From Actinomycetes bacterium (lineage in GTDB: Bacteria; Actinomycetota; Coriobacteriia; Coriobacteriales; UBA8131): DNA of 64,000 nt. A program made the translations under genes and the position numbers. This document shows, piece after piece, positions 1-64,000 of this stretch. Below the pieces are notes generated by a model. That model searched no databases and was not told the origin of the DNA. It saw only the letters and a list, made by a program, of their open reading frames with translations. How positions within the stretch are numbered: the first letter of the stretch is position 1; each line of letters opens with the position of its first letter. The stretch lies in assembly GCA_009787085.1 (NCBI GenBank), contig WRGR01000043.1, forward strand, positions 1 to 64,000, written 5' to 3'.

Positions 1-2
1 GC

Positions 3-485
3 CAGCGGCAGCAGCGCAGCCGCTGGCGGCTCGAGCGGCAGCAGCGCCAAGCCGAGCTTTTCGACCGCTATGGGCTGGATGAGGGCGTCGCCCGGCTTTA
101 TCCCTTTGAGCTGTCCGGCGGCATGGCCAGGCGGGTGCTGCTCTGCTGTGCCTTGATGGACGAGCCGCAGGTGATTATTGCCGATGAGCCGACACCGGGG
201 CTTGACCCTAGGCTGGCCAGACAAGCTTTCGCGGATTTTCGCCAGTTCGCCGACCAAGGCGGCGGCGTGCTATTGATAACCCACGACATTGAGCTGGCCT
301 TAGAGGTTGCCGACCGGATCGCCGTGTTCAAGGACGGCACCGTTGTCGAAGAGACAGCAGTGGCCAACTTTGCCAGCGCCGATACACTCGAACACCCTTT
401 CAGCAAGGCGCTTTGGCATGCCCTGCCGGAACACGGCTTCATCGCCGCCGCCGATACGGCGCTTGAACACGAAAGCGGGGTCTGA
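3..485 (+). CDS. ABC importer ATPase, NikD/DppD type (5' end outside window)
   Basis: This is the C-terminal part of an ATP-binding subunit of a nickel/oligopeptide-type ABC importer; the reading frame is open from base 3, so the start and Walker A lie off the left edge. It retains the ABC signature LSGGMARRV, a Walker B VIIADEPTPGLD and the switch histidine in LLITHDIELAL. Its TGA shares one base with the ATG of the next ATPase (TGATG), the usual coupling of paired NikD/NikE or DppD/DppF subunits. Nickel, cobalt or peptide as substrate cannot be settled without the binding protein and permeases, which would lie upstream. The metal-handling operon next door makes a metal substrate attractive, but that is inference. 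Confidence 0.85.
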   Translation, partial: QRQQRSRWRLERQQRQAELFDRYGLDEGVARLYPFELSGGMARRVLLCCALMDEPQVIIADEPTPGLDPRLARQAFADFRQFADQGGGVLLITHDIELALEVADRIAVFKDGTVVEETAVANFASADTLEHPFSKALWHALPEHGFIAAADTALEHESGV

Positions 486-1087
486 TGCTTGAGGCCCGAA
501 ATATCGGCTTTTCCTATGCGGGGGGCAAGACCATCCTCAGTGGCTTCAACCTGTCAATTGCCAGCGCCGAGCGTGTGGCGCTGACAGCCCCATCGGGGCA
601 TGGGAAAACCACTGTCTGCAATATCCTAGCCGGTTACTTAAAGCCGCAAACAGGAGCAGTGCTCCTTGACGGCCAAGCATGTGCGGCGCGAACAACCAAA
701 AGGCAGCCAAACCCCGTTCAGCTGGTCTGGCAGCACCCGGAGCTGGCCGTAGACCCGCGGATGCGCCTGCAAGCCAGCCTCAACGAAGCTGGCGGGGCGA
801 GCGTCGAGCTGTTAAGGCGCCTCGGCATCAAGGATGCCTGGCTCTCACGCTACCCCCACGAGCTTTCCGGCGGCGAGCTGCAACGCATCTGCCTGGCCCG
901 CGCCTTGGCCAGCCAGCCACGCTATCTGATTGCCGATGAGATATCCACCATGCTCGATGCCGTGACCCAGGCACAGATTTGGCAAGTCATCTTGGAAGAA
1001 GCCGACAAGCGGGGCATCGGCCTGCTTTTCGTGTCGCACTCCCCAGCCCTAACAAAGCACCTGGCAACCCGGACAGTCGAGCTTTGA
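485..1087 (+). CDS. ABC importer ATPase, NikE/DppF type
   Basis: A complete 200-residue ATPase, the second ATP-binding subunit of the importer that begins off the left edge. It shows Walker A (APSGHGKTT, near residue 35), the signature LSGGELQRICLARAL, Walker B YLIADEISTMLD and a terminal switch region LLFVSHSPAL. It is short for the family (about 250-330 residues) because it lacks the C-terminal oligopeptide-transporter extension, which is typical of NikE-like proteins. It is the last gene of its operon and converges on the minus-strand gene ending at 1401. Substrate unresolved. Confidence 0.85.
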   Translation: MLEARNIGFSYAGGKTILSGFNLSIASAERVALTAPSGHGKTTVCNILAGYLKPQTGAVLLDGQACAARTTKRQPNPVQLVWQHPELAVDPRMRLQASLNEAGGASVELLRRLGIKDAWLSRYPHELSGGELQRICLARALASQPRYLIADEISTMLDAVTQAQIWQVILEEADKRGIGLLFVSHSPALTKHLATRTVEL

Positions 1088-1400
1088 CGCGCAGATGCCC
1101 CTGTTCACGGCGGCCATACCCAGTGGCAACTGCAGCGATGCCTCACCGGTGGCTTTAAGCCTCTCACAATGAGCGGAAGTTCATCGGACAATGCCTGCCC
1201 AAGAGCAGAAAGCTGGCGGGACAGGCATTCCCAGCAGAGCGACGACCGCAGGCGGTTAGTAGAAGCTAGGCAGACATGGGCACCCCTCCTGGCTGTACAG
1301 CTTGCAATGGCGCTTCCGGGAGGGTGCGGCTCACCGAGCAGTTGAGACGCGGAGCCTACAGCGGCCAAGGCACCCTCAGCTATGCTGGATCGAACTCGGC
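1088..1400. other. Convergent intergenic region, no gene seen
   Basis: 313 bases between the 3' ends of two convergent genes. Open frames here have no family resemblance and no good ribosome binding site. I see no clear intrinsic terminator and no recognisable repeat. Confidence 0.5.
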
Positions 1401-2372
1401 TCAGGACGGCGACGTGTTAAAGCAGCTGATCTGCTCGGCCAGGAGACGTTCATGCTCTTCACGAGACGACGTGATCAGCTCGAACACCAAGTATTCCGGG
1501 TTGATGTAGTCGATTAGCGCCGGTATGCGGTCTGAGACGAAGGGCTGGTGACTGTCTACCTTCAAAACGTGGCCAAGCACCGCCAATGCCCGGGTTTGAT
1601 AGTCGCCACTGACAGTGAATGGCCGGTCGATGACGCTTTTGGCGTACTCGCCGCTGAGGCTTTGGTGCAGGTGCACGCCCTTGATGAAGTCCAGGTTGTC
1701 GTAGCGGCTCAGGACTTGGTAGATATAGTCGATCCCCTCATCCAGACTGCGCAGTGCCAAGTTGGTGTGCAGCAGATGGCCAACATCCAGCATCACGCCG
1801 CAGTTCGGGTAATCGACTGACTGCAAGAGGCGGTCGACGAGCTCTGGGCGTTCCATGGTCAGCCCTGACCAGAAGAGGTTCTCAAACAGCAGCGTCACTC
1901 CCCAGCCGGGGTCGCTGAAAACCTGGTTAGCCAGCTCGATCTGGGCAGTGATGACCTCCTCGTCGGTGCAGACATGCTGGCGTGTGATGCAGCTCTCTAT
2001 TGTCACGTCGGAAACATGCATTACCGCATATTCCGGATGATAACGGTTCAGGAAGGCGATGTTTTCCTGGAAGGTGGCAACAATCGCCTGTTGGTCGCGG
2101 CCACCGAACACCTCTTGCACAGCATCCCAGTCACGGTACTCGGCCAAGGCGGTCGGCACGTCGCCGTTCCAGATGCTCACCCAGTGGTGGAAGTACTTGA
2201 GGTGGACGCCGACCACATCGTCAGCGGCGACGATCCCCCTCTCATCGGTGCCACCGGCCATCAGCTCCAGGCCGTCCAGATCGAACTTGCGCAAGGCTTG
2301 CTTCAAGTCGGCGTTGCTGGAGTAGCGCGGCAGGTCAAAATGGGTGGTAGTCATGTTCATCAGCTTTTTCAT
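1401..2372 (-). CDS. Sugar phosphate isomerase/epimerase-like TIM-barrel protein
   Basis: A 323-residue protein of the AP-endonuclease-family-2/xylose-isomerase-like TIM barrel group. Features include an early LDGLELMAGG, a central metal-ligand stretch TLLFENLFWSG with a Glu, then GVMLDVGHLLHTN and FIKGVHLHQS, which carry the Asp/His residues that normally bind a divalent metal in this fold. Its ATG overlaps the stop of the upstream chelatase-like gene by four bases (ATGA), so it is the last cistron of the riboswitch operon. A second ATG six codons in is a possible start. Nothing in the sequence names a substrate; its presence beside CobN-like chelatases is not explained by any pathway I know. 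Confidence 0.65.
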   Translation of the reverse strand: MKKLMNMTTTHFDLPRYSSNADLKQALRKFDLDGLELMAGGTDERGIVAADDVVGVHLKYFHHWVSIWNGDVPTALAEYRDWDAVQEVFGGRDQQAIVATFQENIAFLNRYHPEYAVMHVSDVTIESCITRQHVCTDEEVITAQIELANQVFSDPGWGVTLLFENLFWSGLTMERPELVDRLLQSVDYPNCGVMLDVGHLLHTNLALRSLDEGIDYIYQVLSRYDNLDFIKGVHLHQSLSGEYAKSVIDRPFTVSGDYQTRALAVLGHVLKVDSHQPFVSDRIPALIDYINPEYLVFELITSSREEHERLLAEQISCFNTSPS

Positions 2373-5300
2373 CGCAAACCTTCCATCATGGTAAGGTCCG
2401 TTAGCACAGGCGGTGCCCCGGCGGCCTGAACGGCAACCTTGTCGCCTGTAGCCTGCGCCGCGCCTTTCGCGAACTCCGCCTTCTTCTGTTGCGCAGCCCC
2501 CGCTTGCGCCGCCCGCTCTGATACCAACTGCTCCACCTCCGCCAACCGCTCATGCCAGCCCTGGACATCGGCATCGTTTTGGATCACCAAGTTGCCGGCC
2601 TGTATCTCACCAGCACTCTCCAAGCCTTCCTCCATCTCGCCCTCGACGACCAGGTAATTGGCCTTCAGCCTTTCCAGGACATCCTCATCCGGCCTCCACT
2701 TCCCCCTGGTGTACAGCTCCAGCAACCGCCGGGAGATCTCCTCCAAGGCAAAGCGGTTGTTCTCTGCCAACCATTCCCGCATCTGCTCATCGTTGACATA
2801 TTGCTCGGCCAGCCTGTCCAGCAGCTCGTCAGCCAAGCTGTCCGTAACGCATTGGGCGGAGAAGACCGACTGCATCATGAACATCAAATCAGAGGCTCCG
2901 TCGTAGCCGCGCTCTTGGATGCTCTGCTGCCAGAAGGCGTTGAGCAAGGTGCTTTCGATGTTGCGGTGCAAGTTGTCAGACAAAGGCTCCGTGACTATCT
3001 GACGGCCGCATTCGCTGGTGCTTTGGTACTGGCGGACATCTTTGTTAGCGAAACACTTGCCGACCAGCCGAAAACCGCCCTGCACCTGAACCCCGAAGTT
3101 CTCCGAGACCGAGTTCACCCGCCGCGATGAGGTGGTATCGCAGGTCAGGTCGGCCCGACAGGCGACCGCGATGAACTCACTGACCCGCTTTTGGCCGTCT
3201 AGCCCCTGCCCATAGGCAAAGGCCGAGGCATCGATGAAGTACTTGGCCAAGTCGCTCTCGTCTTTCCAGGCACTGGCCAGCAGCGCCAGATCAACCCCGG
3301 CGCCATAGGTGCCGGGCGCATCGCCGAAAACCCGGACAGTGCCGCGCCGCTCGTCGCCGCCAGCGAGCCCTGAGCAGCCGCCATCGCCGTCCACTGCTGC
3401 CCCGACCGTGGCTTGGCGGCAATGTTTGAGCACGTAGTTCTGGGAGTCGTCCTCATCTAGAGCCGCAACCACCAACACGGCGCTGTCCATCATCGCCACT
3501 GCTGTCGGCCAAGTATCCCGCAACACACCGGAAATACGCACGGTAACATCGATGCGCGGGCGGCCGAGCTCTTCTAGCCCGATGGCCTCCAAGCCTATCA
3601 CCCTTCCCAACCTGTCCCAAAGCGGCCGCACTCCCAGCAGGTAGAGGAACTGGGAGAGCTGCTCGCCGTTAGTGCGCGTAACGTCCAAAGAGATCATGTT
3701 CATAGCCACCTGCTCGGGCAGCTTGCCCTCGTCTTGGCGGTAGCACTCCAAAAGCTGCTCGGCCAGCTCTTGGCCGCGCTGGTAGGCGGTCCGAGACGGC
3801 ACCTTGTCGATGTTCAGGCCGAAGATGTTGCGACCGGTGGGCAAGATGTTGCGGCCGTTCTCATCCGGCATGCCGCTCTCGCCCGAGGGCAGGTAACCGC
3901 CGTCTAGGGCACGTAGGACCATCTCCAGCTCCTCTGCGGTCTGTAGCAGCCCTGCCCTAATCTGGTCAGCGCCTGGCATCTCCGGATCGTACTCGCAGCC
4001 GTCGCCGTAGCAGACCTCGCGAATATAGTCCTCCATCGCCGCCGCGTCGGGAACCTGCCCCAAAACATGCAGGGAGCTAACATTTTGCGCTTGGTCGATA
4101 GCGTGGATAGCATCGGCCAGCGCCAGCAGCCCAGCCTCGAAGCCATCGGCGGCCCCCATGATGCGCTCTGCACCCGGCACACCTTCTAAAAGTAGGCGGA
4201 TCTCCTGCTCAGCAAGCCCCGCTTGGCTGTTCGCCATGGATTTAGCCTGGAAGTAGTCGTCGATGCGACGCAGCAGCTGCCTTTGCGAGTCATCGGCTCC
4301 CCGGCTAGGCGGTGGCAGATGGCCGCTGATGACCGAGTGCATACGCCGTTTGACTATCAAAGACTCGTTGACCACACCGGTGTGATAGATATAGATGCTC
4401 GGCATGAAGCCCAGCACCACCGTTGGCCAACAGAGCTCCGAAAGGCCGTTGGCCTTGCCCGGCAGGTATTCCAGACTGCCGTCAGTACCCATGTCTATCA
4501 GGGCATCAGCCTCTAGCACCCGCTCGATATAGCGGTAGCTGGCCAAGTACTGGTGGGGCGGCGGACAGGCCGGGTCGTGCAGTATCTTGCAGACCTCGCC
4601 GGTGCATTTGGCACCATAGCAGCCGCGTTTGGGCTGAACCATCAGCGTCACATTGCCGAAGGCCAAGCCGGTGACCACCAAGCCTCCCTGATAGACCAAA
4701 CCTTCGCCCGGGTACTCGCCCCAAGTCGCCAGCATCGAGCGCTGCAGTTCCTCTGGCAACTCGGCAAAGAAGCCCTCATATTCACCGGCTGCTGGCATCA
4801 GATAAAGGCAGCCGCCAGCGGCCACGATGTCTTCGACCGCCGTCCAGCGGAAGTCCGAGAAGGCCTTCTTCTCCATCAGCAGCGCCAGCAGATCTTGGCC
4901 GGAGTGCGGGTATTCGCCCAAGTCATAACCGGCCGCTTGCAGCCGCTCGAAAAGCCGCACGACACTGGTCAGACAGTCCAAGCCATAACCCTTGCCGATC
5001 GTTGCCTCCACCCCCGAGCAGACCGAGTTATGCAGCATCACCACGATTTTCTTCTCGGCGTTGGGCTTGCTGCGCAGGGCCACCAGCTTGCCTATCCGAC
5101 CGGCCAAGAAGCTGACCCGTTCGGGCAAGGCCTGGTAGTAGCCGTCGTCGCTGTTGAGCGTGGCGATGATCGCCGGCTCAATGCCGCCGGCCATCTCCGG
5201 GGCGATCAGGGCGCTGGGCATGTCGGCGACGAGCGGCACGTGAGCCGCCCGCCACTGCTCTGCCGTCAGAAAGAAGCTCTGGACAGGGTTCAGCACCGGT

Positions 5301-6235
5301 ATGCCCAGCCGTGAGTATTCCCAGACGGCCTGCTCACGCAGGCTACGCCCGGCCTCGGCGCGGGTCGAGAACAGTTGCAGGTTCACCAACAGCTCGATTT
5401 GCAGCTCACCGGCCACTGAGAAGTACCTGTCACAGATCTCGCCAAAGCCCAAGCTGTTAGCATCGGCACTGGAGAAGGCCAAGATGGTGCCGATACCTTG
5501 GCCTTCAAGCTCGGCGACGAGCTGCTGCGGTGCCGACATGTCGCCGCGCAACCACTGTGAGCGGTGCAGCAAGAGGCCGACATAGCGCGAAAAGCGACGG
5601 GTGCGGGCATCGAAGTATTGCTGAAGCGAGCCATAAACCGCTTCTTGATCTAAAGATGCGGCGGTCGATGCTGTTGCCCTCGGCTGTGAGCTAGTACAAG
5701 CCGCGTTTTCCCTCACCGGCGCAGCGAAAGATTGCGGCTCAAGCCCGCAATGACAGGGTTCGGACATTGACCGGCGCGTCTCTAGACCCAGTATGCCGTC
5801 GAAGGGCATGCCTAGCGGCTCGGGCACCTCGCCCAAATCGGCCTCGCCAAGCAGGTGCTTTCGTAGATAAAGGCCGGCGTTGGCGATGTTGGCGGCACCG
5901 GAGTTCAAAAGGTAGCGGTTAACCGCCTCAACGTGCTCTGGAGCAACACTGGCCACCCCCAGCAACATGGCCTCGCCGCCGACTGGCAACACCTGGGCCT
6001 GGGGCGGCAAGGACTTATAGAACTCTTCCTGGAAAAACTCCATAGACACGAAGCGGAACAGCAGCAGTGGCCGGGTGTTCTGGCAGGCTCGCTGGACTTG
6101 CGATGCGGCCTCCGAAAGGCATTGGCGGCTCTCCACATCGGCAGTGCTGAAAGAGGTCAGATCGATGCCAGCAGCGGCGAAGCTATCTGTCCAGAGCCGA
6201 CACTCGTCTTCCATGCAAAAACAAAACACCTGCAT
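2369..6235 (-). CDS. Divergent CobN/ChlH-type chelatase large subunit (paralogue 1)
   Basis: A 1288-residue homologue of the large, porphyrin/corrin-binding subunit of class I chelatases (CobN, ChlH/BchH). The start was set at 6235 because that ATG shares one base with the upstream TGA; the longer frame only shadows the upstream gene. It keeps PGTYGAGVD and the GSLEYLPGKA region but reads MGTDGSLEYLPGK near residue 580, where the neighbouring copy and typical CobN read MGTHG, so a conserved His is Asp here. The stretch equivalent to DMLDSDDFFNYHGG in the partner is replaced by NSVSENFGVQVQGG (about residue 1045). Residues about 150-195 hold an in-frame palindromic repeat insertion, and the C-terminus is a low-complexity Ala/Gln/Glu tail. 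A non-catalytic or altered-specificity partner of the next subunit is inferred. Confidence 0.85.
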   Translation of the reverse strand: MQVFCFCMEDECRLWTDSFAAAGIDLTSFSTADVESRQCLSEAASQVQRACQNTRPLLLFRFVSMEFFQEEFYKSLPPQAQVLPVGGEAMLLGVASVAPEHVEAVNRYLLNSGAANIANAGLYLRKHLLGEADLGEVPEPLGMPFDGILGLETRRSMSEPCHCGLEPQSFAAPVRENAACTSSQPRATASTAASLDQEAVYGSLQQYFDARTRRFSRYVGLLLHRSQWLRGDMSAPQQLVAELEGQGIGTILAFSSADANSLGFGEICDRYFSVAGELQIELLVNLQLFSTRAEAGRSLREQAVWEYSRLGIPVLNPVQSFFLTAEQWRAAHVPLVADMPSALIAPEMAGGIEPAIIATLNSDDGYYQALPERVSFLAGRIGKLVALRSKPNAEKKIVVMLHNSVCSGVEATIGKGYGLDCLTSVVRLFERLQAAGYDLGEYPHSGQDLLALLMEKKAFSDFRWTAVEDIVAAGGCLYLMPAAGEYEGFFAELPEELQRSMLATWGEYPGEGLVYQGGLVVTGLAFGNVTLMVQPKRGCYGAKCTGEVCKILHDPACPPPHQYLASYRYIERVLEADALIDMGTDGSLEYLPGKANGLSELCWPTVVLGFMPSIYIYHTGVVNESLIVKRRMHSVISGHLPPPSRGADDSQRQLLRRIDDYFQAKSMANSQAGLAEQEIRLLLEGVPGAERIMGAADGFEAGLLALADAIHAIDQAQNVSSLHVLGQVPDAAAMEDYIREVCYGDGCEYDPEMPGADQIRAGLLQTAEELEMVLRALDGGYLPSGESGMPDENGRNILPTGRNIFGLNIDKVPSRTAYQRGQELAEQLLECYRQDEGKLPEQVAMNMISLDVTRTNGEQLSQFLYLLGVRPLWDRLGRVIGLEAIGLEELGRPRIDVTVRISGVLRDTWPTAVAMMDSAVLVVAALDEDDSQNYVLKHCRQATVGAAVDGDGGCSGLAGGDERRGTVRVFGDAPGTYGAGVDLALLASAWKDESDLAKYFIDASAFAYGQGLDGQKRVSEFIAVACRADLTCDTTSSRRVNSVSENFGVQVQGGFRLVGKCFANKDVRQYQSTSECGRQIVTEPLSDNLHRNIESTLLNAFWQQSIQERGYDGASDLMFMMQSVFSAQCVTDSLADELLDRLAEQYVNDEQMREWLAENNRFALEEISRRLLELYTRGKWRPDEDVLERLKANYLVVEGEMEEGLESAGEIQAGNLVIQNDADVQGWHERLAEVEQLVSERAAQAGAAQQKKAEFAKGAAQATGDKVAVQAAGAPPVLTDLTMMEGLR
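5690..5765. repeat. Dispersed palindromic repeat copy inside the divergent cobN
   Basis: The core at 5727-5754 is the reverse complement of GTCATTGCGGGCTTGAGCCG plus CAATCTTT, the same core found near 21475 and 35575. TGTGAGCT and GTACAAG just to its left also occur in the copy at 55676-55778. Read on the minus strand it is translated, giving the residues CHCGLEPQSF, and it keeps the frame open. Confidence 0.7.
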
Positions 6236-9200
6236 CAACTGTCCTCCAAGTCTCCTTCGACCGAGAGGTAGATCTGCCTGATCTGCTCCAGCATCTCCTC
6301 GTCGGCATCCCACATGCCGCGCTGGGCGGCCTCCAACAGCCTCTCGCTGATCGCCTGCAGCGCCCAGGGGTTGTTCTCCCTGATCCACTCCTGCAGCTCA
6401 TCGTCCAGCAGGTAGGTCTGGGTGATGGAGTCATACATCCAGTCATCGACCACGCTGCTGGTGGCATCCCAGCCGAAGACGATATCGACCATCGCTGAGA
6501 ACTCCTGGGCACCGCGAAAACCGTGTTGCTTTAGGCCCTCGATCCATTGCGGGTTGTTGATGCGTGCCCGCATTACCCGCGAAGTCTCCTCGTGGATGGT
6601 CTTAGTTTTGACGTGCTCGGGGTCGCCGGCATTGGTGGCAAAAGACATCGGCAAACTGCCGCGCTTAGTTTTCACCGCACTGATCAAGCCACCGTGGTAG
6701 TTGAAGAAGTCGTCGCTGTCCAGCATGTCGGACTCTACAGACGAGACGTTTTTGACAGTGGCATCGCAGGTGGCCAAGCGTCGCGAGAAGACCTCTTCCA
6801 GCTTGGCACCCTGCACCTTCTTGCCATAGGCGTAGGCACCCCAGTTGATATAAGCTTGGCCGAGGTCGGCATCTGTCTGCCACTGCTTGGAGTAGATCAG
6901 AGTGTCGACACCGGCGCCGTAGGTGCCGGGCGGGTCGCTGAAAACCCGGTAACGGGAATACTCGAAGGCTTGTTCGTGCTGCATACCGGCGGCGATGAAG
7001 TCCCTGAAGTCGGCCATGACGTGCTTCTTCACGAAGTTTTGCGCCTCGTCTTCATCCAGTGCGGCCACCAAGTTGACCGCGTCCTCAATACGCTCGATGA
7101 GGTTGGGGAAGGTGTCTCGGAAAAGCCCGCTGATGCGCAAGGTGACATCGATCCGCGGGCGGCCGAGTTCTTCTAAGGGGATAACCTCAATATCGATCAC
7201 CCGGTTGGTGTTGCCCAGCCAAACCGGGCGCACACCGTAGAGGTACATGATCTCGGCGATGTCGTCACCGTTGGTTTTGATGGTCTCGCCGGAATAGACG
7301 ACTATCGCCACGCTCTCCGGAAACGCCCCCTCGTCTTGCTGATAGCGCCAGATCAGCTGGTCGGCCAGCATTCGCCCGGTCTGCCAACTGCTGCGACTGG
7401 GAATCATGGTCGGGTCGACCATGTAGAAGTTGCGGCCAGTGGGCAGGATAGTGGCATTGCCGCGGCTAGGGGCACCGGAGGGGCCGGGCGGCACGAAACG
7501 TCCGTCGATGCCGCGCTCCAAGTAGAGCAGCTCGTCGGTGGTACGGTCAAGCCGGGGCTGAAGCTCAGTGGCCACGAAGCGCAAACAATCGATGAGCGGC
7601 TGGAGGTTTGGGGCAAGAGCAGAGGGCTCGCCGCCCACGACCGAAGTGATGTCCCCCTGCCCTGCCGCCGCGCCATCCGTTCCGTTGCCAGATACCGGCC
7701 CGCTATCAGTGCCATCTGGGCCGCCGCCAAAAGCCAGCGACTCGGCGACGGCCTTAGCGGCCTCGGCATCCAAGCCGACCTCGGCAAAGGCCGTAAAGGC
7801 CTGCCGCCCCAGCTCGTCTAACTCTTCCAACAACATGGCGTTGCTCTGCCCATCTGCCGCTCGGCGATCAGGATGGCACAACAGGTCTTCTAGGTCATAG
7901 CCACGCAGTGCCGCAACACCCTCCCGGATCGACGGGACATCGCCGTTGCGCACATTGACCAGCAGACGCAACAAGTTCAGGTAGCGTTGGCCACAGGGCA
8001 CCGCCCCAAAGATATGCAGACCGTCTTTGATCTTGCTGGACTTGATCTCACTGATCCAGAGGTGCATCTGTTCGATGGCCGCCTCCGGGTCGGCAAAGAA
8101 CTGCTCGGCACTGAGGCCGAGGTCGCAGTGCAGGTCACATTCCGCGGCCATTGCCCAAACCTGCTCGGCAATGACGCTGCACTTGCCCGGGTCGGCCAAG
8201 GCCGCCTGCTGGTACTGGGCAATCTGCTCCTCCACCCCGGCCAGCTCGCCATAACTGCCGCTCTCGGTCATCGAGGGTATCAAGTGGTCGATGATCACGG
8301 CATCGGTACGCCGTTTAGCCTGGGCGCCCTCCCCCGGCACATCGATGATATAGGGGTAGATGTGGGGCATCTCGCCGATGGCGATGTCCGGGTAGCACTC
8401 TTGGGACAGCGCCACCTCCTTGCCGGGCAGCCATTCGATGGTGCCATGAGTGCCCATGTGGATAACCACATCGGCTGCGAATACTTGATCTAGGTAGCGG
8501 TAAAACGCCAGATACTGCCAGGGGCAGACGATATCCGTGGAGTGGTAGGCTTCCTCGGCCTGCTCTTCCAATGCCCGGGGCGGCTGCAAGCCGATGAACA
8601 GATTGCCATTGATGATCCCCGGCACCAGTATTTGCTCGTCGACTACCATGAATTCGCCGGGCATCTCACCCCAGTCCCGCTCCAGCTCGCTTTGGGACTT
8701 TGGGGGCAACTCGGCAAAAAACCGCCGCCAAGCGTCCGGAGCGACAGCAGCCGTACTGCGCTCAAGCATCTCGGCCTCAGACAAGAAGCGCCCGTCGTTG
8801 GTCACCCCATCGGTGATCTTTTTGATGATCTCCTGGCCTTCGGCAAAGGCATACTCTAGTGTCAGCCCCTTGCCCTGCAACATCTTGAAGACATTGAAGA
8901 CCGATTCCGGGGTGTCCAGGCCATAGGCACAGCCGATCATGTCTGCCCGAGGCGGCATGTTGTGCAGAACAATTGCTACTTTCTTGTCACTGATTGCTGT
9001 CTTACGCAGCTTCGCCCACCGCAAGGCAATGCGCACAACCCGCTGCACCCTGTCAGCTATCGGCCAAATCTCGTATTTAGTGCCGTATTTAGTCTGAACT
9101 GCCTCTGAGTAGCCGATAGCTACCGTGATCACTTGGCCGTCGAACTCCGGCTGAAAGACATTGCAGCCAAGCAGGATGGAATCCACACCAGCCAAAGCAT

Positions 9201-10089
9201 CATGCCATTGCTCGTAGCTGAAGTAGGTGAACATGGCTTGGAGCACCGGCACGTCGAGCGCCTCGAAGATGCTTTGCTCCACCTTGGTGCTGCCGTCTCC
9301 GGGCGCGGCGAGGATGCTTAGGGAGAAGCCCGAGGTGACGATGACGGCATCGACCAGGGGCTTGCCATCACGCAGCATGTACCTCTTCAAAGCACCTGCC
9401 AGTCCAGATGTCTCGTTGGCCAGCGGCGCGATGTTGGAGTACATGACCAGTGGCACCCCGCCCTGATCGCTGATCGCCTCGATCAAGGCCTCGACATGGC
9501 GCATGTTGTCGTGTTCCAGCTGATAGCGGTGGACTATGATGCCGATCACCGGCTTGTCGGTTTGGACAGCAATACTGTCTAGGTACTCGGCCTCACTGAC
9601 CCCTTCGGGCAGGCCATAAAGACCCTCCCATTTCGGCACCACCAACTCCGGCAAGGGACAGTCCAAGCCACCTAGATCGGCAAAGACGACGCTCAGAAAA
9701 CCTTTTAGGTTATCCGAGCCGCCCATCAAGTGATAGGGCATCAGCTTGTCATGGATCACCGGCGAAAGGGCGGAGCGCTGGCGCATCTCGTTGTTCTCGT
9801 CATCGATGCCGGTGTTTATAAATGAGGGCGTCTTGCCAAGGAAGGCCTTCTGCAAGAAGTTGAAGCGCTTGAAGTAGGGCAGCCCGCCCTGACTGTAGAG
9901 GTAGACGAAATCGGCAGTCTCCAAAGCCTTGAGACAGGCCGTACAGACATCCTGGTTGTCGTCGATCTCTGACGTGTCGAAGAACTCGGCGGCAATGAGA
10001 TTTCCTAAGCTCTCTTGCAGTTCGGCGAAGGCCTGTCGGAAAAACAGCTCCTTGCCGTCATAGTTGATGATGAAGACAGTTTTAAACAT
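6235..10089 (-). CDS. cobN: CobN/ChlH-type chelatase large subunit (paralogue 2, canonical)
   Basis: A 1284-residue class I chelatase large subunit, the tetrapyrrole- and metal-binding partner of the ATPases encoded upstream. Canonical CobN motifs are visible: LHNMPPRADMIG with YGLDTPESV (about residue 375), MGTHGTIEWLPGKEVALS (about 545), LPTGRNFYMVDP, PPGTYGAGVDTL, and DMLDSDDFFNYHGGL (about 1125). It starts 15 bases after the ABC-2 permease stop and its TGA overlaps the ATG of the divergent paralogue. Family knowledge: CobN inserts cobalt into hydrogenobyrinate diamide with ATP hydrolysis by CobS/CobT or ChlI/ChlD-like ATPases. Cobalamin-riboswitch control supports a corrin substrate, but no other biosynthetic cob/cbi genes lie in the window, so salvage, metal exchange or removal is as likely as biosynthesis. 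Confidence 0.9.
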   Translation of the reverse strand: MFKTVFIINYDGKELFFRQAFAELQESLGNLIAAEFFDTSEIDDNQDVCTACLKALETADFVYLYSQGGLPYFKRFNFLQKAFLGKTPSFINTGIDDENNEMRQRSALSPVIHDKLMPYHLMGGSDNLKGFLSVVFADLGGLDCPLPELVVPKWEGLYGLPEGVSEAEYLDSIAVQTDKPVIGIIVHRYQLEHDNMRHVEALIEAISDQGGVPLVMYSNIAPLANETSGLAGALKRYMLRDGKPLVDAVIVTSGFSLSILAAPGDGSTKVEQSIFEALDVPVLQAMFTYFSYEQWHDALAGVDSILLGCNVFQPEFDGQVITVAIGYSEAVQTKYGTKYEIWPIADRVQRVVRIALRWAKLRKTAISDKKVAIVLHNMPPRADMIGCAYGLDTPESVFNVFKMLQGKGLTLEYAFAEGQEIIKKITDGVTNDGRFLSEAEMLERSTAAVAPDAWRRFFAELPPKSQSELERDWGEMPGEFMVVDEQILVPGIINGNLFIGLQPPRALEEQAEEAYHSTDIVCPWQYLAFYRYLDQVFAADVVIHMGTHGTIEWLPGKEVALSQECYPDIAIGEMPHIYPYIIDVPGEGAQAKRRTDAVIIDHLIPSMTESGSYGELAGVEEQIAQYQQAALADPGKCSVIAEQVWAMAAECDLHCDLGLSAEQFFADPEAAIEQMHLWISEIKSSKIKDGLHIFGAVPCGQRYLNLLRLLVNVRNGDVPSIREGVAALRGYDLEDLLCHPDRRAADGQSNAMLLEELDELGRQAFTAFAEVGLDAEAAKAVAESLAFGGGPDGTDSGPVSGNGTDGAAAGQGDITSVVGGEPSALAPNLQPLIDCLRFVATELQPRLDRTTDELLYLERGIDGRFVPPGPSGAPSRGNATILPTGRNFYMVDPTMIPSRSSWQTGRMLADQLIWRYQQDEGAFPESVAIVVYSGETIKTNGDDIAEIMYLYGVRPVWLGNTNRVIDIEVIPLEELGRPRIDVTLRISGLFRDTFPNLIERIEDAVNLVAALDEDEAQNFVKKHVMADFRDFIAAGMQHEQAFEYSRYRVFSDPPGTYGAGVDTLIYSKQWQTDADLGQAYINWGAYAYGKKVQGAKLEEVFSRRLATCDATVKNVSSVESDMLDSDDFFNYHGGLISAVKTKRGSLPMSFATNAGDPEHVKTKTIHEETSRVMRARINNPQWIEGLKQHGFRGAQEFSAMVDIVFGWDATSSVVDDWMYDSITQTYLLDDELQEWIRENNPWALQAISERLLEAAQRGMWDADEEMLEQIRQIYLSVEGDLEDS

Positions 10090-10104
10090 GGCTTGGATGC
10101 TCCC

Positions 10105-10833
10105 TTACTCGCTACGTTGGCAGAGTTTGATGGCAATCGGCGTTAACACCAACATGTAGATGCCTAGTACTAAGATGACAATCAGGCTGCCCTCGGCCGC
10201 AAAGCCGTCGCGCATCCCCTTGACCGCCTGGGTCAGCGGCAACAGCTCGAAAAAGACCCGCAAAAACCCGGGGAACTTCTCCAGCGGAAAAAAGGTGCCG
10301 CAGAGAAAGGACATCGGCACGATCACGAAATTGGATATTTTGGCCATATCGGCATGGGAGTCCACCAAAAGACCGATGATAAAGCCAATGACCGCGAAGA
10401 CCAAACAGTTCAACACCAAGACCAGCAAGAAGTACCAGTCGATCGGCAACCAGACTTGAAAAGCAAAGGCTATCAGGATGATCAGGACGGCGCTGTAGAC
10501 GCCGCGCAGGGCGCTGGTGAGGATGCGGGCCGAGGAGTAAGTAGACATCTTGATCGGTGCCACCATCACTGCCTCGAAGGTCTTAGCATAGATGCGCGAG
10601 AGGTTAATGTCGTTGGCCACCCAGTTGTAGCTGGTGGTCATGGAGTTCAGAGCAACTATGCCGGGTATCACAAAGGCCGTGTAGCTGATGCCGTCGACCA
10701 TCACCGCACTGCCAATGCCCCAGCCAAAAGCCACCAGGTAGAGCAAAGGGCCAATGATAGCGGCCAAGGTGGTGGAGACGATCCGGCTTTTGAAAACCAT
10801 CCACTCCTTCCAGATAATTGCGCTAAACCTCAT
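10105..10833 (-). CDS. ABC-2 type transporter permease
   Basis: A 242-residue integral membrane protein of the ABC-2 (drug/polysaccharide export) family with about six hydrophobic segments, including LAAIIGPLLYLVAFGWGIG, LIILIAFAFQVWLPI and LVLNCLVFAVIGFIIGLL, and the family motif region VPMSFLCGTFFPLEKFPG followed by LLPLTQAVKGMRD. Its ATG overlaps the end of the ATPase gene by 11 bases, so the two form one transporter. Members usually export lipids, drugs or small molecules. Its place between cbiZ and the two chelatase subunits suggests export of a tetrapyrrole or metal species, which is inference only. Confidence 0.85.
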   Translation of the reverse strand: MRFSAIIWKEWMVFKSRIVSTTLAAIIGPLLYLVAFGWGIGSAVMVDGISYTAFVIPGIVALNSMTTSYNWVANDINLSRIYAKTFEAVMVAPIKMSTYSSARILTSALRGVYSAVLIILIAFAFQVWLPIDWYFLLVLVLNCLVFAVIGFIIGLLVDSHADMAKISNFVIVPMSFLCGTFFPLEKFPGFLRVFFELLPLTQAVKGMRDGFAAEGSLIVILVLGIYMLVLTPIAIKLCQRSE

Positions 10834-11674
10834 CGTTTCCCCCTAGATCGCGGTTCGTCAGGCTGATAAAGGCATCTTCCAGGTTGGCCTCGCGTACCTT
10901 GAAGTCGCCTTGGACATTACGGGCGGCAGCAATCGCCGACTCCTTGTCAGCGAAGAACTCCTGGCTGGTATGGCCGTCAGAGAAGTATTCCAAGACGTAT
11001 TGGCCAACGCCGCTGATGATGTTTTGCGGGGCATCAGCCAATACCAGCCGACCGGCATCGATCAGGCCGACCCGCTCACAGAGGATCTGCGCCTCGTCTA
11101 GGTAATGGGTGGTCAGAAAGATGGTCAGGCCTCTCGCCTTGATCTGGCGCAACAAGTCCCAGATGCGCCGCCGCACAGAGGCATCCAGACCGACTGTCGG
11201 CTCGTCGAGCAGCAGGATCTGCGGGTCATGCATCAGTGTCTTGGCAATCATCAATTTGCGTTGCATGCCGCCGGAGAACAGCCTGGCCGGGTCGTTTTGG
11301 CGCTCAGTCAGCTCGGCGAACTCCAATAGCTCATCAATGCGACGGCGACGGGCGGCTCTGGGGATGCCGTACAGGCGGCCGTGGTACTCGAGGTTCTCCC
11401 AAGCGGTCAGCTCGCCTTCCAAATTGCTGTACTGCGGCACCACACCGATCTTTTGCTTGACCTTCACCAAATCGCGATGCAGCTGCTCGCCGTTGACAGT
11501 GATCACCCCGGAGCTGACGGGGGTCAGTGCAGCTGTCATTCTCATGATAGTGGTTTTGCCAGCGCCGTTAGGCCCCAGCAAGCCGAAGAACTCGCCTTCC
11601 TTGACCTCAAGGTTCAGGCCGACGACAGCTGCCGTTTGCCCGTAGCTCTTGCAAACGTCCTTATAGCTGATCAT
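10823..11674 (-). CDS. ABC-2 type transporter ATP-binding protein
   Basis: A 283-residue ABC ATPase (DrrA/CcmA-like) that pairs with the overlapping permease. Walker A is LGPNGAGKTTIMRM (about residue 35), the signature LFSGGMQRKLMIAKTL, Walker B ILLLDEPTVGLD, and the switch histidine FLTTHYLDEAQ. I chose the ATG at 11674: it is preceded by GAAGG, and residues upstream of it only shadow the C-terminus of cbiZ, which it overlaps by 14 bases. The C-terminal third (LEYFSDGHTSQEFF to LEDAFISLTNRDL) is the usual DrrA-like accessory domain. Confidence 0.9.
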   Translation of the reverse strand: MISYKDVCKSYGQTAAVVGLNLEVKEGEFFGLLGPNGAGKTTIMRMTAALTPVSSGVITVNGEQLHRDLVKVKQKIGVVPQYSNLEGELTAWENLEYHGRLYGIPRAARRRRIDELLEFAELTERQNDPARLFSGGMQRKLMIAKTLMHDPQILLLDEPTVGLDASVRRRIWDLLRQIKARGLTIFLTTHYLDEAQILCERVGLIDAGRLVLADAPQNIISGVGQYVLEYFSDGHTSQEFFADKESAIAAARNVQGDFKVREANLEDAFISLTNRDLGGNDEV

Positions 11675-12923
11675 CCGGGCCTTCGTCTCTTGTTTCAGCA
11701 CCGGGGACAGGCGGTACGGCAATGCTGTCTGCATCCGGGTCGGCAGTGATGGCGACGGTGGTTTCTGGAACCGGCCGGCCATCCGGCTCATCACCTTGGC
11801 CGTCGCCTGAGCCGACGACCGAGGCATCTGCCGTGATCATCGCCACCAGCCCCTTGACCACAGCGGCCAGTATCTGGTGCAGGGCTGCCGTGGTATCCTC
11901 GGCACCTGTACCCCCCACGACTCCCATGCCCAAGGCGGCAAGCTGCACATCGGCGGCAGCCATGGCCTCAGACGGCGAGATCAGCCCCCAGAACATTTGG
12001 TCAAGCAGATGGGCAATTAGTGACATTTGAGTGAGCACGGTACCCTGGCTGAGCCTTGCTTCCAGCCGTTCCTCGAACCAAGCCTTGTTCAGGCTGGCTG
12101 CTGCCTGTTCAGCATAGCGCTCAAAGAGCAGGTCATCGGTAATACCGAAACGGCCGAGGCGGCGCAGAACACTGTGCTGAAGCTCGGCTGACAGGCCGGT
12201 CTGAAGGAAGAGCGCCTCTTTGAGCGCCTCTTTGACCGTGATGCCGATCAGCTCCCCTAACTTGACATGCTTGCCGGCATTCTCCAACCGCACTGGGGAG
12301 TCGGCATTGGCCACGATGATCGTGCCGTCAGTGCCGGAGCCGGTGGCCAGCCCCATCGAGTAACGGCTGGGTGCCATCAGTTCCTGCAAGGCCGCGGTCT
12401 TGGCCTCAGTGCAGGTAACCAAAGACCTGACCAAGGCACCCTCGCTCAAGTCCATGTTGATGTGCAGGATGATGTTGATGGTGCCATGGCCGGGCTGGAC
12501 AAGCGCCTCTTCGGAAAACTCATCCCAAGCTGCCGGATCGCCAGCCCGACCACCGTTGACCTCGACACCGCCGGTGACAATGGCCGTCACCGTTAGGTCT
12601 TTGTAGCTTTTGGACTTGATCGCGACGTTCTCCATCTGGGCGGCAGTGGTGATGCCAGAGGCGGTATCGGGGTCCAAGCCCAACCGTCGGGCAAGCAAGA
12701 TGACATGCTCTTGGTAGGTCGGAGCTATCAGGTCGGCGGCCATGCCGGCTCCGTTGGTGCCATCGTTGTTGAACACGGCAGTCAGGTTCTCGCGCAAGCC
12801 GCCGTTTTGCGGCCCGGTACTGAGCACCTTCCGTTGGCCGTTGAAAAACAAGACGATGGACTTTTTGTAGAAGTGGACTTCCTCGCCTGTGCACAATCTG
12901 CTTAATAACATTGTCTTCTCCAT
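11661..12923 (-). CDS. cbiZ: Adenosylcobinamide amidohydrolase CbiZ
   Basis: A 420-residue CbiZ-family protein. Family members hydrolyse the aminopropanol amide of adenosylcobinamide to adenosylcobyric acid, the entry step of corrinoid salvage and remodelling. The family block lies at about residues 95-235: KDLTVTAIVTGGVEVNGG, GTINIILHINMDLS, SLVTCTEAKTAALQEL, and ATGSGTDGTIIVANAD. The remainder (about 240-335) is helical, and the last roughly 80 residues are an acidic Pro/Asp/Gly-rich tail unlike the core. It begins one base after the chlD-like stop. It is the clearest functional marker that this operon processes corrinoids. An internal ATG at 12911 is an alternative start. Confidence 0.88.
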   Translation of the reverse strand: MEKTMLLSRLCTGEEVHFYKKSIVLFFNGQRKVLSTGPQNGGLRENLTAVFNNDGTNGAGMAADLIAPTYQEHVILLARRLGLDPDTASGITTAAQMENVAIKSKSYKDLTVTAIVTGGVEVNGGRAGDPAAWDEFSEEALVQPGHGTINIILHINMDLSEGALVRSLVTCTEAKTAALQELMAPSRYSMGLATGSGTDGTIIVANADSPVRLENAGKHVKLGELIGITVKEALKEALFLQTGLSAELQHSVLRRLGRFGITDDLLFERYAEQAAASLNKAWFEERLEARLSQGTVLTQMSLIAHLLDQMFWGLISPSEAMAAADVQLAALGMGVVGGTGAEDTTAALHQILAAVVKGLVAMITADASVVGSGDGQGDEPDGRPVPETTVAITADPDADSIAVPPVPGAETRDEGPDDQL

Positions 12924-12924
12924 A

Positions 12925-14868
12925 TCACCTTAATCTACTGACTACTTCCACTATGCCCTCGGCTTTCAGCTCTTCCATGCTGACCAAGGTTCCATGCAGC
13001 TTCTCATTGAGTTTTTGGCAGAGCCTGAACTTGATAAAGTCGTTTTCGGTGTCCATGACTATCGTGTTGATGTTCTGGTTGCCGATTCGCTCGGCAGCCA
13101 GCAACGCTTGATTGAAAGGATTGGCGGCGGCGCGTTTGCCGCTGGCCCGGCCATCGGAAACCAACACCAAAGTCGGCAAGACATCTGGGTCTTTCATCCT
13201 CAAACCCATGATCACTTCATAGGCCAAGTCCAGTCCGGCGGCCAAGGGTGTCTTGCCGCCGGTCGGCAGCAGCTCCAGCTGCTTTTGTGCCAAATCGACC
13301 GAGCGGGTGATGCCCAACAGCAGCTCGGCGCGGTCTTGGCGAAAGGCGATCAGCCCTACCTTGTCCCGCTTTTGGTAAGAGACGTTCAACATCGACAGAA
13401 TCGCCGCCTTGACCTCTTTCATCCGCTTGTTGGCGCCCATCGAGGCGCTGGCATCGACCACGAAGAGGATAGTGCTGCCGCTACGCTTCTCGCGCACTTT
13501 GATGCGCAAATCGTCGTGCTCGATGGCGATGGCCCGCTGCCCCTTGCAACGCAGCTTCTGGAATGCCGCAGCGGCACGGATAGTGGCATCAAAGGCCAAG
13601 TCAGAAACCGGCTCTTGGCCAGCCAGACGGTATTTCACGTAGCGCCCCTGACGGTTGTTGGACTTCACCAGATTGCGCTTGCCAGAGCCCTTGTGGATGA
13701 CCCGCAAGGCTGGCGGCACCGTCCAGCGGGGGATCAGATAAGCCTCGCCGGCCGCTTGCAGGTCGTCAGTTGCCGACTCGTCGGCCGGCTCCGCGCCCGA
13801 CTGTTCGTCGGTCGGCTCGGCGGCCGGATCAGTGGAGCCGGACGGCTCGCCAGGCTCCGGCCCGGCGCACTCGGGCAGCGCTGGCGGCTGCTCGGCATCT
13901 TCCGGTGGCCGCTCATCTGGGCTGTCCGACTCCAGCGGCGGGCTGTCGTCGTCTTCCATCATCTCCTCTTGGAGCTCCTCGGGGGGCGGCTCAGGAGGCG
14001 GTGCCGACTCGGGGGGCGACATAGCCTGAACCCGGTGGGACAAGGCATACTCGCCAGCTGCCTCCAAGTCATCAAGGTTGATCATCCGGCGGCCGGCCAG
14101 AGCAGCGATCGCCCGGGCAGTCTCCACCAGGGTTATCTCGCCACGATGGCCGGCGCAGTTGGCCTTGGCCGCCAGCGTCGCCGCCATCCGCAAGGCGTTG
14201 GCCGTCACCTCGACCTCAGCTAGCAGCAGACGGGCTTGACTGATCTGTTCGGCTAGGGCGACAGTCTGATTGGCGTAGCTGTCCACAAAAGCTGCCGGGG
14301 CAGCATCGAAGGCCAAGCGGCGCTGGACTATCTCTGTTCGCTGGTGCAAGTCGGACTCACCGTCAACCTCTACATAGAGGCCGAAGCGATCCAGCAGCTG
14401 AGGGCGCAGCTTGCCCTCTTCGGGGTTCATGCTGCCGATCAGGATAAAGCGGCTGAGGTGCGCCGTCGATATTCCCTCCCGCTCGACGTGGTTGACACCA
14501 CTGGCCGCAACTTCCAGCAAGGTGTTGACGATGTGGTCGCTAAGCAGGTTGACCTCGTCAATATAAAGCATATTGCCGTCGGCGCGCTTCAAAATGCCCG
14601 ACTCCAACTGACGCTGGCCGAAGAGCATGGCCTGTCTGAAGTCGATCGAACCGACCAGCCTGTCCTCCGTGACGTTCAGGGGCACCTCGACAATCACCAA
14701 GTCGCGGCTCAAGGCGGCGCTGCTGCGCACCAAAGTTGACTTAGCTGTACCTTTCTCGCCACTGACCAGTACTCCGCCGATGCGCGGGTTGATAATGTTG
14801 TAGATCAGTGCATTTTTCACCTTCTCTTGACCAAGCACGGCCACGAAGGGGAATACCGTCCTGTTCAT
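12925..14868 (-). CDS. ChlD/CobT-like chelatase ATPase with VWA domain
   Basis: A 647-residue protein with an N-terminal AAA+ domain (Walker [14 protein letters not shown], sensor region YIDEVNLLSDH and IGSMNPEEGKLRPQLLDRF), an acidic proline-rich linker at about 300-395, and a C-terminal von Willebrand A domain whose MIDAS motif is FVVDASASMGANKRM (about residue 471). This is the layout of the ChlD/BchD subunit that couples the ChlI-like ATPase to the CobN/ChlH subunit. Unlike most ChlD proteins its AAA+ Walker A looks intact. I chose the ATG at 14868, preceded by AGGAG; upstream residues lie in the intercistronic repeat. It precedes cbiZ by one base. Confidence 0.87.
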   Translation of the reverse strand: MNRTVFPFVAVLGQEKVKNALIYNIINPRIGGVLVSGEKGTAKSTLVRSSAALSRDLVIVEVPLNVTEDRLVGSIDFRQAMLFGQRQLESGILKRADGNMLYIDEVNLLSDHIVNTLLEVAASGVNHVEREGISTAHLSRFILIGSMNPEEGKLRPQLLDRFGLYVEVDGESDLHQRTEIVQRRLAFDAAPAAFVDSYANQTVALAEQISQARLLLAEVEVTANALRMAATLAAKANCAGHRGEITLVETARAIAALAGRRMINLDDLEAAGEYALSHRVQAMSPPESAPPPEPPPEELQEEMMEDDDSPPLESDSPDERPPEDAEQPPALPECAGPEPGEPSGSTDPAAEPTDEQSGAEPADESATDDLQAAGEAYLIPRWTVPPALRVIHKGSGKRNLVKSNNRQGRYVKYRLAGQEPVSDLAFDATIRAAAAFQKLRCKGQRAIAIEHDDLRIKVREKRSGSTILFVVDASASMGANKRMKEVKAAILSMLNVSYQKRDKVGLIAFRQDRAELLLGITRSVDLAQKQLELLPTGGKTPLAAGLDLAYEVIMGLRMKDPDVLPTLVLVSDGRASGKRAAANPFNQALLAAERIGNQNINTIVMDTENDFIKFRLCQKLNEKLHGTLVSMEELKAEGIVEVVSRLR

Positions 14869-14910
14869 GATCTGCTCCTCTAAAAGCCGAAACGGGCTGG
14901 GTCTTGAACC

Positions 14911-15047
14911 CAAGGAGATGCCGATTAACTCACAATTCCACCCCACACGGCTCCGGTCCACAATCTTTTCCCCGGTTGATCATGGGAAAAGATTGCCACC
15001 CGGAGCCGACTATGACTGCAGTTTGGAGATTAATCGGCACCGCCCTA
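14911..15047. repeat. Palindromic repeat element A between btuF-like and chlD-like genes
   Basis: The left end reads AAGGAGATGCCGATTAA and the right end, on the opposite strand, TAGGGCGGTGCCGATTAA. Inside is a 12-bp perfect inverted repeat CAATCTTTTCCC (14961-14972 with 14984-14995, loop 11), extended by CGGCTCCGG on both sides. The first three bases of the right end (TAG on the minus strand) are the stop codon of the btuF-like gene. As an intra-operon hairpin it could attenuate transcription or stabilise mRNA. Confidence 0.8.
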
Positions 15048-16295
15048 GTCCGGCAGTTTGATGATCAGCGACAACTTGTGGTTGCCCGCAATGTCCGGAT
15101 GGGCGATGGCCACCATGTCTTGGAACAGCACATCCTTGTCAGCAGAACGCATATAGTAATCCGAGGCGAAAATGTAAACTTGGCCGTTTTTGAATGCCTT
15201 CAGGTCGGCGAAGAGCGGGTCCTCCTTCAAAAGTGCTGCTTTGTTCGGCGTGTACATCAACAAGCCGGAGTAGACTAGGATGTCAGCATTGCGGGCCCGG
15301 TTGAAGAACTCCTCCCTACCGATGTTCAGATTGCCCTCGCTGGCCAAGTCGGTCAGGTAGTACTTAGCACCGGCCTTGGAGAGTTCTTTGGCGGTGGTGG
15401 AATCGCTGCTCTGGGTATAGACAGTGCCGTCATAGAGCATGGCGTAGGCCAGCACCGGACGCTCGGCATCCGGTACATTGGCGACCTTTGCCGCCAAATC
15501 CTTCATCGCCGCGATCTTGGCCTCGAAGACCTGATCGGCCAAATCGTCTAGGTTATAGAATGCCGCAAAGAACTTGACCCACTCCAAATAGGCTTCACTG
15601 CTTTTCTCCAGCCAGTCACCTTCAGAAACATAAGGCAAGCCGACTGCGTCATACTGGGAGAGCTTGCCTCGTTCCGGAGAATAGGTGGTGAACACCATAT
15701 CTAAGTTCATGCCCAGCATGGTCTCGGCATCGGCAGTGCCCCAATTATCGGTTTTGACATATTTGATCTGGCCGCTCTTGAAGCGCTCGATGACCTGCGG
15801 GGTGGTCCATTCATTTTCCTCTGTGGCCACTCCGACTATCGAGTCATAGATCGAGTCCACCCCCAGAGAGCCCAGTAGGCCGATTTGAGGCGTCGAACCG
15901 AAGAAGACCCGACTGATCGGTGTACGCACCAGCGTCTTGTCCTCATAGCCGGCAGGAACTGCTGCCTCCTTGGGCACCAACAACAGTTCACGGCCTTCAG
16001 TATCGGTTACCAGTTTGACCCCGTTGTCCATGTATTGGATCTTGAAGCCGGTGGCATACTCCACCCCCAGCTGGCTTTGCTGGCCTGGGGATGGCTGCTG
16101 TCCTGTGCTCGTGGTCGGCTGGTCGCTGGCTGCCCCCGATGAGCAGCCGCTGACCGCCAGACAGGCCAGCAGGGCGGCCAACAGCACTGACAGCAGCGCA
16201 TGGGAAAGCCCTTTGCCCTTTAATGCCCTTGGCTTTACAGTCCGATTTTTCGATGTTGCCTGTTCCGATATTGATTGCCTTGTCTTCCCGTTCAT
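15045..16295 (-). CDS. Corrinoid/siderophore-type ABC substrate-binding lipoprotein (BtuF-like)
   Basis: A 416-residue extracellular binding protein of the BtuF/FepB class. After a basic N-terminus there is a hydrophobic stretch ending LACLAVSGCSS, a good lipobox with the lipid-bearing Cys near residue 51, then a Ser/Gln/Thr-rich spacer. The mature part has the two-lobed periplasmic_binding_2 pattern: GSTPQIGLLGSLGVDSIYDS, METMLGMNLDMVFTTYS-like segments, and the C-terminal VYIFASDYYMRSADKD. It overlaps the radical SAM gene by four bases (ATGA) and belongs with the BtuC and BtuD genes upstream. Its TAG stop is supplied by the terminus of repeat element A. Riboswitch control favours a corrinoid ligand. 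Confidence 0.82.
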   Translation of the reverse strand: MNGKTRQSISEQATSKNRTVKPRALKGKGLSHALLSVLLAALLACLAVSGCSSGAASDQPTTSTGQQPSPGQQSQLGVEYATGFKIQYMDNGVKLVTDTEGRELLLVPKEAAVPAGYEDKTLVRTPISRVFFGSTPQIGLLGSLGVDSIYDSIVGVATEENEWTTPQVIERFKSGQIKYVKTDNWGTADAETMLGMNLDMVFTTYSPERGKLSQYDAVGLPYVSEGDWLEKSSEAYLEWVKFFAAFYNLDDLADQVFEAKIAAMKDLAAKVANVPDAERPVLAYAMLYDGTVYTQSSDSTTAKELSKAGAKYYLTDLASEGNLNIGREEFFNRARNADILVYSGLLMYTPNKAALLKEDPLFADLKAFKNGQVYIFASDYYMRSADKDVLFQDMVAIAHPDIAGNHKLSLIIKLPD

Positions 16296-17506
16296 ACTTG
16301 CTCCTCCTGCTTCTCTTTCTCTATCAACTGATACGCTGTCTTTCTCATTACACAGTCCAACATGTCAAAACCGCCGTTGAGCAGGCCGCGCGAGGGGCAG
16401 CCGCCGGGGCAGATCGCCCGGTAACGGCAGCTGACACAGGCCTTGGGGCACTGGCAGCTCAAGGCCAACGGCTGGACTGAGGAATGCACATTTCCCATCT
16501 GGTAGTTCTCGTCTAACGCCAAACTGCCGCAGGGGCAGCAGCCACCGTTCGGCAGCACCACGAAAGAGCGTGCCAGTGCCGCGTAACAGTAGTTGCGAGA
16601 CAACATCTGCCCAGATGGGGATGGCAAAATGGCCTCGGGCGCTGGAGCTGGCAGAAACGTTGGGGCGGCTGGGGCCGCGGCCACAGCTGCGGTCGTTGGG
16701 GCGGCTGGGGCCGCGGCCGCGATCGCCAAGGCCGCAGATGGAACCGATGCCGCCAGGGCCGCCGCTTGGTTCATTGCCGCCCGGGCGCGTTCAAACTCCC
16801 GCACCCGAATCTTATGGGACAACGCAAAATTCAACGCAGAATTGACCTTCCGCAGGTAGCGGTAAAGCAGTCGCAGGGCATCTCGAAGAGCCGCCTCGGT
16901 GGCCGGCCCGGTGCCGACAGGCTGCTGCTGGCCTTGTTCGGCCGCCGTAGGCTTAGCCGCTGCCCGCCCGCTTTTCCGGAGCAGATCCAAGCCAATGCCA
17001 TGGATATTGCCGAAATACAGTGCCATATCCACCAGCCCGGTCAGGCTGCCGACGTTGAAGTCGGAAACCACGGCGTTGAGGTTGGTGGCCAAGCCATGCT
17101 CAGCCAACAGCTTGATTCCCCGGGCGGTCTCCAAGCTGTTGCCCCGCAGGTAGTCGTTGACCTCTGGACGGCCATCTAAACTGACACCGACAGCAATACG
17201 GAAGCGCTTGAGCAGCTGCACTGCCTTCTTGTCTATCAGGGTGCCATTGGTTTGGATGGCAAACCGGACATCTCTCAGCCTCGTAGCGGCATACTCACAG
17301 ACCGCTTCGACCAAACCGACGTTCAGCAAGGGCTCACCGCCGGCAAACTGGATGGTCAAAGGCCACTCGCCCATCAGATCGATCGCTTGCTTGGCAGTTT
17401 TAAAGTTCATATCTTCTTGCGACACTCCGGCGGCATAGCAGTAGCGGCAGCGCAAATTGCACCTGCCGGTCGCCCAAAGCACCAATAATGACCGCATCTG
17501 AGGCAT
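16292..17506 (-). CDS. Radical SAM protein with SPASM-like C-terminal cysteines
   Basis: A 404-residue radical SAM enzyme. C16, C20 and C23 form the CX3CX2C site for the SAM-binding [4Fe-4S] cluster (GRCNLRCRYCYAAG), followed by FAGGEPLLN and the strand motif FAIQTNGTL. The C-terminus carries many cysteines (NYCYAAL, GGCCPCGSL, CQCPKACVSCRYRAICPGGC), the layout of a SPASM/twitch auxiliary-cluster domain. Between them (about residues 270-335) is an Ala/Pro-rich insertion made partly of duplicated GC-rich DNA. The start was set at 17506, one base after the btuD stop. SPASM proteins usually modify peptides or proteins; no precursor peptide gene is visible. Its job in a corrinoid operon is unknown to me. 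Confidence 0.82.
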   Translation of the reverse strand: MPQMRSLLVLWATGRCNLRCRYCYAAGVSQEDMNFKTAKQAIDLMGEWPLTIQFAGGEPLLNVGLVEAVCEYAATRLRDVRFAIQTNGTLIDKKAVQLLKRFRIAVGVSLDGRPEVNDYLRGNSLETARGIKLLAEHGLATNLNAVVSDFNVGSLTGLVDMALYFGNIHGIGLDLLRKSGRAAAKPTAAEQGQQQPVGTGPATEAALRDALRLLYRYLRKVNSALNFALSHKIRVREFERARAAMNQAAALAASVPSAALAIAAAAPAAPTTAAVAAAPAAPTFLPAPAPEAILPSPSGQMLSRNYCYAALARSFVVLPNGGCCPCGSLALDENYQMGNVHSSVQPLALSCQCPKACVSCRYRAICPGGCPSRGLLNGGFDMLDCVMRKTAYQLIEKEKQEEQV

Positions 17507-17507
17507 T

Positions 17508-18743
17508 CTAACGACCCCTGCCCCTCGCGTCGGCCTGTGCTTCAGGCAACAGGGCATGCAGGTCGGAGATAGAACTGATCGTAGCCACCGCCACATCCGG
17601 ATACAGGCGGGCGATCTCGTCTTTGCTGCGCATACTGTAAACCCGACCACCACTGGATGCATAACCGCGCAACACCTCGATGTTCACCCGATTGTAGTCG
17701 CCCACCGGAAATCCGGAATCGACAGCAAAACGCGTCTTGGCGATGGCAGCTTTAGCCGCAGCCACCTTCTCCACAGTGATCGGCTGGAAGCTTCGCTCTG
17801 AGACCACCGTCAACTTCATGGCACTGGCTATGTTGTAGTCCACGTCATTTTGATGCAGGATACCAGTGGCAATACCGCAGCCGAGACGGGACAGCGAGCG
17901 GAAGAAGGGCACACCGCTGCCGGCACCAGCGGCGATGAACACCTCGGGCTGGTTTTGGTAGCAAAGCTCGAAGCTGCCCAACACTGAATCGTAAGAGGCA
18001 CCGTCGATCTCATAGAGGTTGCCGATGGTCTCGGTTTGGACGATGTCCTCTGGACGGCCTTGGGCGACTATCTGTCCGTTTTTGACCATCAACACGTTTT
18101 GACAGGAGCGCACCGCGATGTCCACGTCATGCAGAGCCAAGATCACCGTCATCTGCCGCTCAGCAGACAATCGGTTCAGAATCCGGATGACCTCGATCTT
18201 ATGGCGGATGTCTAAATGGTTGGTCGGCTCGTCCAAAATGATCAGCTTCGGTTCTTGAGCCAGGGCACGGGCAATCATCACCTTCTGGCGCTCGCCGTCG
18301 CTTAGGCTGTTGAACTGACGTTCGGATAGCCCGGCGGCACCCACAGCCTGCATCGACTCGGCGACGATGCGATGATCGTCTGAGCTTAAGCGACCGAAGA
18401 AGTTGGTGAAAGGCACTCTGCCCATCGACACCACCTCATAGACACTGGTCAGGTCCATGTGCAGCTTCTCGGTCAGCACAATGGCCATGTATTTCGCCTG
18501 TTCTGACGGCTTGATGTTCTTGATATTGGCACGGCTGATATAGACCGAGCCGCCAACCGGTGCCAAGGAGCCGGCCAGCGTTCTCAAGATCGTTGTCTTG
18601 CCAGCACCGTTCGGTCCGATCAAGCAAATGGTCTGACCCCTCAGCGCCTCGATGTTGACATTGCGAATGACAGCCTTACAGTCATAACCAACATCCAAGT
18701 TCTCAGTACGGATAACATCGGCACTTTCACACAGAGTGTTCAT
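17508..18743 (-). CDS. btuD: Corrinoid ABC importer ATPase (BtuD-like) with C-terminal extension
   Basis: A 411-residue protein. Residues about 1-255 are a FecE/BtuD-type ATPase: IGPNGAGKTTILRTLAG, signature LSDGERQKVMIARALAQ, Walker B KLIILDEPTNHLD, and switch LALHDVDIA. Residues about 256-411 form a separate domain with a glycine-rich opening FIAAGAGSGVPFFRSLSR and later GFPVGDYNRVNIEVLRGY. ATPases of similar length with such an extension occur in some cobalamin/iron-type importers, but I cannot assign a function to it. The gene overlaps btuC by four bases. It most probably powers corrinoid import with BtuC and the BtuF-like lipoprotein. Confidence 0.85.
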   Translation of the reverse strand: MNTLCESADVIRTENLDVGYDCKAVIRNVNIEALRGQTICLIGPNGAGKTTILRTLAGSLAPVGGSVYISRANIKNIKPSEQAKYMAIVLTEKLHMDLTSVYEVVSMGRVPFTNFFGRLSSDDHRIVAESMQAVGAAGLSERQFNSLSDGERQKVMIARALAQEPKLIILDEPTNHLDIRHKIEVIRILNRLSAERQMTVILALHDVDIAVRSCQNVLMVKNGQIVAQGRPEDIVQTETIGNLYEIDGASYDSVLGSFELCYQNQPEVFIAAGAGSGVPFFRSLSRLGCGIATGILHQNDVDYNIASAMKLTVVSERSFQPITVEKVAAAKAAIAKTRFAVDSGFPVGDYNRVNIEVLRGYASSGGRVYSMRSKDEIARLYPDVAVATISSISDLHALLPEAQADARGRGR

Positions 18744-19771
18744 CTGACTTCCTTTCGGGTTAACAGATAGACCACGATCGGTGCCCCGATCACTGAGGTC
18801 ACCGCCGCCAGCGGCAGTTCGGTAGGGGCAATGACGTTGCGGGCGGCAAAATCGCAGATCCCGGCCATCAGCGCCCCGCCCATCGCTGTCGCCGGTATCA
18901 GTACTCGGTTGTTGTAAGTCCTGAAAACGACTCGGCAGATATGTGGCACTGCCAAGCCGATGAAAGACACCGGCCCAGCAAAGGCCGTGACCGCAGCCGT
19001 TAGCACGCTGGCGATAAGAATCAACAAATAACGAACATGCTTGACATTGATGCCCATGCTGGCAGCATACTTATCCCCCATGGCCAAGGCGTTGAGCGGT
19101 TTGGCCAGTAAAAAGGCAAAGCCAATCATCGGGCAGATCACTGCCGCCAGCACGGCGATCTGACTCCAAGTGATGCCCGCGAAGCTGCCCATCGTCCACA
19201 TGCTGAAGATCTGCAAACGCTCCTTGTCGGCAAAGGCTGTCAGGATGCTGGTAGCGGCGCTGCAAAGATAGCCGACCATCAGGCCGACAATCAGCAGCGT
19301 GATAACGCTCTTCACTTTTCGGGCGGCAACTAACACGATGGCCATCACCGCCATCGCCCCAACAAAGGCTCCGACGAACAGCATCATCGGCGATATTTGG
19401 GCAAACCCGAAAGTGAAGCCGCCCAAAAAGAAGAGGCCGACGAACAGCGAGGCTCCCGAGGATATTCCCAGCACATAGGGCTCGACGATGGGATTGTTGA
19501 AGTAAGTCTGCAACAGCAAGCCGGCCACTGCCAAGGCTGCGCCACCGATGGCGGCAGCCAATGCCCGGGGTATCCTGATCTGCATGACGATGATAGCCTT
19601 GGTGTCATCAGAGTCCATACTGCCAGCAATAACCTTCATAACATCGGCCAAGGAGATACTGGAAGATCCGACGATGACGTTTAAGGCCATGACCACCAAG
19701 GCGCCGGCAGCCAACAGGGCAAGCCCGATAACCGTCAAAGTGACTAGTCTATTCCTTACGCCATCTACCAC
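18740..19771 (-). CDS. btuC: Corrinoid ABC importer permease (BtuC/FecCD family)
   Basis: A 343-residue polytopic membrane protein of the FecCD family with about ten hydrophobic segments. Diagnostic stretches are RIPRALAAAIGGAALAVAG, NPIVEPYVLGISSGASL, and the ATPase-contacting loop FAGPVSFIGLAVPHICR. The start is GTG at 19771, preceded by AGGAGG at good spacing. It lies 162 bases downstream of the chlI-like gene, the largest gap in the riboswitch operon; I see no promoter or terminator in that gap. Corrinoid rather than iron-siderophore specificity is inferred from the riboswitch and cbiZ. Confidence 0.85.
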   Translation of the reverse strand: MVDGVRNRLVTLTVIGLALLAAGALVVMALNVIVGSSSISLADVMKVIAGSMDSDDTKAIIVMQIRIPRALAAAIGGAALAVAGLLLQTYFNNPIVEPYVLGISSGASLFVGLFFLGGFTFGFAQISPMMLFVGAFVGAMAVMAIVLVAARKVKSVITLLIVGLMVGYLCSAATSILTAFADKERLQIFSMWTMGSFAGITWSQIAVLAAVICPMIGFAFLLAKPLNALAMGDKYAASMGINVKHVRYLLILIASVLTAAVTAFAGPVSFIGLAVPHICRVVFRTYNNRVLIPATAMGGALMAGICDFAARNVIAPTELPLAAVTSVIGAPIVVYLLTRKEVR

Positions 19772-19933
19772 TGATACTGCCTCCTGCAGCCAATACCACT
19801 CTCATCGCCTACTGCTCTCAGATCATACCCAACACCCTGCTGTCACTAACCCCTGCCAACTGTGTGCTCGCACCTAGCACCACCGCAGGGTTGCTTGTTG
19901 GCTGCGCCGTTAAAAGCGCTTTGTCACCGCTGC

Positions 19934-20956
19934 CTAAACCCCCTCGATCATCGAGATGTCAAACTCTACTTCCTCAAACGGCCGGCGGCGCATCCTGTGA
20001 GGCAACGCCAGCCTAGCCGCTTGCAGCACATCGTCTTCCCGCACTTCCGTACGACCGTCAAAAGCCGCCAGTGTCCGGGCAGTCTTCAGCATCACGATAT
20101 CTGCCCGATGGCCGTCAACGTCAAGGGCAATGGAGATCCTGGCGATTCTCGCCAGTATCTGATTGGAGTAAGTAACGCTGTCTAAAAGCTCTTCTGCGCG
20201 GGTAATGCGCTGTCGCAATTCTTGTTGTTTAGGTTGATATTCGGCAAAAAAAGCGTCTGGATCGTCCTCATAGCGCAGACGGTTCTCAATTACCGAGACG
20301 CGCTTATCGATATCCCGCTCGCCAACGACCGTCACAGACAGCCCGAAGCGGTCGATCAGCTGGGGTCGCAAGTCACCCTCTTCAGGATTCATCGTCCCGA
20401 CCAGCATGAAGCGGGCAGGATGCATGTAGGAGACACCCTCGCGCTCCACCGTGTTCACCCCCATGGCCGCCGAGTCCAGCAAAATATCGACAACATGGTC
20501 ATCGAGCAGATTAACTTCGTCAACGTAGAGGATATTGCGGTTGGCCGCCGCCAAGATACCCGGCTCGAACTTCTTCTCCCCGGTTTTGATCGCATACTCC
20601 AAGTCCAAAGTGCCGACCACCCGGTCCTCGGTGGCACTGACTGGCAGCTCTACGACTTTCATCACCGAGCTGGTGGTTTCTAGTGTCTCGCCCTGCGCCA
20701 CCCGTTCGGCGCATTCACTGCACATCTGGCTTTCATCTTGCGGATCACATCCGAAGCGGCAAGATGCCACTTGCTGCCGCTCGGGCAACAGCTCAGCCAA
20801 GGCACGCACTGCTGTGGATTTAGCCGTGCCCTTCTCGCCTCGGATCAAGACTCCCCCCAAGCCAGGGTTGATAACGTTTAAGACCAAGGCGGTCTTCATG
20901 TCATCTTGCCCGACTATGGCGGTAAAACAATACGACTTCTTCAACTGCTCTGACAT
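19934..20956 (-). CDS. ChlI/BchI-like chelatase AAA+ ATPase
   Basis: A 340-residue AAA+ ATPase of the magnesium-chelatase I-subunit family. It has Walker [17 protein letters not shown] (about residue 40), a cysteine-containing insert [15 protein letters not shown], the ChlI region [20 protein letters not shown], Walker [14 protein letters not shown] and [20 protein letters not shown]. The start is ATG 20956, preceded by GGGGAG at six bases. It is the first gene after the riboswitch and terminator. With the ChlD-like protein it would form the ATPase motor acting on the CobN-type subunits encoded about 10 kb downstream in the same operon. Confidence 0.88.
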
Positions 20957-20973
20957 CCAATACTCCCCTAAAC

Positions 20974-21009
20974 AAAAAAACCGCACACAGCCTACATGGC
21001 TCATGCGGT
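20974..21009 (-). terminator. Intrinsic terminator between cobalamin riboswitch and chlI-like gene
   Basis: Read on the minus strand, ACCGCATGAGCC, a short loop and TGTGCGGT form a stem-loop followed by seven T residues. It sits about 115 bases after the B12 box and 18 bases before the chlI-like start, as expected for a transcription-terminating expression platform of the riboswitch. Confidence 0.8.
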
Positions 21010-21124
21010 AAAGGGGTTCATAACATCGTAAAAATCAGAGCGCCAACCCGGCTCAACTGCCCGCTGCTGTCATCAGCTATCGTTTTACGAAATGTCTATG
21101 CACTCTTGATACCGAAGAGCCTCA

Positions 21125-21330
21125 CATAAACATGCACAGCCGATGTCTTCTGACTTAAACATCACCACATCCCTTCCGCCTTCCCAAGCCGCAACGGCTC
21201 AGTGGCTGGCATATACTGCCTAGAAAGAATGCTCCGTTATCACAGCAGCGTTCCTGTGCGGGATTCTCACCCGACTTCCAACGACCCGGTTCACCACCGG
21301 TGCCGCCTTCTCGGAAATGCATCTTCAAGA
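21125..21330 (-). ncRNA. Cobalamin riboswitch
   Basis: On the minus strand the conserved order of a cobalamin aptamer is seen: GGTGGTGAACCGGG, then AAGTCGGGTGAGAATCCCGC, GCCACTG, GGGAAGGCGG, and the B12 box AAGTCAGAAGACATCGGC (21139-21156), bounded by a P1-like pairing of ATGCAT with GTGCATGT. Cobalamin riboswitches shut off corrinoid uptake and synthesis genes when cobalamin is plentiful. The terminator downstream supports transcriptional control. It governs the operon running leftward to about 1401. Edges are approximate. Confidence 0.92.
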
Positions 21331-21361
21331 AGCAATATAGCCGCTATAACTTGAAATGTCA

Positions 21362-21557
21362 AGCGGTCGTGTGGCGAACGGTCGCCACCACCGCTCGCCA
21401 CGTTACTGTTCACACTCACTCCCTCCGAACGGTAATATTGCGGGTCAAAGCCCGTATGGGACGGGTTGAAGGATCGTCATTGCGGGCTTGACCCGCAATC
21501 TTTACATTTGCATAACGATTATGACCGTCTGAACGGTAACGCCGCCACACGACCGCT
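21362..21557. repeat. MITE-like element with 15-bp perfect terminal inverted repeats
   Basis: AGCGGTCGTGTGGCG at 21362-21376 is repeated as its exact reverse complement at 21543-21557. Inside are a GAACGGTAA pair and two arms of the palindromic core (GCGGGTCAAAGCCCG near 21440, GTCATTGCGGGCTTGACC near 21478). No coding sequence is seen. It lies between the 3' end of mctB and the riboswitch, so the operon promoter lies in or beside it. Confidence 0.75.
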
Positions 21558-21569
21558 ACGCCACTGCCG

Positions 21570-22742
21570 TCACTCCTTGAAGACGGCTGCCAAGGGGTGG
21601 CTGGAATGGACGGGGGGATAGCCGCTGTCCTGGCTGCGGGCGGTGCCGTAGATCCCCGGCTGGCCACCGGAAAGCAAGGCTACCAAACCATAGCGACCGG
21701 CAGTGTCTTCGGCATCAGTGATGCAGGAGAAGCCGTTCTCCTCAGCGCTACCAGCCATAATGTCGGCAAAGTCTGCGCTTTGAGTCAAAACTACGTAGTA
21801 GTTGGCTTTCGTGAAATCGACCACCGGCCTAGCAGTTGTGGGGTCAGGCAGGCCGGTGTGATCCGAACCCAACAAACAGTACAGCCCGCCTGCCTCGCCA
21901 TGCAATTTCAGAGCCTTGTCCAACAACAAGGCATCCTGGTTGGCTGTGGCCGGCGAAGTATTGTGATCAACAGACAAGTCGATCACCCCATTAACCGCAT
22001 AGGGCACACCCAGCTTCGAGGCTTGGTTGACAAACTGTAGCTGTGCCGGACTGGAAAGATAGTCGGCAGCAGAAATCATCGTGCCGTAATCCACGGAGAT
22101 CAATAGCACACCATGGTCTGCTAATATCTTGGTCAGAGGGTACCTGCTAGCAAGGGCACCCGGGTCGGGCAAAATCACCGGTGCGGCAGCATTACCGTTG
22201 GCTTGGGGCGCAGTGCCCCCGGCAGAAGGGTTGCCGGTCGCCGTCAATTCGTATTTTGCCGTCCATTCGCTGATGAGGGCATTGGCCAAGGCCTGTTCAC
22301 CGTCTTCACCAGCCACCGCAGGCAAGACCGCTTGCAATGCGCTAAGAACATTTGCGTCGTCCAAACCGTAGTGTGGCCTGAGCAGACGCACCGTCACGGT
22401 GGATGCGCCACAATCGTTGGCCAGCCTCTCTGCATCCCCCAAGATGTCGTTATCCTCTTGGTCAGAGCCAGCCAGCAGCAAGATCACCCGTCCCTGCAAA
22501 CGGTTAGCCTGCCATTGCCCCAGAAGCAGCGCACCGATGCGCTCCTCATTCTTCAAATCGCCAGAGAGCTGATCATTCTCCTGTTTCTGCTGCTCGAACT
22601 GTACCATCAGCGAGTCCACCAAATCAGTGCCGCCACCCTTGACCAGATCAGAGCCGGTGACGGCGGCACCGAGCAAAAGCCCGATAGCCAAAGCAGCAAA
22701 AATAGCAACGATGGTCACCAAGTGATAACGAAAATTATACAT
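21570..22742 (-). CDS. MctB-like copper transporter family protein
   Basis: A 390-residue protein opening with MYNFRYHLVTIVAIFAAL, the signature start of the actinobacterial MctB family: one N-terminal membrane helix, then a coiled-coil stretch rich in Glu/Gln (about 45-75) and an extracytoplasmic domain. In mycobacteria MctB helps limit intracellular copper; in other actinobacteria the role is untested. It is somewhat longer than usual (about 300 residues). AAGGGAAC precedes the ATG. It lies at the end of the recN-steA gene cluster, as in other actinomycetes. Confidence 0.75.
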   Translation of the reverse strand: MYNFRYHLVTIVAIFAALAIGLLLGAAVTGSDLVKGGGTDLVDSLMVQFEQQKQENDQLSGDLKNEERIGALLLGQWQANRLQGRVILLLAGSDQEDNDILGDAERLANDCGASTVTVRLLRPHYGLDDANVLSALQAVLPAVAGEDGEQALANALISEWTAKYELTATGNPSAGGTAPQANGNAAAPVILPDPGALASRYPLTKILADHGVLLISVDYGTMISAADYLSSPAQLQFVNQASKLGVPYAVNGVIDLSVDHNTSPATANQDALLLDKALKLHGEAGGLYCLLGSDHTGLPDPTTARPVVDFTKANYYVVLTQSADFADIMAGSAEENGFSCITDAEDTAGRYGLVALLSGGQPGIYGTARSQDSGYPPVHSSHPLAAVFKE

Positions 22743-22801
22743 AGTTCCCTTTTTCTTCTCTTTTTACCATAGGATAGCACAGCACAAGGTCTGGGCACAT
22801 C

Positions 22802-23923
22802 CTATATTCCCAGCCAAAATCGCAGCTTCAGCCAAATCACCCGCAAGATATCACGCAACGGCGGCGAAACGGCGATAATACAGATTATCACTGCGAGAAA
22901 GGCCAACACAACAACCAATATCTGCCAAGACGGAGGCGCGGAGCGGTAGAGCTTACTCACGCCCTTGGCATCCACCAACTTGGTACCGACTTTCAGCCTC
23001 ACCAAGAAGGAAGAAGCCATGCCTGCCCGCCCCTTGTCCAGATACTCGATGAGGTTTGAATGAGTTCCGAGGGCAACTATCAGATCGGCTTTTTTTGCCC
23101 AAGCCAAAAGCAGACCGAGATCCTCGCTAGTCGCTGCCAGAGGCCAAGGTGTAGCCACAAGGCCCAAGTCCACCAAGCGTTTAGCGGATGGCATGTATCC
23201 GTCCTCATAGGCATGGGCGATCAGTTCGGCTCCGGAGCTCAATGCCTTGTCGGAAACCGAGTCCATGTCGCCGATGATAATATCTGGCTTAAAGCCCTCA
23301 TCCAACAAGGCATCAGCGCCACCATCCACGGCGATCAACACCGGTTTCACCTCGCGAATATAGGGCTTTAAGGTGTTCAGGTCTTGATGGTACTCATAGC
23401 CGCGCACCACTACCAAGGCATGGCGACCACGGATCTCAGTTTTGATCGCAGGCACCCAAGGGTCGTAGATCAGGGCGCCCTTCTGGCGGTTCAGGTACTC
23501 AATGGTATTGCTGACAAAATACTCCATCTGCTGATCAAGCTGCTTTTCGGCCTCCAGCATACGTTCTTCGACCAGCGCCGGGGTAAGCAGGGTACCCGAG
23601 GCCACCTCGATGCCCTCAGCCATCAGCCGCTCGCCCTCCAAGCTCAACTGTTGGCCTTCGTTAACGATGCCAAATGGGGATGGAACGGTCGCGTCTAGCA
23701 GCGGAATCTGCGCTGCCACGATGATCCGTGGGCCGATGTTGGGGTAACGGCCGGTGATCGAGCTACCAACGTTGACTATCGCCCTCACACCGCAGGCCAC
23801 CAAGGAGTCGGCCGACACCCGGTCGATATCGTCGTGGTCGATGACGGCGATATCGGCCGGGCCGAGGCGCTTCACCAAATCTTTGGTCTTCTTGCCAAGA
23901 CGGGCTGTACCGGTAATCGGCAT
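22802..23923 (-). CDS. steA: SteA-like protein (thiamin pyrophosphokinase-like fold, membrane anchored)
   Basis: A 373-residue protein matching the actinobacterial SteA family, which in corynebacteria acts with SteB in cell separation. Visible marks are IAVIDHDDIDRVSADSL and IVNVGSSITGRYPNIGP near the N-terminus, the nucleotide-binding-like VLIAVDGGADALLDEGF followed by DIIIGDMDSVSD, which is the thiamin-pyrophosphokinase-type motif, and a single C-terminal membrane helix ILVVVLAFLAVIICIIAV. It is three bases from the recN stop and co-directional with mctB. Confidence 0.8.
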   Translation of the reverse strand: MPITGTARLGKKTKDLVKRLGPADIAVIDHDDIDRVSADSLVACGVRAIVNVGSSITGRYPNIGPRIIVAAQIPLLDATVPSPFGIVNEGQQLSLEGERLMAEGIEVASGTLLTPALVEERMLEAEKQLDQQMEYFVSNTIEYLNRQKGALIYDPWVPAIKTEIRGRHALVVVRGYEYHQDLNTLKPYIREVKPVLIAVDGGADALLDEGFKPDIIIGDMDSVSDKALSSGAELIAHAYEDGYMPSAKRLVDLGLVATPWPLAATSEDLGLLLAWAKKADLIVALGTHSNLIEYLDKGRAGMASSFLVRLKVGTKLVDAKGVSKLYRSAPPSWQILVVVLAFLAVIICIIAVSPPLRDILRVIWLKLRFWLGI

Positions 23924-23926
23924 AGG

Positions 23927-25666
23927 CTAATGCTCCTCGAAAAGCTGGTCTTGGCCACTTTGAAGCCCTTGGGCTTCTTGGGAGCCTCGGGAGTTGCTGC
24001 CGGCGGCCTGGCCTGGGGCCTTTCGGGTACCTGCGGCACCCGTGCCGCTAGCAGCCTCGCTCAACAGTTCCCGGGCATGCTGCCGGGCAATTGCGTCTTG
24101 GGAGCCAGAAAGCATCCGGGCTATCTCCGCCACCCGTTCCTCACCATCCAGCTCGCGTATCTTGGTCTGGCTACCTGTTTCGGAGACGGTCTTCTCCACC
24201 ACGTAGTGCTTATCTGCTAAGGCAGCAATCTGTGCCAGATGAGTAACTACGATCACTTGATGGACAGTCGCCGTCTGACGGATATAGCTGGCTACTGCCC
24301 GTGCTGCCTCGCCGCCAACACCCGCATCCACCTCGTCAAAGACCAGTGTTTGGCTGCTCGCATCGACCAACGCGCTCTTCAGCGCCAGCATAACCCGGGA
24401 AATCTCGCCACCACTGGCGATCTTGGCTAGTGGCCGTGGCTTAGAACGGGGGTCAGGGCAGTATAGAAGCTCGAACCGCTGTGCCCCTTGAACGGCCCAG
24501 GCCGTACGGGGAAGCTCTGAGAGCGCCGCCTCGATATGGGTGCCGACCATGGCCAGGCCATCAAGCCTGGAGTTGAGGTTTATGGCCAAGCTCTTCGCTG
24601 CCTCACTCCTGACGGCTGTCAGCGCCGCGGCCGCCGTCGCCAACTCGGCTTCGGCCTGCTGTAAAGCTAGCTCGGCACACTGCAAGCGTTCGGGCAAGGT
24701 ATCATTGGCGCCTAACTGAGCCTCAGCATGGCTCCGGGCTGCAAACACTTCATCGATTCCCGGCCCGAACTGCTTGACCAAGCTTTCTAACTGGCCGATG
24801 CGGTCAAGGGCATGATCCAGCGCATCAGGGTCAAAGTTGACCTCTTCTTGGTAGGCACGCAGGCTTTGAGCCAGATCATCAAGATCGACTTGGGCAGCAC
24901 TAAGGCGCTCCGGCATCCCAGCCAAACGTTGGTCTATAGCCACCAGCGGCTCCAGGATGCGTGCGGCCTCGGCCAGCCGGTCGAGAACGGACCCCTCTTG
25001 GCGCAGCAGCTCCCAAGCTGCTGTCGCCCCTGTGAACAGTTCTTCGCCGCCCCGTAGCACCGGCAGGTCCGCCAACAGCCTCTGATACTCGCCTTCCTCC
25101 GGAGCAACCGCATTGATCCTTGCCAACACAAAGGTCGCCTCATCCAAGTTGCGGGCGGTAGAGGCACTCATGGAGCGTAGCCCATCAAGCTCAGCCGCCG
25201 CCATCTCGGCTTGGTGCCAAGCGGCTTGATAGCCCGAGAGGGCATCAGCAGCAGCGTTGCCGGCAAAGCGGTCAAGGTAGGCCATTTGGTCGGCTGCGGA
25301 AAGCAAGGACTGGTGCTCATGCTGGCCGAGCAAATCGAAAAGTGGGCCGGTTGTTTGGGCTAAGGCTGCCACTGTGGCCATCTCGTCATTGATGCTGCAG
25401 CGTGACCGGCCTTGACGGCTCAAACGACGGCTGATGATCAACTCTTGTCCATCGGCATCTGTCAGGCGTGCTGCAACCCGCAGCTCGTCGGCACCGTCAC
25501 GAACAGCCAAACTGTCGGCCCGCTCACCGACCAACAGCTTGATAGCACCGACCAGAGCGGTCTTGCCGGCTCCGGTCTCGCCGCTGATTGCCGTTAGCCC
25601 GGAAGCAAAGTTCAAGTTAGCATCGGCGATCAATGCGTAATCCCGCACTTGCAGCTCGTCAAGCAT
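23927..25666 (-). CDS. recN: DNA repair protein RecN
   Basis: A 579-residue SMC-like ATPase for double-strand break repair. Head segments flank a coiled-coil: Walker A AISGETGAGKTALVGAI at residue about 30, and the C-terminal signature IASGGEISRVMLALKSAL with Walker B TLVFDEVDAGVGGEAA. The ATG at 25666 (MLDELQVRDYALI) is the family-typical start and overlaps the nadK end by eight bases. The C-terminal tail (about the last 35 residues) is Gly/Ala/Gln-rich and not part of the family core. Confidence 0.93.
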   Translation of the reverse strand: MLDELQVRDYALIADANLNFASGLTAISGETGAGKTALVGAIKLLVGERADSLAVRDGADELRVAARLTDADGQELIISRRLSRQGRSRCSINDEMATVAALAQTTGPLFDLLGQHEHQSLLSAADQMAYLDRFAGNAAADALSGYQAAWHQAEMAAAELDGLRSMSASTARNLDEATFVLARINAVAPEEGEYQRLLADLPVLRGGEELFTGATAAWELLRQEGSVLDRLAEAARILEPLVAIDQRLAGMPERLSAAQVDLDDLAQSLRAYQEEVNFDPDALDHALDRIGQLESLVKQFGPGIDEVFAARSHAEAQLGANDTLPERLQCAELALQQAEAELATAAAALTAVRSEAAKSLAINLNSRLDGLAMVGTHIEAALSELPRTAWAVQGAQRFELLYCPDPRSKPRPLAKIASGGEISRVMLALKSALVDASSQTLVFDEVDAGVGGEAARAVASYIRQTATVHQVIVVTHLAQIAALADKHYVVEKTVSETGSQTKIRELDGEERVAEIARMLSGSQDAIARQHARELLSEAASGTGAAGTRKAPGQAAGSNSRGSQEAQGLQSGQDQLFEEH

Positions 25667-26570
25667 TGGCGCCTCGGAAAAAGACCCGTGATATCTGCTC
25701 AAAGAAGTCATAGTCCCCATAGCGCAGAATGTTCAACCCGGCTTGGCTGGGGCGCACCCTTACCTCCACCAGCTCCGGCACTCCCGGGTGTGGTGGCCGG
25801 TCGCCGTCTGGGCCAGGCTCGTCTCCCTCCCAAGGTTTCCAAAGCACCTCGCCGTCCACGAACAAGACAATGCGCCTCAAACTCTCCTGATCGGGGCGCA
25901 GCACTACCAAGTCATCCGGAGCAGTGACTACCGAGCGGGAATTCAAGGTATGCGGTGAAATCGGCACAATCGTCAGGCCGCCAAAACGCGGTGTGATCAA
26001 AGGCCCGCCCGCCGACAGGGAATAGGCTGTCGATCCGGTAGCCGTTGACACCAGCATACCGTCACCACGGACATTCTCCAAAAGGCAGCCGTTGACGAAA
26101 AGATCGACACTGACGATGCGGCCGAAGTTGCCGCGCGAGAAGCCGACTTCGTTTAACGCAGTCTGCCGGTCGATGCTGCCGTCGGAGTACTGCACCTCGA
26201 CTGCGGCCAAAATACGAGTATCAATTGTGATGCGCTGTTCCAGAGCAGCCTCTAAGGCTTGGATCATACGGCTCTCGTCGGTGCTGGTCAAAAAACCGAC
26301 TAGGCCGAAGTTGATGCTCAAAAGCGGCACACCGCTAGTGCCGATCAGCCTAGCCACCCGCAGGATGGTGCCATCACCGCCAAAGCAGCAGACCAGGCCA
26401 TAGTCGTTTATTCGCTGTTGGTAGCAGAGCAGCTGCGGATCTCCCGCTAACAGCCGCTCGCTGGTTATATGGTCATAGGTGACACCTTGCTGCTCAAGCC
26501 ACGCCGCCGCCCGGTCCAATGAGGCCGAGATATTGTTTTTGCCCGAGTTTGCAATTAGAAGTACTCGCAT
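25659..26570 (-). CDS. nadK: NAD kinase
   Basis: A 303-residue ATP-NAD kinase making NADP. It has the diagnostic CCFGGDGTILRVARL (GGDG), then LLSINFGLVGFLT, TALNEVGFSRG (NE/D motif), and GDGMLVSTATGSTAYSLSAGG. The start was set at 26570, where GAGGA precedes the ATG and MRVLLIANSGK is family-like. It sits ten bases after tlyA and overlaps recN, an order common in actinobacteria and clostridia. Confidence 0.92.
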   Translation of the reverse strand: MRVLLIANSGKNNISASLDRAAAWLEQQGVTYDHITSERLLAGDPQLLCYQQRINDYGLVCCFGGDGTILRVARLIGTSGVPLLSINFGLVGFLTSTDESRMIQALEAALEQRITIDTRILAAVEVQYSDGSIDRQTALNEVGFSRGNFGRIVSVDLFVNGCLLENVRGDGMLVSTATGSTAYSLSAGGPLITPRFGGLTIVPISPHTLNSRSVVTAPDDLVVLRPDQESLRRIVLFVDGEVLWKPWEGDEPGPDGDRPPHPGVPELVEVRVRPSQAGLNILRYGDYDFFEQISRVFFRGANA

Positions 26571-26580
26571 CGTGTCCTCG

Positions 26581-27390
26581 CTACTCACTCGCCAAGCCAA
26601 CAACCTCTAGGATATCTATGGTAGCAGGTGATCCGCCCCGTGATGCCCAAAACAAGAATTCAACGTTGCCTTCTGGCCCGGTCAAAGGCGAAGGTATCAG
26701 GCCGTGAGGGACGAACCCTGCCGCCTTGGCCGCTGCTAAGAAGTCCTCAAGCACCCGAATATGCAGCCGCCGGTCCCTGACCACCCCGTCGAATGGATGT
26801 GACGCAGTACCTGCAATGAGTTCTGAGGCCAACTCGAACTGCGGTTTGACCAGCACCACCATTTGGCCTGTTGCCTTCAAAAACTCACAGATGTGGGCAA
26901 GCAAACTGCTGGTACGAGTGAAGCTGAGATCCACCACGGCCAAATCGAAAGCCTCGCCAACCATCGCTAAAGCAAGCTTACGGATATTCGTCCGCTCCAT
27001 CAGCTGCACCCGGGGATCCTCCCGCAGCCGCCAATCGAACTGCCCATAGCCAACATCCACCGCCAACACCGAGGCTGCTTGATGCTGCAACAGACAGTCC
27101 GTGAAACCGCCGCTAGAAGCACCGATATCGATGCAACGCGCCCCGGCACAAGGCAGCTTCCAAGCCTCGCAGGCGCAAGCCAGCTTATCACCGCCCCGGG
27201 AGACATAGCGGCGCGACTCGCGAATACTAAGCTGCTCGTCAGTGCGAACAGAAGTGCCGGGCTTCAACGCCGGGCGTTTCTCGCTCGTCACTTCCCCGGC
27301 GATGATGGCTCGTGTCGCGGCAGCCCGGTCTGCAAAATGCCCGCGCAAAACGAGCAGATCGTCAAGCCTGATCCGCGCCGACGAAGGCAT
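26581..27390 (-). CDS. tlyA: TlyA family rRNA 2'-O-methyltransferase
   Basis: A 269-residue protein with an N-terminal S4 RNA-binding domain (RLDDLLVLRGHFADRAAA to YVSRGGDKL) and an FtsJ-like methyltransferase domain, with SAM motif CIDIGASSGGFTDCLLQ and AVDVGYGQFDWRL. Homologues methylate ribosomal RNA riboses (mycobacterial TlyA modifies 16S and 23S) and affect capreomycin sensitivity. It overlaps the dxs end by 29 bases. Confidence 0.9.
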   Translation of the reverse strand: MPSSARIRLDDLLVLRGHFADRAAATRAIIAGEVTSEKRPALKPGTSVRTDEQLSIRESRRYVSRGGDKLACACEAWKLPCAGARCIDIGASSGGFTDCLLQHQAASVLAVDVGYGQFDWRLREDPRVQLMERTNIRKLALAMVGEAFDLAVVDLSFTRTSSLLAHICEFLKATGQMVVLVKPQFELASELIAGTASHPFDGVVRDRRLHIRVLEDFLAAAKAAGFVPHGLIPSPLTGPEGNVEFLFWASRGGSPATIDILEVVGLASE

Positions 27391-29491
27391 CGCTTATCCT
27401 TTGTGCCAAGTGCTCGGCATCCAAGCCAAGCTCACTATGCAGCACCCGTGGAGCACCATGGGTCACGAACTCGTCTGGGACGCCGATTCGGACAATCCTT
27501 GGCCGCCGCAAGCTGCCGTCAGGCTGGCCGCCGGGCGGAGGGGCGTCAGGCGAGCCGCCGCTGGAAGGGTGACTAGCGGCCAGGCTACCGTCGGGTATAT
27601 CGACCGTGTTTTTGCCGAGCTCCTTGCTTTCAGTCTCAGATGCCGCCAGCTCGGCCAAACACTCCAGCACCGCCGAGCCAAAGCCGCCGCATAGGGTGCC
27701 CTCCTCGACGGTCACAACCAGTGGGAAGCCGGCCAGTGTGGACAGCAGGTCACGGTCCAATGGCTTGACCCAGAGCATGTTGTGTACCGCCACCGAAATA
27801 CCTTCAGCAGCCAGTTTGTCCGCAGCCGCCAAGGATGGCGACACCATGCTGCCCAACGCCAATACGGCCACGTCACTGCCTTGGCGCAGCTGAACCGATT
27901 TCCCGGGCTTCAACATCTTTGGGTGGCACTGATCAATTGTGTCGTATCGTCTTGTAAGCTGAGCTGCCCCAAGATCGCCCATATGGGAGCTACTGCCGAC
28001 CTGGTCATCAGCAGTTGGCTGTCCAGCCACGCTGCCATAAGTGGCCACCCCCGGGGCAGCAGCCTCACCACGGGGGTAGCGCAAAGCTACCGGGCCATCC
28101 ATTGCCAGTGCCGTATACAGGGCATCTGCCAGCTGTTGGGCATCAGCCGGAGCGATAATACGCATATTCGGGATCATCCGCAGATAGGCTATGTCAAACA
28201 TGCCATGATGGGTGGTACCGTCTTCTCCCACTACTCCGGCACGGTCAAGGCACAGCACGACATGCAGGTTCATCAAACAAACATTGGTCAGCACTTGGTC
28301 GAATGCCCGCTGTAAGAATGTGGAGTAGATCGCCACTACCGGCAGCTTGCCCCGCAAGGCCAGCCCGGCAGACAGAGTGACCCCATGTTCCTCGGCGATG
28401 CCGACATCGAAGAAACGGCCAGTAAAACGTCTCTCAAATTCATCCAGACCGGTGCCGTTGGGCATGGCAGCAGTAATGGCCACGATATCCGGGTTTTGCT
28501 CGGCCGCGTTCACCAAGGCCTGGGCAAAGCACTGGGTGTAGGTTGGCCCCTGAGCAACAGGGGGCTCAAAAACACCGGTTTGGCGGTCGAAGCGACCGGC
28601 TCCATGAAAACCCTCTGGGTTGGCTGCCGCAGGTGGATAGCCATGGCCTTTCTGGGTGATGGCGTGAACCAAAACCGGGCCGGATATTCGCTCTGCGGCT
28701 ACCAGCACCGCCCGTAGGCGCGGTATGGAGTGGCCGTCAACAGGGCCCAAATAGGTAATGCCCATGTCTTCAAAAAGCGTACTGCCTAACAGCAGCTTTT
28801 TTGCCGAGGCTTTAAAGCGGTTGCCGGTGTTGACCAGGAACCGCCCTGGCGGTCCCATTTTCGACAACCGTCCTTCCACTGTATCGCGGGTCCAGAGGTA
28901 GGGGCGCGAGGCGCGTACTTTTGCTAGGTACAAGGAGAGTGCGCCAACGTTATGGGCAATGCTCATCTCATTGTCGTTTAAGATAATGGTGATGTCCCGG
29001 CCTTCATGGCCGATCTGGTTCAAAGCCTCAAAGGCCATGCCGCCGGAAATCGAGGCATCGCCAACCAGCACCACCACCCGTTCTTGGCCATGGCTCAAAT
29101 CGCGTGCCAACACCAAGCCCAAGGCAATGGAAAGCGCATCCGAGGCGTGTCCGGCATCATAGACATCATAAGGACTTTCGTCTTTGCGGGTGAATCCGGA
29201 TATGCCCCCGAAGCTGCGCAAGCCGGCAAACACGTCACGGCGACCGCAGATCAGCTTATGGGCATAGGCCTGATGGCTGGTGTCGTAGACAATGTGGTCA
29301 TCAGGAGCATGGTAGATGCTGTGCAAAGCGACAATCAGGTCGGTAGCGCCCAGTGACGAGGCCAAGTGCCCGCCGGTCTGTGAAGTCACATCGATCAGGC
29401 ACTCACGGATTTCGGCGGCTAACAAGGTAAGCTCAGGCTCACTTAATTGCTGCAAGTCAGAAGGGGAATCTATCTTTTCCAGAAGGCTCAT
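27362..29491 (-). CDS. dxs: 1-deoxy-D-xylulose-5-phosphate synthase
   Basis: A 709-residue thiamin-diphosphate enzyme joining pyruvate and glyceraldehyde 3-phosphate, the first step of the MEP isoprenoid pathway. It shows GHASDALSIALGL, the ThDP/Mg motif VGDASISGGMAFEAL, and EEHGVTLSAGLALRG with the catalytic Glu. It is about 70 residues longer than usual. Two low-complexity insertions explain this: one after RYPRGEAAAPG (about residues 485-530) and a Ser/Pro/Gly loop near SSGGSPDAPPPGG close to the C-terminus. I chose the ATG at 29491 over a TTG two codons earlier; neither has a strong ribosome site. Confidence 0.92.
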   Translation of the reverse strand: MSLLEKIDSPSDLQQLSEPELTLLAAEIRECLIDVTSQTGGHLASSLGATDLIVALHSIYHAPDDHIVYDTSHQAYAHKLICGRRDVFAGLRSFGGISGFTRKDESPYDVYDAGHASDALSIALGLVLARDLSHGQERVVVLVGDASISGGMAFEALNQIGHEGRDITIILNDNEMSIAHNVGALSLYLAKVRASRPYLWTRDTVEGRLSKMGPPGRFLVNTGNRFKASAKKLLLGSTLFEDMGITYLGPVDGHSIPRLRAVLVAAERISGPVLVHAITQKGHGYPPAAANPEGFHGAGRFDRQTGVFEPPVAQGPTYTQCFAQALVNAAEQNPDIVAITAAMPNGTGLDEFERRFTGRFFDVGIAEEHGVTLSAGLALRGKLPVVAIYSTFLQRAFDQVLTNVCLMNLHVVLCLDRAGVVGEDGTTHHGMFDIAYLRMIPNMRIIAPADAQQLADALYTALAMDGPVALRYPRGEAAAPGVATYGSVAGQPTADDQVGSSSHMGDLGAAQLTRRYDTIDQCHPKMLKPGKSVQLRQGSDVAVLALGSMVSPSLAAADKLAAEGISVAVHNMLWVKPLDRDLLSTLAGFPLVVTVEEGTLCGGFGSAVLECLAELAASETESKELGKNTVDIPDGSLAASHPSSGGSPDAPPPGGQPDGSLRRPRIVRIGVPDEFVTHGAPRVLHSELGLDAEHLAQRISDAFVGADQA

Positions 29492-29511
29492 AGGCAACTA
29501 GTCATGATCCG

Positions 29512-29883
29512 CTAACTGTCTTGGACGGCCTGGGCGTCACCTTGGACGGCCTGGGCGTCACCTTGGACGGCCTGGGCGTCACCGCTAGCGGCGCCATCAA
29601 CATCGTCAGCTTGACAATCAACATCACCGTCTGATGCGACCGGCTCCGGCTCGCCATCGCTTGAGCCAACTGGCTCTGACCCGTCATCGTTTGGGCTGGT
29701 CTGACCCAGTTCATCGACACTGAAGTCAGTGCGGTCAATCATCTCCGCTGCCACGCTGCCCAAGCGCAGAGCCTCCTCGTAAAGGTCAAGGCTCTTCTCT
29801 AAAGGCAGGTCCTTGGAGCGTATCTGGACGACAATTTCTTCCATCCGATCACGAACGCGCTCAAACGAGCTTTGGTTATCCAC
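29512..29883 (-). CDS. xseB: Exodeoxyribonuclease VII small subunit with repeat tail
   Basis: The N-terminal 60 residues (SFERVRDRMEEIVVQI, LPLEKSLDLYEEALRLG) are the XseB helical-hairpin domain that assembles with XseA to degrade single-stranded DNA. The other half is an acidic tail ending in three copies of GDAQAVQ encoded by three identical 21-bp units. The start is GTG at 29883 with AAGGGTG upstream. xseA, often adjacent, is absent: nusB ends three bases away. Usual XseB length is about 70-90 residues against 123 here. Confidence 0.85.
   Translation of the reverse strand: MDNQSSFERVRDRMEEIVVQIRSKDLPLEKSLDLYEEALRLGSVAAEMIDRTDFSVDELGQTSPNDDGSEPVGSSDGEPEPVASDGDVDCQADDVDGAASGDAQAVQGDAQAVQGDAQAVQDS
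29520..29582. repeat. Three perfect 21-bp tandem repeats in xseB
   Basis: The 21-base unit starting CTTGGACGGCCTGGGCGTCA occurs three times without a mismatch at 29520, 29541 and 29562, adding GDAQAVQ residues just before the stop. Length keeps the frame, so copy number can vary without disrupting the gene. Confidence 0.95.
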
Positions 29884-29886
29884 TGT

Positions 29887-30453
29887 TTACACCCTTTCCG
29901 CATCATCAAGCACATCGTCCAAGCCCGCCGGGGCACCTTTGGCAAAACCCTCTCCGACTGTCTCATCATCGTTCAGGGCGATGCCTTCATCATCAATCTG
30001 AACCCGGCCTTCAGGACAAGGCTCAACGTCTGGCTGCAAGCTACAGGCGATTTTGCCTAGCACACCGTTGATGAAAATCGGCGACTTTTCGGAGCCGCCG
30101 AAGTCCTTGGCCATCTCCACCGCCTCATCGATAGAGACACTGGTGGGGATATCGTCTTCGAAGAGCATCTCATAGATTGCCAGCCGCAGGATGCTCTTGT
30201 CCGTCAACGGCAGCCGCATCAGATTCCAGTCGATGGTGGTTTCGCTGATCAGGGCATCAATTTCTTGAAGGTGTTGACAGGTGCCGGTCAACAGCCGACG
30301 CGAGAACTCGCAGGGTATGCCGATCTCCGGGCAGTAATACCCATCATCAAAGATAACCTCCACCGGCAGCTCGTTTATCTCACGGGAGAACAGCATCTGG
30401 AAGGCTATCCGGCGCGAGTCGGATCTTTGCCGGTATGCATGCTGCGCACTCAC
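29887..30453 (-). CDS. nusB: Transcription antitermination factor NusB
   Basis: A 188-residue NusB: RRIAFQMLFSREINELP, LMRLPLTDKSILRLAIYEML, PTSVSIDEAVEMAKDFG and SPIFINGVLGKIA are the family blocks. It is needed for rRNA antitermination with NusE. An acidic tail of about 45 residues follows the domain and is not usual. The start is GTG at 30453, overlapping the asp23 stop by four bases. Confidence 0.92.
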   Translation of the reverse strand: MSAQHAYRQRSDSRRIAFQMLFSREINELPVEVIFDDGYYCPEIGIPCEFSRRLLTGTCQHLQEIDALISETTIDWNLMRLPLTDKSILRLAIYEMLFEDDIPTSVSIDEAVEMAKDFGGSEKSPIFINGVLGKIACSLQPDVEPCPEGRVQIDDEGIALNDDETVGEGFAKGAPAGLDDVLDDAERV

Positions 30454-30839
30454 GGCTGTGCTGTTTGGGCGGCGATCCCGTCGATACAGATGTCAATGGC
30501 AGCCACTTTCACGCCGATCTGCCCTCCCAAAGCCTCGGAGATGACCGAGCGGACAGCAGCGGCGACGTCTTGCAGACGATATCCGAAGTACACCCGCAAA
30601 TGCACGGTCACCACGATTTGGTCGTCCTCAGCCAAAAGCGTGATGCCTTGCCCGAGCTTGCGGCGCCTACCGGACCCGGCAACACCATCGATGGCCTTGG
30701 ATGCTCCGACCGAGGCCACGCCATCGATCTGCAAGACTTCCTGTGCCAAGATGCTCTCCAACACACCAGGAGCGATGCTCAGGCCGTTGGAAGTGAACTG
30801 TTCAGCCACAACATTATCCTCTCTTACGTCTGAAACCAC
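30450..30839 (-). CDS. Asp23/Gls24 family envelope stress protein
   Basis: A 129-residue Asp23/Gls24 protein: LSIAPGVLESILAQEVLQIDGVASV and VVTVHLRVYFGYRLQDVAAAVR are recognisable family segments, though LQ, AV and VG positions vary. Family members associate with the membrane in Gram-positive bacteria and are linked to envelope or alkaline stress; the gene usually precedes nusB as here. Start GTG at 30839; no better ATG exists. Confidence 0.85.
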   Translation of the reverse strand: MVSDVREDNVVAEQFTSNGLSIAPGVLESILAQEVLQIDGVASVGASKAIDGVAGSGRRRKLGQGITLLAEDDQIVVTVHLRVYFGYRLQDVAAAVRSVISEALGGQIGVKVAAIDICIDGIAAQTAQP

Positions 30840-30908
30840 GCCTCAGCAGCCGACTCTGAAGCGGGAGTAGAAAACCGGATAACCGCCTTCGCTATCGCCA
30901 CGGGCCCC

Positions 30909-32255
30909 CTATTCCAGCCCATGCTTGGGAATAAAGTCAGTGCAGGCCTCCCCGGCCACGAAGTCCGGCTGGTCAAGCAGCCAACGGTGGAAGGAAGCGG
31001 TCGTCTGGATGCCCTCAATGCACAGCTCATCCAAGGCCCGTTTGCCACGGGCGATGGCCTCGGCACGGTCTATCCCCCAAACCACTAGCTTGGCAACCAG
31101 CGAGTCATAGGTCGCAGGTACCGTGTAACCCGGCATCAGATGAGTGTCAATGCGCACGCCCGGGCCGGCAGGCAGGCGCAAGGCGCTGATCTTTCCTGGG
31201 CAAGGCATAAAACCCCGTTCCGGGTCCTCGGCGTTGATCCTGAATTCGATGGCATGGCCAAGGGGTTCGATCTGCCCCCGACCAAGGAAGCTGATCGGCT
31301 CGCCAGCGGCCACCCGAACTTGCTCTTTGATCAAGTCAGTGGCAGTGACAAATTCCGTTACCGGATGCTCCACCTGAATACGAGTGTTCATCTCCATGAA
31401 ATAGAAGTTGCTGTCTTGGTCGAGCAAGAACTCAACGGTGCCAGCGCCGATATAGTTGACCTCATGAACTGCGGCCAGTGCAGCCTCGCCCATCCGTATC
31501 CGCAGCTCTGGGCTTACCGCTGGCGAAGGCGACTCCTCCAAGAGCTTTTGGTGGCGGCGCTGGATAGAGCAGTCACGCTCGCCCAAATGGACGGCATGGC
31601 CGAGCGCATCAGCCAGCACTTGGATCTCGATGTGACGGGGACGCAAGACCAGCTTCTCCAAATAGACTTCGCCATTGCCGAAGGCCGCTTCGGCCTCGGC
31701 CTTGGCGGCTCCGTAGGCATCGGCCATCTGAGAGGCCTCGTGAACCTCTCGCATACCGCGACCGCCACCGCCGGCACTGGCTTTGATCAGCACCGGGAAG
31801 CCGGCCTGCTCTGCTATTTGCAGCGCCTCATCGGCGCTGTTCAAAGAGCCCTCAGAGCCGGGGACAGTGGGCACACCGATACGCTTCATGGTCTCCCGGG
31901 CAACGTTTTTGTCTCCCATCAGCTCGATGGATTCAGCAGCCGGCCCGATAAACACCAAGCCGTTATCAGCCACCGTTCGGGCAAAGGCAGCGTTCTCGGA
32001 CAAGAAACCATAGCCAGGATGAATGGCCTCGGCACCACGGGACAGCGCCGCTGAGATGATCGAGGGAACCATCAAGTAGGACTGGGCGGCGGGGCCTGGC
32101 CCCACGCAGATGCTCTCGTCGGCCATCTGCACCGCCGCTGACTCCTTGTCCACCTCGGAGTAAACGACGACAGAGCCAACATCCAGCTCCTTTAAAGCCC
32201 GGATGATCCGCACCGCGATCTCGCCGCGGTTGGCTATCAGTACCTTCTTAAACAT
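30909..32255 (-). CDS. accC: Biotin carboxylase
   Basis: A 448-residue ATP-grasp enzyme carboxylating the biotin of the adjacent fused carrier. It shows the AccC start [20 protein letters not shown], the glycine-rich loop [48 protein letters not shown], and [18 protein letters not shown]. Its ATG overlaps the stop of the fused carboxyltransferase gene by eight bases. Whether it serves acetyl-CoA carboxylase, pyruvate carboxylase or oxaloacetate decarboxylase depends on the partner gene. Confidence 0.93.
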
Positions 32256-34134
32256 TGAGGGAAGTCACTTGGGAGTCGATGGGCTCGATATAGACTAGCG
32301 GCGTGCCATACTCCACCGGATCGGCATTCTGGACGCAGATCTCACGGACGATGCCCATTTGCTCCGACTTGATCTCGTTCATCAGCTTCATCGCCTCGAC
32401 GATGCAAAGCGACTGCCCGGCCAGTACCTCATCGCCGACCTTGACGAAGGGCGGGGCATCAGGGGACGGTGCCGCATAGAAGGTGCCGACCATCGGCGAG
32501 GCCACCAGAACCCAGTTCAGGGGCCGTTCAGAGTTCGCAGCCCCGGCAGGTGCAGACGCTGGGGCAGCCGCAGCACCGCCACTGGACGCAATCGTCGCAG
32601 CTGTCTCGGCAACCGCCACCGGAACCATTTGTCCGGCAGCCCTCACCGTCACCTTGACACCGGCCTCTTCCACAGTGACCTCGCCGATACCGGTATCTTC
32701 AACGACCTTGACCAGTTCTTTGATCTGGTTGATATCCACAGTCTCATCCTCCTTGGTGCCGTTAACTTCTTCCTCCAACAAAAATTCGGTCTTTTCTGAA
32801 GTGCGGTGCTTGGACAAGTAGACACGTGCCTCATTGGGGAACAAGGCCCACATCAAAACGTCTTCCTCGCTTTTGGCCAGGCTGCCAGCTTCGGCGGCCT
32901 GTTCTTCGAATGTGGTGTTGACCAGCGTACTCGGGGGAATATCCGGGTCAAGCTGTGGCGTGTCGCCTAACACCTTGGCCACAATATCCTTGTCCAAAGG
33001 CCCCGGAGCCTTGCCGTAGTAGCCAGCTAGATAGTCCTTCATCTCTGAGGGAATAATGCTCCAGCGCTTACCGGAAAGCACGTTCAACACTGCTTGAGTG
33101 CCAACGATCTGTGACATCGGCGTGACCAACGGTGGATAGCCGACCTCGGCACGAACCTTGGGGATCTCCTCCATCACGTCTTGGAGACGATCCGAGGCCT
33201 TCTGCTGCTCCAGCTGGCTGACGAGGTTGCTCATCATGCCGCCGGGCACCTGGTGCGAATAGACCTGCATGTGAATCAGCGAGCTGACACCGCGCTTGTA
33301 GTGGCCGCGCTTGCGCACACCCTCCCAGTATTCGGCGATCTCAAAAAGCAAGTCGAGGTCAAGGCCAGTGTCATAGCCGCTCTCCTTCAGGGCCGCGACG
33401 ATCATCTCCACGGCGGGCTGCGAGTTGCCGAAGGCCAGAGGAGCGGTGGCGGTGTCAACGATGGCCGCCCCGGCCTCGGCGGCCTTGATGTAGTTGGCTG
33501 GTGCCATGCCGCCAACATAATGGCAGTGGACGTGTACTGGCAGACCGATCTGCTCACGGAAGGCCCTGACCATCCGCTCTGTGCGATAGGGGGTGAGCAT
33601 GCCGGCCATGTCCTTGATGCAGATAGAGTCAGCCCCCAGCTCCTTTAGCTGCTGGGCAAACTCGATGAAGTTGTCGATGGTGTGCACCGGGCTCATGGTG
33701 TAAGCCAAGGCACCCTCGAAATGGGCACCGCAGGACTTGATGGCCTCAGCACAGTCTTTGATGTTACGGATGTCGTTTAAAGCATCAAAGACCCGAAAGA
33801 CATCGATGCCGTTGCGATGCGAGACATCGATAAAACGGGTAACGATTTCTTTGGAGTAATGGTGATAGCCGACTAAGTTCTGCCCCCGCAGAAGCATCGC
33901 CAACGGCGTGTTCGGACAATGCTTCTTGATAGCGCGCAAGCGCTCCCAAGGGTTCTCATCCAAGAAACGCAGACAGGTGTCAAAGGTGGCACCACCCCAC
34001 GCTTCTATAGCCCAGTATCCCACTTCGTCCATCTTGGGAAGAACAGGTAACATGTCACCGATCTGCATTCGAGTTGCCCAAAGAGACTGGTGGGCATCAC
34101 GGATCGTGGTGTCCATGATGTGTAGGGTACGCAT
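32248..34134 (-). CDS. OadA/PycB carboxyltransferase fused to AccB-type biotin carrier
   Basis: A 628-residue fusion. Residues about 1-460 are a pyruvate/oxaloacetate carboxyltransferase ([37 protein letters not shown]). Residues about 475-628 look like a whole AccB: an N-terminal [20 protein letters not shown], an Ala/Pro linker, then [18 protein letters not shown] and the biotin lysine in [13 protein letters not shown]. OadA and PycB subunits normally end in their own lipoyl-like domain, so an acetyl-CoA-carboxylase-type carrier here is unusual. With accC it could act as a two-subunit pyruvate carboxylase making oxaloacetate; no decarboxylase membrane subunits are nearby. A strong AGGAGGT site precedes the ATG. 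Confidence 0.88.
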
Positions 34135-34352
34135 AGCACCTCCTCTAACAGTTTTTCAAATATGGGCGAAGCCTTTCGACACCAGTGGCCCCCTGGCAAA
34201 ATGCCTTCTGCCGCAAAAAGACGAGCGCCCACGAACACTTGATTTTACAACAAACTACACCCGCTTAGGTAGATACCAATTCTTGACAGAACCCTGACAT
34301 TCGGGAAAACACCTTAGAATACGGATGGATAAAACCATAGCCGCCGGTCGAC

Positions 34353-34378
34353 CTGCGGGTTGGCCAGCCAATCCGCAG
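34353..34378 (-). terminator. Hairpin downstream of efp
   Basis: CTGCGGGTTGG and CCAATCCGCAG form an 11-bp stem (one G-U pair) with a CCAG loop, starting seven bases after the efp stop on the minus strand. There is no immediate T-run, so it may be a weak terminator or mRNA-stabilising hairpin. The rest of the interval up to 34134 holds no gene. Confidence 0.45.
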
Positions 34379-34384
34379 ACGGCC

Positions 34385-34945
34385 TCAGACCCGGGTGATG
34401 TAGCGTCCATCGCGGGTATCCACCTTCAGTACATCGCCGGTGTTGATGAACATCGGCACGTTGATCACCGCGCCGGTCTCCAGCGTTGCCGGCTTGTTGC
34501 CGCCTTGGACGGTATCGCCCTTAAAACCCGGCTCGGTCTCGGTGACCGCAAGCTCCACGAACATCGGCGGCTCCACGCCAATCAGCTCTTGGCCGGCGTA
34601 TTGCAGTGTGGCCGTGTCGTTCTCCTTCAGCCACTGAACCGCCTCGCCAACCACGTCGGCTGCCAAGGCCATTTGCTCGTAGCTGTCAGTATCCATGAAA
34701 TGATACTCGTCGCCGTCGGAGTAGAGATATTGCATCTCCCGCTGCTCCATACGAATCTCGTCAAATTTCTCACCGGAGCGGAAGGTCAGGTCGTTGACCC
34801 GCCCGCTGCGAATATCTCGCACCTTGGTGCGCACGAAAGCGCCGCCCTTGCCCGGCTTAACATGTTGGAACTCGATTATCACATAGGGCTTGCCCTCGAT
34901 CACGATGGCTTTGCCGTTTTTGAAATCTGCAGTAGAGATGGCCAC
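34385..34945 (-). CDS. efp: Translation elongation factor P
   Basis: A 186-residue EF-P that relieves ribosome stalling at polyproline. The KOW-like N-domain has AIVIEGKPYVIIEFQHVKPG with the modifiable-loop lysine in PGKGG, and the C-terminal OB signature GRYITRV is present. I chose the GTG at 34945: it is preceded by AAAGGA and gives the standard length and opening, while the upstream ATG at 34972 has no ribosome site. The neighbouring genes carry proline-rich linkers, which would depend on EF-P. Confidence 0.93.
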   Translation of the reverse strand: MAISTADFKNGKAIVIEGKPYVIIEFQHVKPGKGGAFVRTKVRDIRSGRVNDLTFRSGEKFDEIRMEQREMQYLYSDGDEYHFMDTDSYEQMALAADVVGEAVQWLKENDTATLQYAGQELIGVEPPMFVELAVTETEPGFKGDTVQGGNKPATLETGAVINVPMFINTGDVLKVDTRDGRYITRV

Positions 34946-35026
34946 GTCAGTGTTCCTTTCGTTTATGGTCAAAGCAAATACAAGTATACAACGAGCGGGG
35001 CTGGAAGGTAGCAGAGATCGACTGCC

Positions 35027-36136
35027 TCAAACGGTGCGCACCACTCGCACCCAAAGCCCGGCCGCCGCAAACGGCCGGGCTGCGTTGATGGCGGCCTGGC
35101 GGTTGACGCAGAGTCCAAAGACCACTGAGCCGCTACCGGTGAGCTGAGCCTTAAGTACGCCTGGCTGTTGGCTGAGCCGAAAGATGACAGCGGTGATCTC
35201 CGGAGCCAAACGGCAGGCCGCCGCTGCCAAGTTGTTGCTTAGAAGTGGTGCCAAAGCATCAGGGGTCACGCTGTTCGGCGGCAGCTCGACCGTTGCCTGG
35301 GGAGCATTACCGTGCTCATCGGCCAACAGGCTAACCAATGCCTCCAAGGGCTTTGCCGGCTCGGGATGGCGGTCGAACTCCTGATATGCCGCCGCAGTGG
35401 AGACGCCTTTGGAGGCCTTGACCAACAGGATGTCGAACGGAGGCTGGCGCAGATGCCTGACCAGCCGCTCCCCCGCCCCAGCCATCAGGGCGCAGCCGCC
35501 ACTAGGGAAATGCCGATAAATGCCCAAAGCCCGCTCATTGCCACCCTGAACTGCACGATCGGCGGCCAAAACCCGGTCATTGCGGGCTTGACCGGCAATC
35601 TTTGACACCGCTGGCGACGGTGAGTCGGAGCGATCCTGCCCACAACCCGGCGCACCATGATTGCTCGACACTCCACTAAGAAAGAAACTGACATCGGCAC
35701 CGACGCTAACGGCCGCCCGCTCTATAACGCCCGGGGCAGCAAGCTGCGGATACAAGCGCCCCAAGGCCAGTAAAATGCTGGCGGCGTCGCTGGAACTGCC
35801 GCCGAGTCCAGACTCAGAGGGAATGTGCTTCTCCACAGATATCCGTAGCTCCCCCCAAAGGCGTGTCCCAGCTTGGCGCTCGAAGGCCTGGACGGCTCGA
35901 TAAACTGTGTTCTCGCCAACCGGCAATTCAAGTGTAGGCAGTTCAGGGGCATAGCTCATGTCGATAAGAACGGCTGGCGGTGCCTCGGGGATGAGGCTGA
36001 CCGTCAAACGGTCGTACAGGTCGATGGTGGTAAAGACTGAGTGCAGTTGATGTTTGCCGTTGATGACCTTCCCAGTTACCTCAAGCGCCAAGTTCAGCTT
36101 GGCCGGAGCTAGAAGGGAAAGGCTGGGGTTCGACAT
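35027..36136 (-). CDS. ispE: 4-diphosphocytidyl-2-C-methyl-D-erythritol kinase with in-frame repeat insertion
   Basis: A 369-residue GHMP kinase of the MEP pathway. It has LLAPAKLNLALEV, the ATP-binding SGLGGSSSDAASILLAL and C-terminal LTGSGSVVFGL. The family core is about 290-310 residues. After GADVSFFLSG, where homologues run directly into the GG.A...G.GE segment, about 58 extra residues are inserted before SGGCALMAGAGERL; they are translated from a dispersed palindromic repeat (SKIAGQARND, RALGIYRHFPSG). A further loop (about residues 275-310) is also longer than usual. The frame stays open, so the protein is probably made. ATG 36136 lies one base after the tadA stop. A second MEP gene, dxs, is in this window. 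Confidence 0.88.
   Translation of the reverse strand: MSNPSLSLLAPAKLNLALEVTGKVINGKHQLHSVFTTIDLYDRLTVSLIPEAPPAVLIDMSYAPELPTLELPVGENTVYRAVQAFERQAGTRLWGELRISVEKHIPSESGLGGSSSDAASILLALGRLYPQLAAPGVIERAAVSVGADVSFFLSGVSSNHGAPGCGQDRSDSPSPAVSKIAGQARNDRVLAADRAVQGGNERALGIYRHFPSGGCALMAGAGERLVRHLRQPPFDILLVKASKGVSTAAAYQEFDRHPEPAKPLEALVSLLADEHGNAPQATVELPPNSVTPDALAPLLSNNLAAAACRLAPEITAVIFRLSQQPGVLKAQLTGSGSVVFGLCVNRQAAINAARPFAAAGLWVRVVRTV
35503..35603. repeat. Palindromic repeat element inside ispE
   Basis: On the plus strand it begins TAGGGAAATGCCGATAAATG and runs to GTCATTGCGGGCTTGACCGG followed by CAATCTTT. It lies antisense to ispE, so its TAG is read as part of ordinary codons and the gene stays open. The termini and core are shared with copies at 55676, 57228 and 62934. 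Confidence 0.8.
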
Positions 36137-36137
36137 T

Positions 36138-36785
36138 TCAGCAGACCCCCCTTGCTGGACCTGGACGCTGGCGCAAGGCGGCAAAGAAGCTGCGCAGCAA
36201 ATCTGCACACTCCAGCTCGCGCACTTTGGCAGTCACTGGAAAATTGTGGTTCAAGCGAGCGTCAGTATGCACTTGGTAGAGACTGCCTAAAGCACCGCCC
36301 TTGGGATCAGCGGCAGCATAAACGCAACGGCCGATGCGCGCCTGAACCATGGCACCAGCACACATCAGGCAGGGCTCAAGCGTCACATATACCGTACAGT
36401 CTGTCAGCCGCCAGCGACCAAGTTTGGCGGCGGCCTCGCGCAAGGCCAGCAGCTCAGCATGGGCGGCAGGATCAGCGTCCAGCTCCCGTCGGTTATGGGC
36501 AGCGCTGAGCAGCTCTTGACCGAGCACCATCACAGCACCTATTGGCACCTCTCCCAACGCATACGCCAGTTTAGCCTGTTCCAAAGCTAGGCCCATAAAA
36601 TAGTGGTCATCCATTGGCATGCAGACGGCCGCTGTTGGCAGGGCACCGCCCACTGCCGACGATGCACCGCCCGCTGTTGGCGTGCCGTCGCCCGCTGTTG
36701 GCGTGCCGTCGCCCGCTGTTGGCGTGCCGTCGCCCGCTGTTGGCGTGCCGTCGCCCGCCGTTATCGCTTTTGCATCAGCTTCCAT
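36138..36785 (-). CDS. tadA: tRNA adenosine deaminase TadA with N-terminal repeat extension
   Basis: A 215-residue zinc deaminase converting A34 to inosine in tRNA-Arg. The catalytic core begins at about residue 56 (MPMDDHYFMGLALEQAKLA) with zinc motif AAHAELLAL and EPCLMCAGAM. The first 55 residues are not part of the family: they contain four perfect GDGTPTA repeats. If translation instead begins at the internal ATG (36620) the protein would be a normal 160 residues; the upstream ATG has GGGAG close by. The tadA/tRNA-Ser neighbourhood is common in Gram-positives, often followed by dnaX, which here is displaced by the island. Confidence 0.9.
   Translation of the reverse strand: MEADAKAITAGDGTPTAGDGTPTAGDGTPTAGDGTPTAGGASSAVGGALPTAAVCMPMDDHYFMGLALEQAKLAYALGEVPIGAVMVLGQELLSAAHNRRELDADPAAHAELLALREAAAKLGRWRLTDCTVYVTLEPCLMCAGAMVQARIGRCVYAAADPKGGALGSLYQVHTDARLNHNFPVTAKVRELECADLLRSFFAALRQRPGPARGVC
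36669..36752. repeat. Four perfect 21-bp tandem repeats at the 5' end of tadA
   Basis: The unit GCCCGCTGTTGGCGTGCCGT plus C is repeated four times without mismatch from 36669; partial, degenerate copies lie on both sides. It encodes GDGTPTA on the minus strand. Confidence 0.95.
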
Positions 36786-36894
36786 GCTCCCATTGTAAGG
36801 GAAGCACCGCCCGAATGGCTTGAGTGGCGTGGCGGGGCATGGTTTTAGCGGCAGCCATCAAGACAAATCTGCTATCCTGAATCGAGCGCATTGC

Positions 36895-36983
36895 GGAGGG
36901 CTAGCGAAGTGGTCATAACGCGGTGGTCTTGAAAACCATTTGCCCGCAAGGGCACGGGGGTTCGAATCCCTCGCCCTCCGCCA
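36895..36983 (+). tRNA. tRNA-Ser (UGA) with encoded CCA
   Basis: Acceptor arms GGAGGGC and GCCCTCC pair fully, followed by discriminator G and an encoded CCA. The anticodon loop CTTGAAA gives anticodon TGA (serine), a long variable arm follows as in class II tRNAs, and GGTTCGAATCC is the T arm. An intrinsic terminator follows at 37025-37048. Its 3' flank is the left boundary repeat of the downstream island. Confidence 0.95.
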
Positions 36984-37033
36984 TTTTATCGAAACAGATT
37001 GAAAACAGTGCCAACCAGCTGCAAACCCCTTGA
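36982..37033. repeat. Left 52-bp boundary repeat of the island (attL-like)
   Basis: The 52 bases starting CATTTTATCGAAACAGATTG recur at 44625-44676 in the same orientation with two mismatches. The copy begins in the encoded CCA of tRNA-Ser and runs through the left arm of the tRNA terminator. Confidence 0.85.
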
Positions 37034-37048
37034 AATAAGGGGTTTTTG
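37025..37048 (+). terminator. Intrinsic terminator of tRNA-Ser
   Basis: CCCCTT, loop GAAAT, AAGGGG and then TTTTT form a standard intrinsic terminator 42 bases after the tRNA. At the second repeat copy only the left arm is present. Confidence 0.85.
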
Positions 37049-37129
37049 CTTTGCAAGCGGTTTTGGTTAGCTGTATTTGCGTGGTATTTTACGAACCTTC
37101 GGGCAGATCCGTGAGGAGAACCTGCCATC

Positions 37130-38235
37130 TCAGGCCACGCTCACAGGTGGGCACCGCCCTGGCCGGCTGATCGGCAGCTTGGGGCAGCGCAGCATGATCA
37201 TGGCGATCATGCTGTCTGCGTTCTTGAGGCCACAGGCCGTCCCCTGGGTGACTTTTATCTTGTTGTTCATGGCCTCCACACGGGCGTTGGAGGGGCCGGA
37301 CGCGGCGCTGCCCAGTATCCGCTTGCGGTGGCGGCGCACCTTTTTCGACAGCCCCACGAACTCCTTGGCACGGCAGCGGCAAGAGCCCCCCAGCCACGGG
37401 CCCAGCTCGCCCTCCGCCTCCTCGGCGGGCGGCTTTAGCAGCGGCCTGAGCCCCTCCTTGGGCCTGCGGCCCCTGCCCATCTGACCGTTGCCCGAGGGCG
37501 GCGCCCCCAGTTTGGCCTGCTGGGCGTCGGTCAGGCCCGCGGGGCTCTCGAGCAGCGCACAGCGGGCCGCCTCGGCCTCCTCAGAGGGGCTGGGGGCCGC
37601 CTCGTCGCCCCTCTTGGGCCCGCCGGGCGGGCGCTTGGCCGCCTTCTCCGAGCCCTCCGGCTCGGAGGCCGCACGGCGGCGCACGGCATCCAAGGCGTCG
37701 GCCGCCCACTGGGCGGCGCGGGGGCCGTCCGAGGGCCTTGTGGCGTTGGGGCGCGGCTCCGCCACGCAGTCCGCGATCCGCCTCGCCCCGCCGCCTGTGA
37801 CGGCCCGTGTGCTGGCCCCCTGCCCCGTGCCGAGCAGCGCGAAGAACTCCCTCGGAACCCCCTTGCCATGCCCCTTGTGCGCCCAGACGACCGCCCCGGT
37901 GCCGTGGCCGGCGGCGACGGCCGGGCACTTGTGGCCCTTGCAGCAAGATGCCCCGTCAACGCCAGCTCTCACGAGGCCGCCGAAAGGCGACGGGGCCTTG
38001 GGGCGCACGCCCTCCCCCACCTTGGCGGCCATCGAGCCCGCCGGCTCCTAGCTCCGCCCCCTTCATCGTAGTAGGGCGCCCCCTTGCCGCATACGGGGCA
38101 GCGGCTCGCCTGGCCTTTGGTCGGGCGGACGCGGGGCGCCAGCGACGCGCCCCGGGCACCCGCTTCCCCGACGGTCTCCACCCCGTCGATGGCCGCCGGC
38201 CTGATGTTCGGCATCGTTTTCAGTAACCTTTCCAT
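37130..38235 (-). pseudogene. Decayed ISL3-type transposase
   Basis: Two frames together resemble an ISL3-family DDE transposase. The N-terminal part (ATG 38235, AAGGA upstream) has the zinc-finger start SRCPVCGKGAPYYDEGG; the main part (37130-38032, another frame) reads GVDGASCCKGHKCPAV, GAVVWAHKGHGKGVPREF, PRAAQWAADALDAVRR and the C-terminal ARVEAMNNKIKVTQG. A frameshift near 38035 separates them. The expected catalytic Asp after VTG is Gly (VTGGGARRI), so it is inactive even apart from the frameshift. Near-identical ACCTGCCAT(C/T)TCAGG sequences at 37120-37134 and 38293-38307 bracket it and may be remains of its ends. GC content is far higher than in the adjoining island genes. Confidence 0.75.
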
Positions 38236-38381
38236 GGCATCCTTTTCCCTCGATTCCTTTTGACACAAAAACCATATAGGAGATAGGGTGCCACCTGCCA
38301 TTTCAGGTCGTTACTCCCCACGGGTTATCCCGAGGAGCCACAATTAACAGTAGATTAACAGCCCGGTGAAGGAGCGAATGT

Positions 38382-38703
38382 ATGAAAATTTTCCATTTAG
38401 CTGATTTGCACCTCGGCAAGCGTGTCAACGATTTTTCTATGTTGGAAGACCAATGGGACATCCTACAGAAAATAGTTACCCTTGCCAAAGATAATAAACC
38501 AGACGCCGTTTTTATAGCAGACGACGTCTATGATAAATCTATGCCTACTGTAGAAGCAGTGTAATTGCTGGATAGATTTCTTGTATGGCTCAATGAACTG
38601 GGAATCGCTGTTTTTATAGTTCTGGCAACCACGACAGCGCCGAACGCGTGGCTTTTGGCGCTGACCTTTTAAGAAACAGCAATGTGCATATCCAGGCTGT
38701 TTA
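38382..38703 (+). pseudogene. sbcD (exonuclease subunit) fragment
   Basis: MKIFHLADLHLGKRVNDFSM is a typical SbcD start with the first metal-binding Asp/His motif. The second motif reads IADDVYDKS where homologues have a Gly before the Asp. A TAA interrupts at 38562, after which the same homology continues (LLDRFLVWLNELGIAVFIV) and then shifts frame to SGNHDSAERVAFGADLL and ends near 38703. Homology stops after about 105 residues of an expected 370 or more, so the gene is a non-functional 5' remnant. Confidence 0.8.
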
Positions 38704-39071
38704 GTGGCCGCAATCCCGACGCCAACAACAAAGACCATTGGCTGTCTACTGGGGCGGGAATCAGCGGGGTGAGTTACTCGTTCGTCATCACACAGAATTA
38801 TGCCTCCGTAGAGCTTGGAATCAGCAAAGACAGCGCAGATGAAAACAAGAAGATTTTCGACAGACTCTTCGGAAAGCGGGCGGAGATTGAGGATGCGTTT
38901 GGAAGCCCCTTGAACTGGGGGCGGTTGGACGATAAGAAAATGAGCCGCATTGATTTCAGCCTGCACGGCGTCAATTACTACAACGAGAATGAATGAGAGC
39001 AAATTCAAGAATTCTTGATTGACAAGATGATCCGGCTGGACAACGCACTGAAAAAACATTTAAAAAGATAA
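38703..39071 (+). pseudogene. DUF4268-type C-terminal fragment, interrupted by a stop
   Basis: Joined directly to the sbcD remnant. The segment GRNPDANNKDHWLSTGAG to ENKKIFDRLFGKRAEIE and LNWGRLDDKKMSRIDFS matches the end of DUF4268-containing proteins, often linked to restriction or phage-related loci. An in-frame TGA at 38994 is followed by the continuing sequence QIQEFLIDKMIRLDNALKKH up to 39071. The N-terminal part is missing. The family name is from memory of the motif pattern. Confidence 0.6.
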
Positions 39072-39083
39072 AGGAGACGCGAG

Positions 39084-39775
39084 ATGACCCTTTCCGAAAT
39101 GCAAACCAGGCGAAACAGCTCATCACGGACATCGGCGGCAATGCGATTTTCGGGCGGGGTAAGTCGGCGGCTATATTATGCGCCAACACAAGACTATCAA
39201 AACAAGACTTGCGCTGTACTTGCTTTCATGAATTTGTGCATCTGTTCTGCGCGAAGTTGGGAATGGACGGCGAGCATTTTATTGACATATATGGAAGCGG
39301 AACCACGCCGGAGCGAGAAATGACCGCAGGCGAAAAACAATACGACGGCTTGCTGGTTTCGGGTTACTTTGTCTGGTCGGAGTTCATCGCGCAGTATTAC
39401 GCCATAAAGCACACCGAAAAAATCCGCCCCACCGTAAAGCAGATGTCGCATTATATCGACGGAATGCTGTCCGAGGTCGGGCATACCGATCTTACCGGCG
39501 AAAAGTACGCCATGGCGTTTGCCTGCGCAAGATTCCTCACTTGCAAGAATGCCGAAGAGCAAGTAGCCTATTTGAAAAAAGACAATGAGGACGATTTGCC
39601 GAAGTTAAAGGCGTTCCAACGCTGTCTTTTCTATTTGCACGAGCATATGCGGACAGAAAAACCGTGGAAAATTACCGAAGATTTTATTGCGGGGCTTGGC
39701 GAGAGATTTCTATTTTTCAAAGTTGCCAACAGCGACTTCGGCGACTTGATGGCTCAGTTTGGAGGGAGTTTTTGA
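39084..39775 (+). pseudogene. HExxH metallopeptidase-like gene, probable frameshift near the start
   Basis: AAGGAG precedes an ATG at 39084 giving MTLSE, but a one-base shift near 39098 is needed to join the main frame (NANQAKQLITDIGGNAIFG, then from 39209 FHEFVHLFCAKLG). HEFVH is a zincin-type zinc motif with supporting residues ahead (FVWSEFIAQYYAIKH). The rest is helical without a family I recognise. Translation of the intact part could begin at 39209, but that would delete the conserved N-terminus. Function unknown. Confidence 0.5.
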
Positions 39776-40170
39776 TGCTCTACGAATACGCCCTTCCCAC
39801 CCGGCGGGAGGACTTTTACAACATCACATCGCAAGTCCGCAAAGCCGTTTCCAAGAGCGGCGTCACGAGTGGCACTGCCGTTGTTTTCTGCCCGCACACC
39901 ACGGCGGGCATCACCATCAACGAGAACGCCGACCCGGATGTGGTGCAGGATATGCTGCTGGGCTTACGGGAAGCGTACCCCGACCGGCCGCAATTCCGCC
40001 ACGCCGAAGGCAACAGCGCGGCGCACCTAAAAGCATCGGCAGTAGGATCGAGCGTGACGATAATCATTGAGGGCGGAAAGCCACTTCTCGGCACATGGCA
40101 GGGCGTGTATTTCTGCGAGTTTGACCCGCCGAGGAATCGTAAATTTTACGTGAAGGTGGTGGGCGAATGA
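39775..40170 (+). CDS. yjbQ: YjbQ family protein (UPF0047)
   Basis: A 131-residue YjbQ/UPF0047 protein; E. coli YjbQ has weak thiamin-phosphate synthase activity. Family motifs are CPHTTAGITINENADPDV, the histidine in FRHAEGNSAAHLKAS, and LGTWQGVYFCEFDPPRNR. The start at 39775 shares a base with the preceding TGA and has GGAGGGAG upstream. Full length and apparently intact. It overlaps the MazG-like gene by four bases. Confidence 0.88.
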   Translation: MLYEYALPTRREDFYNITSQVRKAVSKSGVTSGTAVVFCPHTTAGITINENADPDVVQDMLLGLREAYPDRPQFRHAEGNSAAHLKASAVGSSVTIIIEGGKPLLGTWQGVYFCEFDPPRNRKFYVKVVGE

Positions 40171-40469
40171 AAGTACAGTTTACAGAAGACGAAGTAAAGA
40201 ACATGCAGACCACCCTTGATCGATGGGGGCTTAATGCGCAAGCAGGGCAGACGATGGAGGAATGCGCGGAATTGATTGTCGCTCTTCAAAAATACATCAA
40301 TCGAACGGAGCACCCAACTGTTGATGAAATTTTGGATGAGATCGCCGACGTGGAGATGATGCTGGCACAAATGCGGCTGGTTCTTGGTGTTGACGACGAT
40401 GCGCTCCGGAAGCGGATTGAAACGAAATTTGCAAAGTTAGAGCAATATTTAAAAAGGGACGGGGTATGA
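40167..40469 (+). CDS. MazG-like nucleotide pyrophosphohydrolase family protein
   Basis: A 100-residue all-alpha NTP pyrophosphohydrolase. The Mg-binding pattern is visible as MEECAELIVALQKY and then DEILDEIADVEMMLAQM, matching the EExxE...ExxD arrangement. Such proteins are thought to clear non-canonical nucleotides. Overlaps yjbQ by four bases (ATGA) and precedes a truncated DUF2148 gene. Confidence 0.8.
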   Translation: MKVQFTEDEVKNMQTTLDRWGLNAQAGQTMEECAELIVALQKYINRTEHPTVDEILDEIADVEMMLAQMRLVLGVDDDALRKRIETKFAKLEQYLKRDGV

Positions 40470-40494
40470 AGGGAAAGCAAAAGTCACCGCCAAA

Positions 40495-40860
40495 ATGCGT
40501 GAAATGGGTGCTGGAACATTTTTCGAGCGGGATGCCGGTAACATCGACGCGGCGCAGACCTTGGTGCTGATTGGCGCGAAATATGAGCCATGCGGCTTGG
40601 ATGGTCGCTGTAAGCTCTGCGGATTTGCCGACTGCGCTTCCGCAAAAGAAGCGGGTGCCGCCTGTGTATTCACCGCCATGGATTTAGGCATCGCTCTGGG
40701 CAGCGCGGTATCCGTCGCCGCCGCTTTGCGTATCGATAACCGCATGATGTTTACCGCCGGAAAGGCCGCGGCGGCGCTTGGGTTGCTGGGCGAACACAAG
40801 ATGATCATCGGCATTCCGTTGTCGGTGAGCAAAAAGAATCCGTTTTTTGATAGGGGTTAA
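40495..40860 (+). pseudogene. DUF2148 ferredoxin-like protein, N-terminally truncated
   Basis: The frame holds FFERDAGNIDAAQTLVLIG, a cysteine cluster CGLDGRCKLCGFADC, and GAACVFTAMDLGIALGSAV, as in DUF2148 proteins (about 180 residues). Homologous-looking residues YEGKAKVTAK extend upstream of the first in-frame ATG at 40495, but no start codon with a ribosome site is available, and an ATG at 40466 is in another frame. The first third of the gene seems lost at the junction with the MazG-like gene. Confidence 0.65.
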
Positions 40861-40880
40861 CTGCAAGGGAGGCGCGGCGT

Positions 40881-41075
40881 ATGACACGACAAGATATCAT
40901 CGACTATTGCCTGACCCTGCCGCTCGCTTATGAGGATTACCCCTTTGACGCAGTAGCGGACGATAACGCCTGTGCCGTCATGCGGCACCAGGGCAACAAA
41001 AATGAGGAGATAAAGAGGATGATTGATAACAGCTACGATCTGATTAAGCCGAAAGTGCGGAGGAAAACCACATGA
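40881..41075 (+). pseudogene. MmcQ/YjbR family gene with internal deletion
   Basis: A 64-residue frame. It starts like MmcQ/YjbR (MTRQDIIDYCLTLPLAYEDY, DNACAVMRHQGNK) with a good AGGGAGG site, then jumps to the family's C-terminus (EEIKRMIDNSYDLIKPKVR). About 50 central residues expected in this family of roughly 115 are missing, without a frame change. A short protein could be made but is unlikely to fold normally. Confidence 0.7.
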
Positions 41076-41398
41076 CCGATTTAACCCAAAACCTCGACAG
41101 GCTCCATACCACGCCAATGAGCGCGGAACGAATCCGGTGCAACCTCGGTTTACAAGTTGAGGATGTCGTCGCATGGTGCAAGGATGCCATTAAAACCGCA
41201 GACATTATCATCGGTCAAAGCAAGAACTGGTATGTGTACAAAAGCGGCATAGTCATCACCGTAAACGCCCACAGCTTCACGATTATCACGGCGCATATAC
41301 GGTCACATCGACAGCGACACGCCGGAGCTTGCCATTTCGATACTGCCGGAGTTTCGCGGGTACGGCATAGGCACAAAACTCATGAAAAAACTGTTTGA
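41072..41398 (+). pseudogene. DUF3781-like gene running into an acetyltransferase fragment
   Basis: The first 75 residues (MTDLTQNLDRLHTTPMSAER to GIVITVNAHSFTIITAH) match a small Firmicutes DUF3781 protein, which normally ends about there. The frame then runs on through DNA that, in another frame, encodes a GNAT acetyltransferase, giving an artefactual C-terminus. It overlaps the MmcQ-like gene by four bases. The junction is near 41290. Confidence 0.65.
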
Positions 41399-41570
41399 GA
41401 CGTTGCGAAGAAACGGCTATAAAAAGACCTCACTGTCCGTGCAAAAGGACAATCCCGCCGTGAGGTTTTATCAGCGGCTGGGATATGAACAATCCGGCGA
41501 ACGGCTTGACCATGCGGGACATGAGGATTATTTAATGATAAAAACCCTGAGAGGAGATTCTTTGGTATGA
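41292..41570 (+). pseudogene. GNAT acetyltransferase, C-terminal fragment
   Basis: Reading from 41292 gives GHIDSDTPELAISILPEFRG with the acetyl-CoA loop FRGYGIGTKLMKKL and the family end DNPAVRFYQRLGYEQSGER. The N-terminal third of a GNAT enzyme is missing and there is no start codon ahead of the acetyl-CoA motif; the first ATG is at 41382. It is fused out of frame behind the DUF3781-like gene. Confidence 0.75.
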
Positions 41571-42322
41571 ACGCATCAACTGTATTTTGGTTTTCGGGAA
41601 CGGGCAATTCTCTTTATGCGGCAAAAGAACTGTCGGCCGCTGTAAGCGCGAATCTCGTGCGAATAACAAGTGCGGCTCCCTCTGGTGCTTTCGGCGGCGA
41701 CGGCTCGAAAGTCGGCTTTGTTTTTCCTTCTTATTACGGCAATCTGCCCCGCACCGTCCGCGAGTTTGTCGGTAAGCTGGATATCAAGCCGGAAACCTAT
41801 ATTTTCGCCGTGGTTACAATGGGCGGTCCCGGTCAGGGCAGCATTGCCGCGCTTGAAAAGGTTTTGGCCGAAAAGAATTTGAAGCTGAGCTATGGTCGAG
41901 GCATTTTCATGCCCGCGAACTACATCATCAAGTATAATCCCATGTTTTTAGGAAGAGCCGCCAAGGCGGGCAGGAAAATACAAAAAATCGCCGGTGATAT
42001 AAAATCGAAAAAGACACTCCTCAAAAAGAGCCGCGTTACGGCGGATACCCTTTATCAAAACATAGAAGAGCTTGACCGCGCTTTCTCTGCCGGAACCGAG
42101 TGCACAGGCTGCGGACTGTGTGTTAAACTATGTCCGATCGAAAATATTCGATTGGATAACGGTAAACCACAGTGGCGTGGGGCTTGCGAACATTGCGTCG
42201 CGTGTATCAACTGGTGTCCGTCGCAGGCGATTGAATACGGGGACAAAACGCATAAAAGGCGGCGGTATCATAACCCGCAAATCAAAGAGGGCGAAATGAT
42301 GAGAGGGGAACAAAAATTATGA
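41567..42322 (+). CDS. EFR1 family ferrodoxin (flavodoxin plus two 4Fe-4S clusters)
   Basis: A 251-residue protein. The N-terminal flavodoxin-like domain has the FMN loop WFSGTGNSLYAAKEL and PSYYGNLPRTVREFV; the C-terminal ferredoxin domain has CTGCGLCVKLCP and CEHCVACINWCP, two [4Fe-4S] sites. Such EFR1 proteins are common in anaerobic Firmicutes as presumed electron carriers of unknown partner. It appears intact, with GAGAGGAG ahead of the ATG, and overlaps the next gene (ATGATG). Confidence 0.88.
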   Translation: MNASTVFWFSGTGNSLYAAKELSAAVSANLVRITSAAPSGAFGGDGSKVGFVFPSYYGNLPRTVREFVGKLDIKPETYIFAVVTMGGPGQGSIAALEKVLAEKNLKLSYGRGIFMPANYIIKYNPMFLGRAAKAGRKIQKIAGDIKSKKTLLKKSRVTADTLYQNIEELDRAFSAGTECTGCGLCVKLCPIENIRLDNGKPQWRGACEHCVACINWCPSQAIEYGDKTHKRRRYHNPQIKEGEMMRGEQKL

Positions 42323-42738
42323 TGCGAAACCCTGAACAAACCATAGGAAGCTTAATCGACAAACAAAGCGTGTCCTTCATCGGCTCGGTGGACGCGGACG
42401 GCTTCCCGAACATGAAGGCCATGCTCCCGCCGCGCAAGCGCGAGGGAATCAAGGAATTTTGGCTCACCACCAACACCTCATCCATGCGGGTGGTGCAATA
42501 CCGCGGAAACCCCAACGCCTGCGTCTATTTTATGGACAAACGCTTCTTTCGCGGCGTGATGCTGAAAGGGACGATGGAAGTGCTGGAGGACTCCTCATCC
42601 AAAGAAATAATCTGGCAGGATGGCGACACGATGTACTATCCCGGCGGCGTGATCGACCCGGATTATTGCGTGTTGAAATTTACGGCCGGGAGCGGGCGGT
42701 ATTACGCAAATTTCAAGAGCGAGGATTTTGAGGTATGA
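42319..42738 (+). CDS. Pyridoxamine 5'-phosphate oxidase family flavoprotein
   Basis: A 139-residue split-barrel FMN protein. VSFIGSVDADGFPNMKAML and EFWLTTNTSSMRVVQYRGNP are the N-terminal FMN-binding segments of general-stress/PPOX-like proteins. Substrate unknown. Intact, overlapping both neighbours by four bases, which supports one transcript. Confidence 0.82.
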   Translation: MMRNPEQTIGSLIDKQSVSFIGSVDADGFPNMKAMLPPRKREGIKEFWLTTNTSSMRVVQYRGNPNACVYFMDKRFFRGVMLKGTMEVLEDSSSKEIIWQDGDTMYYPGGVIDPDYCVLKFTAGSGRYYANFKSEDFEV

Positions 42739-43352
42739 CTTTTTGGGATTTCTGCGCTCCGTTTTATGACCGTGCGGAAAAGACGAACACCGCTTATAGC
42801 GGGATGCTTCGCCTGATGCGAGACTTGACGCCGCCGGAATCAAGCGTATTCGAGGCGGCCGCTGGAACGGGCGCTATCAGTCTGGCCGTGGCGGGCAAGG
42901 CCAAAAGTGTGCATTGCACAGACCTTTCCGAGCGAATGTTGTCTGTCGCCCGCAAAAAAGCATTCAAGCGCGACATTTCAAACATAACGTTCAGTAATAA
43001 GAGCCTTTTCGATACTGGCGAACCGGACGGTGCGTATGATGTGGTCATTGCGGCGCAGGTTCTTCACCTCATCGACGAACCGGAAAAAGCCGCCGAAGAA
43101 TTAAAGCGCATTTCAGATGGCACCGTGATTACCGCCGTAACTCTACTCAAAGGGCTTCGCGGATTTTTCGCCAGACCATCCGTCGGCTTGTGGCGGCTGT
43201 TGGGATTTGCGCCGAAACGGGAATATGACGCAGACGGCTTCCGTGATTTCTTGTACGAAATTGGGCTACCGCCGTGTCAATATGAAGTGGTTGGGGGAAA
43301 TATGCCGATGGCGGTGGCGGTTTGGAGGAAAGAGCATGGCGACAACGGTTGA
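42735..43352 (+). CDS. Class I SAM-dependent methyltransferase
   Basis: A 205-residue small-molecule methyltransferase. Motif I is VFEAAAGTGAISLAVA, motif II VHCTDLSERMLSVAR, and the post-core segment is YDVVIAAQVLHLIDEPEKA. It begins MTFWDFCAPFYDRAEK, typical of UbiE-like proteins in clostridia. Substrate unknown. Overlaps the PPOX gene by four bases and the TfoX gene by 17. Confidence 0.85.
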   Translation: MTFWDFCAPFYDRAEKTNTAYSGMLRLMRDLTPPESSVFEAAAGTGAISLAVAGKAKSVHCTDLSERMLSVARKKAFKRDISNITFSNKSLFDTGEPDGAYDVVIAAQVLHLIDEPEKAAEELKRISDGTVITAVTLLKGLRGFFARPSVGLWRLLGFAPKREYDADGFRDFLYEIGLPPCQYEVVGGNMPMAVAVWRKEHGDNG

Positions 43353-43662
43353 TTTCATCGAATATGTCTGTGGCCAGATTGAGGGCGCGGGCGCGGTTCG
43401 ATACAAGAAAATGTTTGGCGAATACATGGTGTATGTGGATGACAAACCGATTTTGTTGGTTTGTGACAATACTGTGTTTGTGAAAATCCTGCCTTGTTTG
43501 GAGGGCTTGATGGCTGAGGCCGACAAGGGGTATCCTTATGACGGCGCGAAAGAGCATTGTGTGCTGGACGTTGACGACAGAGAGTTGGCGTTTGCGGTAA
43601 TCGCGGCACTGCTGCCGGTGACGCCCCTGCCAAAGCCAAGAAAAAAGGGGGTGAATTCATGA
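43336..43662 (+). CDS. TfoX/Sxy N-terminal domain protein
   Basis: A 108-residue protein with the TfoX N-domain: TVDFIEYVCGQIEGAGAVRY, KKMFGEYMVYVDDKPILLV and the aromatic YPYDGAKEH. Free-standing N-domains like this are widespread in Firmicutes and are not shown to control competence. The start was set at 43336, preceded by GAGGAAAGAG, within the end of the methyltransferase gene. Confidence 0.8.
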   Translation: MATTVDFIEYVCGQIEGAGAVRYKKMFGEYMVYVDDKPILLVCDNTVFVKILPCLEGLMAEADKGYPYDGAKEHCVLDVDDRELAFAVIAALLPVTPLPKPRKKGVNS

Positions 43663-43891
43663 ACGTTTTTGCGCTTTTCAGAGCGTCCGCAAACCCCGAA
43701 CAGGCAGCTAACTGCTCGACAAAATCCTTGTGAACAACCTCGGGCAAACCGAATTTTTCATCAATAAATCCATCGGCTGGGCGCTTCGGGATTACAGCAA
43801 GACAAACCCGGACTGGGTGCGTGATTTTATGGAGCGTCATCGCGGCGAAATGGCTTCTCTGAGCGTTAGGGAGGCAAGCAAGTATCTGTGA
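43659..43891 (+). pseudogene. DNA alkylation repair (AlkD-like) 3' remnant
   Basis: An ATG at 43659 (MNVFALFRASANPEQ) soon stops, but another frame reads LLDKILVNNLGQTEFFINKS, IGWALRDYSKTNPDWV and SVREASKYL before a TGA at 43889. This is the characteristic end of AlkD-like HEAT-repeat glycosylases (about 230 residues), so only the C-terminal quarter survives. Confidence 0.7.
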
Positions 43892-44038
43892 GAAAAAATT
43901 CTTACGCCATTCGGTGTCAGGAGCGGCGTAAGAAGATTTACTGACACGCTTCTTGCGGGAGAAGAATTTTACTGTGCCGAAATCTTACCGCAATACGACA
44001 GAAGCGTTTCAAGATTGATCAAGGATAGTGAGAAATGA
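43892..44038 (+). pseudogene. Unidentified C-terminal gene remnant
   Basis: In the same frame as the AlkD remnant but after its TGA, the sequence is open to 44038 (RSGVRRFTDTLLAGEEFYCA, then QYDRSVSRLIKDSE) without a start codon, and its TGA overlaps the sfsA ATG. It looks like the tail of another lost gene. I do not recognise it. Confidence 0.35.
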
Positions 44039-44613
44039 TTTACACAAACACCGTTAAAGCCACATTTCTTTCCCGCCCCAACCGCTTTATCGCCCACGCT
44101 AAAATCGGCGGCGAAACGGCCGTTGCCCATGTGAAAAACACCGGGCGGTGCAAAGAACTGCTTATCCCCGGTGCGACGGTGATTTTACAGGAATCCGACA
44201 ACCCGGAACGCAAGACAAAATATGACCTCATTGCGGTTTACAAAGGCGAGCGGCTTATCAACATGGATAGCCAAGCTCCGAACAAGGTGTTTTTAGAATA
44301 TGTGAAATCTGGGCAGCATATTGACGGCATTACTCTCATCAAACTGGAAGCGAAATACGGCGGCAGCCGATTTGATTTTTATGTGGAAGCCGGACAGCGG
44401 AAAATCTTTATTGAGGTCAAGGGCGTAACGCTGGAAGAGGATGGGGTGGTGTTGTTCCCGGACGCTCCAACCAAACGGGGTGTGAAGCACCTGAATGAAT
44501 TGGCCGAGTGCGTTCAAGAGGGATACGAGACACAGGTGGTGTTTTTTAATCTTTTCACGGCTATCTCAAAAATTTCACGGCTTTTTGCTGTGGGTGCAGT
44601 TTCATCAATTTAG
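44035..44613 (+). pseudogene. sfsA, C-terminally truncated at the island edge
   Basis: The first 170 residues are SfsA: FLSRPNRFIAHAKIGGE, HVKNTGRCKELLIPGA, FDFYVEAGQRKIFIEVKGVT and FPDAPTKRGVKHLNEL, a nuclease-like family once named for sugar fermentation stimulation. After GYETQVVF homologues continue for about 55 residues with FVIQM-type sequence; here it changes to FNLFTAISKISRLFAV and stops. The break lies about 80 bases before the right boundary repeat, so loss of the end probably happened when the island edge formed. Confidence 0.8.
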
Positions 44614-44624
44614 TGCGAATGATG

Positions 44625-44676
44625 CATTTTATCGAAACAGATTGGAAACAGTGCCAACCAGCTGAAAACCCCTTGA
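44625..44676. repeat. Right 52-bp boundary repeat of the island (attR-like)
   Basis: Direct copy of 36982-37033 with 50 of 52 bases identical (differences at the G of GATTGG and the A of GCTGAAAAC). It contains the left arm of the tRNA-Ser terminator but not the right arm or any tRNA sequence beyond CA. Confidence 0.85.
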
Positions 44677-44964
44677 TTGCCACCGGCAGCGCAAACTCAA
44701 TTCTATCAAGCCTGGCGCAGGGGTTGTTACATGGATGCCAGACTAAAAGCAAGAGGATGGGGGCTGGGGAAGCGGCGCACCAGCAGGCAACGATGCCGCA
44801 GCGGCACAAGGCGCCGGGTCGCAACCGCCCTCGTTGATGCCTTTGGGGCCGGGCCATGCGATAGAGGAATTGGGTTTTTTGATACCACTGCCTTGGAGGC
44901 TCCTGTTGTTTTTTTGAAAAAACACGTAGCATGGATAGTTGCAGCCGTGGGCGCATCTAAGGAC

Positions 44965-45333
44965 ATGATTCATTGTGTAATCGCCGTATTCAACATCTGT
45001 ATGGTAACAGGGCTGCTGGTGTCGGCATGCAGTACAAGACAGGCCGATCCAACAATCAAAGAGGAGCAAGCTGTGGAAAACAACAGGGTGATATTCTCCA
45101 AGAGCCTCACTAGCCTTCCTGAAGACATTATTGACATGGCGGCAAGAATTGTGGGCGAGTGCAATATGGGAGAGATCACAAGCATCGAGATAGTGTCGGA
45201 AAGCAAAAACGGCTATACCCTGGCTGCCACCAACGAGAACGGGGAGAGGTTTTACATGGTGGTGGATAGATACGGGGTTTCCTTCATCGCAAGGAACGAC
45301 ATCGACGGCGAGGTCATCTGGTGGGTCAAGTGA
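44965..45333 (+). CDS. Small putative lipoprotein, unknown function
   Basis: A 122-residue frame with a hydrophobic N-terminus ending MVTGLLVSACSTRQ, which fits a lipobox; the mature part is short and mixed-charge, ending GERFYMVVDRYGVSFIARND and VIWWVK, somewhat like a PepSY-type beta sheet. The start is uncertain: ATG 44965 has a poorly spaced AAGGA, and ATG 45001 is an alternative. Bases 44677-44964 before it hold no gene I can support, only a short A/T palindrome near 44910. Function unknown. Confidence 0.5.
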   Translation: MIHCVIAVFNICMVTGLLVSACSTRQADPTIKEEQAVENNRVIFSKSLTSLPEDIIDMAARIVGECNMGEITSIEIVSESKNGYTLAATNENGERFYMVVDRYGVSFIARNDIDGEVIWWVK

Positions 45334-45518
45334 CTGCCGTGGCAAGGCGCATGAGGCCGCTGCTGCTTGCGCTCCTGGCCGCTCTGCCGTGCCTCGCCCT
45401 GTCGTCCTGCCAGGGCGCGGGGGCGGGCGGCGGGCAGCCGGCCGGCCAGTCCCAAAACGGGCAGGCAGGCCCACAAGGACAAGAGGGAGAGCTTTCACCG
45501 ATGCTTTCACTGATATGA
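45321..45518 (+). CDS. Short lipoprotein-like ORF
   Basis: A 65-residue frame with a textbook signal sequence: basic start, LLLALLAALPCLALSSC lipobox, then a Gly/Gln-rich tail. It overlaps the preceding lipoprotein by 13 bases and the PIN stub by four. Composition becomes very GC-rich. It could be a real small lipoprotein or the signal peptide left over from a larger lost gene. Confidence 0.4.
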   Translation: MGQVTAVARRMRPLLLALLAALPCLALSSCQGAGAGGGQPAGQSQNGQAGPQGQEGELSPMLSLI

Positions 45519-45622
45519 AAGCCTCGATTGATGCCAACGTCATCCTGGATGCGCTTCTGGCGCGTCAGCTGTGGATATTCGAAGCACAGGGGGCGATTTC
45601 TGGAGCGATTTTTTCCAAGTAG
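45515..45622 (+). pseudogene. PIN-domain (VapC-like) N-terminal stub
   Basis: MKASIDANVILDALLARQ is the standard opening of a PIN-domain toxin with its first catalytic Asp. After 18 residues homology stops and the frame ends 17 residues later; about 100 residues are missing. It is a remnant, not an active toxin, and no antitoxin gene is adjacent. Confidence 0.65.
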
Positions 45623-45638
45623 TTGTCCCCGCCTGCAG

Positions 45639-46217
45639 TTATCCTCGCCCGTGCCGCCCGTGGTGGCGCTTGGGCTTGCGGATGCCGTTGACTATTGCCA
45701 GCAGCAACAATCCCAGCAGGCAGCCTGTCAGGTTGAGAATCAGGTCGTCAACGTCGATGATGTTCGCGGGGCCGCCGAGGTAGATGTTTATCAGCAGTTG
45801 CAAAGGCTCGATCGCTGCCGTTATCATTAGCGACACCAAGCAGACCCGCCCCATTAGCCGCCGCTGCGAATAGAACCAGAGCACAAAGGGAAGTGGCATG
45901 GTTATCAGGATATTCCCAGCTATCTGGGTCAAAAAGAGTGTGGAATGAATATTCCTAGCAAACAACATGATGGTTTTCAACGGCGTGTAGTTGCCATAAT
46001 ACGGGCTGGTGCCCGCATAGATACCCTGCTTTGTGATGTCGAAAAGCACATGGCAGGCCACAATGACATAAAAAGCCGAAAGAAAGGTGACGATGAGGAA
46101 AACCACCAACTTTCTCATCTTCGGCCTGTTTATAAAGGCATATGCTATCGTCACCAAGACGGCGACCACCAAGGAGAGCAGTGCCCCAGCGGGCAAAAAC
46201 TCTACAACAATCCGCAC
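45639..46217 (-). CDS. VanZ family membrane protein
   Basis: A 192-residue protein with about five membrane helices (LLSLVVAVLVTIAYAFI, LVVFLIVTFLSAFYVIVAC, LTGCLLGLLLLAIVNGI) and the VanZ-like end GGPANIIDVDDLILNLTG. VanZ-family proteins are linked to low-level teicoplanin resistance in enterococci, but most homologues, including this one without other van genes, have no known role. It is oriented against its neighbours. Confidence 0.8.
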   Translation of the reverse strand: MRIVVEFLPAGALLSLVVAVLVTIAYAFINRPKMRKLVVFLIVTFLSAFYVIVACHVLFDITKQGIYAGTSPYYGNYTPLKTIMLFARNIHSTLFLTQIAGNILITMPLPFVLWFYSQRRLMGRVCLVSLMITAAIEPLQLLINIYLGGPANIIDVDDLILNLTGCLLGLLLLAIVNGIRKPKRHHGRHGRG

Positions 46218-46529
46218 TCACAAACTCCTTAATCCAGGGAGATACCAATTGATCATGTCATAGAACTCTGTATACCGCAACTTTATGTCAAAGGCCGGTT
46301 AGGCAACGGTTTGAGTTCATGCCCCTTGGCCTGCAAAATGCTGGCACCGGGAAGGCTGGGGCCAATAACTTCACAAACAGACTGTTAAACATTCCGCCTA
46401 TATTGTACTTTTTTTGTGTAGTACGCCAATGTTTAGCTAATGGGTGCTGCTATCAGTGTAAAATATCAGGACTGCGGGAACTGGCCACCAACAGCAACAG
46501 GCCGGTTTGAGGGTAGAAAGGACACTGAT
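46218..46529. other. Divergent intergenic region, vanZ-like / glnH-like
   Basis: 312 bases with no supported gene. At 46236-46257 CAGGGAGATACCAATTGATC resembles one terminus of the dispersed palindromic element but no partner end is seen. An A/T-rich patch with a T8 run near 46408 probably contains the promoter of the amino acid transporter operon; I cannot fix its -35 and -10 boxes. Confidence 0.4.
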
Positions 46530-47330
46530 ATGAGAAAGAGAATCACCGCCATCGTCTGTGGTTTAGCCTTGGTAACGTCATTGCTGGTGCTGGCAGCTTG
46601 TAGCGGCAGCTCCGGCGACACGGGTACTGGCAGCACCTCTACGGACAACCCAGCAAGCAAGACCTATACAATCGCCACTGACACCACTTTTGCGCCGTTC
46701 GAGTTCCAAGATGCCCAAGGCAACTACGTGGGCATCGACATGGAGCTGCTGGACGCAATAGCCAAAGATCAGGGCTTTGACTACAAGGTCAACGCGGTGG
46801 GATTTGATGCCGCCCTGCAAGCCGTGACTTCCGGACAGGCGGATGGCGTAATTGCCGGCATGAGCATCAATGACGATCGTAAGAAGACTTTCGACTTCTC
46901 TGAGCCCTACTTCGACTCCGGTGTGGTGATGGGGGTTTCCTCCAAAGACGACAGCATCAAGTCCTATGCCGACTTGGAAGGCAAGACGGTGTCCGTGAAG
47001 ATCGGCACTGAGGGCGCGACCTTTGCCGATGGCATCAAAGACCAATATGGCTTCAAGATCACCCAGTTCAAAGACTCGGCCATGATGTATGCGGATGTCG
47101 TCGGCGGCAACTCCCAAGCCTGCTTCGAGGACTACCCGGTCATGGGCTACGCCATTTCCAAAAATGTTGGCTTAAAAATCGTTACCGACATGGAACGAGG
47201 CTCATCTTATGGCTTTGCAGTGGCCAAGGGCAAGAACCCGGAACTTCTCCAGAAGTTCAACGCCGGGCTGGCCAACATCAAAGCCAATGGCACTTATCAG
47301 CAGATATTGGATAAGTACATCCAGAAATAG
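46530..47330 (+). CDS. Polar amino acid ABC transporter substrate-binding lipoprotein
   Basis: A 266-residue GlnH/FliY-type solute-binding protein. The signal sequence ends LLVLAACSGSS (lipobox Cys near residue 24). The mature protein shows family motifs IATDTTFAPFEFQDAQGNYV, GIDMELLDAIAKDQG, GMSINDDRKKTFDFSEPYF and the C-terminal IKANGTYQQILDKYI. ATG 46530 follows AAAGGA; the longer frame upstream has no ribosome site. The amino acid cannot be read from sequence. It heads a three-gene importer operon. Confidence 0.9.
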   Translation: MRKRITAIVCGLALVTSLLVLAACSGSSGDTGTGSTSTDNPASKTYTIATDTTFAPFEFQDAQGNYVGIDMELLDAIAKDQGFDYKVNAVGFDAALQAVTSGQADGVIAGMSINDDRKKTFDFSEPYFDSGVVMGVSSKDDSIKSYADLEGKTVSVKIGTEGATFADGIKDQYGFKITQFKDSAMMYADVVGGNSQACFEDYPVMGYAISKNVGLKIVTDMERGSSYGFAVAKGKNPELLQKFNAGLANIKANGTYQQILDKYIQK

Positions 47331-47479
47331 GGCTTTATGGGGGGAATTTATCACATAACACTTGCGCAGCGATCGGGCGGCCAAGCCTTATGCACGACCG
47401 TCCGAGCGCTGTTGCCAGCCGGTGCCAGCAACCAAGCACAGCCGAATGACAGCGGCAGTCGATGTATTGAGTTGACTCT

Positions 47480-48157
47480 ATGAACTTTTTCGAGTTGCTA
47501 CAAGAATCGTGGCCGATGTTTCTCAGAGGCTTGCTGATGACCTTAGAGCTGGCGGTGGTTTCGTTAGTCATCGCGATGTTTGTCGGCCTCGGCTCCTGCC
47601 TGATGAACATCTCCCGCTTTCGAGTGTTACATTGGATATCCCAAGGCTATATCAATATCTTCCGGGGCACACCTTTACTGGTGCAGGCCTTCTTCTTTTA
47701 TTTTGGCGTTCCCAAAGCCTTTGGCTTTACTTTGAATGTTTTCGTGGCCGGCGTGATAGCTTTGTCGCTGAATGCCGGTGCTTATCTCTCGGAGATATTC
47801 CGCAGTGGCATCGAAGCGATACCGCATGGCCAGATGGAGGCAGCACGCAGCTTGGGCATGCCTCGTCGGACGGCGATGCTGAAGATCATCCTGCCCCAAG
47901 CAATCCGCATCGTTATACCATCAGTAGCCAACCAGTGGATCATCTCTCTTAAAGACACTTCGATTATCTCCTGCATCGGATTGGCCGAGCTGACCATGAT
48001 GGGCTCGCAGATCGTCGCTAGAACATATATGTCCTTTGAAGTTTGGATATGTGTCGGTGCTTTTTATTTCATCATCATCTATGCGTTGAGCAAGCTTTCC
48101 AAGTTCCTGGAAAAGAGGCTTTCCCTTGTTAAAAGTGCAGATAAAGAAGCTTCATAA
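47480..48157 (+). CDS. Polar amino acid ABC transporter permease
   Basis: A 225-residue HisM/GlnP-type permease with about five membrane helices. The family signatures are [20 protein letters not shown], and the ATPase-contact EAA loop [20 protein letters not shown] followed by [18 protein letters not shown]. It lies 149 bases after the binding-protein gene, and overlaps the ATPase gene by 32 bases. Confidence 0.92.
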
Positions 48158-48854
48158 GTCTTTTGGTCCAGACGAGGTGCTCCGAGGCATGGACCTAGAC
48201 GTGCAGGAAGGCGAGGTGATCTGCCTTATCGGGCCGTCTGGATCGGGCAAAAGCACCTTTTTGCGCTGTATCAACTCGCTGGAGCAGCCAACCAGCGGCA
48301 CTGTGGTGGTGGACGGTGACACGATCACCGGCAAACACGCCAATCTGGACAAGATCAGAGAAAACATCGGCATGGTGTTCCAGCAGTTCAACCTGTTCCC
48401 GCACCTCACGGTACTGAAGAACATAACCATAGCCCCCATCCAGTGCAAGAAACACAGCAAGGCAGTGGCCGAGGCCAAGGCCAGGGAGCTGTTGGAACGT
48501 GTCGGCCTCTCCCAGAAGTGGAACGTTCGCCCCGGCTCCCTCTCTGGTGGCCAGCAGCAACGGGTGGCGATTGCCCGCGCCTTGGCCATGGATCCCAAGC
48601 TGATGCTGTTCGACGAGCCCACCAGCGCACTTGACCCAGAGATGGTCGGTGACGTTCTAAACGTCATGCGCGAGCTGGCACAGGAAGGCATGACGATGAT
48701 CATCGTCACCCATGAGATGGGCTTTGCCCGCGAGGTTGCCGACCGGGTGGTGTTCATCGACGAGGGCGTGATAGTCGAACAGGGGCCACCGTCAGAGATC
48801 TTCACCAACCCCCAAAACCGGCGCACCATTGCCTTTTTAGATAAAGTCCTATAG
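48126..48854 (+). CDS. glnQ: Polar amino acid ABC transporter ATPase (GlnQ type)
   Basis: A 242-residue GlnQ/HisP-type ATPase: Walker [39 protein letters not shown], signature [19 protein letters not shown], Walker [17 protein letters not shown] and switch [13 protein letters not shown]. The start is probably TTG 48126, spaced correctly from GAAAAGAGG; GTG at 48135 is an alternative. Completes the importer operon. Confidence 0.93.
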
Positions 48855-48958
48855 TTCCTTTCTGTCCTGCAATTTTCTGTTTTGCAACGCGGTCTTACTG
48901 GTTGGCAACTTGTTGGCTAGCATGGTGTATGGTGGATTACCTAGATTAGGAGAAGACA

Positions 48959-50809
48959 GTGGCCACATCGATAGCCAAAGAAGAGAACCATGCAGCTGCA
49001 GCCCTTGCCCTTGGCAGTGGTGCAACCACGCTGTGCTGCGGCATCGATGTCGGCTCAACCACCGTCAAGCTGACCGTTCTTTGCCAAGGCGCTTCCCTAG
49101 ATACTGTTTACTCCGAGTACCAACGCCATCACACAGACATCCGTGCCACTATCACCGAGCTTATCGAGCATGCCACCGAGCGCCTCGGCGAAGTGCCGAT
49201 GACCATCGCCATCACCGGCTCCGGTGGCCTGTTGCTCGCCCAGTGGCTCGACTTGGAGTTCGTGCAAGAGGTCATCGCCTCTAAGACTGCAGTCAATGCC
49301 TTTATCCCCCAAGCTGATGTGGCCATTGAGCTGGGCGGTGAGGATGCCAAGATCATCTATTTCGGCAGCGGTATCGAACAGCGGATGAACGGCACCTGCG
49401 CTGGCGGCACCGGCAGCTTCATTGACCAGATGGCCAGCCTGTTGGACACTGATGCCGCTGGTTTAAACGCACTGGCAGCAGACTTTGAGATCATCTACCC
49501 CATTGCCTCACGCTGTGGGGTCTTTGCCAAATCGGATGTCCAGCCACTGCTCAACGAGGGTGCCCGCCGTGAGGACATCGCCGCCTCGATTTTTCAGAGC
49601 GTGGTTACCCAAACCATCTCCGGCCTAGCTTGTGGCCGACCGATCCGTGGTAATGTGGCTTTTCTCGGCGGCCCTTTGCAGTACTTGCCCGAGCTGGAGA
49701 AACGCTTTGTGGAAACCCTCGGGCTGAGCACTGAAGAGGCTATTCGCCCGACCAATGCCCACCTCTTCGTGGCCGCCGGCGCTGCCATTGCCGGTGCCCT
49801 CGGCCAGCCTTTGAGCTTAGCAGAAGTGGCCAGCCGCTTGCACAAGCTCGGCGACACCCAGGCCAGCGAAGTTGTGCGCCTGGAGCCGTTGTTCAAAGAC
49901 ACTGCCGACTACCAGGCTTTCTGCGCCCGCCATGACCGGGCAACGGTGCCCCGTGCCGATCTCACCACTTATCGCGGCTTGGCCTTCTTGGGCATCGACG
50001 CCGGCTCCACGACCTTCAAGGCCGCCTTGATCGGCGAAGCTGGCCAGTTGCTCTGGACGTGCTACACCGGCAACAAAGGCGATGTGCTGGGTTCGGCCAA
50101 GCGCTGCATCGGCGAGCTTTACGCCGCTTTGCCCAGTGACGAACAAGGTCAGCCGCTGGTCAGCATCGGTCATGCTACCGTTACCGGCTACGGTGAGGGA
50201 CTTTTACTACAGGCGCTACGCTGCGACTCTGGAGAGATCGAGACCATTGCCCATTTGCGCGGTGCCCGGGAGTTGCTTCCGAACGTCGATTTCATCTTGG
50301 ACATCGGCGGTCAAGACATGAAATGCCTGCGCATCAAAGACGGTGTTATCGACCACATCATGTTAAACGAGGCTTGTTCCTCGGGCTGTGGCAGCTTTAT
50401 CGAGAGCTTCGCGGCCGCCATGAACATGACTGCCTCGGAGTTCGCCCAGGCTGCCATTAGCGCCGCCTACCCGGTCGATCTGGGCAGTCGCTGCACAGTA
50501 TTCATGAACTCACGGGTCAAGCAAGCCCAAAAGGAGGGAGCCAGCGTCGGCGACATCTCAGCCGGGCTCTCCTACTCAGTGATCAAAAACGCGCTCTTCA
50601 AGGTGATCAAGATCCGCGATCCCCGCGATGTGGGCAATCATGTAGTAGTGCAAGGGGGAACCTTCTTAAACGATGCCGTGTTGCGTAGCTTTGAGATACT
50701 TTCAGGCTGTGAGGCCGTACGCCCGGACATCGCCGGTAACATGGGTGCCTATGGTGCCGCGCTACTCGCAAAGGATAGATATGCCGCATCCAAGCTCAAC
50801 ACTGCTTAA
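48959..50809 (+). CDS. Acyl-CoA dehydratase activase, two ASKHA ATPase domains
   Basis: A 616-residue BcrAD/BadFG-type protein with two ASKHA modules in tandem. Module 1 (about 20-290) opens [17 protein letters not shown] and has [17 protein letters not shown]; module 2 (about 340-610) opens [18 protein letters not shown] and has [19 protein letters not shown]. Relatives such as HgdC use ATP to transfer an electron to 2-hydroxyacyl-CoA dehydratases. In many anaerobes both modules and the following protein form one polypeptide of about 1400 residues; here the gene is split with a 29-base overlap. GTG start at 48959 with AGGAG upstream. Its true substrate enzyme is unknown. Confidence 0.85.
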
Positions 50810-53726
50810 ACCTGCTGAACTGGCCGACCTGAAGCCCAAGGTCACTACGGTACGTTGCAAGCACTGCTCCAACCACTGCCTCTTGACCATCTCGGACTTC
50901 GGGGTTGACCCGGCCAGCGGCAAGCACCGCCGCTTTATCACCGGCAACCGCTGCGAACGGGGCACCGGAGTCAAGCCGCTGGCCGCTGAGCTGCCCAACC
51001 TCTTTACCTACAAGCGTCAGCGGCTCTTCGATGGCCCTTCGGACACCCCCTACCTGCCGCTTGACCCGGCCAGTGCGCCGCGCCCGACAATCGGCATCCC
51101 CCGGGTGCTGAACGCCTATGAGAACTACCCCTTCTGGTTCACTTTTTTCACCACGCTCGGCTTCTCGGTTCAGCTTTCCGAGGAAACCCGCAAATCAACC
51201 TATGAGGCCGGCATCGAGTCCATGCCCTCGGAGAGCGTCTGCTATCCTGCCAAGCTGGTACACGGGCACATCATGGATTTGCTCCAGCGCGGCCGGAACA
51301 AGGCGATAGGCGGAGAACAAGGCGGTCTACGTAACGGCACTGGGAGTGCAGACGGTGGCTCACAAGCCCCTATCGATATCATCTGGATGCCCTGTATCCG
51401 CTACGAACGGCAAGAAGACCCGGGTGCCACCAACCACTACAACTGCCCGGTGGTAGTCAGTTATTCCGAGGTCATCAAGCTGAATGTGGAGGAAATCGGC
51501 TGGGAAGCTGAGTCCGGCCAAGCCGGCCGCAACGCTCAAGGCAAAAAGGCCGCCCGTGGCAGCCGCGGCAGCAACGTGCTCTCCGGCAGCCCGGACAAGC
51601 CGGCCTTCTTAAACCCCTTCTTGCCCTACGACCACCGCAACCGCTTCATCCAGCGCATCAGTGAAGAACTGGCCGCCTATTATGCGGCCTACCCCACTGC
51701 CAAGGGCAGCATGCCGAGCACAGCGGAGATCGCCGCAGCCACCGATGCCGCTTGGGCAGAAGACCAGCACTTCAAAGACGACATACGAGCTGCAGGCCTT
51801 GCCGCCTTAGCTTGGATAAAGGATACTGGCAGCCATGGCATCGTCTTAGCTGGGCGCCCCTACCATCTCGACCCGGAGATCAACCATGCCATCCCTGAGT
51901 TGCTGGCCGGGTTTGGATTGGCAGTGCTGACCGAGGACAGCGTCGCCCACTTCATCCGACCGGAGCGGCCATTGCGGGTGGTCGACCAGTGGATGTTCCA
52001 TACTCGCCTCTACGCCGCTGCCAAATACTGCACCACTCGCGATGACCTCGATTTGATCCAGCTGAACAGCTTCGGCTGCGGCCTCGATGCTATCACCACT
52101 GACCAAGTACAAGAGATACTAGAGGCTGCCGGCAAGATATACACCGTACTGAAGATCGACGAGGTGTCCAACCTCGGTGCGGCCCGTATCCGGCTACGTT
52201 CGCTGTTAGCCGCCCTGCGCGACCAGAAGGGGCCGGCCCCAACGGCCCCAACAGTCCCAACGACCCCAACGGCTCCAGTGACCCCAACGACCCCAACGGC
52301 CTCAGTGACCCCGAACGCCTCAGCTACTGCAACCACCCTATCGGCTCCAACGGCCCCGAACGCCCCGGGTACTGCAGCGGCCGCCCTAAGCGACCAACAA
52401 GCGCTGTCAGGGGCGCAGGCGGGTGCACCACCAGATCCGCAGGCGGGTGCGCCGCGCCGCCGCGCCGTCTCCACCGCTTTTCCTAAAGCCCCCTACACCG
52501 AGCAGATGAAAACCGACAAATACACCATACTGAGTCCTCAGATGGCACCAATCCACTTCGACTTACTGGTACAGATCTTTCAGCAGGCGGGTTACAACTT
52601 CGAACTGCTCCCTTCGGTAGACAAAGGCGCAGTGGAAGTCGGCCTGAAGTACGCCAACAACGACGTTTGCTACCCTTCGATCATGGTCACCGGGCAAATC
52701 ATGGAGGCCGTGACCAGCGGCCGCTACGACATGGACCGCACCGCCGTGATCATCACCCAAACCGGCGGCGGCTGCCGGGCCACCAACTACATCAGCCTGA
52801 TCCGCAAGGCATTGCGCGAGGCCGGCTACCCGCAGGTTCCGGTGATCGGCCTGAGCTTTCACTCCCTGGGGGAGAAAAACCCCGGCTTCAACATCAAGCT
52901 GGATATGCTGCGCCGTGCCATCTACGCCTTTTATTACGGCGACCTGCTGATGCAGTGCCTCTACCGCACCCGACCCTACGAGCGCGACCCTGGCAGCGCC
53001 AGCCGCCTCTTCGACTCTTGGATGGAGGTTTGTCGGCAACAGCTGCTCGGACGGATCGGGCAGCGCATATTTGCGCGCACGGTGCGGCGGATGGTACAGG
53101 AATTCGATCGGCTACCGCTGGCCAACGATCGCAGCAAGCCCCGGATCGGGATAGTCGGCGAGATACTGGTGAAGTTCCACCCCACCGCCAACAACGGCAT
53201 CGTCGAGCTGATCGAGTCCGAAGGCTGTGAGGCCGTCGTGCCAGGACTCACCGAGTTTTTCCTCTTCGGCATTTCCGGCGGTATTTGGCAACATCACACC
53301 TTGTCGAAGGGCAAGAAATCAGCAATCGGCTCGCGGCTGTCGATCGGCCTCTTCAACTTCCTGCGACGGCCGATGAACAAAGCGCTACGCAAAAGCCAGC
53401 GCTTCGAGCCAGCAGCCAGCATCTACCAGTTGGCACGCTACGCCGAGGACTTCATCTCGCTATGCAACTCGATGGGTGAAGGTTGGCTACTGACCGCCGA
53501 GATGGTGGAGCTGATCCACGGCGGTACGCCGAACATCGTCTGCACCCAGCCTTTCGCCTGCCTGCCCAACCACGTCACTGGCAAAGGCGTGATCAAGGCG
53601 CTACGCCAGATGAACCCGGCCAGCAACATCGTCGCAGTAGACTACGACCCCGGTGCCAGCGAGGTCAACCAGCTGAACCGCATCAAACTGATGATCTCGA
53701 TAGCCAAGGATAATTTCGGGCGCTGA
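50781..53726 (+). CDS. DUF2229/HgdB-like activase-associated protein
   Basis: A 981-residue protein matching the C-terminal portion of large activase proteins (DUF2229 plus 2-hydroxyacyl-CoA dehydratase-like parts). Motifs: an N-terminal cysteine cluster [65 protein letters not shown], and [15 protein letters not shown] with [13 protein letters not shown]. The Cys-rich blocks suggest an iron-sulfur cluster. A Pro/Thr/Ala linker of about 60 residues (about 490-560; [16 protein letters not shown]) splits the protein and is encoded by imperfect 9-base repeats. ATG 50781 follows AAAGGA and overlaps the ATPase gene. Family function is unproven. Confidence 0.8.
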
Positions 53727-53797
53727 GTGCTTGCGACCCTCGGGAAACACCGTTCCGTTTTCTGGGTAACAAGATTTCATGCAAAACGGTAACGCAC

Positions 53798-53840
53798 GCC
53801 CTTGCCGGAGGTCGCGCATTCACCGGCCTCCGGCAAGGGC
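53798..53840. terminator. 14-bp perfect hairpin after the activase operon
   Basis: GCCCTTGCCGGAGG (53798-53811) pairs perfectly with CCTCCGGCAAGGGC (53827-53840) across a 15-base loop, 72 bases after the activase gene stop and just before the istB remnant. No T-run follows on either strand, so it may be a bidirectional terminator or an end of the insertion sequence. Confidence 0.55.
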
Positions 53841-53847
53841 GTCTCCC

Positions 53848-54369
53848 TTAAGGCCCCACCCCCTTTCTCATTGCCTCTCCTTCCAACTCAATCAGCTGCG
53901 AGCGGTTGACCACCCTGCCGGGAACAGCATCCGCGGTGATCCCCCCATCTATGCGCACGCGCCATCCATCCGGCTGTAGCCGCGAGCAGTAGGTGGCCGA
54001 ACCGATGTGCATCCGCTCCTCCACCAGCCTCAATGGCCGCTCGGAGCCTTGGATCGACGGCCTTGCAAGGAGATAGTCGTCCAGCATCAGAAGCGAGGGC
54101 CTGATGCAGGGGCCAAGCACCGCGCTGAGCGTTCCGCCTCCTGCGGCGACGGCCAAGTTGCCGAACAACTCATCTAACGCGACATGGCGAGTGGCGATCC
54201 GGCCCCTGCACGCAGGGTTGCCAAGTGCCTGAGCAAGGTGGCTTTTGCCGACCCCGCGCTTGCCAAGGGTCAATACGTCCTGACGGGCCTTGATGTGGCC
54301 ACAGGTGGAGAGCTGAAAGACAAGGGCCTTGTTGATGTCACGCTCCGGCCGACAATCGATTCCCTCCAC
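53848..54369 (-). pseudogene. IS21-type istB remnant, N-terminally truncated
   Basis: A 173-residue frame retaining the central and C-terminal parts of IstB, the AAA+ helper of IS21 transposition: ARQDVLTLGKRGVGKSHLAQ (Walker A), LLMLDDYLLARPS (Walker B) and the end ELEGEAMRKG. The first 80 or so residues and the usual TSNRP-type region are missing or altered, compared with about 250 residues normally. It follows the istA remnant, as in IS21 elements. Confidence 0.7.
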
Positions 54370-54499
54370 GCATGCGCTGCTGTCGGCAAGGCCGGCCTTT
54401 TTGCTCGGGAGGCCGGCCTTGCGGTTTTGACGCTAGCCCCACTCGGCGCCGATGGGCAGCCCCGCGCCCCTCCGGCATGCGCCCGTTGTGGGCGGGGCG

Positions 54500-54715
54500 T
54501 TAGCAGAGCATGTCATGGAGGCGCTGGTGGGGGCAGGCGCACCCCGTGTCCTTGAGCGCCTCGGCCGTGCTTTTTGCCGTCCGCACGTCGACGTGCTGGC
54601 CGACCAGCCGGCATGGGGCGGAATGGCGCTGCTTGTCCGCCTGGACGCAGCGGCCAGGGCAGCCCCCTGGCCCGCGCCGTTCGCCTTCCTCAAAGGCCCT
54701 TTCCGGCGGCGGCGG
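54500..54715 (-). pseudogene. IS21-type istA C-terminal remnant
   Basis: In the frame ending at 54500, FEEGERRGPGGCPGR, HSAPCRLVGQHVDVR and HQRLHDML resemble the C-terminal end of IstA transposases (the ...YSVP...VGQ.V.VR... region). The DDE catalytic core is absent. Together with the istB remnant this marks a heavily deleted IS21 copy. The region from 54716 to 54946 holds no gene; a GC-rich palindrome GCGGCCCTCGGGCCGC lies near 54915. Confidence 0.55.
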
Positions 54716-54946
54716 CAAATGAGGCAGGCCACGAAGGCATATGGCCCGATGGCCTCGCCCGGTCCTAGGTCGATGCAAGTTGGCCATTATGCCCCCAAAT
54801 TGGCCGAAAGGCCTTTTCTTTAGGGTACCTCCAAAACCCGCCGCAAAGCAGATAGTGACAGTATAATTGCGGCTCTGACCAGAAATCTCTTGCACCGCTG
54901 GCAAGCACGGTCATTGCGGCCCTCGGGCCGCCCCAACGCTTCCCCC

Positions 54947-55663
54947 TCAAACCACAGGCCAGCTGGCCAGCTCTGTGTAGACCTGACGGCCATCGCGGTG
55001 TTCTGAGCGCATTAGACAGACAACCTCGGCGCAAGCGCCCAGGGGCGGCTGCGGCAGGAGCAACGCCACCGGACGGCTTGCCGACACCTTGCGTCCCAAA
55101 GTGATATGCGGCTTGAACTTGCGATGCTCGATGTCAAAACCGGCTTGCCGCAGGGCGCAGATAAGGTCTTTGGCCAGCACAGCCAACCGTGCGGTGCCGT
55201 CGGCATCCACCCCGACCCACCAAGTATGGCCCCGCCTGTCCTTGAAGCTGCCCACACCTTGCAAGCAGAAGTCCAAGCAGGCACCCAGAGACTGGGATTG
55301 ACTCACGAGGTGCTCTTTTGGAGAAACGCCGACCAATGCACCCCTTCCGTCATTGTCGGCTCGACCCCCAATCTCTTCTCTCATCGGCGGCGTGGGAGAT
55401 TGCAGCTCGGAGGCCGCAATGACGGAGCTGGGCATCAACCGGCGCTCTTCTGGCGGTCGGTTGCGGTAGTGGGCCAAGCCGCGTTCCAGCGCCTGACGCG
55501 CCTCAAAGACCCGCTCCGTCTCGCCAATGAAGGCCAGTGTGAGGTGGAAGTTCTCGACCGGCACGTAATTGCCGCTGTCAGCCTCCCGGCGCAGGCTTTG
55601 GGTGATAAGCTCCAGCTCCCGCTTCAGCCAGTCGGGAAAATCAATGGCCACAAACAGCCGCAC
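54947..55663 (-). CDS. thpR: RNA 2',3'-cyclic phosphodiesterase ThpR with repeat insertion
   Basis: A 238-residue 2H phosphoesterase. The two catalytic histidine motifs are present: FHLTLAFIGE (about residue 42) and FKPHITLGRK (about 190). The start is GTG 55663 (MRLFVAIDFPDWLKREL), preceded by AGGGG. Usual length is about 180; the excess comes mainly from about residues 75-115 (SELQSPTPPMREEIGGRADN and neighbours), translated from a copy of the dispersed palindromic element. Both active-site motifs lie outside the insertion. Confidence 0.87.
   Translation of the reverse strand: MRLFVAIDFPDWLKRELELITQSLRREADSGNYVPVENFHLTLAFIGETERVFEARQALERGLAHYRNRPPEERRLMPSSVIAASELQSPTPPMREEIGGRADNDGRGALVGVSPKEHLVSQSQSLGACLDFCLQGVGSFKDRRGHTWWVGVDADGTARLAVLAKDLICALRQAGFDIEHRKFKPHITLGRKVSASRPVALLLPQPPLGACAEVVCLMRSEHRDGRQVYTELASWPVV
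55322..55446. repeat. Palindromic repeat element inside thpR
   Basis: Left end GCCGACCAATGC (55328-55339) and right end GGGCATCAACCGGC (55431-55444) resemble the inverted termini of the copy at 55676-55778. Between them are two core arms, GTCATTGTCGGCTCGACCCC and the inverted GAGGCCGCAATGAC. The whole element is translated in thpR. Confidence 0.7.
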
Positions 55664-55675
55664 GGTTCACGCCCC

Positions 55676-55778
55676 TAGGGAGATGCCGATCAATGCTGCT
55701 ATGCCGGATTGTGAGCTGGGCCGCCCTAGGGTACAAGGGTCGGGCGGGACGGTCTTGGGCATTAACGGCATCTCCCTA
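55676..55778. repeat. Palindromic repeat element B between thpR and gltA
   Basis: 103 bases with near-perfect inverted termini: TAGGGAGATGCCGATCAAT on the left, and TAGGGAGATGCCGTTAAT read inward from the right. The last three bases are the TAG stop codon of citrate synthase on the minus strand. It fills the whole gap up to the thpR ribosome site. Confidence 0.88.
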
Positions 55779-57116
55779 ACGCTTCTCCCGGGGCAGATAC
55801 TCGACTACTGGGCTGGTGGACTTGTAGGCTGGCCGCATGATGCGCTTGCCAGAGACGATCTCCTCGAAGCGGTGCGCTGCCCAGCCAGACATCCGCGAAC
55901 AAACGAAAAGCGGCGTGAACAGGTCCTCGGGAATCCCGAGCATCGTGTAGATGAATCCGGAATACATGTCGATGTTGGCACAGAGCGGTTTGGTCGAGCC
56001 TTTGACATCGGCAAAGACCTGCGGCGTCAAACGCTCAATGCTCTGTAGCAACTTCAACTCTGCCTCGTATTTGGTGTTGGCGGCCAGTTGTTCGGCGAAC
56101 TTCTGGCAGATCACCGCCCGGGGATCAGAGATCGTATAGACGGCATGACCCATCCCATAAATCAGGCCACTGCCGTCAAAGCCCTGTTTGTTCACCAGCT
56201 TGGTCAGGTAAGAGGCCAGCTCATCATCATTTTCCCAGTTGGAGACATGCGCCTTGATATCCTCTTGCATCGCCATCACTTTGGCGTTGGCACCACCATG
56301 GCGAGAGCCTTTAAGCGAACCGATAGCCGCCGCATAGGCGGAATAAGGATCAGTGTCGGCAGAGGTTACAACCCGGATGGCAAAAGTCGAGTTGTTGCCG
56401 CCGCCGTGCTCAGCATGCAGCGTTAACATGATATCCAACATCTGGGCCTCGGCAGCGGTGTATTCCCGGTTGGATCGGAGCATCGACAGAATGGTTTCAG
56501 CCGTGGACTGTCCAGGCACAAAGCGATGCATAATCATCGACCCACCACTGAAGGCCGCCTGTTTGGCGAAATGCGCCAAAACGGCAATCCGGGGCAGCCG
56601 GGAGATCAGCGAGATGGCCGTGCTGATCTCGTGTGCGATATTGCGACTCTCAGCATCAGGATCCTTGGCGTAAAGCATCAGTACAGAGCGCGCCAAACAG
56701 TTGCAGATATCGGCAGTGGCCGGGTCCATAATGTTGTGGGCAGTAAAGCCGTCGGGCAGCTCACGCTGGGCATCTATCAAGGCGATAAATTCAGCCAGCT
56801 CTGACTCGGTGGGCAGCTTGCCGTTGAACAGTAGGTAGCAAAGCCCCTCAAAGCAGTAACGCTGACCTTTGACGGCCGGTGAGACTAAGTCTTCGATCTC
56901 ATAGCCGCGCAGAGTCAAACGCCCTTGATCAGGGCAGACCTCGCCGTCAGATATCATATAGCCATGAACGTTACAGATGTTCGTCAACCCGGCTATAACT
57001 CCCGTGCCGTCGGCATTACGCAAGCCTCTCTTGACATCAAAACGATCATAAAACTCCGGGGCTATTTGATTAATGCGCTCAAAATCCTGATAAAAGGAAG
57101 ATTTTTGATCAGACAT
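55776..57116 (-). CDS. gltA: Citrate synthase
   Basis: A 446-residue citrate synthase condensing acetyl-CoA and oxaloacetate. Catalytic segments: LTLHAEHGGGNNSTFAIRVV, GSLKGSRHGGANAKVM and GLIYGMGHAVYTISDPRA, plus ADVKGSTKPLCANIDMYSGF. The N-terminal extension (NQIAPEFYDRFDVKRGLRN) is the form seen in anaerobic Firmicutes and Coriobacteriia. AAGGAG precedes the ATG. Oxaloacetate could come from the biotin-dependent carboxylase encoded at 30909-34134. Its stop codon lies in repeat element B. Confidence 0.93.
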   Translation of the reverse strand: MSDQKSSFYQDFERINQIAPEFYDRFDVKRGLRNADGTGVIAGLTNICNVHGYMISDGEVCPDQGRLTLRGYEIEDLVSPAVKGQRYCFEGLCYLLFNGKLPTESELAEFIALIDAQRELPDGFTAHNIMDPATADICNCLARSVLMLYAKDPDAESRNIAHEISTAISLISRLPRIAVLAHFAKQAAFSGGSMIMHRFVPGQSTAETILSMLRSNREYTAAEAQMLDIMLTLHAEHGGGNNSTFAIRVVTSADTDPYSAYAAAIGSLKGSRHGGANAKVMAMQEDIKAHVSNWENDDELASYLTKLVNKQGFDGSGLIYGMGHAVYTISDPRAVICQKFAEQLAANTKYEAELKLLQSIERLTPQVFADVKGSTKPLCANIDMYSGFIYTMLGIPEDLFTPLFVCSRMSGWAAHRFEEIVSGKRIMRPAYKSTSPVVEYLPREKR

Positions 57117-57227
57117 ATATTTCTCCTTATCCCGTTTTATTTGGGGAACTGCATTTGGGAAGCACCGACTTAATTATGCCATAAACCATCTCTGCCAGCA
57201 CCGGAAAGCGTGGCAAGCTCAATGCCC

Positions 57228-57376
57228 AGGGAAGCGCCGTTTAATGCTGCCGCACCAGATTATGAGCAGGGCCGGCAATGACTGTGGTTTGGTATTGGTC
57301 GGCACCGCGCAATATGCACGGGATCGGCGGCGATACCGGCAATGACTGCAGTTTGGGATTGGTCGGCACCTCCCTA
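57228..57376. repeat. Palindromic repeat element C between gltA and the GntR gene
   Basis: Left terminus AGGGAAGCGCCGTTTAATGC and right terminus TAGGGAGGTGCCGACCAAT (minus strand). It contains an internal duplication: CCGGCAATGACTG...TTTGG...ATTGGTCGGCACC occurs at 57272 and at 57336. The TAG at 57374-57376 is the stop codon of the GntR-family gene. The rest of the interval 57117-57227 shows no gene. Confidence 0.82.
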
Positions 57377-58099
57377 AGCATCGATATCAAAAGCCAATAA
57401 CCTGTACATCCCGGTTTCTACCTTGATAAGGTGATCCTTCATCAGCCTTCGGGCCTCGTCACTGTCACCGTTGGCGATAGCTTGGTAGATGTCGCGGTGC
57501 TCATTGATCAGCTCGACTGCACCAGCAGGGTCGGCAGAGAGCCATAAGGCCCGCAGGAGCTTAAAAGCGTGAACCAGTGTGTCTTGCATGGTGTTCATAA
57601 GCCGTTCGAGCAGAGGATTTTGAGAAGCTCGCACCAGCTCATTATGGAATTTCTGATCAAGAACATCACTTACCCGGCATTCTGGCAAATCTTGCTCCAT
57701 TTCAGCGATTATCGCTGCCAGCGCCTCCAGATTCTCGGGCTTATGCCGCTCAGCCGCCAGCCCGGCGGCCTCCACTTCCAAGGCTTTGCGCACTTCCAAG
57801 AGGTTTTGGAGTTGATCCCGCTCCATGAGGAAAATAAAGCTCAAAGGCTCGATGATGGCATCCGAAGAAGCCCGTCGTACATAGATGCCACCACCTTGGC
57901 GGATTTCTAAGATACCAGTTAGACTCAAAGCCGAGAGAGCCTCGCGCACTGACGTGCGGCTGACGTTGAAAAGCTCACAGAGCTCCATCTCGGTCGGCAA
58001 CTTGTCGCCAACGCGCAATTCCCCATCGACCAGCATCAGCTTGATCTGCTCCAAAATCTGCTCGCTCGTTCTTTTGGACGAGATAGGTTGGAATGCCAT
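57374..58099 (-). CDS. FadR-type GntR regulator, probable lactate operon repressor
   Basis: A 241-residue regulator with an N-terminal winged helix (LPTEMELCELFNVSRTSVRE, then LEIRQGGGIYVRR) and a FadR-type C-terminal helical domain with likely metal/ligand residues (DQKFHNELVRASQN, LINEHRDIYQAI). It is divergent from lutC, lutBA and lldP, and an inverted repeat lies just after the promoter of those genes, so it probably represses them until lactate binds, as LldR/LutR-type regulators do. CATGTTG/CAACATG at 58127-58147 ahead of its own start suggests self-regulation. Its stop TAG is part of repeat element C. Confidence 0.85.
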   Translation of the reverse strand: MAFQPISSKRTSEQILEQIKLMLVDGELRVGDKLPTEMELCELFNVSRTSVREALSALSLTGILEIRQGGGIYVRRASSDAIIEPLSFIFLMERDQLQNLLEVRKALEVEAAGLAAERHKPENLEALAAIIAEMEQDLPECRVSDVLDQKFHNELVRASQNPLLERLMNTMQDTLVHAFKLLRALWLSADPAGAVELINEHRDIYQAIANGDSDEARRLMKDHLIKVETGMYRLLAFDIDA

Positions 58100-58126
58100 A
58101 TTTTGCCCCTCGATTCATCGTTCTGC

Positions 58127-58147
58127 CATGTTGCGCCGTACAACATG
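58127..58147. promoter_or_regulatory. Inverted repeat upstream of the GntR-family gene
   Basis: CATGTTG, seven bases, CAACATG: a 7-bp perfect dyad 28 bases upstream of the regulator start, followed by a second ATGG/CCAT-rich stretch. It may be an autoregulatory operator. It does not match the lut-side dyad, so binding by the same protein is uncertain. Confidence 0.4.
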
Positions 58148-58214
58148 GTGCCATGCAGTCTCATACCATGACATATTATATCATACAATTTTACTTCCCA
58201 CTGTAAAAATCTCC

Positions 58215-58243
58215 TTGACAAAGCGTTGCCAGTAGCCTATACT
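58215..58243 (+). promoter_or_regulatory. Sigma-70-type promoter of the lut operon
   Basis: TTGACA (58215-58220), a 17-base spacer and TATACT (58238-58243) make a near-consensus promoter pointing toward lutC. Start of transcription would be near 58250, leaving a leader of about 180 bases. Confidence 0.8.
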
Positions 58244-58257
58244 CGCACCATAATTCA

Positions 58258-58292
58258 TAATACATATTATGAAAAACATGTAATATGTATTA
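58258..58292. promoter_or_regulatory. Operator-like inverted repeat in the lut leader
   Basis: TAATACATATT (58258-58268) and AATATGTATTA (58282-58292) are exact inverted copies separated by 13 bases, starting about eight bases after the predicted transcription start. Position and symmetry fit a repressor roadblock site for the divergent GntR-family regulator. Confidence 0.7.
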
Positions 58293-58429
58293 GGTATTTA
58301 GTACAGGGTCAACACAAAATGTAAGGAATCAGCAGATGATTTCAAAACCAAGAACAAGGAGAGCATCGAAGCAATGGCCTTTGCACAGGCAGCGGTCGAT
58401 GCCAACCAATACAACCCAAGGAGGATATC

Positions 58430-59062
58430 GTGGCCGAATCAACCCCAGCTCTTGTTGATGTCTTCAAAGAAAAAGCCGCCTTGGTGGCGGCCAAAGTGAC
58501 TGAGGTCGCAGACCTCAGCCAAGCGATGCGTTATGTGGTGCAGATATCTGAGGAAAAACCACCTTGCGAGCTGCTTGCGCCAGAACCCGGAACCCAACTC
58601 GGGCCGCTGAGCGAGAACAACCTGCCAACTCGCATACAACCCATTATCGCTGCCCCCGACTTGGACGATGAGGGATTTTTTGCCTTGGAAAAAACCTGTA
58701 AGGCCAAGGGCATCCGCTGCATCCGCAACGGCCTCCATAGATATTTAGCCGGCTTTGACGTTGGCCTTGTTTGGGCCCAGTTCGCGATAGCTGACAGCGG
58801 CACCTGTGTTGTTAGCACCACGGATGAAGAGGTGCGCCTAGCGACCATGATTTGCGAAAGCAGCGTGTTGTTGCTGCGAAAATCGGCCATCAAAGCCAAC
58901 CTCGCAAGCATTGCCCCACAACTGCGCATCTTACAGGGTACTGGCAATCCAGAAAGCACAACCTTCATCACCGGCCCTAGCCGCACGGCTGACATTGAGC
59001 GCGTTCTTACTATTGGCGTGCACGGCCCTTTGGAACTGCACATCATCTTATTGGAGGAATGA
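58430..59062 (+). CDS. lutC: Lactate utilization protein LutC (LUD domain)
   Basis: A 210-residue LUD-domain protein, third component of the LutABC iron-sulfur lactate oxidase. LUD blocks: VGLVWAQFAIADSGTCVVST, LRILQGTGNPESTTFITGPS and TADIERVLTIGVHGPLELHI. Start is GTG 58430, behind an excellent AAGGAGGA. It overlaps the region of the lutBA ribosome site (its stop is 59060-59062) and is first in the operon, a reversed order compared with B. subtilis lutABC. Confidence 0.88.
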   Translation: MAESTPALVDVFKEKAALVAAKVTEVADLSQAMRYVVQISEEKPPCELLAPEPGTQLGPLSENNLPTRIQPIIAAPDLDDEGFFALEKTCKAKGIRCIRNGLHRYLAGFDVGLVWAQFAIADSGTCVVSTTDEEVRLATMICESSVLLLRKSAIKANLASIAPQLRILQGTGNPESTTFITGPSRTADIERVLTIGVHGPLELHIILLEE

Positions 59063-59064
59063 CC

Positions 59065-61218
59065 ATGCAACCAGACATCCTTAAAAGCTCCGCCGCCTAC
59101 CACGAGTCTCTACATGAAAGCTTGGAGAATACCTTTCTACGGAAAACGCTGGACAAATTCGCTGTAGACTATCGCGCCAACCGTACCAACATTTTTTTGG
59201 ATGTGCCGGAACGCGAACTGATTGCCCAGATAGCCGAGGACAGGGACCGTTCCTGCAAACGCCTAGACGAATTGTACCAACAATTCAAAAAGGAGGCCGA
59301 AAAACGCGGTGCTAAGGTGCATTTTGCTGAAACAGCCGACGATGCCAACGAGATTATCGCTCAGATTGCCCAAGACAACAAGGTCAAAAGCATCATCAAG
59401 TCCAAGTCGATGACAGCAGAGGAGACACTGCTCAACCAGCGGCTGGAAAAAGACGGCCTAGAGGTCACGGAAACAGATCTCGGTGAGTGGATTATCCAGC
59501 TCAGGGGCGAGCCGCCATCACACATGGTCATGCCAGCCATTCATCTGTCTCGCGATGAGGTAGCCGAAGACTTCTCCCGTGCCACACAAGAAAGGCTGAG
59601 CAACGACATCGGCAAATTGGTCAAGGTGTCTCGCCGTGAGTTGCGCCCGAAGTTTATCCAAGCCGATATGGGAATCTCTGGTGCGAACTTCGCGATTGCT
59701 GAAAACGGCTCCATCGCCCTCGTTACCAACGAGGGCAACGACCGCCTTGTAACCACCTTGCCAAGGGTGCATGTGGCACTGATCGGTATCGAAAAACTCA
59801 CCCCCACATTGGAAGAAGCCTTGACCGCCCTGCAGATGTTGCCACGTAACGCCACCTCGCAGCGCCTAACCTCCTACGTCTCTTGGATCGGAGGCGGCGG
59901 CGCGGCATGCAAAAACGCTTACGGCCAGCGGCAAGTACATTTTGTTTTCCTAGACAACGGACGCGTGAAGATAGCCAAAGACCCCCTGTTTTCCCAGGTT
60001 CTGCGTTGTGTGCGCTGTGGTGCCTGTGCGAACGTCTGCCCGGTATACCGCTTGGTTGGCGGCCATAAGATGGGCAATATCTACATTGGTGCTATTGGCA
60101 TCATTTTGTCTTACTTCTTTTTCGATAAGGACAAGGCCCGCATACTCGCCCAGAACTGTGTGGGCTGTGAGGCTTGTTCCGATGTTTGCGCCGGCGGCAT
60201 CGAGCTGCCAAGGCTGATCCGCGAAATCCGGGCCTGTGCAAATGATGAAGAAGGCTCACCAAGGGTTGAAAGCCTCATTTCCTCGGTGATGAAGAACCGC
60301 TCCCTTTTTCATACCTTGCTCAAGTTTGCCAAGTTCGGGCAACGCCCAGTAACAGGTGGCACACCATTCATGCGCCATCTGCCACATATTTTCGCTCCCA
60401 AACACGGCTTCATAGCGCTCCCCGCCCTTGCCCGCCACTCTTTTAGAGAAAGATGGGGAAAGATATGCCCATCTGTTCCTGACCCCCAAAAACACGTGGC
60501 CATTTTCGCAGGCTGTGCCCAAGACTTCATTTATCCCGAGCAACTGGAGGCAGCAGTCAAGCTGCTTGCCGCCCACAATATAGCAGTGGACTTTCCCGAT
60601 GCCCAAACCTGTTGCGGCCTACCGTTGGAAGCCCTAGGGCAACGGGCGCTGAAGGTAGAGGTCGCCCGGCAGAATGCCAAGGCCTTCGACAGCCTCTACT
60701 ACGACGCGATCATCACCCTCTGCGCCTCCTGTGCATCGCATATCAAGCATGCCTATCCAAAACTCATCGAGTCGGGCGAGGATGCCTTCAGGACACAGGC
60801 TTTCTCCCAAAAAATCACAGACTTCGCCTCCTACGTTCATGATGAGCTGAAGCTCGGTGCCGAGAGCTTCATTGCCAGTGGCGAAAAAGTATGCTATCAC
60901 GCATCCTGCCATCTCTGCCGGGCGCTAGGTGTGCGCACGGCGCCACGGGCGCTTATCCAGAGCTGCGCGGAATACGTGCCGGCCGCAGAAGAGGAGCTCT
61001 GCTGTGGCTGCGGTGGCAGTTACATGCTGAAGTTTCCGGAAGTTTCCTCCCAATTGCTGGATAAGAAACTAGAGATGAGCGCGGCAACGGGGGCATCTCG
61101 CTTGGTAGTGGATTGCCCGGGCTGCATCATGCAGCTGCGCGGCGGCGCGGAGCAAAAGGGCATGAAGCTGAAGGTCTCACACCTTGCGGAGCTGCTGGCC
61201 GAGAATATGAAGCCGTAG
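59065..61218 (+). CDS. LutB-LutA fusion, lactate oxidase iron-sulfur protein
   Basis: A 717-residue fusion. Residues about 1-300 are the LutB LUD domain (KSIIKSKSMTAEETLLNQRL, NFAIAENGSIALVTNEGND). At about 310-390 a ferredoxin part carries CVRCGACANVCPVYR and CVGCEACSDVCAGG. The C-terminal part is LutA-like with two CCG domains: AGCAQDFIYPEQ, CCGLPLEALGQ, then CCGCGGSYMLKFPEV. These cysteines should hold several Fe-S clusters passing electrons from lactate to the membrane. I chose ATG 59065, six bases after GGAGGA; the ATG at 59059 is too close. LutB and LutA are separate in B. subtilis; fusions occur in other anaerobes. Confidence 0.9.
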   Translation: MQPDILKSSAAYHESLHESLENTFLRKTLDKFAVDYRANRTNIFLDVPERELIAQIAEDRDRSCKRLDELYQQFKKEAEKRGAKVHFAETADDANEIIAQIAQDNKVKSIIKSKSMTAEETLLNQRLEKDGLEVTETDLGEWIIQLRGEPPSHMVMPAIHLSRDEVAEDFSRATQERLSNDIGKLVKVSRRELRPKFIQADMGISGANFAIAENGSIALVTNEGNDRLVTTLPRVHVALIGIEKLTPTLEEALTALQMLPRNATSQRLTSYVSWIGGGGAACKNAYGQRQVHFVFLDNGRVKIAKDPLFSQVLRCVRCGACANVCPVYRLVGGHKMGNIYIGAIGIILSYFFFDKDKARILAQNCVGCEACSDVCAGGIELPRLIREIRACANDEEGSPRVESLISSVMKNRSLFHTLLKFAKFGQRPVTGGTPFMRHLPHIFAPKHGFIALPALARHSFRERWGKICPSVPDPQKHVAIFAGCAQDFIYPEQLEAAVKLLAAHNIAVDFPDAQTCCGLPLEALGQRALKVEVARQNAKAFDSLYYDAIITLCASCASHIKHAYPKLIESGEDAFRTQAFSQKITDFASYVHDELKLGAESFIASGEKVCYHASCHLCRALGVRTAPRALIQSCAEYVPAAEEELCCGCGGSYMLKFPEVSSQLLDKKLEMSAATGASRLVVDCPGCIMQLRGGAEQKGMKLKVSHLAELLAENMKP

Positions 61219-61286
61219 ACCGTGATTGTGGCGGTAGTTGTAGCAGTAGTTATAGTTGTAAACACTATTCAGATAGGAGTGTTACC

Positions 61287-62936
61287 ATGGATGTTTGGAC
61301 CCAGATTTATGATCCGCTCGGCAATCTGCTGCCCCTGCCGGAGTATCTGCTCTCCGCATTGGTGGCCGGTATCCCCCTGTATATTCTGTTTTTCCTGTTG
61401 GCCGTGAGACGCACCCGCGGGCATATTGCCGCTCTCTGGGGCACCGGTGCCGCGCTGCTGTTGGCCATCTTTGTCTGGAAAATGCCGGCCGTTACAGCTC
61501 TCAGTGCCACAGCCAACGGCGCGCTTTTTGGGCTTTTCCCCATCTGCTGGATAGTCATTACCGCTGTATGGGTCTACAACATGACGGTGGAATCCGGGCA
61601 ATTCGAGATCATCAAGCAATCCTTGGCTGCCCTTACCGATGACCGCCGCCTACAGGCTATTCTTATCGCCTTTGCCTTTGGTGCGTTCATCGAAGGCACC
61701 GCCGGTTTTGGAACGCCTGTGGCCATCACCTCCGCCATGCTGGCAGGACTCGGCTTTAACCCCCTGTACGCCGCTGGGATATGCCTGATCGCCAATACTG
61801 CACCTGTGGCTTTCGGTGCCATCGGCATCCCCATTGTAACCGCAGCGAATACCTCCGGCCTTGACATCATGACGATCAGCCAAATCGTCGGGCGGCAACT
61901 GCCGTTGCTCTCCTTTATCGTCCCGGCCTGGGTCTGCATAATCATGTGCGGCTTCAAGCGCACACTGGAAGTCTTGCCTGCTCTGCTTACGGCGGGAATT
62001 TGCTTTGCCGGCTCCCAGTTCGTTTTCTCTAACTTCCATGGCCCCTACTTGCCCGACATCATGTCTGCCATCATCACCATTGTCGGCCTGATAGTGCTTC
62101 TCCGTTTCTGGAAACCCAAGCAAACCTGGCACTTTCCGGATGAGCCGTCGCATGAGAGTAGCAAGCTCACCTACAACGGCGGTCAGATACTGCGGGCTTG
62201 GGTTCCCTATATTGTCCTCGCTGCTGTGGTTTTTGTCTGGGGCCTCGTGGAGTTCAAAGACCTTGTCAAGCCCTTTGACGGCATCAGCTTCCCTTGGCCG
62301 GGCTTGGACGGACTGGTGCAAAAAACCGTGCCTATTGTTTCGCAGAATACGCTTTATGCCGCCAAGTTCAACTTCAACATTGTTTCTGCCGCCGGTACCG
62401 CCATTCTTCTCTCCGGCATCATCTCCGCCCTTGTGATGCCTAAGTACAGCTTGGGCAAAGCCTTTGTCTGCCTTGGCCGCACTTGCCGTCAGCTACGCTT
62501 CCCGATTCTGACCATCGCCTTGATTCTTGGCTTGGCCTACATCATGAACTTCTCCGGCATGAGCTCTACACTTGGTATGATCTTCACCAAAACAGGCATC
62601 CTCTTTCCCCTCTTTGCGCCCGTTCTGGGCTGGATCGGCGTGTTTTTGACCGGTTCCGACACATCTGCAAATGCCTTGTTCAGTGGGCTGCAGCACACGA
62701 CGGCCAATGCCGTAGGCGTTGACCCGAACTTGACCGTTGCCGCTAACTCGTCAGGCGGGGTATGCGGCAAGATGTTGTCGCCCCAGTCCATCTCCGTGGC
62801 CACAGCCGCCACCGGCCTGATTGGCAAAGAAGGCAACCTCTTCCGCTTCACGCTTAAGCACTCCCTAGGCATGCTGTTAGTTATCATGGTTTTGACCATG
62901 CTGCAGTCAAATATCCTGAGCTGGATGCTGCCGTAG
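61287..62936 (+). CDS. lldP: L-lactate permease
   Basis: A 549-residue LldP/LctP-family proton-lactate symporter with 12-14 membrane helices. Family marks: MDVWTQIYDPLGNLLPL, LIAFAFGAFIEGTAGFGTPV, and LFTGSDT-type sequence FLTGSDTSANALFSGLQ with ANSSGGVCGKMLSPQSI. The ATG at 61287 follows AGGAG; the 68-base gap after lutBA contains a degenerate GTAGTTGTAG-type repeat. It supplies lactate for the Lut enzymes, all under the same promoter. Its TAG stop is the first triplet of repeat element D. Confidence 0.93.
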   Translation: MDVWTQIYDPLGNLLPLPEYLLSALVAGIPLYILFFLLAVRRTRGHIAALWGTGAALLLAIFVWKMPAVTALSATANGALFGLFPICWIVITAVWVYNMTVESGQFEIIKQSLAALTDDRRLQAILIAFAFGAFIEGTAGFGTPVAITSAMLAGLGFNPLYAAGICLIANTAPVAFGAIGIPIVTAANTSGLDIMTISQIVGRQLPLLSFIVPAWVCIIMCGFKRTLEVLPALLTAGICFAGSQFVFSNFHGPYLPDIMSAIITIVGLIVLLRFWKPKQTWHFPDEPSHESSKLTYNGGQILRAWVPYIVLAAVVFVWGLVEFKDLVKPFDGISFPWPGLDGLVQKTVPIVSQNTLYAAKFNFNIVSAAGTAILLSGIISALVMPKYSLGKAFVCLGRTCRQLRFPILTIALILGLAYIMNFSGMSSTLGMIFTKTGILFPLFAPVLGWIGVFLTGSDTSANALFSGLQHTTANAVGVDPNLTVAANSSGGVCGKMLSPQSISVATAATGLIGKEGNLFRFTLKHSLGMLLVIMVLTMLQSNILSWMLP

Positions 62937-62980
62937 GGTATGTATAACTGCAGTCATTGCCAGCTTGACCGGCAATCTTT
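62934..62980. repeat. Palindromic repeat element D after lldP
   Basis: Starts TAGGGTATGTATAACTGCAG at the lldP stop codon and continues to the core TCATTGCCAGCTTGACCGGC followed by AATCTTT. It shares AACTGCAGTCAT with elements A and C. The inverted left-hand terminus was not found, so the copy may be partial. Confidence 0.7.
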
Positions 62981-63229
62981 CCCCTGATCAGCAGGGTTAA
63001 GGATTGCGGCGCGGTGGCTGTGGGGGACAGAATCGTCAGCTGCAGCGGGCGCTTGTCCTGGAGCAGGTGGAGCCGGCGCAGGCGCCCGCCCGCCTCCACG
63101 TACTGCCAGAAGCGCCCCTCGCTGACATGGAAGGGTTTTTCCACTGATTTCCCTTCGCAATGCCATATTTCTCCTTGAGCTCAGCGACACTCAGGGCATC
63201 GAAATCGGATACTACTTTCTCGATCGCCT
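62981..63229 (-). other. Unassigned stretch with short coding-like debris
   Basis: No intact gene. On the minus strand WQYVEAGGRLRRLHLLQDKR (about 63050-63115) looks protein-like but has no start context or full domain, and the frame before it (ALSVAELKEKYGI) is different. Probably leftovers of deleted genes next to the BIG2 remnant. Confidence 0.35.
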
Positions 63230-63420
63230 CATCACTGTTTTGGATTGCTATATCCTTGGTCGTGGCGGTTACGGTGGCCGTGCCCCTGGCCTGGGTGCGA
63301 ACCTTGCCCGAGGCATCCACCGCGACCACCGCGGGTCGGACGATGCCCAGGCAACGGCCTTGTCGGTGGCGTCGGCCGGGACGGCCGTGACCGTGAGCTG
63401 CTCGGAGGCGGCGGCGCATT
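63230..63420 (-). pseudogene. Ig-like BIG2 domain fragment, frameshifted
   Basis: Minus-strand frames give ASEQLTVTAVPADATDKAVA and WASSDP, then after a one-base shift AVVAVDASGKVRTQARGTAT and VTATTKD, which together are a typical bacterial Ig-like group 2 repeat of surface proteins. Neither end is present and the frame is broken near 63325, so this is a remnant of a surface-protein gene. Confidence 0.65.
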
Positions 63421-63605
63421 TAATCCTTTTGCTGGCGTTGGAGCTCTTCTCTTAACGCTGCCATTTCCCGCTCTGTTTTTTTCAGATTGCTGATCACTAC
63501 CGCTACATAGGCCAGCAACACCAGCCAGATCAAGGCATAGGCGGCGATCACGTAGGGTGCCGCTGGCAGGACTGTGGAATATATTTCGGCTAGAATCGAA
63601 TCCAT
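63420..63605 (-). CDS. CcmD-like small membrane protein
   Basis: A 61-residue protein with one membrane helix (YVIAAYALIWLVLLAYVAVV) followed by a basic, coiled-coil-like tail (LKKTEREMAALREELQRQ), the layout of CcmD, which helps release haem-loaded CcmE in cytochrome c maturation. AGGAGAG precedes the ATG. It follows a CcmC-like or related gene on the same strand, supporting the call; sequence alone is too short for certainty. Confidence 0.6.
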   Translation of the reverse strand: MDSILAEIYSTVLPAAPYVIAAYALIWLVLLAYVAVVISNLKKTEREMAALREELQRQQKD

Positions 63606-63656
63606 GCTTCTCTCCTTTTTTGTCGCTACCAGCCAGTGCCGTTGACATAGCGCATC

Positions 63657-63998
63657 TCAGTGCATCCCCTTTTGATTCTCATAGCTGGCCTTCAGCTCGT
63701 CTAGCTGCTGGTGCAGACGGCGCTCGCGTAGACGGAAGCGGTAGAGGCCAAAGGCCACTAACAGCATGCCCAGCAGTGTCAGGATAAAGGGAACCAGCAT
63801 GGCCGGTGGCAAGCCGGAATCTGTGCGGAAGACTACGGGATGGGCACCTGCCGGTATTAGACGGGTGACGGCTAGGCTGATCAGGCCATCGACAAAGGCG
63901 ATGGCTCCGAAAGCCGAAGCAAAAACTGCCCGCCGCTCAGGGTCGTCGATGCCAGCACGCAAAATGAAATAGGCGATGACCAGTAGCATCAGAATCAA
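63657..63998 (-). CDS. CcmC/CcsA-like haem handling membrane protein (5' end outside window)
   Basis: The C-terminal 113 residues of a polytopic membrane protein: AFGAIAFVDGLISLAVTRLI, PAGAHPVVFRTDSGLPP with a conserved-type HP, a helix LVPFILTLLGMLLVAFGLY, and a charged tail RLRERRLHQQLDELKAS. CcmC proteins have a haem-binding WWxxLHQ-type domain upstream, off the window. Together with the CcmD-like gene it suggests a system I cytochrome c maturation locus running in from the right. Confidence 0.6.
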   Translation of the reverse strand: MILMLLVIAYFILRAGIDDPERRAVFASAFGAIAFVDGLISLAVTRLIPAGAHPVVFRTDSGLPPAMLVPFILTLLGMLLVAFGLYRFRLRERRLHQQLDELKASYENQKGMH

Positions 63999-64000
63999 AT

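Follow-up and report, generated by a model that had tools for sequence, protein, structure and literature searches.

The window (i.e. the whole 64,000-nucleotide stretch of DNA that was analysed) contains a run of 12 minus-strand genes extending from position 21004 to position 1401, with no gap longer than 162 bases (Table 1). Their order is ChlI, BtuC-like, BtuD-like, radical SAM, BtuF-like, ChlD, CbiZ, ABC-2 ATPase, ABC-2 permease, A, B and TIM barrel, A and B being two CobN-like genes. The riboswitch, the corrinoid-type transporter (its specificity assigned by similarity only), CbiZ and the chelatase genes are contiguous. This context is strong and, on sequence matches, the run is a riboswitch-controlled corrinoid-salvage operon. 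Two ABC transporter ATPase genes (window 3-1087, plus strand) converge on it, the second with a typical ABC_tran domain.

Table 1. Features of the operon and of the A/B gene pair (window coordinates).
Feature	Position	Strand	Basis or remark
Cobalamin riboswitch	21145..21279	-	66.4 bits, gathering score 31.5; 140 bases ahead of first gene
ChlI/BchI-like AAA+ subunit, first gene of operon	19934..21004	-	TIGR02030 426.4 bits (cut-off 466.95), Pfam Mg_chelatase
BtuC/FecCD-type permease	18740..19771	-	top NCBIfam match BtuC 212.6 bits, below cut-off
BtuD/FecE-type ATPase, C-terminal extension	17508..18743	-	top NCBIfam match corrinoid ABC transporter ATPase 219.2 bits, below cut-off
Radical SAM protein, start codon uncertain	16292..17662	-	Pfam PF04055; no specific NCBIfam equivalog passed
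BtuF/FecB-type substrate-binding protein	15045..16295	-	PF01497 65.9 bits
ChlD-like AAA+/VWA subunit	12925..14961	-	TIGR02442 651.6 bits (cut-off 779.45); TIGR02031 411.4 (cut-off 499.55)
CbiZ, adenosylcobinamide amidohydrolase family	11661..12923	-	PF01955 191.4 bits, E 2e-56
ABC-2 exporter ATPase	10823..11827	-	domain/NCBIfam matches
ABC-2 exporter permease	10105..10833	-	PF01061
Copy A, canonical CobN-type large chelatase subunit	6235..10089	-	1284 aa; TIGR02257 score above cut-off
A His548 codon of MGTHG, equivalent of HmuS His-538	8446..8448	-	alignment
A motif DMLDSDDFFNYHGG, domain V, HmuS His-1209 region	6688..6729	-	alignment
Copy B, Cys-signature CobN-like protein	2369..6235 (including stop)	-	1288 aa; PF02514; Cys-family clade
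B Cys406 codon, after first strand of domain III	5018..5020	-	31/31 family, 0/18 A-type; strand from model
B Loop I block QPKRGCYGAKCTGEVCKILHDPACPPPHQ	4550..4636	-	Cys539, Cys544, Cys549 family-wide; Cys557 in part of family
B Asp585 codon of MGTDG, HmuS His-538 equivalent lost	4481..4483	-	alignment
B motif NSVSENFGVQVQGG in place of DMLDSDDFFNYHGG	3074..3115	-	alignment; Phe1047 at His-1209/Asp position
Xylose-isomerase-like TIM-barrel protein, last gene of operon	1401..2372	-	PF01261; neighbourhood group 17

The coding sequence of B occupies positions 2372-6235 (minus strand) and is followed by a stop codon at 2369-2371. The A/B junction reads ...GTTGATGCAG, in which the A stop codon TGA (6237-6235) and the B start codon ATG (6235-6233) have one base in common. 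A TGATG-like overlap was also found at the same junction in two related loci, L005 and L006. Both proteins matched the Pfam CobN-Mg_chel model (PF02514; 1204.8 bits for A, 846.9 bits for B), which bears out the original prediction of two overlapping genes of this type. The further claim that both are made at similar levels goes beyond the one-base overlap, which supports only co-transcription and possible translational coupling. A passed the cobaltochelatase CobN model TIGR02257 (935.3 bits, cut-off 822.05), a cut-off not reached by B (522.5 bits). Neither A (727 bits) nor B (512.3 bits) reached the cut-off of 829 of TIGR02025 (ChlH/BchH), and B stayed below all NCBIfam CobN/ChlH equivalog cut-offs. 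The two proteins are 28% identical.

The motif differences quoted in the original prediction are exact: A reads MGTHG and DMLDSDDFFNYHGG, B reads MGTDG and NSVSENFGVQVQGG, and B has no DSDD motif. In direct alignment, Asp585 of B fell on the catalytic His of M. tuberculosis CobN, HmuS, the 9UK9 CobN and ChlH alike. This axial His was present in 18/18 A-type proteins, in 26/26 B-family proteins outside the subclade of the window's B and in the solved homologues. Within that subclade (five members), the position reads D, D, D, F and H. The Asp-Asp pair was likewise present in 18/18 A-type proteins and absent from B. QVQGG and a Phe at the HmuS His-1209 position are common to the B orthologues of four other genomes and, given this sharing, the alignment indicates that the altered motifs of B are more than chance. 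In HmuS, His-538 is a cation ligand in a cleft gated by Loop I, and it appears strictly conserved across the superfamily according to the authors; de-chelation was abolished in the H538A variant, and heme binding elsewhere persisted (PMC12583661). The importance attached earlier to the changed positions was thus upheld, as both belong to metal-coordinating motifs. Free variation of these positions in active CobN proteins was also examined by alignment; it is not what was found, since the His is invariant (all 18 A-type proteins) and its replacement inactivates HmuS.

Relatives of B were searched in about 1,400 genomes, using B itself as the query and then a B profile. Many of the sampled genomes were metagenome-assembled, and Bacteroidota lay outside the sample. 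Sixty CobN-like reading frames were aligned and a quick maximum likelihood tree was computed (SH-aLRT support only), in which CobN-type and Cys-type clades stand apart with full support. The family of B is recognized by the signature HNxPC...VEA and QPKRGC-x4-C-x4-CKIL. Its four Cys (406, 539, 544 and 549 in B) were present in 31/31 B-family sequences and 0/18 A-type sequences, and were absent from solved CobN, HmuS and ChlH aligned directly with B. Most family members have CCC where CobN has D-D (DLFGCCCYFGTHGG). At this position B reads E-N-F; its subclade, which also comprises L005 (Coriobacteriia), L004 and L006 (Oscillospiraceae) and L007 (Eubacteriaceae), is without CCC and keeps the four Cys. 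Members of the family were found in anaerobic Bacillota, Actinomycetota and Thermoplasmata. By profile score, they are carried by about 20 of 398 sampled genomes of the phylum to which G413 belongs (G413 being related to the Eubacteriaceae genome that contains L007), and the profile search also found them in a few Actinomycetota and some Thermoplasmata. On this evidence, we regard B as a branch of an ancient, separate and widespread family marked by an invariant Cys signature. No description of this family, of its pairing with a canonical CobN or of an Fe-S or Cys-rich CobN was found in the openly licensed literature searched.

The A-B pair recurs across phyla. Both A and B of the actinobacterial pair group with Bacillota in the tree, which suggests that the pair moved between lineages as one unit. 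Divergences of A and B are correlated (r = 0.905, 13 genomes, 0/20,000 permutations), a result compatible with a joint function and also expected from shared inheritance or joint transfer. As synonymous sites were saturated, the comparison of dN/dS between the two copies was reduced to pN and pS. Between the window and L005, pN is well below pS for both genes (0.27 and 0.79 for B, 0.22 and 0.80 for A), and B is under clear purifying selection. A recent tandem duplication of A was ruled out by the separate deep clades and the 28% identity, and a pseudogene by the intact reading frame and the low pN of B. Decay of a duplicate of A, to which the altered motifs and an in-frame repeat element in B could point, is already refuted by these data together with the full support for the clade of B and the invariance of its Cys across phyla; we give it practically no chance of being correct. 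What stands of the altered-paralogue claim is a recurrent pair with changed metal motifs. B is not a locally degenerated copy, having its own clade, invariant Cys and relatives that mostly keep the His. The four invariant Cys, which are the strongest feature of B, and the operon context were both missed in the original prediction.

The repeat element is an insert of about 46 residues (B residues about 150-196; window 5648-5788, minus strand) that is missing from the B orthologues. It represents a dispersed repeat, inserted in frame, with the core CCTGTCATTGCGGGCTTGAGCCGCAATC and 47 matches in the 1.8 Mb genome. Further copies lie at C26:13760-13878, within the gene for cobyrinic acid a,c-diamide synthase, and inside the ORF at window 35570-35624.

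Several variant forms were seen among the CobN-like sequences. In three Actinomycetota genomes (L157, at 9909-9911; L158, at 7281-7283; L159), the Cys-family gene consists of two reading frames that meet close to the domain IV/V boundary, with a TAA in two of them and overlapping frames in the third; this is perhaps a natural two-polypeptide version. In L172 (G985), an in-frame TAA at 11793-11795 directly follows CCC, where the near relative L178 has a Tyr, and may be a sequencing error or an inactive allele. L183, L184 and L185 (Thermoplasmata) form a CobN-like long branch beside the Cys family, without Loop I Cys and with FKDLEAN and DSCNYSYAGG motifs. A separate clade comprises the CobN-like proteins of L163, L164, L165, L192 and L193, which have 'GVLDNDDVYQYLGG'-type motifs. 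Most of these loci also contain small conserved genes (neighbourhood groups 9, 12 and 19), as in an hmu-like cluster.

The placement of the Cys was examined on an AF2 model of B (12 sequences, residues 196-1212, mean pLDDT 76.6). Loop I, the strand5/helix7 loop of domain III, acts as the gate of the central cleft of HmuS, CobN and ChlH; the published sheet order of this domain is 3-4-1-5-6-7 (PMC12583661). Loop I of B is five residues longer than in the solved homologues. In the model, Cys406 comes after strand 1, Loop I after strand 5 and MGTDG after strand 6. Because strands 1, 5 and 6 are neighbours in the published order, Cys406, Loop I and MGTDG would share one edge facing the cavity. The pLDDT of Loop I fell under 50 at model residues 346-353, and this was counted against the explanation preferred below.

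With its metal motifs altered, B could be a pseudo-subunit, catalytically dead, with a scaffolding or regulatory role towards A, the Cys forming a structural (zinc) site. This would account for the replacement of the axial His by Asp or Phe in four of the five subclade members, for the loss of the Asp-Asp pair and for the overlap with A that is similar in L005 and L006, and it accords with the inactivity of HmuS H538A. However, most B-family members keep the His, so that the family in general is not dead. B itself retains the Loop I His and the equivalents of ChlH E625 and E660 (Glu589 and Glu624), both of which are mutated in ChlH PDB entries, and its Cys cluster would lie at the entrance of the cavity and not in some distant structural part. 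We consider a dead scaffold rather unlikely.

The surroundings of the pair were compared between loci. The order ChlD-CbiZ-ATPase-ABC2-A-B is also found in L005 and L006, and in L004 with one inserted gene. The TIM-barrel gene adjoins B in L005 too and lies elsewhere within the cassette in L006. A cobalamin riboswitch was detected in 8 of the 20 sources searched and precedes cassette genes in L154, L160, L167, L172 and L178. Two observations were counted against the preferred explanation: the L005 riboswitch is not ahead of the A-B pair, and no cobalamin riboswitch was found in the L004, L006, L156 and L162 stretches. A third is that some B-family proteins, i.e. that of L007 and those of several CCC loci, have no adjacent A, which implies that B is not only an A subunit. 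Genes with CCC, the four Cys and the His often stand without an adjacent A, beside ChlI/ChlD and the ABC-2 pair. They would fit a B acting independently of A, as an active chelatase or de-chelatase that handles another metal or ring (e.g. iron or nickel tetrapyrroles) through thiolate metal ligands, and HmuS shows that the fold is capable of de-chelation. Yet the CCC and the His are both lost in the window's B, and the riboswitch, CbiZ and the Btu-type transporter of the window point to corrinoids. We judge such an independent enzyme unlikely, and the different tetrapyrrole proposed in the original prediction is not favoured for the same contextual reason.

The genome encodes CbiD, CbiG, CbiF, CbiL, CbiH, CbiE/T, CbiC, CobB, CbiJ, CobD and CbiB, which belong to the cobalt-early route of B12 synthesis. 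Cobalt insertion comes at the beginning of this route and is catalysed by a class II chelatase (PMC7689651), so that CobN is not needed for B12 synthesis. That A, with or without B, is an ordinary late cobaltochelatase CobN of B12 biosynthesis would agree with its TIGR02257 score and with the B12 riboswitch of the operon. It is made very unlikely by the cobalt-early markers CbiD and CbiG and the methyltransferases of that route, and by the early insertion of cobalt; the markers found in the genome do not place A and B in the cobalt-late pathway. The presence of CobN-like genes in anaerobes with no need of CobN is an acknowledged open question (PMC12583661), and a salvage role has been suggested for such genes (PMC8305020).

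The explanation that we prefer, tentatively and at a level somewhat short of an even chance, is a corrinoid-salvage and metal-handling cassette in which A and ChlI/ChlD act on the corrin metal and B is a Cys-ligated partner. The cassette would be switched on when B12 is short. Corrinoids would be imported by the Btu-type transporter and their side chain trimmed by CbiZ. A and the ChlI/ChlD motor (a class I chelatase machine) would then insert, remove or exchange the central corrin metal, and the ABC-2 transporter would export the product or a by-product. The four Cys of B, at the mouth of the same cavity, would most likely be ligands of one metal centre, such as a [4Fe-4S] cluster or a soft-metal site; as judged from the model, the site could instead be zinc. 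In a putative complex with A, B may reduce the bound corrinoid, or take or hand over the metal.

A more specific reading is doubtful in our estimate: the Cys-signature proteins would be iron-sulfur class I (de)chelatase subunits that, with canonical CobN and ChlI/ChlD, reductively strip or exchange the cobalt of salvaged corrinoids. We know of no enzymatic decobaltation of B12. As B is a member of an old Cys-signature family and not a broken copy, the cobalt of B12 may be handled in a yet-unknown way. Should a redox cluster be bound by the four Cys, class I chelatases would have members in which the insertion or removal of a metal is coupled to electron transfer, and cobalt removal from B12 would become directly testable. 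The recurrent two-subunit arrangement, the branch-specific Cys signature, the B12-switch operon and a published starvation-induced counterpart give a handle on the question of CobN-like genes in organisms that do not need CobN.

This counterpart, operon-2 of Dehalobacter restrictus PER-K23, seems by its gene content to be the closest precedent to the window operon. Under corrinoid starvation, the proteins of operon-2 were 46-fold more abundant on average, and a locus of Acetobacterium woodii is syntenic with it (PMC4285132). Like the window operon, it combines a cobalamin riboswitch, a transporter (Fep/Btu-type), CbiZ (two copies), CobN and magnesium-chelatase subunits. That paper names one CobN, without motif analysis; in the parts read, it makes no mention of the radical SAM, ABC-2 exporter and TIM-barrel genes that are found in the window. 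The kind of operon is thus already known, whereas the Cys-signature family and its pairing with canonical CobN are apparently undescribed.

Cobalt-late CobN (M. tuberculosis 7C6O, and 9UK9) is similar in fold (Foldseek TM 0.72 on query), domains and glutamates, and A also has its His and Asp-Asp. B differs from it by four extra Cys, a longer Loop I and the lack of both the His and the Asp-Asp pair, and the host genome is cobalt-early. ChlH/BchH, which functions with ChlI and ChlD, offers the same combination of a large subunit and AAA+ motor subunits in one operon. Unlike ChlH/BchH, B is without the His, and no photosynthesis genes were seen around the window operon. HmuS/BtuS (9D26) shares the class I fold and has no biosynthetic role; metal removal has been demonstrated for HmuS, and B. 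fragilis uses two paralogues, BtuS1 and BtuS2, in two separate operons (PMC12583661, PMC6460266). HmuS needs His-538 and has HFG(T/A)HG and LSLDHxxEFMGG; its further marks are a methionine-rich insertion, Met-79 and His-254. B has neither of the two motifs, whereas A has MGTHG but DMLDSDDFFNYHGG. The neighbourhood in the window is of the corrinoid type and not an hmu operon and, in contrast to BtuS1 and BtuS2, A and B overlap within one operon.
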